Assembly: GCF_000403135.1 (NCBI RefSeq)
Contig: NZ_AQPN01000095.1
Coordinates: 1 to 52,347, forward strand
DNA length: 52,347 bases
From: Arcticibacter svalbardensis MN12-7
GTDB lineage: Bacteria > Bacteroidota > Bacteroidia > Sphingobacteriales > Sphingobacteriaceae
Direction of reading: 5' to 3'
In this document: in pieces, positions 1 through 52,347 of the stretch
Layout of the letters: each line of letters begins with the position of its first letter
How positions within the stretch are numbered: position 1 is the stretch's first letter
The notes under the pieces: model-generated
Told to the model about the DNA's origin: nothing
Databases searched by the model: none
Seen by the model: the letters and a program-made list of their open reading frames with translations, nothing else
Made by a program: the position numbers and the translations under genes

Positions 1-17
1 ATCAATAAACAAGATAC

Positions 18-1400
18 CTAGTAACCCAGTATCTTCAACACCTGTTTACTATTCTGCTCTTCTCCAAAAACCTCAAAGTTGAACGTCTCATCTCTATTCC
101 TCCTGATCAAAACATGCTTAGGCGAAGGCAGCAAACAATGATGAATTCCACCATAGCCACTTAACACCTCCTGATACGCCCCCGTATGGAAAAAGCCTAA
201 ATATTGCACTTTCCTGGTCTTCGGCATAAACACACTGTTCATATGCGCTTCCTGATTGTAGTAGTCCTGCCCGTCGCAGGTAATCCCGCCCAGGTTGACC
301 CGCTCATACTCCGAATCCCAGTTATTAATCGGTACCAGGATATATTTCTGATTCAAAGCCCACACATCAGGCAGGTTCGTGATGAACGATCCATCCAGCA
401 TCAGCCATTTTTCACGATCATTCTGTTGTTTACGACCTAAAACCTTATACAAGATCCCCGATGCTTCCGCAACTGTATATTTACCAAACTCCGTAATGAT
501 ATCCGGCTCTTCCACATCGTTAACCGAACAAATCTCTTTAATCCGCTTCACGATCTCATTTACCATATATTCATAATCGAAATCGAATACCAGCGAATCT
601 TTAAAAGGCATGCCTCCACCGATATCCAATATTGAAAGCGCAGGATTGATCTTTTTGAACTTGCAATATAAAGTCACATATTTCTCCAGCTCGTTCCAGT
701 AATACGGCGTATCCGAAATACCTGAATTGATAAAGAAATGCAGCAACTTCACCTCAAAATTAGGGTTATCTTCAATTTTACTATGCCAAAAATCAATGAT
801 ATCCTCTATTCTGATCCCTAAGCGCGAGGTATAGAATTGCGAATCCGGTTGCTCTTCCGCCGCAATACGGATCCCCAGATTAATAGGCAGATCGAGCTCA
901 TCATCATACATGTTGAACTCTTCCTTATTATCCAGCACCGGAATAATGTTTTTAAATCCATCATGGAACATATCCACGATATACTGCTTATATTGATAGG
1001 TCTTAAACCCATTGCAAATCACAGTGATATCCTTAGTCACAGAACCCTTTTTTTCCAAAGCATCGATCATAGGAAGATCAAATGCGGAAGAGGTCTCCAA
1101 ATGGATATCATTTTTAAGCGCTTCTTCGACAATATGTTTAAAGTGTGAACTCTTTGTACAATAACAGTACATATAGCTCCCACGGTAATTATTATTATTG
1201 ATAGCTTGCTGAAAAAGGAGCTTAGCCTTCTGAATCTTTTTAGTGATCAAAGGCAAATACGTAAAACGTAACGGTGTACCATACGTTTCAATCATCTCCA
1301 TCAGGTTTAGGTCATGAAAGTATAGTTCATCATCTATTACCTCAAAACCTTCCTGCGGAAATTCTACACTCAGGTCAAGGAACTCTTCGTAACTCTGCAT
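18..1400 (-). CDS. speA: Arginine decarboxylase (PLP, alanine-racemase fold)
   Basis: Converts arginine to agmatine and CO2, the entry to polyamine synthesis by the agmatine route; cytoplasmic. The 460-residue protein has the layout of the fold-III PLP decarboxylases in the short Bacteroidota form: the Schiff-base lysine is probably K83 in CTKSSHF, the glycine loop that holds the PLP phosphate is DIGGGMPF at 259-266, and the C-terminal CDGQDYY at 375-381 is the usual Cys-xxx-Asp active-site motif supplied across the dimer. The start at 1400 gives a normal N-terminus. It is the last gene of a minus-strand run with two other arginine/citrulline enzymes, 73 bp after the CtlX gene, so it may be co-transcribed. 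Family membership is seen in the motifs; arginine rather than another basic amino acid as substrate rests on overall resemblance and on the arginine-rich neighbourhood. Confidence 0.9.
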   Translation of the reverse strand: MQSYEEFLDLSVEFPQEGFEVIDDELYFHDLNLMEMIETYGTPLRFTYLPLITKKIQKAKLLFQQAINNNNYRGSYMYCYCTKSSHFKHIVEEALKNDIHLETSSAFDLPMIDALEKKGSVTKDITVICNGFKTYQYKQYIVDMFHDGFKNIIPVLDNKEEFNMYDDELDLPINLGIRIAAEEQPDSQFYTSRLGIRIEDIIDFWHSKIEDNPNFEVKLLHFFINSGISDTPYYWNELEKYVTLYCKFKKINPALSILDIGGGMPFKDSLVFDFDYEYMVNEIVKRIKEICSVNDVEEPDIITEFGKYTVAEASGILYKVLGRKQQNDREKWLMLDGSFITNLPDVWALNQKYILVPINNWDSEYERVNLGGITCDGQDYYNQEAHMNSVFMPKTRKVQYLGFFHTGAYQEVLSGYGGIHHCLLPSPKHVLIRRNRDETFNFEVFGEEQNSKQVLKILGY

Positions 1401-1473
1401 TTATTAAAATTTACGCAAAAATGTAATTTTTTAACGAATAATATTTCTATTAAGCAGGAATAATTGTAATTGT

Positions 1474-2397
1474 TTACAAATTAGTGTTGTAAGGTACATG
1501 AATTTCGGCAATCATACACCTGGCACTGCCTCCGCCGAAGCGTTCAATGTTCCACAATGGGGAGTGAATCAGGTTGCCATACTGCCATAGAGCGCTTTTT
1601 TGCCCCTCATCCAGGGATTCATAGGCTTGTGTGGACATTACAATTAAATTTTCTCCCTGTTTATTGCTGATTTGAATTAAATTTCCTGCAAAGGCGTTCA
1701 TCTGCGCCAAACTAATTGGAATGATCTCTTTCTGAGTCGCCGTAACCGAACGGATCAGAGCATCACGATCTTCGGGATGTGCAATGGACTCCAGGCAAAT
1801 CACCGCAAAACGATCTCCTACGCTCATCATCACGTTAGTATGGTAAATTGCTTTTCCCGAAGCATCTATAGCTTGAAACGTTTCTGTACGATAGCCGGAT
1901 AATTGTGCAAAATAAGCGAGTACTTCTTCATTCGTGCGACTCGATATACAGGCATATGCGATATGATTCACCCGATCCAGCACCATACTTCCTGTCCCTT
2001 CCAGGTACTTACCCGTTTGTTCAAAAAAGCTAAGGTCCACAAAATGTTTGTAGCCATACCCGCTCTGGATCGCCTTAATAATTTTGATGTTTCGTTCCTG
2101 CCGCCGGTTTTCTGCTTCCATGGGATAGATGTACAAGCTGCCATCTTCATGTGTGGAAATCCAGTTATTCGGAAAGATCGCATCAGGTGTATGAAATTCA
2201 GGATCATCATCGACCGCCAGAACCAGCACTCCATTCGAGCGCAAGAGGGATACAAACTGATTGAATTCCTCCAGTGCATGCGATTGTAGATTTTCGCCAC
2301 CATGATTGACATGCTGGAATAAATTACTGATCGCTGTTTGTTCATTGAAGCCAAACATCGACGGCCGGATCATCAATATGCGTGAGGTTGTCTGCAT
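1474..2397 (-). CDS. ctlX: CtlX-like citrulline/arginine-modifying hydrolase
   Basis: A 307-residue member of the guanidino-group modifying (penteine, amidinotransferase) superfamily, the same fold as arginine deiminase but smaller. The expected elements are present in order: the substrate-binding stretch TPDAIFPNNW at 70-79, the EGTGS turn at 133-137, the catalytic histidine in YHTNVM (H186) and the catalytic cysteine in GGGSARCM (C294). Proteins of this type are annotated as citrulline utilization hydrolase CtlX; the exact reaction in this organism is not proven by sequence. It starts 3 bp after the stop codon of the arginine deiminase gene, so translation of the two is probably coupled and their substrates are probably linked. 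Confidence 0.85.
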   Translation of the reverse strand: MQTTSRILMIRPSMFGFNEQTAISNLFQHVNHGGENLQSHALEEFNQFVSLLRSNGVLVLAVDDDPEFHTPDAIFPNNWISTHEDGSLYIYPMEAENRRQERNIKIIKAIQSGYGYKHFVDLSFFEQTGKYLEGTGSMVLDRVNHIAYACISSRTNEEVLAYFAQLSGYRTETFQAIDASGKAIYHTNVMMSVGDRFAVICLESIAHPEDRDALIRSVTATQKEIIPISLAQMNAFAGNLIQISNKQGENLIVMSTQAYESLDEGQKSALWQYGNLIHSPLWNIERFGGGSARCMIAEIHVPYNTNL

Positions 2398-2400
2398 CGT

Positions 2401-3840
2401 CTAAATGGAATCACGGATTAAAGGTAAACTCATACAATGGAAACCTCCCCTTGCCCGGGAAAGCTCGCCTGATGGCATGAGGATTAAGGTATCTTTTAAC
2501 TCTCCAACTTTGATTTCCTCATTTTCAAGCTGGGTGATCAGGTCTTTTACATGAACAACAGAAAACCCATTGGTCTTAAAGGACTGGATCGTCCGGTCGT
2601 TCCGGTCATAACCCAGCACAATGCCCTCTCTCAAAGCCAGTAAATTACAGGAATCCGTCCACTGTTCCCGTTCATCATAGGGGAACTCATTATTCCCGGA
2701 ATAAATAAAGTTGGTTTTTCCGGTACTGCCCAAATCCTTTTCACTGATGGAGGTCAGCAGACTTTCTATACTTTTAAACTTCTTAGGCCGGTCTTTTCCC
2801 TTTGTGAACTGGAAGATCTGCACATGGTCCTTTACTTTTTTCTCGGACAGGTAATCCTGCGGCTGCCTCTTTATTTTATCAGGAGTAGCACATACAGAGC
2901 CCAACACCACCCAGGTATGCCGGTTAACCTGTGTAAAGAGCGTATCAATATGCATATAATCGCGCTTATGCGGAATCCGGATCACCGTAACCTTTTTAAC
3001 CACATCATGCTCAAACAGTAGGCGGATGGCTTCATTGGCCCCACTGGGGGATGTGCGCTCGGAACAACCAATCAGGACATGCTCCGGACTGATCACCATG
3101 ACATCACCTCCCTCCAGGGTTGCTTTCTCCTCCTGTCCGTCACCAGGACGCAGAAAATATTTCACCTCATGCGGAAACTCCAGGATCTTGTGTGTAGAGG
3201 CACTAAACAAAGGGTGATTGTAAAAGATATACCGCGATAATAGCGCCTCTCTGCCTCTCGCTTTTTTAGCCGGTTTACTCAGCAGGATAAAGTTATTGAT
3301 CGTGATGCCAATGTCCCGTGTAAAGATCAGATTAGGGATAGGAGGGAACAGCATCTCTCCATCAGGCATAGAGCCTGAAATCAGGATGCGCGATAATAAA
3401 CCTGCAGGAGTAGCAGACAGCTCAAGTTGTAGCGCATAACTGCATTCTTCTATCGCGCAAATAGCAGCACAAAGTTTCTTTCGGATCTCCGTAATTTCCA
3501 GTATGTCCGCCAACAGCTTTTCTACCTCCACCACCTTATCTGAATTGAAATAACCGGGTTTGCCTGGTTTATAAAACTCACGTTTATCTGTCAAGGTATC
3601 AACCGGATTATTTAGCTTTCCTTTGATCTTTGCAGGATCTAAAAAATACAATAGCAGCTTCACATAATGGTCATATTCATCTGCCCGCACCGTATCGAGA
3701 TGGATAATGTCTTCAAAGAGCCAATCCTGTGCTTTTGAAGGGGCAACACGGCCAATTCCACTGTCCGGACTATGGATCATTACTGCCCTAAGGGTACCAA
3801 TTTCCGAATTTACACTAATATCTAACTTTGCAGGTGTCAT
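2401..3840 (-). CDS. Arginine deiminase family protein
   Basis: Hydrolyses arginine to citrulline and ammonia, by family. The protein has 479 residues, a little longer than classical ArcA (about 410). N-terminal RAVMIHSPDSG, the central EGGDVMVISPEHVLIG, HIDTLFT with the catalytic histidine, and the C-terminal RARGGFHCMSLPL with catalytic cysteine C469 are all visible and characteristic of the family. It is the first gene of a three-gene minus-strand operon with CtlX and arginine decarboxylase and lies 86 bp from the divergent argS. No ornithine carbamoyltransferase or carbamate kinase is in the window, so this is not a standard energy-yielding arc operon; conversion of arginine to citrulline for recycling or nitrogen release is more likely (inference). 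Confidence 0.88.
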   Translation of the reverse strand: MTPAKLDISVNSEIGTLRAVMIHSPDSGIGRVAPSKAQDWLFEDIIHLDTVRADEYDHYVKLLLYFLDPAKIKGKLNNPVDTLTDKREFYKPGKPGYFNSDKVVEVEKLLADILEITEIRKKLCAAICAIEECSYALQLELSATPAGLLSRILISGSMPDGEMLFPPIPNLIFTRDIGITINNFILLSKPAKKARGREALLSRYIFYNHPLFSASTHKILEFPHEVKYFLRPGDGQEEKATLEGGDVMVISPEHVLIGCSERTSPSGANEAIRLLFEHDVVKKVTVIRIPHKRDYMHIDTLFTQVNRHTWVVLGSVCATPDKIKRQPQDYLSEKKVKDHVQIFQFTKGKDRPKKFKSIESLLTSISEKDLGSTGKTNFIYSGNNEFPYDEREQWTDSCNLLALREGIVLGYDRNDRTIQSFKTNGFSVVHVKDLITQLENEEIKVGELKDTLILMPSGELSRARGGFHCMSLPLIRDSI

Positions 3841-3926
3841 GCTGATTTTGATGCTTAAAACAAATCTAGTTCAAATTATCAGCATTATTAAGGGGCGATT
3901 AGCGGTCTAATGATTAATTTTGACCC
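3841..3926. promoter_or_regulatory. Divergent promoter region, arginine deiminase / argS
   Basis: An 86-bp AT-rich gap between two divergent genes, which must hold both promoters. On the plus strand TAATTTTG at 3915-3922 matches the Bacteroidota -7 element TAnnTTTG but lies only 4 nt before the argS ATG, so it would imply an almost leaderless transcript; no good -33 TTG element is visible. Treat it as a weak candidate only. Confidence 0.3.
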
Positions 3927-5693
3927 ATGGATTTTATTGTCAAAGGAACCCTTAAGGCTGTTAAGGCCCTGTATAATATTGATTTACCCGAAAATAATAT
4001 AAATCTCCAGGAAACCCGCAAGGAATTTGATGGGGAAATAACCGTTGTTACCTTTCCTTTAACGCGCGTTTCCAAGAAGTCTCCCGAACAAACGGGTATT
4101 GAAATTGGTGAATATTTGCAGCAAAACGTACCTGAAATCTCGGGTTATAACGTAATTAAAGGATTCCTGAATCTATCTTTAACCAGCGCTTATCTGCTTG
4201 ATCTATTCAAAAAAGAAATCTTTCAACCTGACTTTGCCGTGTTGCCTGCAAATGGCAAACGCATCATGATTGAATACTCTTCGCCCAATACCAACAAACC
4301 TTTGCACCTGGGACATGTACGCAATAACTTACTCGGTTATTCTGTTGCTAAAATCCTTGCGGCATCCGGATATGAAGTAATTAAAGCAAATCTGGTAAAC
4401 GACAGAGGCATCCATATCTGTAAATCCATGCTTGCCTGGCAGAAATTCGGTAATGGGGAAACTCCTGAAAGTACCGGACTAAAAGGGGATAAGCTGGTTG
4501 GAAACTACTATGTGAAGTTCGACCAGGAATATAAAAAAGAAATTGAAACGCTTAAGGAAGCCGGACAAACAGAAGATGAAGCAAAAAAGAATGCACCTTT
4601 AATTAAGGAAGCACAAACCATGCTCCAGCAATGGGAAGCAGGGGATGAGGCAGTCACCTCGCTCTGGAAAACCATGAATACCTGGGTATATAATGGCTTC
4701 GACGTCACCTACAAGAGTCTAGGGGTAGAATTTGATCAGTTTTATTACGAATCGAATACCTATCTGCTTGGGAAGGATATCATAGAAGAAGGATTAGAAA
4801 AAGGCGTATTCTTTAAAAAAGAGGATAACTCGGTGTGGATTGACCTCACTGCAGATGGTCTGGATGAGAAACTGGTATTGCGTGGTGATGGAACTTCCGT
4901 TTACATTACGCAGGATCTGGGTACTGCCCAATTGAAATACGATAACTACCAGATGAATGAATCCATCTATGTAGTGGGAAATGAGCAGGACTATCACTTC
5001 AAGGTCTTATTCCTGATCCTGAATAAACTGGGTAAAACCTGGGCTCAGGGACTTTACCATCTTTCGTATGGCATGGTTGACCTGCCATCAGGTAAAATGA
5101 AGTCCAGAGAAGGCACTGTAGTGGATGCCGATGATCTGATCCAGGAAATGATCGATACTGCCTGTCAGCGCACCGAAGAACTCGGTAAAGTGGAGGACTT
5201 CTCTGAGGAGGAGAAAAAAGAACTCTACCGTATGATCGGTCTGGGGGCATTAAAATATTTCCTGCTGAAAGTAGAGCCTAAAAAACGTTTACTGTTTGAC
5301 CCGAATGAATCAATCGATTTTCAGGGAAATACCGGACCGTTTATCCAATACACACATGCCCGGATCTGTTCTGTACTCAGTCGCGCCGATGTACCTGTCC
5401 CTTCTTTTGATGGCATTCATGACCTTTCCCCCGTACAAAGGGAGTTGATCCTGACGATAAGCCGGTATACGGAGGTCATCCTGACGGCTGCAAAAGAATA
5501 TAGTCCCGCATTGATTGCCAATTACGTATACGAACTGGCCAAGGTGTACAATAAGTTTTACCACGAGGAGCCCATTCTGAAGGAGGAGGACCTGGAGCTT
5601 CGTCATCTTCGTCTGGCTCTTTCAGCGGTTACTGCTTCCGTAATCCAAAGAAGCATGGACCTATTAGGTATTGATGTTCCGCAAAGGATGTAA
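3927..5693 (+). CDS. argS: Arginyl-tRNA synthetase
   Basis: Charges tRNA-Arg with arginine; essential cytoplasmic enzyme. The protein has 588 residues, normal for bacterial ArgRS. The class I HIGH motif is HLGH at 127-130 and the KMSK-like loop is KMKS at 390-393 (followed by REGTVVDADD). The N-terminal Add1-type domain is present (residues 1-100), and the C-terminal DALR anticodon-binding domain ends in the family-typical tail LLGIDVPQRM. The start ATG is the only one that gives the complete N-terminal domain. It is divergent from the arginine deiminase operon, so arginine consumption and arginine charging share a promoter region. Confidence 0.97.
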   Translation: MDFIVKGTLKAVKALYNIDLPENNINLQETRKEFDGEITVVTFPLTRVSKKSPEQTGIEIGEYLQQNVPEISGYNVIKGFLNLSLTSAYLLDLFKKEIFQPDFAVLPANGKRIMIEYSSPNTNKPLHLGHVRNNLLGYSVAKILAASGYEVIKANLVNDRGIHICKSMLAWQKFGNGETPESTGLKGDKLVGNYYVKFDQEYKKEIETLKEAGQTEDEAKKNAPLIKEAQTMLQQWEAGDEAVTSLWKTMNTWVYNGFDVTYKSLGVEFDQFYYESNTYLLGKDIIEEGLEKGVFFKKEDNSVWIDLTADGLDEKLVLRGDGTSVYITQDLGTAQLKYDNYQMNESIYVVGNEQDYHFKVLFLILNKLGKTWAQGLYHLSYGMVDLPSGKMKSREGTVVDADDLIQEMIDTACQRTEELGKVEDFSEEEKKELYRMIGLGALKYFLLKVEPKKRLLFDPNESIDFQGNTGPFIQYTHARICSVLSRADVPVPSFDGIHDLSPVQRELILTISRYTEVILTAAKEYSPALIANYVYELAKVYNKFYHEEPILKEEDLELRHLRLALSAVTASVIQRSMDLLGIDVPQRM

Positions 5694-5714
5694 AAATAAT
5701 TTAACTGTTTTCTT

Positions 5715-6170
5715 ATGTTTTTATTTAATGTTCGCGTTTATGGCCTTTTAATTAATGAGCAGAACCAAATTCTCATTAGTGATGAAGAACATCAGACGGT
5801 TCAGTTCAGCAAGTTTCCCGGCGGGGGACTGGAGTATGGCGAAGGACTTATTGATGCCTTAAAGCGCGAGTTTATGGAGGAATGTGAGACCGAAATTGAG
5901 GTGTTGGATCATATTTATACCACAGACTTTTTCGAAAAATCATCCTTCAACGAGAGCCAGATCATCAGCATCTACTATCTGGTTAAGCCGTTACAGACAT
6001 TAAAATGTCATATTTCAACGTCCATATGCGATTTTACTTCGGATGCGTTAGTGAAACAATCCTTCCGCTGGATCCCTATTCAGGATCTCACAGAGGCGGA
6101 TGTTACCTTTTTAACAGATAAGATCGCTATACAAAAATTACAAGCTGCATGGAAGAAAAAAGAAGCCTGA
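5715..6170 (+). CDS. Nudix hydrolase
   Basis: A 151-residue Nudix-fold pyrophosphohydrolase. The Nudix box is at residues 37-60: GGLEYGEGLIDALKREF followed by MEECETE, which keeps the metal-binding REx2EE core but replaces the usual glycine after EE-x with other residues. Substrate (nucleoside diphosphate-X, 8-oxo nucleotides or other) cannot be read from the sequence. It lies 21 bp after argS, and its last 22 bp overlap the start of bioA in another frame, so these genes are probably one transcript. The overlap makes translational coupling with bioA likely. Confidence 0.85.
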   Translation: MFLFNVRVYGLLINEQNQILISDEEHQTVQFSKFPGGGLEYGEGLIDALKREFMEECETEIEVLDHIYTTDFFEKSSFNESQIISIYYLVKPLQTLKCHISTSICDFTSDALVKQSFRWIPIQDLTEADVTFLTDKIAIQKLQAAWKKKEA

Positions 6171-7426
6171 GCGAACGCGACCAGGCGATCATCTGGCATC
6201 CTTATACACAAATGAAAACAGCAGGTTTGCCGATCCCCATTGTAAGGGGCGAAGGTGTCTATCTCATAGATGAAAACGGTAAAAAGTATCTCGATGCTGT
6301 TTCTTCCTGGTGGGTCAACCTGCACGGACATGCCCATCCCCATATTGCTAAAAAGGTAGCGGAACAGGCCGGTACCTTAGAGCATGCCATCTTTGCGGGA
6401 TTTACACACCCTCCCGCAGTAGAACTCGCAGAAGGGTTACTGAAAATCTTACCTCCTAACCAGGCAAAGATCTTTTATTCCGATAACGGCTCTACCGCCG
6501 TGGAAGTGGCCCTGAAAATGTGCCATCAATATCGCTCCAATAAAAATCAACAACGCGATAAAGTGCTTGCATTTCAGCATTCCTACCACGGAGATACCTT
6601 TGGTGCCATGGCAGTAAGTGCGCGAAGTGCCTTTACCGCCGCTTTTGAAAGTCTGCTTTTTGATGTAGAATATATCGAAACCCCAAATGCCGGCAACATT
6701 GATAAATTAATCAAATACCTGAGGGAAAACGCAGCGGAAATCTCTTCCTTTATCTATGAACCCTTAATTCAGGGTTCCGGAGGCATGCTGATGTACGAAG
6801 CCAAAGGACTGAACCAATTGATTGGCACTTGTCGGGAGCTCGGCATCCTAACAATCGCAGATGAAGTGATGACCGGCTTCGGACGTACCGGTAAACTTTT
6901 TGCTTCCGATTATATGGAGCATAAACCCGATATCGTGTGCCTGTCCAAAGGCCTTACAGGTGGTACGATGGCTTTGGGCGTAACCTCTGCCACACAAGAG
7001 ATCTTTGACGCCTTTTTATCCGACGACAAACTCAAGACGCTATTCCACGGACATTCCTTTACTGCCAATCCAATAGCCTGTGCGGCTGCTTTGGCCAGTA
7101 TGGATCTGACGCTCTCTCAAGAAACGCAGGATAACATCCAGCGGATTTGCGCCAAACATGCTGCTTTTGCCCTTCGTATTCAAAACAATCCGAAACTTAA
7201 AGCTGTTCGGCAGACAGGAACTATTATAGCTTTCGAATGGGAAACAGGGGATGATACCTCTTATTTCAGTTCACTCAGGGACAACTTATACCAATTCTTT
7301 CTAAAAGAGGGGATTATATTACGGCCCTTGGGAAACATCATCTATATCCTTCCACCTTATTGCATCTCTGATGCCCAACTGGATTACATCTATGCGAAAA
7401 TTGAACAGGCCCTCGACATCTTCTGA
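6149..7426 (+). CDS. bioA: Adenosylmethionine-8-amino-7-oxononanoate aminotransferase
   Basis: Biotin synthesis: transfers the amino group of S-adenosylmethionine to 8-amino-7-oxononanoate to give 7,8-diaminononanoate. The protein has 425 residues, normal for BioA. The BioA signature WHPYTQM is at 16-22, SWWVNLHGHAHP at 53-64, the PLP-phosphate segment SDNGSTAVEVALKM starts at 111, ADEVMTGFGRTG at 238-249, and the Schiff-base lysine is K267 in CLSKGLTGG. The ATG start lies inside the end of the Nudix gene, and the 3' end overlaps the following PAP2 gene by about 35 bp. No other bio genes are in the window. Confidence 0.96.
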   Translation: MEEKRSLSERDQAIIWHPYTQMKTAGLPIPIVRGEGVYLIDENGKKYLDAVSSWWVNLHGHAHPHIAKKVAEQAGTLEHAIFAGFTHPPAVELAEGLLKILPPNQAKIFYSDNGSTAVEVALKMCHQYRSNKNQQRDKVLAFQHSYHGDTFGAMAVSARSAFTAAFESLLFDVEYIETPNAGNIDKLIKYLRENAAEISSFIYEPLIQGSGGMLMYEAKGLNQLIGTCRELGILTIADEVMTGFGRTGKLFASDYMEHKPDIVCLSKGLTGGTMALGVTSATQEIFDAFLSDDKLKTLFHGHSFTANPIACAAALASMDLTLSQETQDNIQRICAKHAAFALRIQNNPKLKAVRQTGTIIAFEWETGDDTSYFSSLRDNLYQFFLKEGIILRPLGNIIYILPPYCISDAQLDYIYAKIEQALDIF

Positions 7427-8084
7427 ATCCGATAAAACGGCGGCTAAGGTGGGACTGTTTTCCGCAGAGCTGATCGTTGCCATAACCCTATTCATTTGTC
7501 TGATTACCTTTTTTATTCTGGCAAAACTGGTTCTAATTGATCAGAATCAGGCCTTTGACCAGACCATAAATCAGTTTTTTGCACCTTATACCAATGCCAC
7601 AACCACGAGGTTCATGTCATCCATCACGGTACTCGGAAGTGCTCGTTTTATGCTGCCGGCCAATATTCTGCTGATCCTCTACTTTCTTTTTATCCGTAAA
7701 CACCGATGGTACTCCATTAAGATCGGGGCCATTGCCTTAAGCAGCGTCCTGGTGATGCACCTGCTTAAACTCATCTTCAACAGGTCAAGACCCTTGATTC
7801 CCTTGCTTGAACCAGCTATAGGTTTAAGCTTTCCAAGCGGACATGCCCTAACCAGTGTCACCTTTTTCGGTCTGCTGATTTACTTTGTTAACGGACATAC
7901 CACCAATAAAACAGCTCGGATTTTATTGATTTGTCTGTTGGTGATCCTGATCTTGCTCATAGGAATCAGTCGCATTTATCTGCGCGTGCATTACCCCAGT
8001 GATGTGCTGGCAGGCTATTGTATGGGCACTATTTGGTTAATCCTATCCCTAAAATTCCTCAACCGGATGGAAAGGCGTAAATGA
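7392..8084 (+). CDS. PAP2-family membrane phosphatase
   Basis: Membrane phosphatase of the phosphatidic acid phosphatase 2 superfamily, acting on lipid phosphates or undecaprenyl diphosphate at the membrane surface. The three active-site motifs are clear: K-x6-RP as KLIFNRSRP, PSGH as SFPSGHAL, and SRIYLRVHYPSDV. About six hydrophobic segments surround them. I choose the ATG at 7392 (MRKLNRPSTSS, 230 residues); an in-frame ATG at 7371 adds seven residues and lies deeper inside bioA. It overlaps the end of bioA. Substrate is not determined; an undecaprenyl-diphosphate phosphatase role is possible. Confidence 0.88.
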   Translation: MRKLNRPSTSSESDKTAAKVGLFSAELIVAITLFICLITFFILAKLVLIDQNQAFDQTINQFFAPYTNATTTRFMSSITVLGSARFMLPANILLILYFLFIRKHRWYSIKIGAIALSSVLVMHLLKLIFNRSRPLIPLLEPAIGLSFPSGHALTSVTFFGLLIYFVNGHTTNKTARILLICLLVILILLIGISRIYLRVHYPSDVLAGYCMGTIWLILSLKFLNRMERRK

Positions 8085-8145
8085 CACTTATCTGTTGAAC
8101 TTCCCTCGATTTTTTACGTTTTTTACAGCATAAAATAGTATCAAA

Positions 8146-9090
8146 ATGGAACAACGTAATTTAGGAAATTCCGCACTTAAAGTGTCATCTCTGTGTTTAG
8201 GAGGAAACGTATTTGGCTGGACAGCAGATCAGCTAACTTCCTTCAGGATTCTGGATGAATTTATAGATCTTGGATTTAATTTTATCGATACAGCGGATGT
8301 GTATTCCAAATGGGCACCCGGAAATAAAGGTGGTGATTCTGAAACCATTATCGGACAATGGCTTAAGCAAAACAATAAGAGAAGTCAAATCGTGCTGACT
8401 ACCAAAGGCGGATCAGAAATGGGCCCCGGACAAAAAGGCCTCTCTAGTGCATATATCACAAAAGCAGTTGAAGCATCCCTCAGCAGATTACAAACCGATT
8501 ACATCGACCTATACCTTTCTCATTTTGATGATACCACAACTCCAGTAGAAGAAACGCTGGAAGCGTATGCTAAACTCATCAGTGCAGGCAAGATCAGGGT
8601 CATAGGAGCGTCAAACTTTAGTCCGGAGCGTTTAAAAGAAGCCTTGCAGGCCAGTGAAAAAGGGCTGCCCAAATACGAAAATTATCAAATGCAATATAAC
8701 CTCGTGGAACGTGAAGCCTATGAAAAACAATATGCATCCATCACTGAGCAATACCATGTAGGGGTTACGACTTATTTTTCACTAGCAAGTGGCTTCCTAA
8801 CCGGGAAATATCGCTCAGAAAAAGATCTTTCCAAGAGTACGCGTGGCGAAGGCATAAAGAAATATTTAAATGAAAAGGGGATCGATGTGCTGACTTCCCT
8901 GGATAATGTTTCGACCCGACATAACGCCACACCGGCACAAGTTGCACTAGCCTGGTTAATCGCCCAACCCGGAATCACTGCACCAGTAGTGAGTGCCACC
9001 AGCCTCTATCAGTTGAATGATATCGCCAAAGCGGCATCTTTACACTTATCCGCAGAAGAAATAGCTGAACTGAATGAAGCGAGTGCCTAA
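8146..9090 (+). CDS. Aldo/keto reductase
   Basis: A 314-residue NAD(P)H-dependent oxidoreductase with a TIM-barrel fold. The catalytic tetrad of the family is seen as D48 and Y53 (FIDTADVY), K87 (VLTTKGG) and H126 (YLSHFDD). GASNFSPERL and the C-terminal cofactor-binding stretch PVVSATSLYQL are also typical. It is most like the group of general-stress aldo/keto reductases that act on small aldehydes, but the substrate is unknown. It starts 61 bp after the PAP2 gene and is followed 34 bp later by the UbiD-like gene. Confidence 0.9.
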   Translation: MEQRNLGNSALKVSSLCLGGNVFGWTADQLTSFRILDEFIDLGFNFIDTADVYSKWAPGNKGGDSETIIGQWLKQNNKRSQIVLTTKGGSEMGPGQKGLSSAYITKAVEASLSRLQTDYIDLYLSHFDDTTTPVEETLEAYAKLISAGKIRVIGASNFSPERLKEALQASEKGLPKYENYQMQYNLVEREAYEKQYASITEQYHVGVTTYFSLASGFLTGKYRSEKDLSKSTRGEGIKKYLNEKGIDVLTSLDNVSTRHNATPAQVALAWLIAQPGITAPVVSATSLYQLNDIAKAASLHLSAEEIAELNEASA

Positions 9091-9124
9091 CAATTCTGCG
9101 TCCTAATTTTTAACTTAGCCCCCA

Positions 9125-10963
9125 ATGGGATATCAGAGTTTAGAAGCTTGTGTAAACGACCTCGAAAGAAACGGTCATTTAATTCGGATTAAAGAAGAAG
9201 TGGACCCTTACCTGGAAATGGCCGCCATTCATTTGCGCGTGTACGAACAACAGGGGCCTGCTCTTTTCTTTGAAAATATCAAGGGCAGTTCCTTTCCCGC
9301 AGTTTCTAACCTGTTTGGTACACTGGATCGTTCTAAATTTATGTTCAGGGATTCACTGGAGAAGATTAAAACCCTGGTGGAACTGAAGAATGATCCCATT
9401 AAAGCAATTAAACACCCATTCAAATACATGAATGTGGCTTTAACTGCTTTTTCTGCATTGCCCATGAAAGTGGGTAAAAATGCGCCGATACTTTACGGTG
9501 AAACGAAGATCAGTGCCATCCCTCAAATAGTAAACTGGCCTATGGACGGTGGTCCTTTTGTCACCATGCCCCAGGTATATACCGAAGATAGTGATCATCC
9601 CGGCATCATGAATGCCAATTTAGGCATGTATCGCATCCAATTGGGGGGCAACGACTATCTGCAAGATAGGGAAGTGGGTCTGCATTATCAGCTTCATCGG
9701 GGAATAGGGGTGCATCAAAGTAAAGCGAACGCCAAAGGGCAACCTTTGAAAGTGAGCATTTTTGTTGGCGGTCCACCATCTCATCCACTTGCCGCGGTAA
9801 TGCCTTTACCCGAAGGCTTGTCGGAGATGACCTTTGCAGGAGCATTGGGAAACAGACGATTCCGGTACTTCTACGATGCGGATGGATTTTGTATCTCTGC
9901 AGATGCAGACTTTGTGATCACGGGAACGATCTATCCGCAGGAAAATAAACCTGAGGGACCTTTTGGCGACCATCTGGGGTATTATAGTCTGGTGCACCCT
10001 TTCCCGGTCATGAAGATCCATAAGGTGTATCATAAAAAGAACCCGATCTGGTCCTTTACTGTCGTTGGGCGACCTCCACAGGAAGATACCAGTTTTGGCG
10101 CACTGATCCACGAAATAACAGGTTCAGCTATGCCTAAGGAAATCCCCGGACTACATGAAGTGAATGCTGTGGATGCTGCTGGCGTACACCCTTTATTGTT
10201 TGCTATAGGCAGCGAACGATATACTCCATACTTAAAAGAACGCCGGCCACAGGAAATTTTAACCATTGCCAATCATATCTTAGGAAAAAGTCAGCTGAGT
10301 CTGGCTAAATACCTGTTTATCGCAGCAAAGGAAGATGACCCTGCTTTACATACGCATAACATTGCCGATTTTCTGGTTCATGTCCTGGAACGGATCGATT
10401 TTCAAAGAGACCTTCATTTTCATACCAATACCACGATTGATACGCTGGACTACAGTGGTGACGGATTAAATTCCGGATCGAAAGTGGTATTTGCTGCCGC
10501 AGGAGAGAAAAAGCGGGATTTATGGAAAACGATTCCATCCTATTTTGATGTACCAGTTTCTTTTGGAAAAGCCACACTGGCGATTCCGGGTGTAGTTACA
10601 CTGGAAGGATTGCCGTATACTTCTACCCAATCCGCTCAGAATGAAATGGGCCTATTAAACGAACATTTAAAATCAGCAGAACTCAATGGTTTGGCTTTAC
10701 TGATTCTTTGCGATGATGCAGAGTTTACGGCCGCTCATATCAATAACCTGGTATGGGTCACCTTCACGCGAAGTAATCCTTCGCATGATATCTACGGCAT
10801 CAACAGTTTTATCGAACATAAACATTGGGGATGTATTGGTCCCGTGATCATAGATGCACGTAAAAAACCACATCATGCACCGGAATTAATCAAAGACCCG
10901 GCAGTAGAAAACAAGATTGACCAATTGGCTACTCCAGGCGGTTCGTTATTTGGCGTAATCTAA
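9125..10963 (+). CDS. UbiD-family decarboxylase
   Basis: A 612-residue protein of the UbiD family, which uses prenylated FMN made by UbiX-type enzymes to decarboxylate aromatic or unsaturated acids. The whole family scaffold is present, including the N-terminal EVDPYLEMAAIHLRVYEQ, the NLGMYRIQLGGND stretch, and the cofactor-domain segments KPEGPFGDHLGYYS and ALIHEITGSAMPKEIPG. It is longer than E. coli UbiD (497 residues), as is common for Bacteroidota homologues. No UbiX partner or quinone gene is nearby, so a role in menaquinone-related chemistry or in another acid decarboxylation cannot be separated. It is the last gene of the plus-strand run; an imperfect inverted repeat and a terminator follow. 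Confidence 0.88.
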   Translation: MGYQSLEACVNDLERNGHLIRIKEEVDPYLEMAAIHLRVYEQQGPALFFENIKGSSFPAVSNLFGTLDRSKFMFRDSLEKIKTLVELKNDPIKAIKHPFKYMNVALTAFSALPMKVGKNAPILYGETKISAIPQIVNWPMDGGPFVTMPQVYTEDSDHPGIMNANLGMYRIQLGGNDYLQDREVGLHYQLHRGIGVHQSKANAKGQPLKVSIFVGGPPSHPLAAVMPLPEGLSEMTFAGALGNRRFRYFYDADGFCISADADFVITGTIYPQENKPEGPFGDHLGYYSLVHPFPVMKIHKVYHKKNPIWSFTVVGRPPQEDTSFGALIHEITGSAMPKEIPGLHEVNAVDAAGVHPLLFAIGSERYTPYLKERRPQEILTIANHILGKSQLSLAKYLFIAAKEDDPALHTHNIADFLVHVLERIDFQRDLHFHTNTTIDTLDYSGDGLNSGSKVVFAAAGEKKRDLWKTIPSYFDVPVSFGKATLAIPGVVTLEGLPYTSTQSAQNEMGLLNEHLKSAELNGLALLILCDDAEFTAAHINNLVWVTFTRSNPSHDIYGINSFIEHKHWGCIGPVIIDARKKPHHAPELIKDPAVENKIDQLATPGGSLFGVI

Positions 10964-11044
10964 TATTTTTAATAAAGGAATCTAATCTTTAAGAGGACAG
11001 GCAAGAGTCAGTTTGGAGAAAGCTGTATCCCAAAGTCGTCCTTT

Positions 11045-11117
11045 GTTCGTTCCTTGTTCGCTGCATCTGGCTTGTAGCACCCTCTCGAGGCGAAGCTAGA
11101 AGCCAGCTGAAACGAAC
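11045..11117. repeat. Imperfect inverted repeat in intergenic region
   Basis: CTGGCTTGTAGC at 11067-11078 is the reverse complement of GCTAGAAGCCAG at 11095-11106 with one mismatch and a 16-nt loop. Outside it, GTTCG at 11056-11060 pairs with CGAAC at 11113-11117 across symmetric 6-nt internal loops; a second copy, GTTCGTT at 11045-11051, could pair with AACGAAC at 11111-11117 instead. It sits in a 380-bp non-coding gap and is noticeably more GC-rich than the rest of that gap. It may be a dispersed palindromic element or a small structured RNA. No ORF is credible here. Confidence 0.55.
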
Positions 11118-11283
11118 GAGGGGCGCGTATTAATTCTATACGTGGTACGGCAGCTATCCATCTGGACCTATCTAATAATATCCAATTAGTTTTAAAATTT
11201 AATTAAATCCACAAATCTATTCTTTTTTGAAAACCGTATATCTTAAAAAGAGGGATTGAATGCTCTCACACTTCTATATAATG

Positions 11284-11320
11284 AAAAGGCTACCCATTTT
11301 CTTATACGGGTAGCCTTTCT
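11284..11320. terminator. Bidirectional rho-independent terminator
   Basis: AAAGGCTACCC (11285-11295) and GGGTAGCCTTT (11308-11318) form a perfect 11-bp stem with a 12-nt loop, flanked by A-rich sequence on the left and T-rich sequence on the right. It lies between the convergent UbiD-like gene and the FadL-family gene and would terminate both. Confidence 0.9.
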
Positions 11321-11343
11321 TATTAAATAACGAAGCAAAAGTT

Positions 11344-12834
11344 TTAGAAACGGAACCCTACAGTTAAGTAAGCGTTATTGTAAATTCTTTTTTGATTGGC
11401 TTCCGGACTATATATTTCATCTCCATAAATGTTGGTTGTAGAGCCTGGATCAAATTCGTAACCAAAAACGGTTTGTTTTGATGATACATGTGCATATGTA
11501 GCATCAATATAAACGTTATTGATCCGGTATCCGATACCACCACTTACGGTATTCGTTGCACCACCAATATTCTTCTCAGGATTCCCCTGGTAGTTGAATC
11601 CACCACGCAAATAAATCTTGTCTAATTTGGCTTCCGCACCTACACGGGCATTCACTGCGGCTTGATATTGGTTATCGATATTTTCATTATCTCCTGAATC
11701 ATTATCATAACCTGATACGTTGATTGTAGAGTAATCTACATATTCCACATCAGCAGATATAAATCCAAATTGATTCATGAATACGGCAATACCACCACTC
11801 ACCTTTAAAGGAGTTCTCAAATTGTAGTTGGTAGGAAAGTTATCGTAATTTGCGGCAGGAGAATTTCCTTGAGTATAAAAGGTCTCCATGTTCAATGAAG
11901 TGTTATCTTCAATAGTATACCAGGTTGGACTGGTAAATGAAGCACCTAATCGTACCGCTTCAACTGGTTTGTAGATCATACCCAACTTGAAGTTGAAACC
12001 GCTACCTGTTGTAGTCTGATCCATATCGTAAAAGGTACGGTAATCATTGTCTGAGCCATCTGTTTCTTGAAAAGTAGAACTAGATTCATAACGTAAACTA
12101 GTCAGGCCTAAGCTAAATCCCAGGTATAACTTATTGCTGTAATTAGCACCCAGAGCCAGATTAAATTCATTCTGACCTCCGGAAGTAACCTGAGTAAAGT
12201 TCTGACGGTTGTTCAGCGAAGTTGTAGCACCGTATAAAGTTCCGATCGCATCACTAGTTACACTGTCTATCAATCCCTGGTCGGCAGCCCATCCGGCAAG
12301 TACATTTCCTCCGGATTGTCCGAGATTAACGAAGCCTTGTGTATTGGCTATATCCGCATAGAAATCAGCGATGGAACTGTTCGGGTTAATTTCTCCATAA
12401 AATGTTTTATCATAAAAGTTATTGGTCCGGTTATATCCTACACCGAAGTTGACGGATAACAATCCTGTAGTAGGATCAGTTCCTCTTCCTCTAACCTGTG
12501 GGGAATGGAATACGATAGACGCATTGTTCAAATTAAACTGATCGCGGGTTTCGAGATCTGTCTGGCCGAAATAAGTAGAGGTAATTTCGGAACCATTATA
12601 TTCGGGAGTAAAGCTGAATTCAGATTTATTGAAAAAACCTAAACCAGCGGGGTTACCGCCAATCGAGCTCATGTCGCCACCTACCGCAGTAGATGCATTA
12701 CCTATTGCTTTAATACGGGAAGTAGAACCCGGACCAAACCTGGAGAAGCGTAAAGCGTCCTGGCTATATTGAGCATATGATGAATAAGTGATTGCCAATA
12801 AGGCAATCACTAGACTTATGTGTTTAAATTTCAT
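11344..12834 (-). CDS. OmpP1/FadL-family outer-membrane transporter
   Basis: Predicted 14-strand beta-barrel of the OmpP1/FadL/TodX family, which moves hydrophobic compounds such as fatty acids across the outer membrane. The chosen ATG at 12834 gives 496 residues starting with the signal peptide MKFKHISLVIALLAITYSSYA and mature end QYSQDALRFSR; an earlier in-frame start would run back into the neighbouring lipoprotein gene and destroy the signal. Seen in the protein: GNASTAVGGDMSSIGGNPAGLG near the N-terminus, a family hallmark, alternating beta-strand pattern, and the C-terminal aromatic end TVGFRF expected for Bam-assembled barrels. It follows the Tyr/Gly-rich lipoprotein gene by 22 bp and is probably in one operon with it. 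Confidence 0.87.
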   Translation of the reverse strand: MKFKHISLVIALLAITYSSYAQYSQDALRFSRFGPGSTSRIKAIGNASTAVGGDMSSIGGNPAGLGFFNKSEFSFTPEYNGSEITSTYFGQTDLETRDQFNLNNASIVFHSPQVRGRGTDPTTGLLSVNFGVGYNRTNNFYDKTFYGEINPNSSIADFYADIANTQGFVNLGQSGGNVLAGWAADQGLIDSVTSDAIGTLYGATTSLNNRQNFTQVTSGGQNEFNLALGANYSNKLYLGFSLGLTSLRYESSSTFQETDGSDNDYRTFYDMDQTTTGSGFNFKLGMIYKPVEAVRLGASFTSPTWYTIEDNTSLNMETFYTQGNSPAANYDNFPTNYNLRTPLKVSGGIAVFMNQFGFISADVEYVDYSTINVSGYDNDSGDNENIDNQYQAAVNARVGAEAKLDKIYLRGGFNYQGNPEKNIGGATNTVSGGIGYRINNVYIDATYAHVSSKQTVFGYEFDPGSTTNIYGDEIYSPEANQKRIYNNAYLTVGFRF

Positions 12835-12856
12835 GTGTTTCTTTAGGTTGAATGAA

Positions 12857-13864
12857 TTATCTGCCGCCTCGTGTTGGTCTGGATGAACCACCGCCACCTC
12901 CGCCACCACCATTGTAACCACCACCACTAGATGGAGAAGATGACCGAGTGCTTGGTGTGTAAGTAGGTTCAGCACGTTGAGCAGGGGCTCTTTCAGTCCT
13001 TTCTACACGTGTGGGTTGAGTTTGTTCTGTTGTTGCCGGACTACGTACTGTACGGGTTGGGGCAGCGGAACTTGTACCATCAGAATTTTTTCCGGTAGTT
13101 GTAGTACCCTGACTTACATCCCGTGTTGGTCTTCTATACACGCCGGATACTCTTCCATCGTTTCCGTAACTTACATTTGGACGGGTATTCCGGTCCGCAC
13201 CTTGTCTGGTAGCAGGATTTCCTGAACCTACATAAGGGCGGGGTTTATTGTTATTCCGGTTGACTACTCCGCCACCGTAACCATATCCGCCATTGCCGTA
13301 TCCATATCCATAACCGCCGTATCCGCCACCGTAGTAGGAAGTAGGACCCCAGTAGCCGCCGTAGTAAGGATTTCCATAACCCCATGAGTTGTATCCGAAT
13401 CCCATACCGAAGCCACCACCAAAGAGGCCGGTACCAAACCACATGGAATAACCCGGACGGAATAAACCTGCATTATAGTAAAATGGATCGTATCCGTAAC
13501 CATACCAAGGGTTGTAGCTGTAGGTATACCAATCGTTGTAATAACTCCTGTATGGAGAGGCATACTGAAAGCGGTTTATGCGGGAAGCATAACCGTAATC
13601 ATAGTCGTAATCGTTATTTTCCTCGCTGTTATACGAATTGGCGGCATAATCGGTGTCACCTGTCGCATAATCGTTATTGCCATACACCTGCTCTTCGGTA
13701 CGCTGGTTTTTTTCCGGAGCAACCGGATAATCAACTACTCTGGCTTTACCCTGAGCATTATAAACATCATCGTTATCTGTGGACTGCTGTACCATCTGCA
13801 TGGTCGAACAGGACCCCAATAATACAGCGACTGCTGCAATCATGGGAAGTATTAATTTTTTCAT
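12857..13864 (-). CDS. Tyr/Gly/Asn-rich lipoprotein of unknown function
   Basis: No family recognised. The 335-residue protein begins MKKLILPMIAAVAVLLGSC, a lipoprotein signal with lipobox LLGSC and acylated cysteine C19. Residues about 60-200 are low-complexity and packed with Tyr, Gly, Asn, Asp and Trp (short runs such as NDYDYDYGYA and YGYGYGNGGYGYGGG); residues about 210-300 are Ser/Thr/Arg/Pro-rich; the tail is poly-Gly ending SSRPTRGGR. Such composition suggests a surface-exposed, flexible or adhesive protein. It is the first gene of a probable two-gene operon with the FadL-type porin, and a 7-bp inverted repeat lies upstream. The opposite strand shows open Cys/His-rich frames that are shadows of the Gly/Tyr codons. 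Confidence 0.75.
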   Translation of the reverse strand: MKKLILPMIAAVAVLLGSCSTMQMVQQSTDNDDVYNAQGKARVVDYPVAPEKNQRTEEQVYGNNDYATGDTDYAANSYNSEENNDYDYDYGYASRINRFQYASPYRSYYNDWYTYSYNPWYGYGYDPFYYNAGLFRPGYSMWFGTGLFGGGFGMGFGYNSWGYGNPYYGGYWGPTSYYGGGYGGYGYGYGNGGYGYGGGVVNRNNNKPRPYVGSGNPATRQGADRNTRPNVSYGNDGRVSGVYRRPTRDVSQGTTTTGKNSDGTSSAAPTRTVRSPATTEQTQPTRVERTERAPAQRAEPTYTPSTRSSSPSSGGGYNGGGGGGGGSSRPTRGGR

Positions 13865-13907
13865 TGTCGTGTGTGTTAGATCTCCAATTTCCCTGTCTCT
13901 ATACTAT

Positions 13908-13936
13908 GACGTAAGATCCGGGGAAAACGTTACGTC
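13908..13936. promoter_or_regulatory. Inverted repeat GACGTAA-N15-TTACGTC, possible operator
   Basis: GACGTAA at 13908-13914 and TTACGTC at 13930-13936 are exact reverse complements separated by 15 bp. They lie 44-72 bp upstream of the lipoprotein start and 89-117 bp upstream of proS, in a 160-bp divergent gap. Centre-to-centre spacing of 22 bp (two helical turns) suits a dimeric regulator. The regulator is unknown. Confidence 0.35.
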
Positions 13937-14024
13937 GATTAGTTTAAAATAGCCCGGTTTGTTTTATAACTTTACGGACACTAATATTGTGTTAAAATTA
14001 CGAAAAAAACTATAAAAAATTACT

Positions 14025-15497
14025 ATGAGTAAGGGCATTACAAGCAAAAACGACGATTATTCCCAGTGGTACAATGAACTTGTTACAAAAGCAGATCTGG
14101 CAGAGCATTCCGCGGTGAAAGGATGTATGGTTATCAAGCCGTACGGTTATTCGATCTGGGAAAAAATGCAGGCCGCTTTGGATAAAATGTTCAAGGACAC
14201 CGGTCATAGCAATGCTTACTTCCCTCTTTTTATACCCAAGTCTTTTTTCTCTAAAGAAGCAGCTCACGTAGAAGGATTCGCTACTGAATGTGCGGTGGTT
14301 ACTCATTATAGATTAAAAAACGATGGCAACGGTAATATTATTGTGGATCCGGATGCAAAATTAGAGGAAGAATTAATCGTTCGTCCAACATCCGAAACCA
14401 TCATTTGGAATACGTACAGAGGCTGGATTCAATCCTACCGCGATTTGCCCTTATTGATCAATCAATGGGCAAATGTAGTGCGCTGGGAAATGCGTACCCG
14501 TCTGTTTTTACGGACCACTGAGTTTTTATGGCAGGAAGGACATACCGCGCATGCGACATCAGCAGAAGCAGTAGAAGAAGCAGAACGGATGCTGGATGTA
14601 TACGCCGATTTTGCAGAAAATTGGATGGCTATGCCGGTAATTAAGGGGATTAAAACAGCGAACGAACGCTTTGCAGGTGCGGTAGAAACCTATTGTATTG
14701 AAGCATTAATGCAGGACGGAAAAGCGCTGCAAGCAGGAACATCTCATTTCCTGGGACAGAATTTCGCAAAAGCATTTGATGTAAAATTTACCAGTAAAGA
14801 AGGAAAGCTGGATCATGTATGGGCTACCTCATGGGGAGTTTCCACCCGTTTAATGGGCGCATTGATCATGGCACATTCCGATGACCAGGGTTTAGTATTG
14901 CCTCCTAAATTGGCACCTATCCAGGTGGTAATTGTTCCTATTTACCGGAATGACGAAGATTTGGCTCAGATCTCTGAAGTGGCTAAAGCATTGGTTGCGG
15001 AATTGAAAGCCAAAAATATTTCAGTAAAATATGACGATCGGGATACACAACGTCCGGGATTCAAGTTTGCCGAATATGAGTTAAAAGGCGTACCCGTACG
15101 CGTTGCCATGGGTGGACGAGATATAGAAAACGGAACGGCAGAAATTGCGCGGAGAGATACAAGAGAAAAACAGACAATCACTCGTGATGGATTAGCCGGA
15201 TATATTGAAACGCTATTGGACGATATTCAGACCAATATCTATTCGAAGGCCTACAAGTTCAGAGCAGAGAGCATCGTGAAAGTAGACACGTATGACGAGT
15301 TTAAAAGGCTTTTAGATGAAAAACCGGGATTCCTATCTGCACATTGGGATGGAACACCAGAATCGGAACAAAAGATTAAAGAAGAAACGAAAGCGACAAT
15401 CCGTTGTATTCCATTAGATAATGAACTGGAAGATGGGATTTGCATCTATTCCGGTAAACCGTCCAAACAAAGGGTTTTATTTGCAAGGGCGTATTAA
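14025..15497 (+). CDS. proS: Prolyl-tRNA synthetase (short, eukaryote/archaeon-like type)
   Basis: Charges tRNA-Pro. The 490-residue protein is the short class II ProRS without the bacterial editing insertion. Motif 2 and its surroundings are visible in [17 protein letters not shown] and [20 protein letters not shown], motif 3 in the segment around [19 protein letters not shown], then the anticodon-binding domain (about 295-390) and the C-terminal zinc-domain-like extension. It ends in the conserved terminal tyrosine (FARAY) that this ProRS type places near the active site. A strong terminator follows 45 bp downstream. Confidence 0.96.
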
Positions 15498-15541
15498 AGA
15501 AGGGTTGTTACCACTCTATAGGGCTTAATTTATTAGCTAAT

Positions 15542-15596
15542 AAAGAATGGATCACAAACAAGGCGATGATGCCTGTTGTGATCCATTCTTTTTTTT
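15542..15596. terminator. Strong bidirectional terminator between proS and egtD
   Basis: AAAGAATGGATCACAA (15542-15557) pairs perfectly with TTGTGATCCATTCTTT (15576-15591), a 16-bp stem, with a further AGGC/GCCT stem inside; the plus strand continues in a T8 tract. Directly upstream and overlapping by three bases is a perfect 16-bp palindrome, TTTATTAGCTAATAAA at 15529-15544. The genes on both sides converge on it. Confidence 0.93.
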
Positions 15597-16575
15597 AAAC
15601 CGCTTTCCAGATGACATCGGTAAACCATTTTTTTGAATCCATTAAATGCATTACAGGTTCGAAACCTGATTTCAATGCAAAATGATCCACCTCTTTGAGT
15701 GAATATTTGTGCGAGGTTTCCATGAAGATGCATTCATTTTCCTCAAAAAGGATCTCTTCACCGGCAACCGTTACGGTTTGATTGGTTTTGCTGAAGAGGT
15801 AACTTTTACCGGCGCCATTAGTAGGATCGTAGCTTTCGTAATGACGGAAATTTTGCAGGTTAAAGTCCGCGGCCAATTCCCTGTTGATTCGTGTAAGTAA
15901 ATTCAGGTTAAACTGTTCTGTGACTCCTTGTTGATCATTATAGGCGTTGAAGATCACCCAAGGGTCTTTCTTCAGGTCGAAGCCAATGAGTAAAAGATCG
16001 CCTTCCAACAACTGTTCTCTTAACAGTGTGCAAAATTCCAGGGCTTCATCAGGAGGCATATTACCAATATTTGCACCCAGAAGGAGGATTATTTTGGGAC
16101 GATCGGAGCGGGAAACCACCTCTTTAAGACCTTCAAAGTATTCGGCCTGAATTCCTTGCAGATCAATTCCGGGAATCCGTTTAGGGAGTTCATCATGCAG
16201 CAACTGGATGACGTTTCCCGAAATGTCTATGGGGTAATAGGTGAAGTTGATATCGTTATGCACCAGGCATTTGAGTAACTCCGAAGATTTTATCGCATCA
16301 CCAGCACCCAGTTCGATCAGGTCGAATCCATTCGGGAAAGCAGAGAGGGTATTCAACATATCCATACAACGATCCTTGAAGATCTCCATTTCACAATCAG
16401 TGAGGTAATATTCAGGAATCTGCATGATCTGCCTGAACAGTTCATCCCCTTTCGTATCGTAGAAATATTTGGAATGCATGTACTTGGGGGATGCGGAGAG
16501 ACCAGTTAGGACATCAACCTTTATTTGCTCAGCGAGGACGTATGTTTCCGGTGAAGATTCAGTTTCAGTGTTCAT
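15595..16575 (-). CDS. egtD: L-histidine N-alpha-methyltransferase
   Basis: Trimethylates histidine to hercynine with S-adenosylmethionine, the first step of ergothioneine synthesis. The 326-residue protein has the family N-terminus (SPKYMHSKYFYDTKGDELF, then IMQIPEYYLTDCEMEIF) and the Rossmann SAM-binding segment LIELGAGDAIKSSELL near residue 82, followed by LLGANIGNM. It lies 8 bp after egtB in the same operon. The product is assigned from the EgtB-EgtD pairing; the possibility that the pathway ends in another thiol-histidine is not excluded. Confidence 0.92.
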   Translation of the reverse strand: MNTETESSPETYVLAEQIKVDVLTGLSASPKYMHSKYFYDTKGDELFRQIMQIPEYYLTDCEMEIFKDRCMDMLNTLSAFPNGFDLIELGAGDAIKSSELLKCLVHNDINFTYYPIDISGNVIQLLHDELPKRIPGIDLQGIQAEYFEGLKEVVSRSDRPKIILLLGANIGNMPPDEALEFCTLLREQLLEGDLLLIGFDLKKDPWVIFNAYNDQQGVTEQFNLNLLTRINRELAADFNLQNFRHYESYDPTNGAGKSYLFSKTNQTVTVAGEEILFEENECIFMETSHKYSLKEVDHFALKSGFEPVMHLMDSKKWFTDVIWKAV

Positions 16576-16583
16576 AGGTAGAT

Positions 16584-17744
16584 TTAGATTGTCAAACGAA
16601 TTCCGGTATATTGCCAGTTTAAATGTGCGTTAAAAAAGTTGCGATAGGTGATCCGGCTATGTTCAGGAGATGTCACTTCAGAAGAACCCCGTAAAACCAT
16701 CTGATTGATCATGAATTTGCCATTGTATTCGCCTATAGCACCTTCGGCACGTTGGAAACCGGGGTAAGGAAGGTAGGCGCTTTCGGTCCATTCCCAGCGT
16801 TTTCCGTAGGATAAACTAGGGGCTGCTACTTCCCATTCGAACTCAGTAGGGAGGCGTTGACCTTTCCATTCCGCATAGGCGTGTGCTTCGTAATAATTAA
16901 CATGGTTAACAGGCTCGTATTCATTTACTTCCTGAAGACCATCCAAGGTATAGTTAAACCATTTTTCATCGATGAAATGCCAGTATAAGGGTGCCTTGGT
17001 TTTATGGGTATTCACCCAATCCCAACCTTCTGCATGCCAATGTCTGAAGTCCTGGTAACCACCATCTTTAATGAATTCCAAGTATTCTCCATTGGTCACC
17101 AGGTTCCTGCTGATGGAATATTCGCCCAGAAAGACTTTGTGCACGCCAAGCTCATTATCGAAGCTGAACCCTTTGTCCTTGTACCCGATTTTATAAATAC
17201 CCTCTCCAATGGTCAGAAAAGGATCGAGTGGGATAGCCGGTTGTTGAATCTCCACGATGTTTCGATCCTGATAATAGGCAGGAAACAAAGGGTTATGACC
17301 TAAAATATACTTGAGATCGGTGAACAATAACTCCTGGTGCTGCTCTTCATGGTTAAGACCTAATATAATCGTGTCTCTTAAACCGGGGTCAGTAATTACA
17401 CCCTGGTTTAAAAATACAGCCATTGCTTCATCCACGTATTTACGGTAGATATAGATGTCTTCCACAGAAGGGCGGCTCAGGTTTCCACGGTCGGTACGGA
17501 TTACGCGGGCGCCTAAGGTTTCATAATAGCTGTTAAATACAAAACTGTAATTCGGGTCAAATTCCTTGTAATCGGGGATATAGGGCTTACAAACAAAGGT
17601 TTCAAAGAACCATGTCGTATGACCAAGGTGCCATTTGGGGGGACTTACAAAGTCGACAGGCTGAACTACATAATCCTCCGTTTTTAGTGGAGCACAAATC
17701 CATTCCGTACGTTTTCTCACCGCAAGATATCGAGCAAATAACAT
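16584..17744 (-). CDS. egtB: Ergothioneine biosynthesis sulfoxide synthase EgtB
   Basis: Non-heme iron enzyme that joins a thiol (cysteine or gamma-glutamylcysteine) to hercynine with O2. The 386-residue protein has an N-terminal DinB-type domain carrying the probable iron ligands H42 (HLGHTTWFFE), H132 and H136 (NHEEQHQEL), and a C-terminal formylglycine-generating-enzyme-type domain with GLNHEEQ, RLPTEFEWEVAAP and the C-terminal RNFFNAHLNWQYTGIRL. It is somewhat shorter than mycobacterial EgtB (about 430), mainly in loops of the second domain. It is the first gene of the egtB-egtD operon. No egtC or egtE gene is adjacent; a PLP enzyme of sulfur metabolism is divergent 75 bp away. Confidence 0.9.
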   Translation of the reverse strand: MLFARYLAVRKRTEWICAPLKTEDYVVQPVDFVSPPKWHLGHTTWFFETFVCKPYIPDYKEFDPNYSFVFNSYYETLGARVIRTDRGNLSRPSVEDIYIYRKYVDEAMAVFLNQGVITDPGLRDTIILGLNHEEQHQELLFTDLKYILGHNPLFPAYYQDRNIVEIQQPAIPLDPFLTIGEGIYKIGYKDKGFSFDNELGVHKVFLGEYSISRNLVTNGEYLEFIKDGGYQDFRHWHAEGWDWVNTHKTKAPLYWHFIDEKWFNYTLDGLQEVNEYEPVNHVNYYEAHAYAEWKGQRLPTEFEWEVAAPSLSYGKRWEWTESAYLPYPGFQRAEGAIGEYNGKFMINQMVLRGSSEVTSPEHSRITYRNFFNAHLNWQYTGIRLTI

Positions 17745-17792
17745 AATCAGGTTATTAATTCATCTATTAAGAGCTTAAACATGAAATTGTTT

Positions 17793-17800
17793 TAATTTTG
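17793..17800 (+). promoter_or_regulatory. Candidate Bacteroidota -7 promoter element
   Basis: TAATTTTG matches TAnnTTTG exactly, 19 nt before the ATG of the cystathionine enzyme gene. The -33 region has no clear TTG. The 75-bp gap also has to serve the divergent egtBD operon. Confidence 0.4.
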
Positions 17801-17819
17801 GCATTTACACGAGAAGATT

Positions 17820-18962
17820 ATGAAATTCGGAACAAAGGCTATACATGCAGGTCAGCATCCCGACCCAACAACAGGGGCGGTGATGACACCAATCTATCAA
17901 ACATCTACTTACTGGCAGAAATCGCCGGGAGACCATAAAGGGTTTGAGTACTCGAGGGGGACTAATCCGACGAGGAAGGCTTTGGAAGATTGTCTGGCTG
18001 CATTGGAGAATGCAAGGTTTGGATTGGCATTTTCAAGTGGGATGGCGGCGATTGATGCGGTATTGAAGTTGTTGCTGCCGGGAGATGAAGTGATCACGGG
18101 GAATGATTTGTATGGAGGGTCTTATCGGATTTTTACGAAGATCTTTGCGAATTATGGGATTAAGTTTCATTTTATTGATTTAGCGGATCCGTCGGTGATT
18201 CGGGATTATTTGAATGCTTCTACGAAGTTGATTTGGATAGAGACACCTACTAATCCGACGATGAAGATTGTGGATATTGAGGCGGTATCTGTGATTGCGC
18301 GGGAGGCTAAGGTGCTGTTAGCGGTGGATAATACTTTTGCTTCTCCTTATTTGCAGAATCCAATGGATCTGGGGGCAGATATTGTGATGCATTCGGCTAC
18401 TAAGTATCTTGGAGGACATTCGGATGTGGTGATGGGAGCTTTGATGTTGAATGATGAGGAGTTGTATAAGAAATTGTGGTTTATATATAATGCTTGCGGG
18501 GCAACACCAGGTCCGCAGGATAGTTTCTTGGTTTTGAGAGGAATTAAGACGTTGCATTTGCGGATGAAAGCGCATTGTGAAAATGGACGTTTGGTAGCTG
18601 AGTTTCTTCGGGCGCATCCGTTAGTAGATAAGGTTTATTGGCCGGGATTTGAAGATCATCCGAATCATGATGTTGCTGTTAGGCAGATGCGGGATTTTGG
18701 GGGGATGATATCTTTTAGTCTTGTAGGTGCTGATATAGAAAGGACATTTAAGTTGGCTTCGTCATTTAAGGTTTTTTCATTGGCGGAATCATTGGGCGGA
18801 GTGGAGTCGTTGATTAATCATCCGGCGAGTATGACACATGCGTCTATTCCTTTGGAGCTTCGTTTAGCTGCTGGGGTAACGGATAATTTGTTGCGTTTGA
18901 GTGTTGGGATTGAGGATATTGACGATTTGCTGGAAGATTTGCAGCAGGCAATAGAGGCTTAG
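17820..18962 (+). CDS. Cystathionine gamma-synthase/gamma-lyase family PLP enzyme
   Basis: PLP enzyme of transsulfuration: either joins cysteine to an activated homoserine (synthase) or splits cystathionine to cysteine (lyase); these cannot be separated safely by eye. The 380-residue protein shows the Cys/Met-metabolism family pattern: YSRGTNPTRKALE at 44-56, SSGMAAIDAVLKLL at 72-85, AVDNTFASPYLQNP at 168-181, Schiff-base lysine K195 in HSATKYLGGHSD, and the C-terminal SLAESLGGVESLINHPASMTHAS. From about 130 bp into the gene the codon choice becomes strongly G/T-biased and C-poor, a style that continues to the end of mnmE. It is 2 bp upstream of the next gene. Confidence 0.88.
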   Translation: MKFGTKAIHAGQHPDPTTGAVMTPIYQTSTYWQKSPGDHKGFEYSRGTNPTRKALEDCLAALENARFGLAFSSGMAAIDAVLKLLLPGDEVITGNDLYGGSYRIFTKIFANYGIKFHFIDLADPSVIRDYLNASTKLIWIETPTNPTMKIVDIEAVSVIAREAKVLLAVDNTFASPYLQNPMDLGADIVMHSATKYLGGHSDVVMGALMLNDEELYKKLWFIYNACGATPGPQDSFLVLRGIKTLHLRMKAHCENGRLVAEFLRAHPLVDKVYWPGFEDHPNHDVAVRQMRDFGGMISFSLVGADIERTFKLASSFKVFSLAESLGGVESLINHPASMTHASIPLELRLAAGVTDNLLRLSVGIEDIDDLLEDLQQAIEA

Positions 18963-18964
18963 TT

Positions 18965-19915
18965 TTGAGTATTTCGTCGGTTATTTCGGGTTTGGCAGCG
19001 CAGGGATTGGGTTTAGATTCGTTTGATTTGAAAGCGTTTTTGGATGAGAAGGTGGAGTTGTATAACCGACCCTCGTTTATTGAGTTTGATCCGATTGTGA
19101 TTCCACATCAGTTCTCTCGGAAAGAAGATGTGGAGATAATGGGTTTCTTTGCTGCTATACTGGCTTGGGGACAACGGAAGACGATTATTAATAAGTGTGG
19201 GGATTTGATTGAAAGGATGTCCGGATCGCCTTATGAGTTTATCATGGGGCATCAGGATGGGGATTTGAAATCTCTATTGGGTTTTAAACATCGGACGTTT
19301 AATGATACGGATCTGTTGTACTTTGTGAGTTTCTTTAGGGAGCATTATAGGGTGTATGATTCTTTAGAGGATGCTTTTTTGCCATCTTCTCGGTTAAGTT
19401 TAGGTTTAAGTAATTCTGGTATTGCTACTTCTTTTGAAGAATGGATATGGGATAAAGCTTCGCGTGTTGAAGATGGTCAAGCTCCTAACGATTCGTTTGT
19501 TGAAGATCTTGACGAGGTTTCTTCCTTTGTTTTTTCAGCAGAAGAGATGTTGAATCATTTCAGGACATACTTTTTTAGTTTGCCTGATTTTCCGAGGAGG
19601 ACGATTAAACATGTGAGCTCTCCGATGCAGAAGTCGACCTGTAAGCGATTGAATATGTTTTTACGCTGGATGGTTCGTCAGGATGATAAAGGGGTTGATT
19701 TTGGAATCTGGAATAGGATTTCCCCATCGCAATTGATTTGTCCTTGTGACTTACATGTGGACCGGGTAGCTCGCAAATTAAAGCTGATCAATAGGAAACA
19801 AACAGATTGGCTTACAGCGGTGGAATTGACTGATCGTCTTCGGTCGTTTGATGCTTTGGATCCGGTAAAGTATGATTTTGCTCTTTTTGGATTGGGGATA
19901 GAAGAGAAGTTTTAA
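18965..19915 (+). CDS. TIGR02757 (DUF2400) family protein
   Basis: A conserved 316-residue protein of unknown function found across Bacteroidota and some other bacteria. Recognised by KAFLDEKVELYNRPSFIEFDPI, the HQFSRKEDVEIMGFFAAILAWG stretch (split: HQFSRKEDVEIM, GFFAAILAWGQR) and the C-terminal PCDLHVDRVARKL with DRLRSFDALDPVKYDFALFG. The C-terminal half looks related to helix-hairpin-helix DNA glycosylase folds, which is a suggestion only. The start is TTG at 18965; no ATG is available before residue 59, so a non-ATG start is required. The stop of the preceding gene is 2 bp upstream, so translation is probably coupled. Spacing to mnmE is 11 bp. Confidence 0.82.
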   Translation: MSISSVISGLAAQGLGLDSFDLKAFLDEKVELYNRPSFIEFDPIVIPHQFSRKEDVEIMGFFAAILAWGQRKTIINKCGDLIERMSGSPYEFIMGHQDGDLKSLLGFKHRTFNDTDLLYFVSFFREHYRVYDSLEDAFLPSSRLSLGLSNSGIATSFEEWIWDKASRVEDGQAPNDSFVEDLDEVSSFVFSAEEMLNHFRTYFFSLPDFPRRTIKHVSSPMQKSTCKRLNMFLRWMVRQDDKGVDFGIWNRISPSQLICPCDLHVDRVARKLKLINRKQTDWLTAVELTDRLRSFDALDPVKYDFALFGLGIEEKF

Positions 19916-19926
19916 AAGAACATAAC

Positions 19927-21285
19927 ATGACAAACAACGATACAATTGTGGCATTAGCTACACCTTCAGGAATTGGTGCCATTGGAGTGATCCGGTTATC
20001 AGGGCCTGATGCGCTAACGATATGCAATACTGTTTTTAAAGGTCGCGACTTAAGTGTGCAAGCCTCTCATACGATTCATTTTGGAACAATCCGGGATGGG
20101 GAAGTGATCCTGGATGAGGTATTGGTTTCTTTATTTATTGCACCGCATTCCTATACCAAGGAGAATGTGGTGGAGATCTCTACCCATGGATCCGCTTATA
20201 TCATTGAGAGTATCATTAAGTTGTTTATCCGTACAGGAGCACGGGCTGCGAAGCCGGGTGAATTTACGTTAAGGGCCTTTTTAAATGGAGGCATGGATTT
20301 GTCGCAGGCAGAAGCAGTGGCAGATTTAATTGCTTCGAATTCGGCTTCTTCGCATCTGGTTGCTATGCAGCAGATGAGGGGAGGGTTTTCTTCTGAGCTG
20401 AAGGGTTTGAGAGAGCAGCTGATTCATTTTGCTTCGATGATTGAGCTGGAGCTTGACTTTGGGGAAGAGGATGTGGAGTTTGCTAACCGGGATCAGTTAA
20501 GGAGTTTGACTTTAGCAATTCATGCGGTGTTGTATCGGTTGATTAGTTCTTTTGAGCAGGGGAATGTGATGAAAAATGGGGTTCCGGTGGTTATTGCCGG
20601 AAAGCCTAATGTGGGGAAATCTACTTTGTTGAATGCCTTGTTGAATGAGGAAAGGGCTATTGTTTCTGAATTTGCAGGGACTACCAGGGATACGATAGAG
20701 GATGAGATGTCTATTAATGGGGTAGTGTTTCGGTTTATTGATACGGCAGGGATTAGGGAAACTGCGGACGTGATTGAGGCTCAGGGGGTGCTGCGTACCA
20801 GGGAAAAGATGAAGCAGGCTCGGTTGATATTGTATCTTTTTGATTCGGAACAAGGGATTGAAGAAATTGAAGAGCAGCTGGCTGAACTGGCTTTATTGGG
20901 AATTCCTATTGTAGGGATTGTGAATAAGAGTGACTTGTTGGCTCCTGCTGTAATGGAGGTGTTGAAGGGGTTGGAACTGATCTTTATATCGGCAAGGGAT
21001 AAGGTTGGAATTGAAGAGTTGAAGGTTGAGGTGCTTCGTAAAGTAAACTTACATCGGATTAATAATGATGATGTGATTGTGAGCAATATCAGGCATGTGG
21101 AAGCGCTGAAGAAGACGGAAGAGGCGTTGGATCGGGTGTTGTATGGGTTGGATAATCCGGTTACTTCTGATTTTTTGGCGATGGATATTAAGCAGGCGTT
21201 GTATTATTTGGGGGAGATAACGGGGGCGGTTACTACGGATGATTTGTTGGAAAATATTTTCTCTAAGTTTTGTATTGGCAAATAA
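19927..21285 (+). CDS. mnmE: tRNA modification GTPase MnmE
   Basis: With MnmG installs the carboxymethylaminomethyl group on the wobble uridine of certain tRNAs. The 452-residue protein has the N-terminal folate-binding domain (DTIVALATPSGIGAIGVIRL), the helical domain, and an inserted GTPase domain with G1 GKPNVGKST starting at residue 225, G2 TTRDT, G3 DTAGIRET, G4 NKSD, and the C-terminal FCIGK motif whose cysteine is catalytic. It is the last core gene before the accessory segment. The 3' end, which encodes FCIGK, is an integration hot spot in other bacteria. Confidence 0.97.
   Translation: MTNNDTIVALATPSGIGAIGVIRLSGPDALTICNTVFKGRDLSVQASHTIHFGTIRDGEVILDEVLVSLFIAPHSYTKENVVEISTHGSAYIIESIIKLFIRTGARAAKPGEFTLRAFLNGGMDLSQAEAVADLIASNSASSHLVAMQQMRGGFSSELKGLREQLIHFASMIELELDFGEEDVEFANRDQLRSLTLAIHAVLYRLISSFEQGNVMKNGVPVVIAGKPNVGKSTLLNALLNEERAIVSEFAGTTRDTIEDEMSINGVVFRFIDTAGIRETADVIEAQGVLRTREKMKQARLILYLFDSEQGIEEIEEQLAELALLGIPIVGIVNKSDLLAPAVMEVLKGLELIFISARDKVGIEELKVEVLRKVNLHRINNDDVIVSNIRHVEALKKTEEALDRVLYGLDNPVTSDFLAMDIKQALYYLGEITGAVTTDDLLENIFSKFCIGK
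21268..21285 (+). other. Possible attachment site at the mnmE 3' end
   Basis: The last 18 bases of mnmE, TTTTGTATTGGCAAATAA, encode the conserved C-terminus and closely resemble the 18-bp site used by SGI1-type islands in mnmE (trmE) of Gammaproteobacteria (recalled, not searched). A recombinase gene and two small HTH genes follow within 2 kb. I looked for a second copy in the rest of the window by eye and found none, so the site is circumstantial. Confidence 0.35.
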
Positions 21286-21327
21286 AAGGGCAAAACAATA
21301 CAAAATAAACCTAGGCTAAAACATAGT

Positions 21328-21363
21328 AATCTGCTGTATATAAATTATATAGCGGATTTTTTT
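21328..21363 (+). terminator. Terminator after mnmE
   Basis: AATCTGCTGTATATA is followed by TATATAGCGGATT and a T7 run. Most positions pair (AATC/GATT, GCT/AGC, TATA/TATA) with two non-Watson-Crick positions of G-U type. This is a plausible rho-independent terminator of the operon ending in mnmE. Confidence 0.65.
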
Positions 21364-21520
21364 GTGCACTGAAATTTGGAAATTTATTAATGTTTTGCTT
21401 ATTATTGTACCGAATTTGTACCTCAAATCGAATAAGTTTAAAACTGTGTTGAGATGGGGGAAATTACTGGACACTTTTAAACACTTTTTAACAAAAACGT
21501 ACAGAAGAGATCACTTTACT

Positions 21521-22081
21521 ATGAGTTCTAATATACGAATACGACGGGTATGTCTGCATTGCGGGAAGGAATTTGAAGCCAGGACGACTGTGACCAATTA
21601 TTGCAGCAGTCAGTGTTCAAAACGTGCATATAAATCCAGGATAAGGATTGAAAAGATCAGTAAAAGTAATGTAGAAACCAATGAGATCATTAACAAGCCT
21701 ATTCTGGATTTATTGGGTAAGGAGTTCTTGACGGTAAGGGAGGTAGCCAGTCTTCTGAACAGCTCAAAACAAACTGTCTACACCCTAATTAAATCGGGAA
21801 CATTACTTGGAGTGAATATCAAAAAGAAAAAAACACTTGTAAGAAGATCAGATATTGATAGGTTGTTTGAAATACCTGAAATTCACGTGACTCCTGTCAA
21901 AAAAAGTGTTGTCAGGCCCAAAGAGAAGGATTGTTATTATATGGCTGAAATACAGACCCTATTTGGGTTATCAGAAAAGGCCTTGTTTGATATCATCAAA
22001 CGAAACAATATTCCTAAGTATAGAAATGGAAGGTATGTCTATATATCCAAGAAGTTAATTCATCAGGTCTTGAACTATTAA
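21521..22081 (+). CDS. Zn-finger plus tandem HTH protein (excisionase-like)
   Basis: A 186-residue DNA-binding protein. Residues 10-36 hold a four-cysteine zinc finger, CLHCGKEFEARTTVTNYC followed by SSQC. Residues about 63-110 are an excisionase/MerR-type helix-turn-helix (LLGKEFLTVREVASLLNSSK then QTVYTLIKSGTLLGV), and residues about 140-186 look like a second, weaker HTH of the same type (YYMAEIQTLFGLSEKALFDI). I use the ATG at 21521; the frame is open back to a TTG at 21362 but that stretch runs through the mnmE terminator. Proteins of this type accompany recombinases in Bacteroidota mobile elements. It ends 11 bp before the integrase gene. Confidence 0.75.
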   Translation: MSSNIRIRRVCLHCGKEFEARTTVTNYCSSQCSKRAYKSRIRIEKISKSNVETNEIINKPILDLLGKEFLTVREVASLLNSSKQTVYTLIKSGTLLGVNIKKKKTLVRRSDIDRLFEIPEIHVTPVKKSVVRPKEKDCYYMAEIQTLFGLSEKALFDIIKRNNIPKYRNGRYVYISKKLIHQVLNY

Positions 22082-22092
22082 ATTATCCTACT

Positions 22093-23205
22093 ATGGCAAA
22101 AGTTACCTTGAGGAGAAAAGGAATAAGCAAAGGAAGGTCTTCGCTGTTCCTCGATTATTATCCGGCAATCAGGCATCCCGATTTGGGCAAGCTGACCAGG
22201 CGCGAATTTTTGAAAGTTTACGTGTTTGATAAACCACGTAATGAACTGGAAAAAATGCACAACAGGGATACACTAGCTCTTGCGGAAAATGTAAGGGCTT
22301 TAAGGCAAATTGAAATTCAGAATAAGCGCTTTGATTTTATGTCAGACAGCAAAAGACAGGGTAATTTTATCGATTATTTCAAAAAGATAGTAAACAAGAA
22401 AGCAGGGTCCAACTCCGATAATTGGTCAATGGCTCATCGTTATCTGATTAGTTTTGCTGGGAAAGATTTGAGGTTTTCTGATCTTACTGATATATTTTGT
22501 GAAGACTATAGAGATTACTTACTGGATACTCCTGGTATTGGAAGAAGGGAAAAAGGAATTTCCAACAACACCGCACTTAGTTATTACTCTAAATTTAGGA
22601 CGGTTCTAAAGACTGCATTTAAGGCGAATCTGCTAAGCGTTAACTTATATAATTTAACAGAAGGTATTAAAGAGCAGGAGACGCATAGGGACTTTTTAAG
22701 TCTGGAGGAATTCCAAAAGCTGGCAGATACCCCTTGTTCTGATATGCTTATAAAGAGAGCTGCAATGTTTTCTGGTCTAACCGGATTAAGATTTTCAGAT
22801 GTTAAATCATTGAGTTGGGCAGAAGTCAGGGGAACTGAGGGAAAGCATTACCTGCAGTTCAAGCAGGATAAAACACAAGGAGCTGAACATTTACCGGTTT
22901 CTGACCAAGCGATTTCCTTACTAGGTAAGCGTGAGGCTGGTGATTTTAAAGTGTTCAGGGGGCTAAGATATTCTCAGGTTAAAGCGTATTTGAATAAATG
23001 GATGAAGAAAGCCGGAATCGAAAAGAATATAACTTTTCATAGTTTCCGGCATACCTATGCTACACTTCAGTTGGCTTCAGGAACTGATATCTATACCATC
23101 TCAAAGATGCTTGGACATCGGAACGTTAAAACCACCGAAATCTATGTTAAAATTGTTGATGATAAAAAGATTGAAGCCGCAAACCGCATAAAGTTGATCT
23201 TTTAA
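22093..23205 (+). CDS. Tyrosine recombinase / site-specific integrase
   Basis: A 370-residue integrase of the Bacteroidota transposon/genomic-island type. It has an N-terminal arm (about 1-100), a SAM-like core-binding domain (about 110-205, with NWSMAHRYLISFAGKDLRF) and a catalytic domain with the conserved residues R233 (TGLRFSDV), H316 and R319 (HSFRHTYA), H342 (LGHRNVKT) and the nucleophile Y351 (TEIYVKI). All catalytic residues are present, so it should be active. Position directly behind mnmE, between two HTH genes, points to integration of the 21.3-28.1 kb segment at mnmE. Confidence 0.93.
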   Translation: MAKVTLRRKGISKGRSSLFLDYYPAIRHPDLGKLTRREFLKVYVFDKPRNELEKMHNRDTLALAENVRALRQIEIQNKRFDFMSDSKRQGNFIDYFKKIVNKKAGSNSDNWSMAHRYLISFAGKDLRFSDLTDIFCEDYRDYLLDTPGIGRREKGISNNTALSYYSKFRTVLKTAFKANLLSVNLYNLTEGIKEQETHRDFLSLEEFQKLADTPCSDMLIKRAAMFSGLTGLRFSDVKSLSWAEVRGTEGKHYLQFKQDKTQGAEHLPVSDQAISLLGKREAGDFKVFRGLRYSQVKAYLNKWMKKAGIEKNITFHSFRHTYATLQLASGTDIYTISKMLGHRNVKTTEIYVKIVDDKKIEAANRIKLIF

Positions 23206-23279
23206 TACTTAGACTTAGTTGATCCTAAGTGATGATTCGGTTTGATTTTTTGAATTTCGGGTTATCAATCTTTACGGTA

Positions 23280-23666
23280 ATGAACGAATACGAATTCACA
23301 AACATAGATACACAAGACAGTGTATTACATGAACCACTAAGTCTTGAGCAAGTTCCTTTTGCGATAGGGGTACTGCTTAAAAAATTAAGTGTAATTGAAA
23401 AACTACTGCTAGAATTTCAAGGACAACATGAGGAGCCAAACGAAATGATGTCGATTAGCAAGGCGGCTGAATTTTTGAAGCTTTCTGTGCCTACTATTTA
23501 TAGCAAGGTTAGCCGAAAACAGATTCCTGTATGTAAACAAGGCAAACGGTTATATTTTTACAGATCTGAACTGAGGGAATGGATTAAATCAGGAAGATTG
23601 AGGACTACTGTTGATATTCGAAGGGAAGCTGAAAATAGATTATCTAAGTATAAAAACAGGGGATGA
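23280..23666 (+). CDS. Excisionase-like helix-turn-helix protein
   Basis: A 128-residue protein with an HTH_17-type DNA-binding domain in its C-terminal half (SISKAAEFLKLSVPTIYSKV followed by SRKQIPVCKQGKRLYFYRSEL), the pattern of Xis-like proteins. The N-terminal half (EPLSLEQVPFAIGVLLKKLS) resembles the helix seen in Bacteroidota element HTH proteins. I chose ATG 23280; in-frame ATG 23232 and GTG 23229 are also possible. Between the integrase stop and this gene there is a direct repeat, ACTTAG twice (23207-23218), plus an inverted CTAAGT (23225-23230) that might be a binding site. Confidence 0.8.
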   Translation: MNEYEFTNIDTQDSVLHEPLSLEQVPFAIGVLLKKLSVIEKLLLEFQGQHEEPNEMMSISKAAEFLKLSVPTIYSKVSRKQIPVCKQGKRLYFYRSELREWIKSGRLRTTVDIRREAENRLSKYKNRG

Positions 23667-23699
23667 AATCAACATATCTGTAATATATATGTTGATTTA
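23667..23699. terminator. 12-bp perfect inverted repeat after the HTH gene
   Basis: AAATCAACATAT (23667-23678) and ATATGTTGATTT (23688-23699) are perfect reverse complements with a 9-nt loop and begin exactly after the stop codon. It is a likely terminator for the integrase operon, although the following sequence is only moderately T-rich. The rest of the 206-bp gap shows nothing further. Confidence 0.65.
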
Positions 23700-23872
23700 T
23701 ATTGAGTACGTCGTAGTAAATGCTTTGTTTAAAGGGCAAATCCCAGAAAGCCGATCACCAAATTGATTTAGACCAATACTTCTTTGGTGTTCGATCATAT
23801 TATCTGTTTTATTAATTTTCTAACGCAATAGCCAAAGATAATCTTAATGTCCTGCGAACTGATTTAGGTAGT

Positions 23873-24694
23873 TTATTTCAAATAAAATTTTACATCCTGA
23901 AGTTCCAATTGATGTACGATATATTCGGAAGTTATTGCGGCATTTTTAGTAATTAGCATTCCAAAAACAATTTTATTTTTTATAATTGGACCGCCGCTTA
24001 ATCCAGCAGGCTCCATTTTTGCATTAGTTAATTGAAAGGTAAAGCCGTTTGTAAAAACACCGGCTACCGGTATGTATTCAAATATTTTTTCAAAGCAATG
24101 GTTTTTAAATACACCGGTAATTGAAGAGTATTTTAAATTATCAATCTGGCTTCCCCAGTTTAATTGGTCAACTGGGGCTAAATGCAAAATATTGGATTCT
24201 GTATTTTTTTCTTGAAGCTCGTTTTCCTCTTCATCGTTTTCTGTATTAGCCCAGAGATCATCAATATTAATGCCGATTGTTCCGGGTGTCTTTTGCACCT
24301 CATTTTTGGTTGCTTCTTTATCCAGATAATAACGACCTGCGTATCCAGAAAATTCTAGTATATCCCCATTTTTTAAATATGAAGATGGATGAAAAAAAAG
24401 GTGGTTTGTTTTCTTATCTAAGGCAAAATCTCCTATATAGAGATCTAAATGAATCGGAGCAACCTGGCTTTCCATGTCAAGGTACTCTTGGTAAAGTTTA
24501 TTTAATTCAATTTTTTTTCCTTCAATGATTGCAAAATAGGCCCAGCCCTCATTTGCTCTCTTAAAAGTGTGGGCCGCTGTAACGAAGCCACCTGATTCGT
24601 TAATAAAAAAACCGGTTCCGATAGTCCTGCGCTTTTCATCTCCACTTAACCCGAGGATGCCGAAAACAGCATCAATATTTTTTGTGATTTCCAT
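23873..24694 (-). CDS. Intracellular trypsin-like serine protease
   Basis: A 273-residue protein of the chymotrypsin/trypsin-like (trypsin_2) fold. IGTGFFINESGGFVTAAH gives the catalytic histidine H42, the acidic residue is probably D89 (IGDFALD; D84 is an alternative), and GLSGGPII gives the nucleophile S233. There is no signal peptide or membrane segment, so the protease should act in the cytoplasm. An acidic stretch (about 150-166, NTENDEEENELQ) is unusual for the family. It lies 48 bp downstream of the DUF3800 gene on the same strand. Cytoplasmic trypsin-like proteases of this kind are often effectors or maturation proteases in phage-defence and stress systems; that role is inferred from location on a mobile segment. 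Confidence 0.8.
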   Translation of the reverse strand: MEITKNIDAVFGILGLSGDEKRRTIGTGFFINESGGFVTAAHTFKRANEGWAYFAIIEGKKIELNKLYQEYLDMESQVAPIHLDLYIGDFALDKKTNHLFFHPSSYLKNGDILEFSGYAGRYYLDKEATKNEVQKTPGTIGINIDDLWANTENDEEENELQEKNTESNILHLAPVDQLNWGSQIDNLKYSSITGVFKNHCFEKIFEYIPVAGVFTNGFTFQLTNAKMEPAGLSGGPIIKNKIVFGMLITKNAAITSEYIVHQLELQDVKFYLK

Positions 24695-24742
24695 TTAGGT
24701 ATTTATTATTTCTTTAAACCGGTATAGAAAGTCATAACTAAA

Positions 24743-25870
24743 TTATGCCTTTTTACTTTTGATTTTTGTACCAGTCTTTGTAAATTTGCGGTAAAACTCT
24801 TTTTCGAAGCAGCCTAAGACATTTTCCGAATCTTCGACAGAGGCTTTTGTTAATGCGGAGATCGCCCAAATACCAAATCTGAATTCTTCCGTTGCTGGAT
24901 TAAGATAAGTTTCAGGCTGAGGCATAATGCAATAGGATTCTGTAGATAAATATATTTTTTCAAGCTGGTTATTGATAGTTAATGAAAGCGAATTGATAGG
25001 ATTTTTTAATGAATAAAACGCAGCTGATGCAAATAGATCTGCCAGTTGAAGCCCTTTGCTTTTCTTTGATGTTTCAAAAACAATTGGTTTGGCGAGAGTG
25101 AAGTTTAAGGGTAGTGTTTCTCCAAATGGCGCCCAAAATTTCTTTTCTAGTCCGACACTATAAAAGTAAGGGTAACGATTAACGGCAGCTTCAAGGGGTT
25201 TAGAATTATCACAGATTACTTCCATTTCATCTATCTCTATACCCCAGCAACAAAGCATATCATAAAGAGCTGAATGAGTCAAGTCGAGTATCCATGCATC
25301 GATTTTACCGTCTGTATAAATTTCGTCAAGAATAGCATCTTTATGGATGATTGTAAAAGTGGTTATTAGCTTTAAAATTTCATTTGGAGCCGGAATATGT
25401 CTGAAAATTTTAAATATTCCGTCCACGTTATTACCTAGTAAAAGTTCCTGAAAAAGCTCGAATACTTTCTCTGCACTATTTTCGCTTTTTTCGAAAGAGA
25501 TATAAAAAAGGTGTGCTACGAACCTGTTAAAGCGCATTTGATAAAAGAATGTATTTTTATTTGCTATAACGGGTTCGTAGGAATATTCAAAAAATTTACA
25601 CGCCAGCGCATATTTTTTATGATGGAAGATGATTTTGACCTTTTCCCCAAAATGATTGAATAATTCAGAAATAGCACGTTTGCCTCCTGCGGTGTGAACA
25701 AGATTAGCCCCTTTAAGTTCCCCCTGAAGTCTATATTTTGCTCTCAAATAATTATAGAAATCTTCAATTTCCTTTTCTTCAGCATTTAAAGCAGCATATA
25801 CAAAATACGGCTGGGCTGTTACGAGCAAATTAGAACCTGTGTAACCTGATTCATCACAATAGATTGGCAT
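24743..25870 (-). CDS. DUF3800 domain protein
   Basis: A 375-residue protein of family DUF3800, recognised from the N-terminal YCDESGYTG (D6, E7, S8), a central conserved aspartate in ICDNSKPLE (D221) and KGLQLADLFASAAF at 272-285 (D279). The conserved acidic residues suggest a nuclease-like metal site (family knowledge and inference). It is common on mobile elements and in defence neighbourhoods. It is the first gene of a probable two-gene operon with the trypsin-like protease. Codon use is AT-rich compared with the core genes to the left, in keeping with acquisition. The start ATG is preceded by an A-rich stretch. Confidence 0.8.
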   Translation of the reverse strand: MPIYCDESGYTGSNLLVTAQPYFVYAALNAEEKEIEDFYNYLRAKYRLQGELKGANLVHTAGGKRAISELFNHFGEKVKIIFHHKKYALACKFFEYSYEPVIANKNTFFYQMRFNRFVAHLFYISFEKSENSAEKVFELFQELLLGNNVDGIFKIFRHIPAPNEILKLITTFTIIHKDAILDEIYTDGKIDAWILDLTHSALYDMLCCWGIEIDEMEVICDNSKPLEAAVNRYPYFYSVGLEKKFWAPFGETLPLNFTLAKPIVFETSKKSKGLQLADLFASAAFYSLKNPINSLSLTINNQLEKIYLSTESYCIMPQPETYLNPATEEFRFGIWAISALTKASVEDSENVLGCFEKEFYRKFTKTGTKIKSKKA

Positions 25871-26083
25871 TTTATTACTTATTTTAAATTTATGCTGTTA
25901 AAAATAATTACAGTAATTAAAAGAGGTAACTGAGAAATATCCTGCACTGTTTAAAACAACATCAATTTTGAATTCCTCTTTCAATACTAAGTTTTACTTC
26001 AATTTCATTAGTCATGTCCATGTAACGGTAAAAAATTTACGATGCTTCGCCGAAGCCCTTTGTGGAAAAGTGGATTGCCTTTG

Positions 26084-26398
26084 CTATCTACCAGTGCCTT
26101 CATGACTGAGGATTAAAATTTGTGGGTTTTGGAACGTCTTTGCCAGTAATAAAGGCGACGCCCAATCCCTCTTTACACCAGTCGTATTGTGGCTGATAAT
26201 CACAGCCCCGGTTACTGTCTCTTCCACCCATTGTTTGATTGCGTTTTTGGTGCTCATCCCTATTTTGCCTTGTTGACGAATGTAAAGAATATAGGTGAGA
26301 ACTTTTCCAATAGTTGATGTCTCAACAGACCTTTTAATGAATCTTTTTTGGGTTAAAAAGATATCTTCTTGTTCTATTTTCTCCCTATGCTCACTCAT
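26084..26398 (-). CDS. Hypothetical protein, 104 residues
   Basis: Not recognised. MSEHREKIEQEDIFLTQKRF begins a hydrophilic protein with a predicted helix around IGKVLTYILYIRQQGKIG and a C-terminal part NPQILILSHEGTGR. Its frame ends within a second open frame (26081 downward, beginning MKALVDSKGNPLF and ending LPLHGHD), so it may be one gene broken by a shift, or a small remnant. It is orphaned between the DUF3800 gene and the oppositely oriented AAA ATPase. Confidence 0.4.
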   Translation of the reverse strand: MSEHREKIEQEDIFLTQKRFIKRSVETSTIGKVLTYILYIRQQGKIGMSTKNAIKQWVEETVTGAVIISHNTTGVKRDWASPLLLAKTFQNPQILILSHEGTGR

Positions 26399-26614
26399 CT
26401 TTTAAAATACGAGAACTGTTCAATGTCAGTAAATAAAGCTATTTGTCCAGATATAGTAATGATTGTCATTGTCTGAATGTAGTTTGTGTTATATTTGAAG
26501 AATTCAAGGCTGGACCTAGCTGAATTTTTTAAACGGGTTGATGCCGCTTTGGCTAATTTTGCAAAAAGGGGTATTGTTAGAATAGATACTTACTTAAACA
26601 AAAAAAATTTCGCT

Positions 26615-28459
26615 ATGCAGCTCCATTATATATGGGTAAAGGATTTTAAGAACATAAAGGCTCAAGGATTTTCTTTCTCCGACCGTTTTAAGGTCAGTTA
26701 TGATCCTGATGAGAAGGTGCTAGAGATTATAGATAACCCCCTAGATATTTCCAATTTCTTTCCTGGAAATGTGAATTCGGTTACCGGGGTAATAGGTGCA
26801 AACGGAGCTGGAAAATCTAACTTGTTTGAGTTTATTAAGTATATGCTTGCCTCTTTCAGCCCAGGTGGTAGTACGGTGTTTGATGATCTGAGCGCTATTG
26901 TTGTATTCGACAAATGTATTTGCATACAATTAAACATCCCGTTGGAGAATGAGAACGAGTTGGCACAACAGGGTTATGAGATACTGCGGTTTAAGGATTC
27001 GCTACCAAATCTATTAGAAGGTACAGAAGTTGATACTCCTGATTTCCTGAGAGATGGTCATCCACTTTATGAAAATTCATATATTTTTTACTCGAATATC
27101 TTTGATCACCGTGAAGAGTACCACCTTTTTGAATTGATGGACATTTCAACAAATCATTTGGTGTCTTCGGACCTGCTGAACCATCGGTACAATAACTATG
27201 ATACCTTGTTTCCGAAATCGGAGATCGACAGCTTGACTGCATTTCGGATCATGGAGACAGAAAGGCAGCTCGATTTTCTAGCTGATAGGGGACATAGCCT
27301 TCCTTTTAAACTTCCCAGTTCAGTTATCATCCAGGTGGACAATAAACACAATAAATACTTCAAAGGGTATTCAAGTATACTGGAGGAAAACGGCCTGACT
27401 GCTTTTGATAAAATAATTTACAAACCCTGGGGCGATATGGGTTCTGATGATGAGGAGAGCCTTAAGCTTATTTACCGTAGGATGTTTGTGTACAAACTGA
27501 CTATTATGCTCCAGCTGAGAAGGCCGGATCTGTTTCTCTTAGTAAGAGAAGATGATTTCAGTGATTTTATTTTTAATGATAGCTACGAGCGCTTTGCCAT
27601 GCTGATGCCGGAAGAGTTCGCGGAACAGCTGAAGAGTTTTCTCAAAACCTTTGACCTTCTTTTGAAGGTATCTTTAGCAAGAAAGCGCTTGGGCAAGTAT
27701 GACTCTCAGTTTGAGTATTATGATGTCATTGATACTCCATTGAACGAGGCAACCCTCCCCCTAGTGCTGGAGTTTTTTAGGAGCTACAATAAGCTGATCG
27801 GTATTTTCTCTTTCCTAGCCTTCCACTGGGAAGGTTTGAGTTCTGGAGAGCAGGCGGTCTTCAATATTTATTCTAGGTTTCACTACGCCTTCCAGAACAA
27901 TGTGGTGACCAAAAGCCGCCATGTAGTGATCATGCTGGATGAACCTGAATCCAGCCTTCACCCTGCTTCGCAAAGCAAACTGCTGAATGACCTACTAATG
28001 TTTTTTTCACAAAACCTTCCCAGTAAGACCATCCAGCTGATTGTAACTTCGCATTCTCCTTTCTTAGTCTCTGACCTTCCAAAGACTATGATCAATTTTT
28101 TGGATCGTGACGCTGAGGGGAACTGTGTAGTTGAAGGTGCTGCATATCTGAATGCGCCAGCAACAGAACCGGCTTATGAGCGTATAAAAAGTTCCTTACT
28201 TAAAGCCTTTAAAAACATGCCTGGCCTGGAGCTCCCACAAAAGGATAAACGTATTTTCGAGCTGCGTAGATATGAGCATGCGAATGAGGCAGCAGGAATA
28301 AAGAAACGTGAGATGTTTAATGAAGGTGGGGAGATTGATATTTTCAAACGGCTAGGTTTTAAGCCAGTTTTCTTTGGAGAAACGATCATAGGAGAGGCCC
28401 GCCCGAACCTAATTTACATGGTCACCTTCGATGATATGGCCGCGCACGGCCAGCACTGA
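26615..28459 (+). CDS. AAA ATPase fused at its C-terminus to a NIPSNAP fragment
   Basis: A 614-residue chimeric product. Residues 1-505 are an AAA/ABC-type ATPase of the OLD/RecF-like group: Walker A GANGAGKS at 61-68, signature-like GLSSGEQAVF, Walker B VIMLDEPESSLHP with D442 and E443, and the switch histidine in VTSHSPFLVSDLP. At about nucleotide 28130 (after AEGNCVV) it stops resembling an ATPase and continues as the C-terminal half of a NIPSNAP protein (EPAYERIKSSLLKAF, then RIFELRRYE, then KPVFFGETIIG). The usual ATPase C-terminal region is missing. I use ATG 26615 (MQLHYIWVKDFKNIK), the normal ATPase start; a GTG at 26486 would add 43 residues. OLD-type ATPases usually work with a nuclease domain or partner, none of which is next to it. 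Confidence 0.8.
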   Translation: MQLHYIWVKDFKNIKAQGFSFSDRFKVSYDPDEKVLEIIDNPLDISNFFPGNVNSVTGVIGANGAGKSNLFEFIKYMLASFSPGGSTVFDDLSAIVVFDKCICIQLNIPLENENELAQQGYEILRFKDSLPNLLEGTEVDTPDFLRDGHPLYENSYIFYSNIFDHREEYHLFELMDISTNHLVSSDLLNHRYNNYDTLFPKSEIDSLTAFRIMETERQLDFLADRGHSLPFKLPSSVIIQVDNKHNKYFKGYSSILEENGLTAFDKIIYKPWGDMGSDDEESLKLIYRRMFVYKLTIMLQLRRPDLFLLVREDDFSDFIFNDSYERFAMLMPEEFAEQLKSFLKTFDLLLKVSLARKRLGKYDSQFEYYDVIDTPLNEATLPLVLEFFRSYNKLIGIFSFLAFHWEGLSSGEQAVFNIYSRFHYAFQNNVVTKSRHVVIMLDEPESSLHPASQSKLLNDLLMFFSQNLPSKTIQLIVTSHSPFLVSDLPKTMINFLDRDAEGNCVVEGAAYLNAPATEPAYERIKSSLLKAFKNMPGLELPQKDKRIFELRRYEHANEAAGIKKREMFNEGGEIDIFKRLGFKPVFFGETIIGEARPNLIYMVTFDDMAAHGQH

Positions 28460-28581
28460 AATCTTTTGGTGCTGATCCCGAATGGAAGAAAATAAGTGTA
28501 ATTCCGGAATATGCAAACTCAAAGCTTGTATCTAAGATTACGTCTACATTTCTTCAGCCTACGGAGTATTCACAGATCTAG
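28130..28581 (+). pseudogene. NIPSNAP-family gene, 5'-truncated and frameshifted
   Basis: The C-terminal part of a NIPSNAP-family protein, about 150 codons. The N-terminal half is replaced by the AAA ATPase. The family stretches KRIFELRRYE, EIDIFKRLGFKPVFFGETI and PNLIYMVTFDDMAAHGQH are clear. The frame stops at TGA 28457-28459, but if one G is restored (CACTGG instead of CACTGA) the next frame continues the family sequence KSFGADPEWKKISVIPEYA and ends at TAG 28579-28581. So there are two lesions: a junction at about 28.13 kb and a one-base deletion at 28458-28459. The junction position is accurate only to about 15 bp. Confidence 0.82.
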
Positions 28582-28606
28582 TGGCCGTAGTAAATAAGGT
28601 TATTAA

Positions 28607-28885
28607 TTATGCACCAGCTTTGATGATTGTTTCATTGGTTGCCATTGCAATATAGTTTGAAGTATCGAAAAATGTAGGCTCATCGGGATAGACCTTTGTT
28701 AGATAATTTTCTGATGTGAAGGCCAACCGGATCTGCTTGACATCGAAGATTTCTATATTCTTAACGGAGGGAATTTTTGGGGTGCTAGTGTTGAGGGAAA
28801 GCTTTGCGGGACCATTGCCCTTTTGCGTTACCGAAAAGGCATGCTCAATTATGTTTAATTTAATAATAAGGTCCTGTAGAAACAT
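28607..28885 (-). CDS. Hypothetical 92-residue protein, possible gene fragment
   Basis: Not recognised. MFLQDLIIKLNIIEHAF begins a sequence with a natural amino-acid mix (QIRLAFTSENYLTKVYPDEP and FFDTSNYIAMATNETI). It reads like the end of a larger protein, and there is an in-frame stop 12 bp before its ATG. It sits in the 410-bp gap between the NIPSNAP remnant and the sigma factor gene, so it may be another leftover of the same rearrangement. An ORF on the opposite strand in the same place looks less protein-like. Confidence 0.4.
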   Translation of the reverse strand: MFLQDLIIKLNIIEHAFSVTQKGNGPAKLSLNTSTPKIPSVKNIEIFDVKQIRLAFTSENYLTKVYPDEPTFFDTSNYIAMATNETIIKAGA

Positions 28886-28955
28886 CCCTATTACAGGTCA
28901 AGAATTCGCGCATCGGTTAATAATTATAAAACATACACAATATATTCAGCTAACA

Positions 28956-28987
28956 TTTGAGTTTGAACTTGCAGAAGTTTAAACTCA
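28956..28987 (+). promoter_or_regulatory. 14-bp hairpin directly before the ECF sigma start
   Basis: TTGAGTTTGAACTT (28956-28969) and AAGTTTAAACTCAA (28974-28987) pair at 13 of 14 positions with a GCAG tetraloop; the remaining position is G-U in RNA, so the transcript would be fully paired. The stem ends 4 nt before the ATG at 28992 and so covers the ribosome-binding region. It could control translation of the sigma factor, or be a dyad operator in DNA. Confidence 0.6.
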
Positions 28988-28991
28988 AGAT

Positions 28992-29564
28992 ATGTCAACT
29001 ACCTGTTCTCAAACTTTTTTAGATTTAATAATCCTTAGAAAGGATGACGAAGCTTATGTATTTCTTCATTCACAATATCATCACCTCCTCACAACATTTG
29101 CAAAAGGATATTTGCGGTATAAAGAGCCCTCTGAAGAGATTGTTAATGACGTGCTTTTTAAAGTTTGGTCAAAAAAGGGGAAGGTGAGTGAAATAGACAA
29201 TTTGCGTCTTTACCTTTTTTCTTCCGTCAGAAATGAATGTTTAACACAACTTGCGAAACATCAAAGGGAGAAAAATTTCAACATCAATCTCAAATTTAAT
29301 GAATGCAGTTTGGATGACCCTGAAAGCATTTTTATATCCTCTGAATTGGGTATTAAGATCAAGGAGACCATCAATGATCTTCCTCCAAGATGTAAACAGA
29401 TTTATGAATTGATAAAGATTGATGGTAAAAGGAATAAAGATGTGGCAGAACTACTTGGTATTTCTATTAATACGATTGATGCCCAGCTTGCGATTGCCTT
29501 GAAAAGACTGCTAAGTACTGTTGAAATTTTCAAAGAAACTGGAATCTATAAAAGGATAAAGTAG
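28992..29564 (+). CDS. ECF RNA polymerase sigma factor (FecI-like)
   Basis: A 190-residue sigma-70 family factor of the extracytoplasmic group found with SusCD loci. Region 2 spans about 25-90 (YLRYKEPSEEIVNDVLFKVW, then LYLFSSVRNECL), and region 4 about 125-175 (DLPPRCKQIYELIKIDG, ELLGISINTIDAQLAIALKR), with its HTH. It should direct transcription of the SusC operon downstream when released by the FecR-type anti-sigma factor. The ATG at 28992 follows a hairpin that would hide the ribosome-binding site. It is 275 bp upstream of the fecR-like gene. Confidence 0.92.
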   Translation: MSTTCSQTFLDLIILRKDDEAYVFLHSQYHHLLTTFAKGYLRYKEPSEEIVNDVLFKVWSKKGKVSEIDNLRLYLFSSVRNECLTQLAKHQREKNFNINLKFNECSLDDPESIFISSELGIKIKETINDLPPRCKQIYELIKIDGKRNKDVAELLGISINTIDAQLAIALKRLLSTVEIFKETGIYKRIK

Positions 29565-29838
29565 TTTTTCTACTGAAAAGACCGGTAGAAATTAAGATCC
29601 CGGCTCACCGTTCAATCTAAGATTAATTAGATTGATTCCCCTCATAAGCATTATAAATCCAGCCTTCCTTCGGGTCCTCTATCTAAAAAGGCCATATTTT
29701 ATCACTCAGAAGCAATTCCGTCTTCACTCAATCTTTCCCCGAAGAGTATCACCGTAAAAAATTAATTAAAAAAAATTAACGGCACGCTTAGTAGAATCAG
29801 GCTTTTGATTAGTCTTATGGTAAAAGAGGTTAATTAAA
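29565..29838. other. Sigma-FecR gap with two short hairpins
   Basis: No gene is seen. Two inverted repeats lie near the left end: TTTCTAC (29567-29573) with GTAGAAA (29585-29591), and CAATCTAA (29613-29620) with TTAGATTG (29627-29634), the latter a perfect 8-bp stem. Neither is followed by a T-run. They may attenuate read-through from the sigma gene. The AT-rich right half probably carries the fecR promoter. Confidence 0.4.
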
Positions 29839-30864
29839 ATGAGTGAAAATGAAAGAGTGTGGCTATTGATGGCTAAAAAGATGACGCAATCAATAGAACA
29901 CTCAGAATTAAAAGAACTTGAAGAGATTTTAGCTAATAATCCTGAGTTATGGTACTCCTTCGAGATGCTGGAAGCTTCAAACGAATTGGAAGCTGCTCTC
30001 GAGAAATTTATGACTGAACCCAGGGCTCTTTTACAAAGTGCAAATGCCTCATTTAAAGAGGATGTAATCGCTACGGTTTCAGACAAAAGTGCCAAATCTA
30101 CCACCACATTTGCTTCAATCAAAATGGTAATGGCGATCGCTTTTGCAGTAGTCATTTCATTAATTGGCTTCTTTAATTATGATAGCCTGAAAGTTTATAC
30201 TTTATCAATGAATGAAATAATTACGCCAAGGGGTACGAAGTCACAATTACAGCTACCTGATGGAACAAAAATTATTTTGAACGCTGGAAGTAAGCTTCAA
30301 TACTCGAAACACTACGGTAAAAGCGAACGGGAGGTTTATTTGACTGGCGAGGCTTACTTTGAAGTTAAGCATGATGCAAAACGTCCCTTTATCGTGCATA
30401 CTTCGCAAGCAGATATAAAAGATTTGGGAACCATTTTTAATGTGAAAGCCTTTGATGAGCTGTTAGAAACCATACTTGTTGAAGGTGTTGTAGAAATTTA
30501 TCCCAAAAAAATGGGACAGAAAAAAATACGCATGATGCCTTTGGAAAAAGTAGTCATAACAACAGCATGGTTTGATAAAGGCCCTGAGATCAGTGTAGTG
30601 GTACCCGATGTCCAAACTAAGGAAATAGTAGAAACCGCATGGATCAATGATAAGCTGATTTTTAGAGATAAACGGTTTGAAGATCTTTCAAAAGAATTGG
30701 AACGCAGATTTAATGTAAAAATATATTTCAAGAGAAATGCCATCAAAGAATATCGCCTGACTGGTGTTTTTACAAATGAGAACATCAATGAGGCGATGAG
30801 TCTTTTAAAAGTAATAGCAAACATAAATTATACAATCAACGAAGATGAAATCATTATTGAATAA
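29839..30864 (+). CDS. FecR-type anti-sigma factor
   Basis: A 341-residue inner-membrane regulator that holds the ECF sigma factor until the SusC transducer signals. The N-terminal cytoplasmic part is residues 1-94, a single membrane segment is at about 95-113 (IKMVMAIAFAVVISLIG), the periplasmic FecR domain is at about 125-235 (ITPRGTKSQLQLPDGTKI, LTGEAYFEVKHD), and the C-terminal DUF4974/STN-like domain at about 270-341 (FEDLSKELERRFNVKIYF). Sigma, FecR, SusC order is the classic trans-envelope signalling arrangement. The GGGGA/TCCCC inverted repeat at 30899-30919 is in the leader of the following susC gene. Confidence 0.93.
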   Translation: MSENERVWLLMAKKMTQSIEHSELKELEEILANNPELWYSFEMLEASNELEAALEKFMTEPRALLQSANASFKEDVIATVSDKSAKSTTTFASIKMVMAIAFAVVISLIGFFNYDSLKVYTLSMNEIITPRGTKSQLQLPDGTKIILNAGSKLQYSKHYGKSEREVYLTGEAYFEVKHDAKRPFIVHTSQADIKDLGTIFNVKAFDELLETILVEGVVEIYPKKMGQKKIRMMPLEKVVITTAWFDKGPEISVVVPDVQTKEIVETAWINDKLIFRDKRFEDLSKELERRFNVKIYFKRNAIKEYRLTGVFTNENINEAMSLLKVIANINYTINEDEIIIE

Positions 30865-30955
30865 TAAGTCCGGTTAGAGAAACCAAGCATCGTAAAAAGG
30901 GGAATGCTCTAACACTCCCCCCAAGTTTATTTATTTTATTGAAGAGACACTGGAA

Positions 30956-33900
30956 ATGACCTTCAAAAAAACCATAAAATACAAAAGTATGAAAAAAATA
31001 TTACTGCCCACTCTTGGTATTCTACCTAAGATTGGTAAGGAGTTCGTATCAAATCTTAAATTTACTTTATTAGCCATTTTTGTACTGTGTTTACACCTAT
31101 CGCTATCTGCAAAAGCCTATTCACAAAAAGAGATTAAAAAGGAGCTTAATTTCAAAAGGATAAAATTTAAAGAAGCATTAATAAAAATTGAGTCTGTTAG
31201 TGAATTTAAATTTTTTTATAATTCCGACAAGATCCCTACCGAAAGCTGGGTTTCCTTACAAGCTCCAGCCCATACGGCAATTGGTGCCATTCTCACCAAA
31301 TTGCTGGACCCTTTAGATGTTACTTTTGAAGAACTATCCGGAAATGTCATAGCGCTTTCTACCCGTGATAACCTAATTGGCAACAATAAATTAGCACCAA
31401 TAACTGGAATTGTTAAAGACGAAAAGGGCGAAACCATACCAGGCGTAACTATTAAAGTAAAAGGCAGTACTATTGGAACGCTTACAAACAGTAATGGCGA
31501 ATTCAAGATCAATGCACCTGAGTATTCTACCTTAGTATTTAGTTATTTGGGATTTGAGAACTTAGAGGTTAAAGTAAACCAGGAGGTCGAATTAAACATT
31601 ATTCTCAAAGAAAGTAGCAACGCACTTAAGGAGGTTGTGGTAGTAGGATATGGCAAACAAGCTAAAGCACTTACTACTTCCTCCATATCGACCTTGAATG
31701 GAAATGATATTGTAAGGTCTCCGGTAGGAAATATCAATAATTCAATAGCTGGGAGAGTATCAGGCGTATTGACTTTTCAATCTAGTGGAGAGCCGGGAGC
31801 CGATGCCTCTTCAATACGGGTCAGAGGTGTTGGAACAAATGGATCAAGCAACGATGCATTAACAATCGTTGACGGGATCCAAAGACCTTTTTCGCAGCTC
31901 AATCCTGAAGAAATTGAAACGATTACCATTTTAAAAGATGCAGCTGCTATTGCTCCCTATGGTTTAGCTGGTGCAAACGGTGTGGTTTTGGTCACGACAA
32001 AAAGAGGTAAGGCCGGTAAGGTATCTCTGAATTTTGATACCTGGTATGGCGTGCAGCAACCCACACGGTTTCCTGACTATCTCAATTCATACGATTATGC
32101 CAGTACACTAAACATTGCTAGTGCAAACGCAGGCTTACCCGCCCCTTACTCAGATGAGGTTTTACAGAAATACAAAGACCACTCTGATCCCGATCATTAC
32201 CCTGATCATGATTGGTTACGTGAGGTCATTGATTTCGCTGCACCCATGACCTCTCAACACTTAACGTTTACCGGAGGATCAGAAAAAGTTAGGTTTTTCA
32301 GTTCTTTAGGTAATCTTTACCAACAAGGTTCTGTAGATGCTATCAATTATTCACGTTATAATTTTGCAACAAATGTTGATGTCAATGCAACCAACTCCAC
32401 CATTATTTCATTTGATATTAAAGGTAGTTTAGAAGTTACTAAAAACCCAGGCTCTACAACTGGAACTCAAATTTACACCTCGGTAACAAAGAATGCACCA
32501 CTGCTTAATACCCCTTTAAAATTCTCTAATGGTCTCCCTGGTAACTCCTTATTGCCATCCATAAACGAAAGCGGATACAACAGGAATAACACCAATATTT
32601 TATTTACCCAACTTTCGATTAAACAGGATTTGAAGTTTATTCAGGGATTATCGTTAAAAGGAGTAGCCGCTTACGATAAAAATTACAGAAAGAATAAACA
32701 ATGGCAGATACCCTACAGTTTTTATTCACTAAATGCAGCTGACGAATTTATTGCTACCACCGCAGGAGTAGCTTCAACCAGACTCACACAAGGATTTAAC
32801 GAAAATGTTAACATAACCTTACAAGCCTATCTGGATTATAAAAGAACATTTGGCAAACATGATGTAAGTGCGCTTGTGGTTGCAGAGCAGCGTAATGGAG
32901 ACTCAACTTCCTTTAGTGCATCAAGGATAAACTATCAAGTTCCTCTTGATGAGATCAGTCAAGGGAGCTCGAATAAAAATGACTTCGGTAATGAGGGAAC
33001 CTCAAGTAAATCTAAACAACTTGGTTTTGTATATCGGCTGAGCTATGCATTCAATCAAAAATACCTGGCAGAATTTTCAGGAAGATATGATGGGCACTAC
33101 TTCTTTGCACCCGGAAAACGATTTGCATTCTTTCCTGCTGCTTCTTTCGGATGGAGATTATCAGAAGAGTCCTTTATTAAAGATAACATCAGCTGGATTA
33201 ATAATTTAAAACTGCGCACATCATTTGGTAAATCAGGTAATCTTGCTGGTTCTCCCTTTCAGTATTTGAACTCGTATGGTTTAAACAGCAGTTACGTTTT
33301 TGGTGGATCAAACCCAACACAAGTATCAGGAATCTTTGAAAGATCCGAACCTAATATAAACATCACCTGGGAAACTGCTAAGAAGCTGGATATAGGTTTT
33401 GAAGCCAGCTTATTCAATCGAACCTTAAACATCGAGGCAGACTGGTTCAAAGAAAGAAGATCTGATATGTTAGTAGCACCAACTGCTCTATTACCAGTAG
33501 AATATGGTATTGGCGTATCTCAGGTAAATGGTGGCGTAATGGATAATCAAGGCTTTGATTTCAGTGTCAATACGAATCATACATTTGAAAACAAATTAAC
33601 ACTAAACGCTGGTGTGAATTTTTCTTATGCGAAGAACAAGCTGGTCCAGATCTATGAAAATGGATCCACTTTTGACAATGTGAACAGAAGAATTACCGGA
33701 AGGCCTTTAGGAACACAATATGGCTATCAATCTACTGGGTACTTTCAAACGCAGGAAGAAATAGATGCAGCCCCAAAGCAAAATTTCTCAGCTCTGAAAC
33801 CTGGTGATATAAGATATGCAGATCTTAACAATGATGGTGTAATAAATGAAGATGATCAAACGGTGATTGGTAATCCCGCTTTTCCTCAAATAATTTACGG

Positions 33901-34366
33901 ATTAACCTTTAATGCATCCTTTAAAGGTTTTGATCTGGGAATGTTATGGCAAGGAGCAGCACAAAGTAGCTTTCAATTAACTAATGAAGCATCAAATCCT
34001 TTTTTCAATGGTGCTAAAATATTTAGAGAACAATTGGATTACTGGACGCCAGAAAACCGGAATGCTGCGTACCCCATCATTCTTCCTTCCCCAAGCAGTA
34101 ACAGTCAGGTGGTGTCATCATTCTGGCAAAGAGATGGCAAATACCTGCGGTTAAAAAATATTGAACTGGGGTATAATCTGCCAAAACTGCTCATGCAAAA
34201 ACTCAGCATTGGAGGAATCCGAATTTATGCATCAGGACAAAACCTACTTACATTCACTGGCGAGAAATACCTTGATCCTGAAATTGGAGCAAGTGGTGCC
34301 AGTAAACGGGCAAGGTACTATTTCCAGCAAAAAGTGTTTTCATTTGGTATTAACGCTAATTTCTAA
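30956..34366 (+). CDS. SusC/RagA-family TonB-linked outer-membrane transporter
   Basis: An 1136-residue TonB-dependent porin that imports oligomers bound by the SusD lipoprotein. After a signal segment (about 35-53) come an STN signalling domain (about 65-135, KFKEALIKIESVSEFKFF), a carboxypeptidase-regulatory-like domain (about 148-217, TGIVKDEKGETIPGVTIKV), the TonB-box-like LKEVVVVGYG (224-233), the plug domain (IRVRGVGTNGSSND, LKDAAAIAPYGLAGANGVV) and the beta-barrel ending FGINANF. The STN domain fits regulation through the FecR/sigma pair upstream. Start: ATG 30956 is used; ATG 30989 (MKKILLPTLG) is equally good. It is 6 bp upstream of susD. Confidence 0.94.
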   Translation: MTFKKTIKYKSMKKILLPTLGILPKIGKEFVSNLKFTLLAIFVLCLHLSLSAKAYSQKEIKKELNFKRIKFKEALIKIESVSEFKFFYNSDKIPTESWVSLQAPAHTAIGAILTKLLDPLDVTFEELSGNVIALSTRDNLIGNNKLAPITGIVKDEKGETIPGVTIKVKGSTIGTLTNSNGEFKINAPEYSTLVFSYLGFENLEVKVNQEVELNIILKESSNALKEVVVVGYGKQAKALTTSSISTLNGNDIVRSPVGNINNSIAGRVSGVLTFQSSGEPGADASSIRVRGVGTNGSSNDALTIVDGIQRPFSQLNPEEIETITILKDAAAIAPYGLAGANGVVLVTTKRGKAGKVSLNFDTWYGVQQPTRFPDYLNSYDYASTLNIASANAGLPAPYSDEVLQKYKDHSDPDHYPDHDWLREVIDFAAPMTSQHLTFTGGSEKVRFFSSLGNLYQQGSVDAINYSRYNFATNVDVNATNSTIISFDIKGSLEVTKNPGSTTGTQIYTSVTKNAPLLNTPLKFSNGLPGNSLLPSINESGYNRNNTNILFTQLSIKQDLKFIQGLSLKGVAAYDKNYRKNKQWQIPYSFYSLNAADEFIATTAGVASTRLTQGFNENVNITLQAYLDYKRTFGKHDVSALVVAEQRNGDSTSFSASRINYQVPLDEISQGSSNKNDFGNEGTSSKSKQLGFVYRLSYAFNQKYLAEFSGRYDGHYFFAPGKRFAFFPAASFGWRLSEESFIKDNISWINNLKLRTSFGKSGNLAGSPFQYLNSYGLNSSYVFGGSNPTQVSGIFERSEPNINITWETAKKLDIGFEASLFNRTLNIEADWFKERRSDMLVAPTALLPVEYGIGVSQVNGGVMDNQGFDFSVNTNHTFENKLTLNAGVNFSYAKNKLVQIYENGSTFDNVNRRITGRPLGTQYGYQSTGYFQTQEEIDAAPKQNFSALKPGDIRYADLNNDGVINEDDQTVIGNPAFPQIIYGLTFNASFKGFDLGMLWQGAAQSSFQLTNEASNPFFNGAKIFREQLDYWTPENRNAAYPIILPSPSSNSQVVSSFWQRDGKYLRLKNIELGYNLPKLLMQKLSIGGIRIYASGQNLLTFTGEKYLDPEIGASGASKRARYYFQQKVFSFGINANF

Positions 34367-34372
34367 TTTAAC

Positions 34373-36016
34373 ATGAAAAATCAAGTTATAAAATTCATAT
34401 TGTTCTTGTCCTTGTTTTCATCTGCTTGTAACGATGAAATACTGGACATTCAACCCACCGATCAATTAACTGATGCTACCGTTTGGAGTAATGCTGCAAA
34501 TGCAGGGTTATTTCTGAATGATATCTATAATTCACTTAACCCGGGTCCTCAATCAACCGTCTTTACCAACCTGCCTTCTGAAATAAGCAATGATCCTCTG
34601 GATAATTTTTCAGATAACAGCATAGGCGGGTCACTTGCGGGCATCCCATCATATGTAAACTTTGCATCTGGTTCTTATGGACCCTCAACACCAATTTTTC
34701 CCGGTCATTGGGACAGCATGTACAAGGCCATCCGAAAATGTAATGTCTTTATTGAAAATGTTAGTCCGGCAGACTATGATGCTAACGTGAAGAAATCCTA
34801 TATCGCACAAGCTAGATTTCTAAGAGCCTACTTCTATAAACAATTGATGAATCTGTATGGTGGTGTGCCTATTATCACTAAATCCTTAAACCAATCTGAG
34901 GATGGAGAATCAATCTTTCAAGCCCGGAATTCGTATGAAGAGTGTGTTGCCTTTTTGCAGACCGAATGTGAAGAAGCCGCAACAGACCTTCCATTGAAGG
35001 TAACTGCTGCAGAGGCTGGCAGAGTAACCAAGGGTGCCGCACTCGCTTTAAAAGGAGAGGCAGAGCTGTATGCTTCAAAATGGGAAGACGCAGCAGCTAC
35101 AAATCTGAAAATAATCAATTTAGGTGCAGGTTATGATCTGTTCGCAGACTATGCTGGCTTGTTCTATGTAGCGAATGAGAACAATAAAGAAGTAATTTTT
35201 GACATTCAATATGCCGCAAATGTTAAGCCTGAAGTAAAGGAAGGTTATTGGAATCCGGTTAAAACTACAGATGGAACCAGTTTTGGTTCAGTAAATCCAA
35301 CCCAGGATATGGTGGATACCTATGAGTTTTTAGATGGTAAAACAGAGGCTGAAGGGTCAGCACTTTTTGATCCTTCAAATCCATATGCAAACCGGGATAA
35401 ACGTTTTGCTGCATCTATTATTTATGATGGAGCAACCTGGAAAGGAGGCGTAATAAACACACGCCTGGGCATAGCAAATAATAGAAACCAACTGGACGAA
35501 TCTGGTTCAGGAGGGGGAACTAGGACGGGTTATTGGCTCGGTAAAATAATTGATCCTTCTATCGTACCCCGGGTAAGTGCGGGTCAAAATTCAATTATCT
35601 GGAGATATGCAGATGTGCTTCTTAACTATGCAGAAGCAAAAAATGAAAATACAGGCCCGGACCAATCTATATATGATGCCATTAATAAGCTTCGGACCAG
35701 AGGCGGATTACCCAATCTGACCACAGGGTTGACACAGGACCAAATGAGGGAAAAAATACGAAGAGAAAGACGGGTAGAATTATTTTTTGAAGGCAAAAGA
35801 TTATTTGATTTATGGAGATGGCGAATTGCAGAGGATGTATTCTCTAAGCCTCTTTCCGCCATGAAGATTACTGTTGTCGCTGGTAAACTCGTGTATCAAA
35901 AACAACCAGCAGGTGGAGCTAAAGTAACCTTTGATAAATCTAAAAATTATTTAATGCCTATTCCTGCGGCAGTAATCGCGCAAAATCCAAAAATTACGCA
36001 AAATCCAGGATATTGA
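34373..36016 (+). CDS. RagB/SusD-family nutrient-binding lipoprotein
   Basis: A 547-residue surface lipoprotein that caps the SusC porin and binds the glycan or glycoconjugate. The signal is MKNQVIKFILFLSLFSSAC with lipobox cysteine C19. Tetratricopeptide-like helices and the family hallmarks ARFLRAYFYKQLMNLYGGVP and RRERRVELFFEGKRLFDLWRW (near 461; split as RRERRVELFFEG and KRLFDLWRW) are clear, and the C-terminus is NPKITQNPGY. It shares the operon with SusC (6-bp spacing), and its stop codon overlaps a TTG in the phosphodiesterase frame. Confidence 0.94.
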   Translation: MKNQVIKFILFLSLFSSACNDEILDIQPTDQLTDATVWSNAANAGLFLNDIYNSLNPGPQSTVFTNLPSEISNDPLDNFSDNSIGGSLAGIPSYVNFASGSYGPSTPIFPGHWDSMYKAIRKCNVFIENVSPADYDANVKKSYIAQARFLRAYFYKQLMNLYGGVPIITKSLNQSEDGESIFQARNSYEECVAFLQTECEEAATDLPLKVTAAEAGRVTKGAALALKGEAELYASKWEDAAATNLKIINLGAGYDLFADYAGLFYVANENNKEVIFDIQYAANVKPEVKEGYWNPVKTTDGTSFGSVNPTQDMVDTYEFLDGKTEAEGSALFDPSNPYANRDKRFAASIIYDGATWKGGVINTRLGIANNRNQLDESGSGGGTRTGYWLGKIIDPSIVPRVSAGQNSIIWRYADVLLNYAEAKNENTGPDQSIYDAINKLRTRGGLPNLTTGLTQDQMREKIRRERRVELFFEGKRLFDLWRWRIAEDVFSKPLSAMKITVVAGKLVYQKQPAGGAKVTFDKSKNYLMPIPAAVIAQNPKITQNPGY

Positions 36017-36039
36017 TCATTTGCAATCTTCGTAAAAAC

Positions 36040-36978
36040 ATGAAAAATAGAGCCTTTTTGTCTTTTTCTGCCTTACTGATTCCATTTTTTCTAATCAGTT
36101 TTTCGACAAGGGATAAACTTCATCGAATCGAGTTAACCTCAACAGATGATTTAAAAACATTTTTTACATATAGTCCAGATAGGATTCCTTTTGTAAGCTC
36201 ACACCGCGGTGGAGCAACAATTGGCTATCCGGAAAATAGTATCGAAACCTTTGAACATACCCTACAAAGTGTGCATTCCATAATGGAGATTGATCCCCAT
36301 TTTACTAAGGACAGTGCAATTGTATTGATGCATGACGGAACGCTGAATAGAACCAGCACAGGAAAAGGAAAAGTATCCGATTATACCCTGGCAGAAATCA
36401 AAAAACTAAAACTAAAAGATCCACAAGGCAATATCACCAATCAGCGCATCCCCACATTAGATGAAGCGCTCCAATGGGCCAAAGGAAAGACCATTTTAGT
36501 TCTGGATATGAAAGATGTGCCGATCAAAGCCAGAGTAAAAAAGATTGAAGCCAATCATGCTGAGTTTTCGACCATAGTGATGGCATACTCCCTTGAAGAT
36601 GCCAAAGCATGTTATGCTTTGAATAAGAACATCATGATGGAAGTGATGCTGAATAGTGAAGCTAAAGTGAAAGAATTTGATTCGACTGGTATTCCCTGGA
36701 CAAACGTAGTCGTTTTCGTATCACATCTTACACCTATTGATAAAAAGCTCATTGATGAAATTCATAAAAGAGGGGCTATGACCATATTAGGAAGTTCGAG
36801 AAACATTGATGCTGATTATGCCCATTCAAAAATAACGAAGCAAGAATTGGAAAAAGGGTATAGAAACATGATTGATCATGGAACGGATATCATAGAAGCT
36901 GATTTGGGGATAGAAGCAGGGATCGCATTACAAAGTATGCGACCTTCACCCTCAAAAAAAGATAAATTCTTTAAATAA
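36040..36978 (+). CDS. Glycerophosphodiester phosphodiesterase family, exported
   Basis: Hydrolyses glycerophosphodiesters to glycerol-3-phosphate and an alcohol; other phosphodiester-linked substrates are possible. With the ATG at 36040 it has 312 residues and a signal peptide, MKNRAFLSFSALLIPFFLIS, predicting export. The TIM-barrel GDPD active site is complete: HRG at H55-R56 (SHRGGATIGYPENS), E83 and D85 in MEIDPHF, and H98 in LMHDGTLNRTSTG. A TTG start at 36013, overlapping the susD stop as TTGA, is possible but would spoil the signal peptide. It is the first enzyme after the SusCD pair. Confidence 0.9.
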   Translation: MKNRAFLSFSALLIPFFLISFSTRDKLHRIELTSTDDLKTFFTYSPDRIPFVSSHRGGATIGYPENSIETFEHTLQSVHSIMEIDPHFTKDSAIVLMHDGTLNRTSTGKGKVSDYTLAEIKKLKLKDPQGNITNQRIPTLDEALQWAKGKTILVLDMKDVPIKARVKKIEANHAEFSTIVMAYSLEDAKACYALNKNIMMEVMLNSEAKVKEFDSTGIPWTNVVVFVSHLTPIDKKLIDEIHKRGAMTILGSSRNIDADYAHSKITKQELEKGYRNMIDHGTDIIEADLGIEAGIALQSMRPSPSKKDKFFK

Positions 36979-37002
36979 TCAAACCGATCACACCTCGTTT
37001 GT

Positions 37003-38502
37003 ATGTTCCATTTAATAGTAGTGAAATCGTCTCTTAGACAACTTATGGGCATTACCCTTCTTTCTTGCCTGGGTGTGCTTCCTCTATTCGGGTTTGCCCA
37101 TGCAAACCCAACCATTGATTCGCTAATAAAAAAGCGAAAAAGTCTGCCAAACATTATTTTCATTATGGCTGATGATCTGGGTTATGGTGACATTGGGTTT
37201 AATGGTCAACAGAAAATAAAAACGCCTCACATTGATCAGTTAGCTCAGGAAGGTATGGTCATGACCCAACATTATGCCGGCTCTTCTGTATGCGCTCCTT
37301 CAAGGGCAAGTTTAATGACTGGTGTCAACGTAGCACATGCGCATGTTAGAGAGCTTTCTGCCTGGACAGCAAGTGGAAAAGCCATCGACTTAGCTGCAGA
37401 AGATGTTACAGTAGCCCAGGAATTGAAACGCGTAGGTTACTCTACAGGAATAATTGGTAAATGGGGACTAGAAGAAGGAGCAGGAACAGGAAATGTTTTA
37501 GACCATGGCTTTGATTACTTCTATGGCTATAAAACCCATACAGAAGCCCATCATTATTACCCGGAATATATATGGAAAAACAGAGAAAAACTGCAATTGC
37601 CTGATAATGAAAGTGCAAGTAAAAAAGGGGAGTACTCCAATGATGCTTTCACCCGGGAAGCACTCGCTTTTATACAAAAGAACAGCAAAAAACCCTTCTT
37701 TCTTTACCTGCCTTATACCATTCCCCATAATGAACTTACCGTTCCTGACGAATCCAAAGCACCTTATGAAAATCTCGGCTGGCCGAAGAAACCAATGGAT
37801 GTAAGTGGGCATTACCATCATGATCCTGAAGGAAATACCACCTATGCAGGAATGATCTCCCGTCTGGATAGTTATATAGGACAGCTTATGCAAGAGCTTA
37901 AGACGCAAGGAATAGATGATAACACCTTAGTGATCTTTACAAGCGACAACGGCCCTGGTAGTGATAAAGGTATTTTTAATAGCACGGGAGGACTAAGAGG
38001 CAGAAAGCTTACCCTTTATGAAGGAGGGATTCGGGAACCCTTTGCAGCAAGGTGGCCCAATAAAATTAAACCGGGTTCAACGTCTGATCAACCTGCTGCA
38101 TTTTGGGATTTACTACCTACCCTTTGTGATATAGCTGGCATTAAACCAAGCGTTAAAACAGATGGAATCTCTTACCTTCCGACGCTTTTGAATCAAGTGA
38201 AAAACCAAAAAAAGCATGATTTACTTTATTGGGAGATTAATGAATCTCAGGGTCCGATACAAGCCATCCGATTGGGAGATTGGAAAGGAATCAACGCTTA
38301 CCAAAAACCATTCGAATTATATAATCTCAAGGTTGATCCAAAGGAAAGCAAAAACCTGGCACTAAGCAATCCTGGAGTAGTTGCCAAAATAAAGCAAATG
38401 ATGATCAGCTACAGGACAGAAAATCCTGAATTTCCTTTAACTAAAAGGACACCCAACTACGGTAATGACGGTAGTAATCCAGAGACAATTAAAAGTAAAT
38501 AG
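37003..38502 (+). CDS. Arylsulfatase-type sulfatase, Cys-type, exported
   Basis: Removes sulfate esters. The 499-residue protein belongs to the alkaline-phosphatase superfamily, S1-type sulfatases. It has an N-terminal signal (to about FAHANP, residue 36), metal ligands in IMADDLGYGDIGF (D57, D58), and the CxPxR formylglycine motif CAPSRASLMTG with C97, to be converted to formylglycine by an anaerobic-type or FGE maturase not seen here. Further conserved parts are GKWGLEEGAG, IPHNEL and FTSDNGPGSD with the second metal aspartate. It starts 25 bp after the phosphodiesterase, and its stop codon is 1 bp before the next ATG. Confidence 0.92.
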   Translation: MFHLIVVKSSLRQLMGITLLSCLGVLPLFGFAHANPTIDSLIKKRKSLPNIIFIMADDLGYGDIGFNGQQKIKTPHIDQLAQEGMVMTQHYAGSSVCAPSRASLMTGVNVAHAHVRELSAWTASGKAIDLAAEDVTVAQELKRVGYSTGIIGKWGLEEGAGTGNVLDHGFDYFYGYKTHTEAHHYYPEYIWKNREKLQLPDNESASKKGEYSNDAFTREALAFIQKNSKKPFFLYLPYTIPHNELTVPDESKAPYENLGWPKKPMDVSGHYHHDPEGNTTYAGMISRLDSYIGQLMQELKTQGIDDNTLVIFTSDNGPGSDKGIFNSTGGLRGRKLTLYEGGIREPFAARWPNKIKPGSTSDQPAAFWDLLPTLCDIAGIKPSVKTDGISYLPTLLNQVKNQKKHDLLYWEINESQGPIQAIRLGDWKGINAYQKPFELYNLKVDPKESKNLALSNPGVVAKIKQMMISYRTENPEFPLTKRTPNYGNDGSNPETIKSK

Positions 38503-38503
38503 T

Positions 38504-41029
38504 ATGAAAAAATCGATTCTAATTATATATATCTTTTTTTGCGTTGTTGCTTTAAAAGTGAACGCAGCGCAAATTGTTATATTGACTAAAGACAATTTAA
38601 CATTACTTCCCAAAGGCAAAGAAGTTGATGGCATGATCGGTGATTGGGTTATGAAAAATGACCAGGTAATCGCAGTAATTGGTGCAGCTTACCCGGATCG
38701 GGAGGCCAATCAGATGGTATCTTCCATACAAGGAGCAATTATTGATTTCAGTACCCTTTCTGCCAATAATGACCAGTTAACTGTATTTTATCCGCAGGGA
38801 GCACGAGTAGATGTTCCTTCAGCCGATACGATTATTGTAGTTAGGGCCATGGGTGCTGTGATCGTGTTAAAGGCATTGAAGTATGCTACTGATGAAGAGC
38901 CTTATACAGCTGAAACTACGTATACAATGAAAGATGGGGAAGACTATATTCACGTAAAAACCACCTATAAAAATACAGTAAACAAGAGCATAAAACTTCC
39001 GGTTTTCGATATGATCAGAGGTGATAACAAACTGAGTAATTTTACGCCGCAAGGGCTCTCAAATCTCGCCTATATCAATAACGACTGGTACCATTCCGCA
39101 TATGGTGTACTGTCTGAGAAAAACAAGATCTTCATACCTAAGGCTTCCGCACAGCAAAATCTAATTCGGTTAGGCCACAAAGTTTATTATAAATTGTCTG
39201 ATGCTGATCCAACTGAAAATGTAACCCTCAATCCATTTGATTCTTTGTCAATAAGCAGGAAGTTTGTAACCGCCGCTGATGTTTCGGGTCTTCAAATTCA
39301 GCAGTTAGCACAGCCGGACAATCAGCTTTTCAAATTGACAGTATCGCTTAAGGACCATGAGAACACTGATTTTGCAGACGTTTTTCTGAATTTACGCAAT
39401 GATAAAGGGGAGTTGGTTTCTTCTTCTATATCTCATAAAAACGGAGAAGCATTCTTATATGCTTTAAAAGCTTTAAAAGGGAAATACAAATTAGAAGCGT
39501 ATAAACCAGGACATGATAGTATAATTAAAGAAATTATATTCAGTGATACTCTTCAAAAACTAACACTTAAATTCGACAAAGAAACGAAAATAGCATTTAA
39601 AATTACGGATGAAAAAGGAAATCTATTACCCGTTAAGGTTTCCTTTAGAGGCATAAATGGAACGAAAACCCCCAATTTTGGTCCCGCCACAAGAAACGAT
39701 GGAAGTGCTGAACTCTACTATGCAAACAGTAAAGAATTTGAGGTTCCTATTACACCTGGAGATTATACGATCGTGATCTCTCATGGCCCTGAATACGACA
39801 TAGTAGAACGTACTGTAAAAGTAGTAAAAGGCAAAAATCACGTTATAGAAGCTGAAATCAGCCGGGCCTTTACCTCAGCTCATTACATCATAGCGGATTT
39901 ACATAACCATACCACCAGGAGCGGTGATTCAAATGCAGGAGTGCCTGATCGTATAATTAATATGGTTGCCGCAGGGATAGAATTTGCTCCGGCAACCGAA
40001 CATAACCGAATAAGTACCTATGCGGAGGTAATTGATAGTTTAAAGCTCAGTAAATTTATTAAATCAGCAGCCGGTATTGAACTAAGCGGCAGACCAGGCC
40101 CTGGCAGTACCAATCATCAGATTGCTTTTCCTTTATTGATCCAACCCGGTAAACGTGGTTATGGAGCACCAAAAACCGACGTTGACCCTTATGTACAGAT
40201 GAAAAGGCTGTATGATTACGATAATGGAAGCTTTAAGTTGATGCAGCAAAACCACCCCGAAATCAGTTTATTATATTTCGATAAAAATGCGGATGGTATA
40301 AAGGACAAAGGGTATGGCACAGAGGAATTTACCGATGTTATGGAAATCAGGGAATCGATGTTTGATTTACCGGATGCTTTAAACGGAGGAAATACGAATA
40401 CCCGTTCTTTCCAATGGTTGCAATTATTAAACCTCGGTTATCACATTTTTGGAACGGCAAATTCAGATGCCCATGTGATTGGCAGCAGTACCGGAGCTCT
40501 GTTCAACTATGTATATACCAAACATGATGTACCCGAAGAAATAAATGCTCTTGAAATTGCAGCGCAAGTAAAAAAAGGACATGTTATTATGAGTAACGGC
40601 CCATTTATGACGGTAACAGTTAATGATTCATTACCGGGTAGTACTGTAACTGCAATGCGAAACTCAGTAAATATGGCAGTAGTTATTTCACAAGCCCAAT
40701 GGAGCCATGTGAATACGGTTAATGTTATTATCAATGGAAAGATAAAACCTGAATACACATTTACCAAAGCGAAAAATCCAAGCCTGTTCCAAAACAATGG
40801 GTTTAATCACCAATTTCCAATAAAATTAGCCAAAGATGCAGTTGTCCTGATAATGGCCTATGACACCGAAGAGCATGTTGGCCCTGTAACAGGAAAGCGC
40901 AATCAACTGCCTTTTGCACTTTCAAATCCATTCTTTATTGATTTTGATGGTGGGGAGTTCAAAACAAATCATGACATGCTCGGGCAAGTCTTACCGGTAA
41001 AGGGAAAGATCAAGGAAATAAAAGATTGA
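38504..41029 (+). CDS. CehA/McbA-family PHP-domain metallohydrolase
   Basis: An 841-residue exported protein. The signal peptide is MKKSILIIYIFFCVVALKVNA. The N-terminal 460 residues are beta-rich with carboxypeptidase-regulatory-like repeats (FKLTVSLKDHENTDF; IAFKITDEKGNLLPVKVSFRG). The catalytic PHP-type domain begins with ADLHNHTTRSGDS (D465, H467, H469), continues with ATEHNR and ends with GTANSDAH at 650-657 and VIMSNGPFM, all metal-ligand patterns of CehA/McbA-like enzymes. CehA itself hydrolyses carbaryl, but Bacteroidota members sit in polysaccharide loci and probably cleave a phosphodiester, ester or similar bond. It lies directly after the sulfatase, so translation is coupled. The TTG overlap (TTGA at 41026-41029) links it to the next gene. 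Confidence 0.83.
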   Translation: MKKSILIIYIFFCVVALKVNAAQIVILTKDNLTLLPKGKEVDGMIGDWVMKNDQVIAVIGAAYPDREANQMVSSIQGAIIDFSTLSANNDQLTVFYPQGARVDVPSADTIIVVRAMGAVIVLKALKYATDEEPYTAETTYTMKDGEDYIHVKTTYKNTVNKSIKLPVFDMIRGDNKLSNFTPQGLSNLAYINNDWYHSAYGVLSEKNKIFIPKASAQQNLIRLGHKVYYKLSDADPTENVTLNPFDSLSISRKFVTAADVSGLQIQQLAQPDNQLFKLTVSLKDHENTDFADVFLNLRNDKGELVSSSISHKNGEAFLYALKALKGKYKLEAYKPGHDSIIKEIIFSDTLQKLTLKFDKETKIAFKITDEKGNLLPVKVSFRGINGTKTPNFGPATRNDGSAELYYANSKEFEVPITPGDYTIVISHGPEYDIVERTVKVVKGKNHVIEAEISRAFTSAHYIIADLHNHTTRSGDSNAGVPDRIINMVAAGIEFAPATEHNRISTYAEVIDSLKLSKFIKSAAGIELSGRPGPGSTNHQIAFPLLIQPGKRGYGAPKTDVDPYVQMKRLYDYDNGSFKLMQQNHPEISLLYFDKNADGIKDKGYGTEEFTDVMEIRESMFDLPDALNGGNTNTRSFQWLQLLNLGYHIFGTANSDAHVIGSSTGALFNYVYTKHDVPEEINALEIAAQVKKGHVIMSNGPFMTVTVNDSLPGSTVTAMRNSVNMAVVISQAQWSHVNTVNVIINGKIKPEYTFTKAKNPSLFQNNGFNHQFPIKLAKDAVVLIMAYDTEEHVGPVTGKRNQLPFALSNPFFIDFDGGEFKTNHDMLGQVLPVKGKIKEIKD

Positions 41030-41043
41030 TTAAAAGCTATAAT

Positions 41044-43269
41044 ATGATGATCCGATCAAGAGTAAATAAAACAGTAGTATGTCTATTTATTATCTCGTTT
41101 TTCCATGTGATGGTTCATGGTCAGATGATCCAGCCTCAAGAGCTTAAACCACTTTCCAATTTTCAGGGTTTTCCTTCTGGCTCAATCTATCAAAATGTTA
41201 ATCTAGCACCAGAGTTAAGAGCCAGAAATGTGATTAACTATTTAAGTTTTGATGAAAAACTGAGTTTAACCACCGGTATCTTAGGTTTCTGTTTTCCCGG
41301 AATACCCCGCCTGGGTCTGCGTGCAGTTGTGATGGCTGATGCATCGCAAGGCATACGACTTAGTTCAATTCAAAGTGATACTGAAAGTGTTTCTTTTCCA
41401 AGTATGCAAGCTCTTGCAGCAACCTGGAACCCCAAAATCGCTTTAGACTTTGGAACTGCCATGGGAGAACAGTGCAAATTACATGGCGTAGATGTGTTGT
41501 TAGGCCCCGGAATTAACATGCAACGCACGTCAGAAGGAGGGAGGAATTACGAGTATATGGGGGAGGACCCATTGCTTACCTCTAAGATTGCTGTTGCTTA
41601 CGTTAAGGGTATCCAGGCTAAAGGAATTGTTGCAACTGCAAAGCACTTCATCTGTAATGACCAGGAGTTTGTCAGACATATTGCCAGTAGTGATGTTTCA
41701 GAAAGGACATTAAGGGAAATTTATTTACCTCCCTGGAAAGCATTGATTGAGCAAGCAGGGCTCCGGGCCATCATGACGGGTAATAACTTAGTGAACAGCA
41801 TTCCCAATACCATGAATAAACCGCTCCTAAATGATATTTTAAGAGATGAATACCATTTCAAGGGCTTAGCAATGACTGATTGGCAGAATACCAACTATTA
41901 TCCTTTTCAGCAATATTTAGTACCTATCTCTGGAATATCGCTGTTAATGCCGGAAAATAAAACATTTGCAAATTACATCAAGTCTTATCTTACCAAATAT
42001 CCAGATAAGCTAAAAAAGATTGAAAACGAGCTGAATGACATGATCAGCTATAATCTGTATACTTTTTTTGAGGCAGGGATCTATGATAGAGGCGCAGTTG
42101 ATGTTGCTATGGCAAAGAAGGTGAAACTCCATGAAAAATTAGCAGAGCAATGTGCAGATGAGTCTATTTGTTTATTAAAAAACGAACAAGATATATTACC
42201 GGTCAGCGTCAGGAAAAAGATCCTGTTAACAGGGCTGCCTGAAATTTACAGTGGTAAAGGAAGTGGCTTTGTAAAGGGCTTTAATCATGTTGATTTTGAA
42301 TCCGGACTAAGGAGTGCATATGGTAATAACCTGATCTCTGAACCCAAACCTACAGATGAGCAAATACAAAAGGCCGATGTTGTGATCTTTCGCTTAAGCA
42401 AAGAGGCGGGTGAAGGATACGATGTCCCATTTATAGGTGCTGATTCCTCAAGTACAACGATCCAAAAACTGTGTAGACTAAACAAGAATGTAATTGTTTT
42501 GGTAAGTTCCGGAAACGGTATAGAAATGCCCTGGATTCAAAGTGTAAAAGGAGTTTTATGGACTTTTATGCTTGGACAACAAAGGGGAGCTGCATTGGCT
42601 AATGTGATTACTGGAAAAGTGAACCCCTCTGGCAAATTACCTTTCACGCTAGAGAAAGATATTCAGGATTCTCCCGCACCTGAATTCAATTTTCTGGGAG
42701 GAAAACCGTATTGGCATGGCAGCAATAGATTCTATAAAGATTATTGGAAAGGGACGGATACGACAACCGCTAAAATAGAACTTGCTAAGTATGTTAAACC
42801 AAATCAGTTGGTCCACATACCCTATACAGAAGGAGTTTTTATGGGTTATCGATGGTATGAGAAGTATAATAAACCCATACAATTTTGTTTCGGTTATGGA
42901 TTATCCTATACGCAATTTGAGTTTAAAAATCTAAAAATATCCAGAACCTCCATCCCAAGTAAAGACTCTTTAATAGTTAGTTTACAGATACGAAACAGTG
43001 GTAAAGCGCGTGGAGCTGAAGTGGTGCAACTCTATTTATCTGATGTGAAAAGTAGCGTGGAGCGACCATTGAAAGAACTAAAAGGGTTCCAAAAAATCTA
43101 TTTACGGTCCGGGGAGCAACAAACAATCAAGTTTGTTATCCATCCAGAAGATTTGGCTTTCTGGGATGAAAATAAAAATGCATGGAATGCCGAACCAGGA
43201 GATTATGAAATCATGATCGGTAATTCATCTCAGGATATTAAGCTGAAACATAAATTTAAACTCTTGTAA
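41044..43269 (+). CDS. Glycoside hydrolase family 3 (beta-glucosidase-like)
   Basis: Exo-acting glycosidase removing terminal sugars. It has 741 residues from the ATG at 41044, with a signal peptide (MMIRSRVNKTVVCLFIISFF through VMVHGQ); a TTG at 41026 would lengthen it and mask the signal. GH3 N-terminal barrel: GPGINMQRTSEGGRNYEYMGEDP, KHFICNDQE and the nucleophile D279 in GLAMTDWQ. The C-terminal alpha/beta sandwich and a fibronectin-III-like tail (RPLKELKGFQKIYL) follow. Beta-glucosidase, beta-xylosidase and other specificities cannot be told apart from sequence. Fifth enzyme-side gene of the locus, followed 25 bp later by a TetR regulator. Confidence 0.92.
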   Translation: MMIRSRVNKTVVCLFIISFFHVMVHGQMIQPQELKPLSNFQGFPSGSIYQNVNLAPELRARNVINYLSFDEKLSLTTGILGFCFPGIPRLGLRAVVMADASQGIRLSSIQSDTESVSFPSMQALAATWNPKIALDFGTAMGEQCKLHGVDVLLGPGINMQRTSEGGRNYEYMGEDPLLTSKIAVAYVKGIQAKGIVATAKHFICNDQEFVRHIASSDVSERTLREIYLPPWKALIEQAGLRAIMTGNNLVNSIPNTMNKPLLNDILRDEYHFKGLAMTDWQNTNYYPFQQYLVPISGISLLMPENKTFANYIKSYLTKYPDKLKKIENELNDMISYNLYTFFEAGIYDRGAVDVAMAKKVKLHEKLAEQCADESICLLKNEQDILPVSVRKKILLTGLPEIYSGKGSGFVKGFNHVDFESGLRSAYGNNLISEPKPTDEQIQKADVVIFRLSKEAGEGYDVPFIGADSSSTTIQKLCRLNKNVIVLVSSGNGIEMPWIQSVKGVLWTFMLGQQRGAALANVITGKVNPSGKLPFTLEKDIQDSPAPEFNFLGGKPYWHGSNRFYKDYWKGTDTTTAKIELAKYVKPNQLVHIPYTEGVFMGYRWYEKYNKPIQFCFGYGLSYTQFEFKNLKISRTSIPSKDSLIVSLQIRNSGKARGAEVVQLYLSDVKSSVERPLKELKGFQKIYLRSGEQQTIKFVIHPEDLAFWDENKNAWNAEPGDYEIMIGNSSQDIKLKHKFKLL

Positions 43270-43294
43270 GAAAATTATTAAGGAATAGGAGTAC

Positions 43295-43870
43295 TTGACT
43301 AAAGATTTTAACGAAGATGATATACTGAGGAAGGCCATCTTGATTTTCTGGGAAAAGGGGTATAATGCTACCTCGATACATGACCTTATTGACGGACTGG
43401 GGATCGGTCGTTCCAGTATCTATCATGCATTCGGAGATAAACACAGTCTTTTTGTAAAAGCGCTTGAACTGTATCAATCTGAAGGTACTGAAAAAATCAA
43501 AGATATTGTCGAGAATGCCCCATCTCTAAAAATGGCTCTTGAAACACTTTTAAATGCAGTAGCTAAGGACATACTTAATACTACTTGCCCAAAAGGTTGC
43601 TTTAAGGTCAATTCGGAAGTAGAAGTAGCAGCACAAGACGAAATCGTAAATAAGCTTGTTTACAATGATGATTTGATTATTGAAGAGGCACTCCATAAAG
43701 CGTTTAAAAAAGGGCAGCAAAACGGAGAAATCCAGGCCTCAAAAGCCCCCTTAGCACTAGCCCGCTTTTTTTGCAACACCATTGCCGGAATGCGTGTATA
43801 TGCCAAATTCAGAAACGAACGTCAGTTTTTCGATGATATCGCAAAGAAAGCACTTTTCGTTATAGGGTAG
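43295..43870 (+). CDS. TetR/AcrR-family transcriptional regulator
   Basis: A 191-residue repressor-type protein. The N-terminal HTH is ILRKAILIFWEKGYNATSIH and DLIDGLGIGRSSIYHAFGDK, and a C-terminal ligand-binding domain of the family with the KGCFKVNSEVEV segment follows. Start is TTG at 43295: no ATG precedes the HTH, and AGGAG at 43287-43291 (spacing 3-4 nt) gives an unusually good Shine-Dalgarno for this genome. It is the last plus-strand gene, 25 bp after the GH3 gene, and could control either the glycan locus or the AhpD/Crp pair that converges with it. Confidence 0.88.
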   Translation: MTKDFNEDDILRKAILIFWEKGYNATSIHDLIDGLGIGRSSIYHAFGDKHSLFVKALELYQSEGTEKIKDIVENAPSLKMALETLLNAVAKDILNTTCPKGCFKVNSEVEVAAQDEIVNKLVYNDDLIIEEALHKAFKKGQQNGEIQASKAPLALARFFCNTIAGMRVYAKFRNERQFFDDIAKKALFVIG

Positions 43871-43890
43871 GTTCTTGGCATTCAATACAC

Positions 43891-43908
43891 TACACCCAAT
43901 GGGGTGTA
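43891..43908. terminator. Short hairpin between convergent genes
   Basis: TACACCC (43891-43897) and GGGTGTA (43902-43908) form a perfect 7-bp stem with an AATG loop, between the TetR gene and the end of the AhpD-like gene. There is no T-run, so it is a weak terminator candidate. Confidence 0.45.
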
Positions 43909-43914
43909 ATGCTT

Positions 43915-44370
43915 CTAATGAGGATGTGAGTGCAATGATACGGCTATACGATTCCATGAATTAATAGCTACAACAGCCATAATGAGTTGGGCAGTCTTCA
44001 CTTCTCCAAAAAGTTCAATAACCTTTTTATAGGTCTTATCACTAAGCCCTTTTTTTGAGATCATCGTAATCTCTTCTGTCAGCATTAAAATCGCCTGCTC
44101 TTCCTAATTAAACCAATTAGGTGCTTCCTGCCATGCACTCAATACGAAAATTCTTTTCACATCCTCGCCATACTTGATGGCGTCCTTGATATGCATATTG
44201 AGACAAAAAGCGCAACCGTTTATCTGAGACGCACGAATCTTTAGTAGTTCAAGTTGAATTTTATTGATACCTGCGCTGTGAACAAACTTCTCCACTTCAA
44301 GCAATGAATTGTAAGCTGCGGGTAATACACTATTTAAGTCAAATCTTGATTCTGTTACTGAATTTTCCAT
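43915..44370 (-). pseudogene. AhpD-like carboxymuconolactone decarboxylase gene with amber stop
   Basis: Alkylhydroperoxidase-type protein of the carboxymuconolactone decarboxylase family. The 5' part (88 codons, start ATG 44370, MENSVTESRF) holds the CxxC active site with following histidine, INGCAFCLNMHIKDA. At 44104-44106 there is an in-frame TAG after PNWFN; past it the same frame reads EEQAILMLTEEITMISKKGL through VVAINSWNRIAV and stops at 43915-43917. The complete frame is about 151 codons, the family's normal length. So a single base substitution (for example from CAG, AAG or GAG) appears to break the gene. It follows the Crp/Fnr gene in one operon. Confidence 0.85.
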
Positions 44371-44441
44371 GTTTTGTTTTTTGTTTAAAACAAAAGTGAG
44401 GAATAAACCATCCTGCAAAAATGAACTGAGGTTAAGAAATG

Positions 44442-45014
44442 TTATATTTTTTTTGCTCTTAGCCTGCTCATAAATTGTGGTGTAAAACCAAGGTAGGAGG
44501 CAAGCATATATTGAGGAACACGTTGAATGAAATCGGGATATCGTGCCGCAAAATGTCTGTAAATTTCTTCTTCAGTCATCGTAAACATAAGCTCAACCCG
44601 ATGTTGCGATGCTACTAAAGCTCTTTGCAATATCATCCTGAAATAGCTCTCTATTTTAGGTACCTCATTGAATAGTATAATCCGGTTGCTTTCACTTAAT
44701 AATAGCAATTCTGATTCTTCAATAGCCTGAATGTAACATGATGATGGTTTCTGATATAAAAGACTATCCTGATCCGCTATCCACCAGTTTTCAATACCGA
44801 AGTGCAAAATTTGTTCATTCAGCTTTTTATTGATGAAGTACTGCCTTAAACAACCCTGAACGACAAAGTAATTTCCCTGACAAATTTTTCCTGGCTCAAG
44901 TAGAAACTCTTTTTTATTGAGCTTTATAGGTTTGAGCCTCTCACAAAGAAATTGCCCTTCTTCGGGTTGTAAGGGTACATATCTTTTAATATGATTGAGT
45001 AACGCTGTGTACAT
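44442..45014 (-). CDS. Crp/Fnr-family transcriptional regulator
   Basis: A 190-residue regulator with a cyclic-nucleotide-binding-type domain (about 20-125: LKPIKLNKKEFLLEPGKICQ, then NYFVVQGCLRQYF) and a short C-terminal HTH (about 145-190: TEEEIYRHFAARYPDFI, QYMLASYLGFTPQFMSRLR). The C-terminal HTH is of the compact form common in Bacteroidota, with no cysteines for an iron-sulfur cluster. It lies 71 bp upstream of the AhpD-like gene, which it probably regulates, perhaps in response to oxidative or redox stress (inference). Confidence 0.88.
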   Translation of the reverse strand: MYTALLNHIKRYVPLQPEEGQFLCERLKPIKLNKKEFLLEPGKICQGNYFVVQGCLRQYFINKKLNEQILHFGIENWWIADQDSLLYQKPSSCYIQAIEESELLLLSESNRIILFNEVPKIESYFRMILQRALVASQHRVELMFTMTEEEIYRHFAARYPDFIQRVPQYMLASYLGFTPQFMSRLRAKKI

Positions 45015-45148
45015 AGATCAAAAATACAGTTTGAAATTTAACTATTTTGGGTGGATGTATTTCTTAATTGATACCGAATTACTATCCCCGCTACTCACGG
45101 ATACCTTATCCGATTATTTAAGCAATCAGCAAGCCCCATTGTCCGCTG

Positions 45149-45240
45149 CTCCTCCCTTGCTTCTCCCTTGCTTGTCCGCCTGGAGAGGGAGGACCAAGGG
45201 AGAACCAAGGGACAACCAAGGGATAACCAAGGGAGAAAGA
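45149..45240. repeat. 11-nt tandem and inverted repeat array
   Basis: The left arm has CTCCCTTGCTT twice then GTCC (about 45152-45177); the right arm has four units of the form NAACCAAGGGA (first unit GGACCAAGGGA) with variable first base G, C, T, G (about 45191-45236). Left and right arms are largely complementary, so the region can fold into a long hairpin around GCCTGGAGAGGGA. It lies in a 470-bp gap between the Crp/Fnr gene and the DUF6266-like genes. It is not a CRISPR, and the ORF that runs through it on the plus strand is a by-product. Confidence 0.85.
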
Positions 45241-45442
45241 CCGAAGCAATTTTCAAGCTCTTCCTAATCAATTGCGTTTTTGTCTCCCAGGGTTCATCTA
45301 CTATTTAGGAGGGATTCATTGGTAAGTCCCAGGTTTTAGATTGTAAAAAATGTGTTCAATTCGTTCCTCTGTGAGAAGATTTCGGAAAATTTAACCGAAT
45401 AATCGTAAATGATATTTCCCTATTGTAAATTTATTATAACAT

Positions 45443-45466
45443 AAAGATTAATAAATAATCTTTTTT
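45443..45466 (+). promoter_or_regulatory. Terminator-like hairpin in the DUF6266 leader
   Basis: AAAGATTA (45443-45450), loop ATAAA, TAATCTTT (45456-45463), continuing into TTT: an 8-bp stem with a T6 run, only 21 nt before the ATG of the first DUF6266-like gene. It may end transcription from the repeat region or act as an attenuator in the leader. Confidence 0.5.
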
Positions 45467-45486
45467 GAAACATATTTAATTTTTGC

Positions 45487-46128
45487 ATGATGCGAACAAT
45501 TAAAAACGGCGCAAATGGCGCATTTTCAGGAAAAGTAGGAAGTGTAGTTGGCAGCAACTGGCGCGATGTCGATTACATCAGGGGGCTCTCAAAACGGTCA
45601 ACTAAAAAGCCAACAGAAAAGCAGAGCCAGGCAAGGCGGAATTTTGGCTTATTATCAGAATTTTTAGGTTCGCTCAGAGCAGTGATTGACCAGGGATTTA
45701 AACATGAGGATACCCGAAGGGCAACAGCATTGAACCTGGCGATTCAGGCGAATTATCAGGTTTTTGAGAACGTTCAAGCTGATGCTTTGCCGGATTATGC
45801 AAAGGTCATTTTAAGCAAAGGGAGGTTGGTTGGGAAACCAGCCGGGTGTAATCTTTCGTCAGCAGGAGCAGGTGTGATGCGGATTACCTGGGAGATGTAT
45901 AGTAATTCGGCCCTGGAGAGAGGAGTGGATCAGGCAACGATTGTGCTGTACTCCCCATCTTTGAAAGAGTCTCTGATTTTGAGCGATCAATATTTACGTC
46001 AGGATCAAATGGCAGAAATCCATCTTCCGGGGAGTTGGGCTGATCAAAACCTCTGTGTTTATATGTTCATGACTTCTATGGAAGATCAGAATTCAGATTC
46101 GGTATTTGTTGGATTCTTTACTAACTAG
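45487..46128 (+). CDS. DUF6266-like protein, first copy
   Basis: A 213-residue protein of a family common in Pedobacter-like genomes (recognised by KNGANGAFSGKVGSVVGSN near the N-terminus; identification from memory). Function unknown. No signal peptide, membrane segment or catalytic motif is evident. The C-terminal half is beta-rich (VMRITWEMYSNS, ATIVLYSPSLKESLIL). The N-terminus has two candidate ATGs at 45487 and 45490. The second copy begins 3 bp after its stop codon, so the two are an operon. An AT-rich terminator-like hairpin and an unusual 11-nt repeat array lie upstream. Confidence 0.72.
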   Translation: MMRTIKNGANGAFSGKVGSVVGSNWRDVDYIRGLSKRSTKKPTEKQSQARRNFGLLSEFLGSLRAVIDQGFKHEDTRRATALNLAIQANYQVFENVQADALPDYAKVILSKGRLVGKPAGCNLSSAGAGVMRITWEMYSNSALERGVDQATIVLYSPSLKESLILSDQYLRQDQMAEIHLPGSWADQNLCVYMFMTSMEDQNSDSVFVGFFTN

Positions 46129-46131
46129 ATC

Positions 46132-46760
46132 ATGGCAATATTAAAAAAAATCGCGTTTACGGAGCAATAGGAGATTTGGTTTATTATACAGATCGTGCTG
46201 GAAATCAGCGTACCCGAAAACGACCTGTTCTTTCAGCCACATCCAGTGATAAACAAAAGGGTACACGAATGAAATTCAGCATAGCCATGCAATTCTTAAA
46301 TCCCATCCGTGCGCTGATCAATCGATCCTGGTGTATTCAAACGAGTCGGGGTGTGCTTCCCTTTGATGACGTTTTAGGCAAGATGATCCGTGGGGGCATT
46401 GATGGTGCATATCCTGATTTGCAGATTAATCATGGTGCGGTACAAATAAGCGGAGGAAAGTTGGATGGGCCACTTAACCTTACTTTTGAGATGGCGGGAG
46501 ATGAGGCAGTGCTGACCCGGGAGATCAGTCCCCAGATTAGCCGGACATCTTCTCCGGATGATATCCTTCATTTTGTGCTGGTAAACGACGCAAAAGAGAG
46601 TACCATGGTATTTGAACAGAAGGCTTTACGTGGTGATTTAAGTTTAAGACTAGCGCTTCCTGCCAAGTTTTGGAAGGATGAGTTGCATGGCTTCTTCTTT
46701 TTTGTAAACCATAACGGGAAGGATGCTTCGGCAACTACATATCGGAATTATGTACAATAG
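46132..46760 (+). pseudogene. DUF6266-like protein, second copy, frameshifted at A8
   Basis: Starts at ATG 46132, 3 bp after the first copy. The frame begins MAILKK and then hits a stop, but if one A is added to the A8 run at 46143-46150 the frame reads MAILKKNRVYGAIGDLVYYT and joins the 194-codon open frame (VYYTDRAGNQRTRKRP to NYVQ), giving 209 residues, the length of copy one. The tail (DDILHFVLVNDAKESTMVF) matches the first copy's C-terminal half in style. It may be a pseudogene, a slippage-dependent phase-variable gene, or a sequencing artefact. Function unknown. Confidence 0.78.
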
Positions 46761-46780
46761 AAACCGTATAGTCTCTATTG
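46755..46780 (+). terminator. Hairpin at the end of the second DUF6266 gene
   Basis: CAATAGA (46755-46761) and TCTATTG (46774-46780) pair perfectly, and AC/GT extends the stem inside after one mismatch. It overlaps the stop codon. No T-run follows, so it is a modest terminator candidate. Confidence 0.45.
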
Positions 46781-46916
46781 AATTTGATTAAGAAATAGGA
46801 TAATGTACTAATTCGTACTCTTTGTGAACTTTATTTATATTTTTGCCTTTTTTCTTTAGCGGTATATTGCCGTTTATCCTGCGGGCAGACTTAAAGGCAT
46901 TATCATTATTCCACCG

Positions 46917-48588
46917 TGGCTGTTGCACAACTATAATAAATGTAAATTTTTGCTTTTATAAAAGTTGAAAAATACGTAAATTAAAGGTATGCAAGGCAGA
47001 AAGGACTATACCGAAAAGCTGTTTACCAGCTTCCAGCTATCAAGCCGGGTTCCGAAGGAAAACCTGTATCGCAGACTCCGCGAAACGCTTGATCTGAGCT
47101 TTTTATATAAAGACACAAAAGAACTTTATGGCAAGACCGGCAACCCATCAATTGACCCAGTAGTCTTCTTTAAGCTACTGCTAACTGGTTATCTGGAGAA
47201 CATTACCTCTGACCGTAAACTGGTGGATCATTGCTCTATGCGGATGGATGTTTTGTATTTTCTTGGTTTTGATATTGATGAAGAATTACCATGGCATTCA
47301 ACAATCAGCAGAACAAGGCAGCTTTATCCGGGCATCTCTGTTTGAAACATTGTTCAACAAAGTATTTACCCTGTGCGTAAACGGTGGCATGGTATCTGGT
47401 CATACCCAGGCAGTGGATTCAGCACCAATCAAAGCAAATGCATCTATGGAAAGTGTCGTGCTGAAAGTGCCAGCAAATTCCATAGACAATCACTTCAAAA
47501 AAGTCGAGGAAGAGAATCAGGAAGTTAAAAAGAAGAATGATCCAGCTTCTTCGCCGGCGTATATCACTGCACCGGAGCACCAGTTAAGGCGGGTAAAAAA
47601 GCACCAGCAAAACCTGATTGATAATCGTGTTGGGGCACCAGGGGCATCACACGAAAAAGCACAATTACTTAGCAACAAAACACATTACAATCCACGTGAT
47701 CCGGATGCCCGCATATCAGTAAAGCCTGGCAAGGCTAGAAAACTAAACTATCATTGCAGTATGGCTGTGGATACAGCCGAAGGGGTAATTTCTCATATCC
47801 AGGCGGAATTTGCCGATGGCAGAGATAGCCAATACCTCCCTGGCATTAGCATGCAGGTACAAAACCGATTAAAGAAAAACGAACTTTCAATGACGGATCT
47901 GCTTGCAGATACAGGTTACTCCAATGGCTTCAATTACAATTTCCTGGAGCAAAGAAAAATTACTGGCTGGATACCCGCATTCGGCATGTATAAACCCGAG
48001 ATCGAAGGCTTTCCATATAACAAAGAAAACGATGAATATAGGTGTCCAATGGACAAGCCCTTACCCTTCAAAGGATTTTATACAAGCTTGGATGGCAGTG
48101 TATTTAGAAACTACTGGGCAGCGCCAAAAGAGTGCAAGGCTTGTCCGTTGAGACCAACCTGTGCACCGAATGTACATTGTAGAAAAATCACCAGGACAAT
48201 TTACGACGAACAATACCTCAAGGCTTACAGCAGACAACATAGTAAAAGAGGCAGACAAATGAAAAAACTACGGCAAAGCACAGTAGAATCAGTATTTGGT
48301 AGTTTGACACATTATTACGGATTAAGGGAAATAGGTGTACTGGGCAAAGCCGGTGCCCATAAAGTCATGCTCATGGCGGCAATTGCCTTTAATCTTAAAA
48401 AATACCTGAAAAGAGGAGGAAAGAAACCTTCTTGTGCCTTTTTTAAAGCCATTATAGACGCCTTACATCGGCACCTAATAGCATTTCTGACTAACCCAGT
48501 TAATCAGTACCAGTTCTCTTAGTGGCTAAATAAATCTTCTGATAAGTTAAGTCGATATTTAAGAAAAAAAACTATTGTGCAACAGCCA
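46917..48588 (+). mobile_element. IS1182-type insertion sequence
   Basis: A 1672-bp element. The ends TGGCTGTTGCACAA (46917-46930) and TTGTGCAACAGCCA (48575-48588) are perfect 14-bp inverted repeats. It is flanked by CCACCG at 46911-46916 and 48589-48594, a 6-bp direct repeat that fits a target-site duplication; IS1182 family members usually give 4-bp or longer duplications, so the exact boundary may shift by a base or two. It carries one interrupted transposase gene. The insertion lies in a non-coding gap and breaks no recognisable gene. Confidence 0.88.
46989..48522 (+). pseudogene. IS1182-type transposase, interrupted by a frameshift
   Basis: DDE transposase of the IS1182 family. The first part (46989-47345) reads MQGRKDYTEKLFTSFQLSSR through PWHSTISRTRQLYPG and stops. 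The second part (from about 47333) reads SLFETLFNKVFTLCVNGGMV through the DDE-domain parts and VESVFGSLTHYYGLREI to YLKRGG. The two frames join as LYPASLFETLF if one G of the GGG at 47330-47332 is removed. Total length about 510 residues, normal for the family. Catalytic aspartates are probably in AVDSAPI and LLADTGYS. The shift would make this copy unable to transpose unless a +1 shift happens in translation or the base is an error. Confidence 0.87.
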
Positions 48589-48680
48589 CCACCGTTTTTT
48601 GATAGATGATGAGATGAGTATTTGATAAAAGACCTTGCTAGAAACTAAACCGTTGCTAACAATCTTCATTTGTGTAACGG

Positions 48681-48836
48681 TTAAATCGACTTCATGACTT
48701 TGGCCAAAACGAATTCAGGAATCGTATAAACAAGTCCTTCGATAACATTTATCCTCGTTTTCTGGTAAAGCTTAAGGATGGCTTGGAAGACTAACTCAAT
48801 AACTGGTTTTATGTTAAAAGTCCCAAAATAACCAGA
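48681..48836 (-). pseudogene. Possible decayed coding fragment
   Basis: In the 389-bp stretch right of the IS, the minus strand has a 51-codon frame without an ATG, reading NSGYFGTFNIKPVIELVFQA onward to VYTIPEFVLAKVMKSI and stopping at 48681-48683. The amino-acid mix is like the C-terminus of a real enzyme (short-chain dehydrogenase tails look like this), but no family match can be claimed. The rest of 48595-48983 shows nothing else. Confidence 0.25.
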
Positions 48837-48983
48837 ATTTAATTATGATACTCTATCATCATCTTTGAACAAGACAGTGAATTATGACAGCATATCTGAT
48901 ATTAAACAGTGACCTGTATATCATTAATATTTAGTGACCAATTTGTAGTAAGGAAGTAAGATTGAATTAAAAAGGAATCGCAA

Positions 48984-51900
48984 TTAAATTTTAAGGTAGA
49001 TCTTAAAGGTTGATCCCAAACCCAGCTGACTTTCAACGATAATATTACCACCAGCCGCATCAACTATTTTTTTTGCTAAGTAAAGACCAATACCGTGTCC
49101 TTCAATATCCTGATTTAATCTCCCGTATATATTAAAGATTTGTTCTATATCTCCCTTGGGGATACCTTTTCCATTGTCGTTTACCGATAAAACAAAATGT
49201 TCGGCCTCGCTCCAGGTCCGAATAGTAATTACAGGTGCTACCTCACGCCGAAATTTTATTGCATTTGATATTAAGTTATACACTATACTTCGCAAATTCT
49301 TTTTTGAAAACAGAATTTGCGTTACTTCTAATTTTCGTATTATGTTTGTATTAGATTCTGAAATTTTATTTTCAAGGCTCCATTCAACGTTATTAATTAT
49401 ATCTTCCATATCTACCATTTCGGTTACAATCATATCGTTTTCAACCTTTGCAATGACGGCAATGTTGGTGATCAACACCCGGAACTTTTTAATGGAAGTA
49501 TTAATGATCTTTAACATATTCATCAACTTTGCATCCGACAAAGAAACTTTATTCATCATATCAATACTCATTTCGATGTTACCAAGCGGAGCTAAGAGAT
49601 CATGTGATGTTGCATGAACAAAGTTGTCTAAATCAGAATTGATCCTCTCCAAAGTCTTATTCTTTTTAGCGATTATAACTTGCGTTTGTTTTAGCTCTGT
49701 TATATCATGAAAGGTAATTATAGCTCCGGTATTCTTGTTGGTTGCCTCTTGTAGGTATGGCATAGTCATTATTTGATACCATTTGCCATTATTGGTTTCA
49801 ATTTCTTTAGTAATAATGCCACCATTCGATATTACCTTTTTAATATCATCCGCAATAGTCTCAAATTTGATGTTGGTTGATATGTTACCAAGGGGTCTGC
49901 CAATGTCGGTTTCTAATAAATTTATCTGCTTTACGGTACCCGGCGAAAATTTCATCAACCGCATTTCATTGTCAATAAATAATTGCCCGTTAATATTGCT
50001 CCGGAAATAGTTATTGAGGTCATCATTAATTTCTATCAGCTCCTTGTTTTTTACTTGGTACTCACCATTAATTGTATGAAGTTCTTCATTGACGGACTGC
50101 ATTTCCTCATTTGTACTTTGCATTTCTTCATTTGCAGAAATTAACTCCTCATTGAATGACTGTAAATTTTCATTAGATGTATCTAACTTTTCGTTGGAGA
50201 ACTGAAGTTTGGTTTTTAATTCCTCCAATTCCTCCTCCAGATTAACTACATATTGATCGAGGTATACTTTTTCATCAAATACGGGATCTGCTTGTATTGA
50301 CTTAGCAGATTTATATTCACTGAAAGTTACCAGTAACAAATGGTCTTCTCCTTTTAATTTCAAAGGGCTTATTGACAACCTTATCTTTACGATAAGCTGG
50401 CCCTGTTTGATCTTAATTTCGCTTAGACTAACATCTTCTTTTGTTTTTAAAGCCTTTTTGCTTAGGATATTAAAAGCCACCGCAAGGGGTTTGGGCAATA
50501 GTTCTGAAAGGTTTGAACTAAAGTGTTTAGGAAGTAAATACTTTGTTGTATCACCATAAGATTTAATCACCTGATTGTTTTCATCAACACAAATTGATAA
50601 GTAATCTAAGTTTTCCGCCAGCCGCTCATGCATCGCCTCTGATAATGAATGGTTTGTATTTTCCGACGCCTGATGCCGCGACAAACGTGAAGGTTCATGT
50701 TTGCTATTTAAGAATTCAGGCATGGAAAATGCATCAAAACTTACGGCCCGTTTTGATACCAGGTTCTTATAGATCTTCCATTTTTTTTGGGCAATCTCCA
50801 GATTTTTAATGATGGGCGTAGGGTTTTCGCTGGAACCTAAAAATAAATAGCCATCTTTTTTAAGACCAAATAACAGCATTGCAAAAACTTTCTTTTGCAA
50901 TACAGGTGCCATATAGATAAGTAGGTTTCGGCAGCTGATCATATGCATATTACAATAGGGCGGGTTTTTCACCAGGTCGTGCTCCGCAAAGATCAGCATC
51001 TTTCTTATGACCGGCTTCAACCTGTAATCGTCCCCTTCCTTTAAGAAATACTTTTCAAGTAGTCTGGCAGGTACGTTTTTTGAAATGCTTTTATTGTAAA
51101 CACCCTTGCCTGCACGTACCAGCGCAGCGCTGTCTATATCAGTTGCAAAAATCTTTACAACTATATCTGAGAATTTGCCTGTTAACTGCTCGGCTATTAA
51201 AATTGCGATAGAAGAAGCTTCTTCGCCAGTTGCACATCCGGCTACCCACACCTTAAGTTCCTCGCCCGGGGAAAGTTTCTCCAATATGTCTGGTAGTACT
51301 TTTTTCTGGATAAAACCGAACGCTTCCTTGTCTCTAAAAAACGAAGTAACACTGATCAGGAACTCTTTTGCCAGCGCGTCTACTTCTTCTGGTGTAACTT
51401 TCAAAAAATCAAGATAACTCCCAAGAGTTGTGTGATTCCCAAGTGAAGCCCTTCTTTTTGTTCTTCTTAATATGGTGGGTAATTTGTAGTCTGAAAAGTC
51501 AAGTGGCGATCTTTCTTTGATCAGTTCGATGATGGTTGCGATATTCTTTTCATCCTCTGCCTGTTGAATGGTTGCATTTTCTGCGTTATTAACATAGTTT
51601 TCTATTGCATCAGGCATGGCAATAGGCTCAAGGACAAGATCCACAAACCCGGTAGCGATAGCTTTGGAGGGCATGCTGCCAAACTCTGTAGTTTCAGGGT
51701 TCCGGGCAATCACCATGCCTCCAGCCATCTTAATTGTCTCTATTCCTTCTGAACCATCAGAACCTAAGCCAGACAAGATAATACCAATTGCTTTTTTACC
51801 ACAATCCTTTGCAAGTGAATTAAAGAAGGTATTGATGGTTAGATGAGGACTTTTAATTTTTTCTTTCGCACTTAAATATAATTTATGGTCCTGGATAGTC

Positions 51901-52155
51901 ATGAACTTATCGTTTGGGATAAGATACACCTGATTGCTCCGAACGGTCATTCCGTTTTCAGCTTGTTCAACTTTCAGTTTGCTATGTTTGGCCAGTAATT
52001 CAACCATTCTGCTTTTAAAATCTGGAGACAAATGCTGCACGATAACATAAGAAACCCCGTCAATAGGTGTATGGTCAAAAAAATGAGTTTATCTCTTCCA
52101 TGCCGCCTGCTGAGGCGCCTATAGCGATAATATGGTGTGGATCGACATTGAACAT
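48984..52155 (-). pseudogene. CheB-CheR-PAS-histidine kinase hybrid, frameshifted near its start
   Basis: A hybrid signalling protein of about 1057 residues with CheB methylesterase, CheR methyltransferase, a coiled coil of repeated N-E pairs (NEELISANEEMQSTNEEMQS), a PAS region and a histidine kinase. The 5' end reads MFNVDPHHIIAIGASAGGM from ATG 52155 and stops after NSFF because the T-run on this strand (plus-strand A7 at 52077-52083) has one base too many; with T6 it continues DHTPIDGVSYVIVQHLSPDF into the long open frame, which by itself begins at GTG 52040. CheR has VWVAGCATGEEASSIAIL; the kinase has SHDLLAPLGNI, NLISNAIKFRR, NDNGKGIPKG and GHGIGLYLAKKIV. Without the GxSAGG start the CheB site is incomplete. 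Function: probably two-component signalling outside flagellar chemotaxis. Confidence 0.82.
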
Positions 52156-52347
52156 TATAAAAAATTAATGGCGATAAATAACAACTCTATCGGGTTATGC
52201 AATGTTAACTAAATTAAAGGGCAATATTTTGCTTATAAGTCTACTGTTCGATCCGAAGTAAATGCAATGCAATTGTTTGCGATAAGCCGTTGGAAACAGT
52301 ATCAAATCTGTAAGTAGGAATGCGCTTAGTTAGTAAGCTCGCACTAG
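52156..52347. other. Region upstream of the hybrid kinase gene
   Basis: 192 bp of AT-rich sequence to the window edge, with no ORF or clear repeat. It should contain the promoter of the hybrid kinase gene. Confidence 0.5.

Follow-up and report, generated by a model that had tools for sequence, protein, structure and literature searches.

A SusCD locus of Arcticibacter svalbardensis pairing a GDPD-type phosphodiesterase with a sulfatase, possibly for an anionic glycoside-like substrate

A SusCD locus is as a rule taken to serve a polysaccharide. The locus considered here raises the question of what such a locus may serve when its conserved enzymes suggest a substrate bearing two ester types and calling for few glycosidases. 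It lies at 28992-43269 of the window, i.e. the whole 52,347 nt stretch analysed (contig NZ_AQPN01000095.1 of A. svalbardensis MN12-7). The ORF list and family searches place eight genes there, all on the plus strand, in one direction and with short gaps; a regulator gene follows.

28992..29564, +, ECF sigma factor (sigma-70 regions 2 and 4; subfamily Sig70_bacteroi1 TIGR02985, 128.6 bits, cut-off 126.4)
29839..30864, +, FecR-type anti-sigma factor (FecR and FecR_C)
30956..34366, +, SusC/RagA TonB-dependent transporter (939 bits, cut-off 368)
34373..36016, +, SusD-type lipoprotein (SusD_RagB; signal end ...SSAC-NDE, judged by eye)
36040..36978, +, exported GDPD-type phosphodiesterase (GDPD, 77 bits, cut-off 23.6)
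37003..38502, +, exported S1-type (Cys) sulfatase (Sulfatase, 205 bits, and SGSH_C)
38504..41029, +, exported CehA/McbA-type PHP metallohydrolase (CehA_McbA_metalo NF038032, 112.3 bits, cut-off 80)
41044..43269, +, exported GH3 glycosidase (GH3 N, C and Fn3-like domains)
43295..43870, +, TetR-family regulator (25 bp 3' of GH3, same direction; membership of the unit uncertain)

The gene set and order given in a preliminary description of this DNA are borne out by position, strand and family match for all eight genes. The GDPD frame was listed from a TTG at 36013, its in-frame ATG being at 36040, the PHP frame from an ATG at 38465 (854 aa) with a second in-frame ATG at 38504, and the GH3 frame from a TTG at 41026. 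Counted to the first in-frame ATG, the gaps are 6 bp (SusC-SusD), 23 bp (SusD-GDPD), 24 bp (GDPD-sulfatase) and 14 bp (PHP-GH3); that between sulfatase and PHP is 1 bp, counted to the second PHP ATG. A consensus scan found no plus-strand terminator-like site between the genes of the locus, its three plus-strand matches all lying inside SusD and sulfatase, and co-transcription appears likely from this layout. SusC carries about 150 residues N-terminal to its carboxypeptidase-regulatory domain, presumably as expected of a transducer signalling via sigma/FecR. The SusC/SusD tandem is co-directional with a carbohydrate-active enzyme (GH3) and a sulfatase, the arrangement by which polysaccharide utilisation loci (PULs) are recognised. 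A mobile island was considered as well: an integrase follows mnmE (22093-23205), and GC falls from 0.431 to 0.373-0.388, but exact direct repeats of at least 14 bp shared by 21000-24000 with other parts of the window came to one 15-mer pair, which looks like chance.

The residues expected to serve catalysis in the four enzymes are in place. In the GDPD-type protein the HR, E-x-D and H set is H64-R65, E92, D94 and H107 (translated ORF), invariant in seven aligned members, and the closest solved relative, 3mz2, aligns over residues 36-320 (E 9.5e-77). The sulfatase has the C-x-P-S-R type motif of the S1 family as VCAPSR, with Cys97, and an Asp-Asp-Asp-Asn metal site at Asp57, Asp58, Asp315 and Asn316 (translated ORF); all of these are kept in an eight-row alignment (A3) except the motif Ser, which is Thr in L042 and L046. 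In GH3, the MTDW at 283 and Glu463 align with solved GH3 chains and supply the nucleophile Asp and acid/base Glu. The PHP protein has the metal-binding His/Asp residues H480-N-H482, H513, H597, D668 and H670, invariant in three members, within an NF038032 match that spans residues 474-826; its N-terminal half is large, with beta-rich stretches. It matched no Pfam family at E<=0.001 and, by single sequence, no solved structure up to E 1, while the hits of a profile search of solved structures all fell outside the PHP domain, with E values no better than 0.0067. Structure prediction from its three-row alignment (A1) gave a mean pLDDT of 42.5.

Export signals had been ascribed to all four enzymes. 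Their N-termini do look exported by eye; for the sulfatase, a Cys inside the signal region fits a loose lipobox pattern and recurs in the same column in the two closest sulfatase relatives of A3 (three of eight rows, window included), so that lipoprotein or surface anchoring is possible. A pattern check, with localisation judged by eye, found no lipobox in the GDPD, PHP or GH3 N-termini, and Pfam and NCBIfam assign no depolymerising family to any of the four enzymes. A sulfatase-maturing enzyme of anSME type is encoded in the genome (512.9 bits, cut-off 349). The FGE-sulfatase Pfam match at 16584-17744, one of five FGE-domain matches, was rejected in that role; it carries a DinB domain and adjoins a histidine-specific methyltransferase, which we take to be the EgtB/EgtD arrangement of ergothioneine.

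Comparison with related genomes, as the preliminary description had proposed, shows which of these genes stay together. Close SusD orthologues (E<=1e-140) occur in at least four of 399 genomes of the family, the present one included; the first few candidates per genome were scored, and more may exist. The other three are 68, 60 and 52% identical to the window SusD, and the SusC relatives score 1487, 1309 and 1086 bits in G782, G693 and G208. GDPD and sulfatase lie beside SusCD in all four genomes. In G693 (92% complete) the two are one 756-aa ORF, in which each domain passes its Pfam cut-off and the GDPD part keeps HRGG, E-x-D and HD, a fusion seen in this genome only. The three other loci lack PHP and GH3, which are thus not part of the conserved core; GH3 is the window locus's own addition. 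Nor do these three loci show an adjacent annotated GH, among the subset of ORFs run against Pfam and by similarity to window genes. In G208 a second, separate SusCD pair, accompanied by a GH2-like ORF, is found about 13 kb from the GDPD (L066, by eye).

GDPDs of this broad type are widespread among the genomes of the family (116 of 251 have one at E<=1e-30), a point that the preliminary description overlooked. The linkage was read on a GDPD tree. Its 27 rows were not a random sample: 24 came from the first 29 GDPD matches listed (G706, G086, G256, G156 and G171 were left out), and L005, L062 and L117 were included because they had come up in the PHP, SusD and CehA searches. A sulfatase scoring at least 300 bits to the window enzyme lies within 10 kb in seven of the eight rows of one clade (support 100/100) vs 0 of the 19 others, and is next door or fused in five. 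The sulfatase label requires two changes on the tree, against a shuffled mean of 6.3, and 0 of 500 shuffles were as low. Among individual loci, the counted sulfatase of G711 is 5.6 kb from the GDPD, that of G688 is separated from it by another sulfatase-family gene, and L057 has a weaker, uncounted sulfatase-type gene (108 bits) about 2 kb away. The eighth clade row, Persicitalea, belongs to another bacterial family and pairs its GDPD with the rare PHP protein, the two genes being separated by 4 bp and preceded by a sigma gene, SusC and SusD; a FecR-like ORF between these genes was read by eye.

That unrelated exported enzymes came together by chance behind SusCD would suit PHP and GH3, which are not conserved with this SusCD. 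The repeated linkage, the fusion and the restriction to one clade largely refute it for GDPD and sulfatase, however, and make it extremely unlikely overall. With the GDPD-PHP pair in Persicitalea and the three loci showing no adjacent annotated GH, they uphold the earlier view that the enzymes form a functional set. Against the reading favoured below, the PHP protein is present in Desertivirga with no GDPD or sulfatase match in 22.5 kb, and among ten CehA/McbA loci read a GDPD match occurs only in L117. This locus, from the same family as the window, comprises SusCD, a PI-PLC-C1, an alkaline phosphatase, an alkaline phosphatase/GDPD_2 protein and a CehA/McbA gene whose product has no solved relative up to E 0.1.

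The reading favoured here, held at about even strength, is an import locus of SusCD type under sigma/FecR control that takes up a small, soluble and anionic glycoside-like molecule bearing both a phosphodiester and a sulfate ester. Candidate substrates would be an oligosaccharide, a glycoside or a deacylated lipid headgroup. SusD would capture the substrate at the cell surface and SusC import it; in the periplasm the sulfatase would remove sulfate and GDPD open the phosphodiester, the PHP protein may act on the resulting phosphomonoester or on another ester, and GH3 would release a terminal sugar. The cell could gain a sugar or polyol, perhaps with phosphate and sulfate. What we infer here is the periplasmic location, the order of the steps, what the PHP protein does and the class of substrate. 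A small imported substrate is suggested by the lack of a lipobox in GDPD, PHP and GH3 together with the lack of a depolymerase, and a large polymer is not favoured since no depolymerising family is seen among the encoded enzymes, although the sulfatase may be surface-anchored. The earlier suggestion of a target with phosphodiester and sulfate groups fits the pair kept in four genomes and fused in one; two of its examples, a teichoic-type polymer and a glycolipid headgroup, were too specific, as nothing singles them out.

The sulfatase itself could point elsewhere. Its closest solved relatives are 7ana and 7an1, which we take to be BT1622 and BT4683. In PMC10154612 these are described as 3S-Gal/GalNAc and 3S-Gal sulfatases, which would suit a conventional PUL for a sulfated glycan, e.g. 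one containing sulfated galactose, with GDPD only trimming phosphodiester substituents and other glycosidases encoded at distant sites. Sulfatase searches of the genome gave 16 matches in about 12 open frames; one of these is a paralogue with 45% identity, adjoining three more sulfatases and GH2-, GH95- and GH30-like enzymes (by eye). In G688 a GH27 gene adjoins GDPD and sulfatases, and the window sulfatase might be surface-anchored. With a GH42/GH35-like gene in G688 and GH76 in G131, GH-type genes are thus found close to the GDPD of two further clade members, which tells against the favoured reading. Yet a single GH3 is unable to depolymerise a glycan, the other SusD-orthologue loci show no adjacent annotated GH, and GDPD behaves as a repeated sulfatase partner, once fused, rather than as an occasional extra. 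A sulfated-glycan PUL is rated as unlikely.

Three loci of the clade (G782, G711 and G688) carry Gfo/Idh/MocA dehydrogenase and TIM-barrel (PF01261) genes, and G208 a TIM-barrel gene; the window locus has no counterpart. These genes would agree with a small-glycoside locus in which GDPD and sulfatase unmask a sugar and the glycoside is then opened by 3-oxidation and elimination in the relatives, and by GH3 in the window. Among NCBIfam models, that of the BT_2158 family glycoside 3-dehydrogenase fits the dehydrogenases of G688 (486 bits) and G782 (155 bits) best, and G688 also has 3keto-disac_hyd. Both scores are under the curated cut-off of 750, however, and no such gene is next to the G693 fusion, where a gene with an oxidoreductase C-terminal domain stands about 9 kb away, past another SusCD pair; with none in the window locus either, this explanation seems very unlikely. 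Myo-inositol catabolism, though possible, was not adopted as the downstream route in the relatives: both dehydrogenases match the glycoside 3-dehydrogenase model better than IolG, and IolE, which ranks first for the TIM-barrel protein of G208, reaches only 38.6 bits there (cut-off 290) and ranks second for that of G782.

Scavenging of organic phosphorus from phospholipid headgroups or similar diesters, with sulfatase and GH3 as accessories, would make the locus a member of the phosphate-utilisation (PUS) loci, and is judged unlikely. PHO-box-like sites show no excess, with 29 matches vs 47 expected for an E. coli-type pattern, which is weak evidence against it; there are none in 28460-28990, and one overlaps the sigma start at 28993. 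On the side of membership, the account in PMC8115612 gives PUSI an ECF sigma factor, PusCD and two periplasmic phosphodiesterases, where the window has sigma, FecR, SusCD and GDPD, and gives PUSII a FecR, PusCD and PhoA1 with a GDPD_2 domain; L117 holds the gene kinds of both, plus CehA/McbA. Against it, PUS loci are defined there by induction under low phosphate, a response that would have to be presumed here; the word sulfatase is absent from the main text of PMC8115612; and a sulfatase that recurs as partner, in one case fused, suggests more than phosphorus scavenging.

If the favoured reading holds, a natural glycoconjugate class not yet recognised as a bacterial nutrient would be in use, the PUS idea would extend to sulfur, and large CehA/McbA-type PHP proteins would gain a functional context. 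More tentatively, and rather doubtfully, the GDPD-sulfatase pair may mark a distinct class of SusCD locus for molecules that are both phosphodiester-linked and sulfated, to which the window adds a putative CehA/McbA-type phosphatase; if it exists, these bacteria would be expected to meet an uncharacterised sulfated phosphodiester glycoconjugate where they live and to scavenge phosphorus and sulfur jointly. Searches of literature titles and abstract beginnings found no prior report of GDPD with sulfatase in SusCD loci, nor of a CehA/McbA-type protein as a periplasmic phosphatase; the phosphodiesterase of PMC10704324 belongs to another superfamily. The natural sulfatase-phosphodiesterase fusion makes the question directly testable.

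Among known proteins, 3mz2 shares the catalytic-type motifs of the window GDPD and is titled only glycerophosphoryl diester phosphodiesterase. The CehA/McbA family (NF038032) matches the C-terminal part of the PHP protein, to which the window adds the large N-terminal half and the SusCD context, and carbaryl-type activity is not implied. Mucin PULs of Bacteroides thetaiotaomicron hold several glycoside hydrolases. Their S1_4/S1_20 sulfatases, probably the nearest solved relatives of the window enzyme, act on host glycans according to PMC10154612. Among described loci the nearest kind is PUS, and the preliminary description overlooked that SusCD loci with phosphodiesterases instead of CAZymes had been described. 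As presented in PMC8115612, PUSI and PUSII of Flavobacterium johnsoniae resemble the window in a SusC/D-type pair, in regulation by sigma or FecR, and in exporting phosphodiesterases or phosphatases where CAZymes would be usual. The PUS phosphodiesterases are of PI-PLC-C1, metallophosphoesterase or PhoA types, where the window has a GDPD, and the window differs further in its sulfatase, large CehA/McbA protein and GH3, a CAZyme-type hydrolase of the sort absent from PUS loci and, as an adjacent annotated gene, from the other three SusD-orthologue loci. The best explanation of this combination may be a locus that works like PUS with an added sulfatase.

Within the window, the genes of the glycan locus are carried on one strand and are all named by Pfam or NCBIfam profiles, so that the set listed in the preliminary description (sigma factor, FecR, SusC, SusD, GDPD, sulfatase, PHP protein and GH3) is borne out by both open reading frames and profiles.

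Genes of the window locus and the regulator that follows it
28992-29564, + strand, ECF sigma factor
29839-30864, + strand, FecR
30956-34366, + strand, SusC
34373-36016, + strand, SusD
36040-36978 (from ATG), + strand, GDPD
37003-38502, + strand, sulfatase
38504-41029 (from ATG), + strand, CehA/McbA-type PHP protein
41044-43269 (from ATG), + strand, GH3
43295-43870, + strand, TetR regulator, 25 bp after GH3

The PHP protein scores 112.3 bits with the NCBIfam CehA/McbA model, whose cut-off is 80 bits, and no Pfam family was found for it at E<=0.001. Counted from the chosen starts, neighbouring genes from SusC through GH3 lie 1 to 24 bp apart, and a consensus scan found no terminator-like site on the + strand between genes of the locus. 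Elsewhere in the window, an integrase gene (22093-23205) and excisionase-like HTH genes come immediately behind mnmE (19927-21285), with genes for DUF3800 and an AAA_21 ATPase beyond them; this lower-GC stretch (21362-28459) resembles a mobile element whose cargo is of defence type. At 45487-48522, two DUF6266 genes are followed by transposase pieces (DUF772, DDE_Tnp_1_6) in overlapping frames. At 15595-17744, a histidine-specific methyltransferase adjoins a DinB/FGE-domain protein, an EgtD/EgtB-like pairing of the kind known from ergothioneine synthesis.

Close SusD orthologues (E<=1e-140) occur in 4 of the 399 family genomes searched, namely the window genome, G782 (68%), G693 (60%) and G208 (52%); among 295 genomes drawn across the class, the window's own was the only one to have it. 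The gene order, when sought in these relatives, proved to be kept in its core, with a close SusC, and GDPD and sulfatase adjoining SusD, at all four loci (window included). The two enzyme genes overlap by 4 bp in G208, where a TIM-barrel gene follows, and in G693 a single 756-aa reading frame encodes sulfatase then GDPD, each above its Pfam cut-off, the only such fusion among the loci examined. The G782 locus has a second GDPD, and further holds genes for a TIM-barrel protein, a Gfo/Idh/MocA dehydrogenase and a sugar transporter. No annotated glycoside hydrolase is adjacent at the G782, G693 or G208 loci. Planctomycete-type cytochrome (PSCyt1/PSCyt2/PSD1) and DUF1501 genes adjoin the G208 locus (L046:2288-8359).

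GDPDs of the same broad type are widespread in the family, with matches at E<=1e-30 in 116 of 251 genomes. In a tree of 27 rows, not a random sample (24 from the first 29 of the family GDPD list plus L005, L062 and L117), eight form one clade with support 100/100. A sulfatase, counted at >=300 bits to the window enzyme and within 10 kb, accompanies 7 of these 8 versus 0 of the remaining 19; 2 changes account for the label on the tree, where shuffled labels needed 6.3 on average and 0 of 500 shuffles were equally low. The sulfatase is adjacent to or fused with GDPD in five clade rows (window, G782, G693, G131 and G208) and lies at 1.9 kb in G688 and 5.6 kb in G711. Outside the clade, L057 has a weaker sulfatase-type gene near its GDPD (108 bits, below the counting threshold). 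SusC lies within 10 kb of GDPD in 13 of the 27 rows. GH27 and GH42/35-like genes are found near the G688 member, and GH76 near that of G131. The eighth clade member, from Persicitalea jodogahamensis (Spirosomataceae), lies in a locus of sigma (23 bits), FecR-like ORF (by eye), SusC, SusD, GDPD and, 4 bp after GDPD, a PHP protein of ~50% identity. From this and the sulfatase linkage, it follows that the window locus combines two recurring pairs, GDPD-sulfatase and GDPD-PHP, plus GH3. The PHP type itself is rare. Any match occurs in 3 of 300 order genomes (the window, a Desertivirga genome and one at 4e-4), and at 1e-20 only the window itself among 395 phylum genomes. The locus of Desertivirga xinjiangensis comprises sigma, FecR, SusC, SusD and PHP; neither a GDPD nor a sulfatase was matched in the 22.5 kb read there.

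Two further GDPD loci of the same genome, both with SusCD, carry GH27, GH20 and an M19 peptidase (L054, contig C1) or BT_3987-type/F5-8C and purple-acid-phosphatase-like proteins (L055, C90). In a sulfatase-rich cluster on C104 (L127:5921-19997), one sulfatase is a paralogue of the window enzyme at 45% identity, and three others accompany it. Alpha-alpha toroid (prenyltransferase-like) proteins lie near GDPD loci of two genomes from different families (L005:12533-14407 and L039:3758-5560).

Residues with catalytic or metal-binding roles are retained in all four enzymes: H64-R65, E92, D94 and H107 of GDPD (invariant across 7 aligned members; nearest solved chain 3mz2, E 9.5e-77), VCAPSR and the Asp-Asp-Asp-Asn metal site of the sulfatase, HNH, EHN, NHP and NSDxH of PHP (kept across three aligned members), and MTDW and EG of GH3. 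The solved chains nearest the sulfatase are 7ana and 7an1, which are probably BT1622 and BT4683 of B. thetaiotaomicron. PMC10154612 describes BT1622 as a 3S-Gal/GalNAc sulfatase and BT4683 as a 3S-Gal sulfatase. Sulfatase maturation is possible in this organism, because its genome encodes an anSME-type enzyme above cut-off and five FGE-domain matches, including the EgtB-like gene inside the window. Of the export signals described for all four enzymes, those of GDPD, PHP and GH3 stand as ordinary ones, with N-termini, like that of the SusD lipoprotein signal, judged by eye. The sulfatase signal region contains a Cys matching a loose lipobox pattern, and 3 of 8 aligned rows (the window enzyme and its two nearest relatives) have a Cys in this column; by eye an ordinary signal seems likelier, given a later Ala-His-Ala site, with lipoprotein anchoring a possibility.

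Through signalling via sigma and FecR, this locus would be turned on when its substrate is bound. SusD would bind, and SusC import, a small anionic molecule, small because the locus encodes no enzyme of a depolymerising family. Going by family function, the sulfatase would take off sulfate and GDPD open the phosphodiester, with PHP and GH3 completing breakdown in the window genome, while dehydrogenase and TIM-barrel genes are present in loci of relatives. The best model for these dehydrogenases is glycoside 3-dehydrogenase, below cut-off.

Some related loci are phosphodiester-centred. L051:1225-12814 has a SusC with DUF5689, and consecutive metallophosphoesterase, endonuclease/phosphatase-family (two, one by eye), GDPD and type I phosphodiesterase genes. 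L117:5726-19213, in a relative, has SusC, SusD, PI-PLC-C1, alkaline phosphatase, CehA/McbA and an alkaline phosphatase/GDPD_2 protein, along with an MFS transporter. It matches gene kinds of the Flavobacterium johnsoniae loci PUSI and PUSII, whose SusCD-containing sets are switched on when phosphate is depleted (PMC8115612). Because L117 places one CehA/McbA protein among phosphoesterases, a phosphomonoesterase role for this protein is suggested by analogy; against it, L117 is the only one of ten CehA/McbA loci read with a GDPD match. PHO-box-like sites show no excess (29 found, 47 expected, using an E. coli-type pattern). No published account of GDPD paired with a sulfatase inside a SusCD locus was found among the matches listed (titles and abstract openings, with subscription journals mostly outside coverage). 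The locus shares with phosphate-utilisation systems (PUS) a SusCD with phosphodiesterase but departs from their lack of CAZymes, because it has GH3. With polysaccharide utilisation loci (PUL) it shares the SusC/SusD tandem, but no depolymerase is seen among its enzymes by Pfam or NCBIfam family. It fits best as a PUS-like or PUL-like variant whose core is a phosphodiesterase plus a sulfatase, rather than as a plain member of either class.
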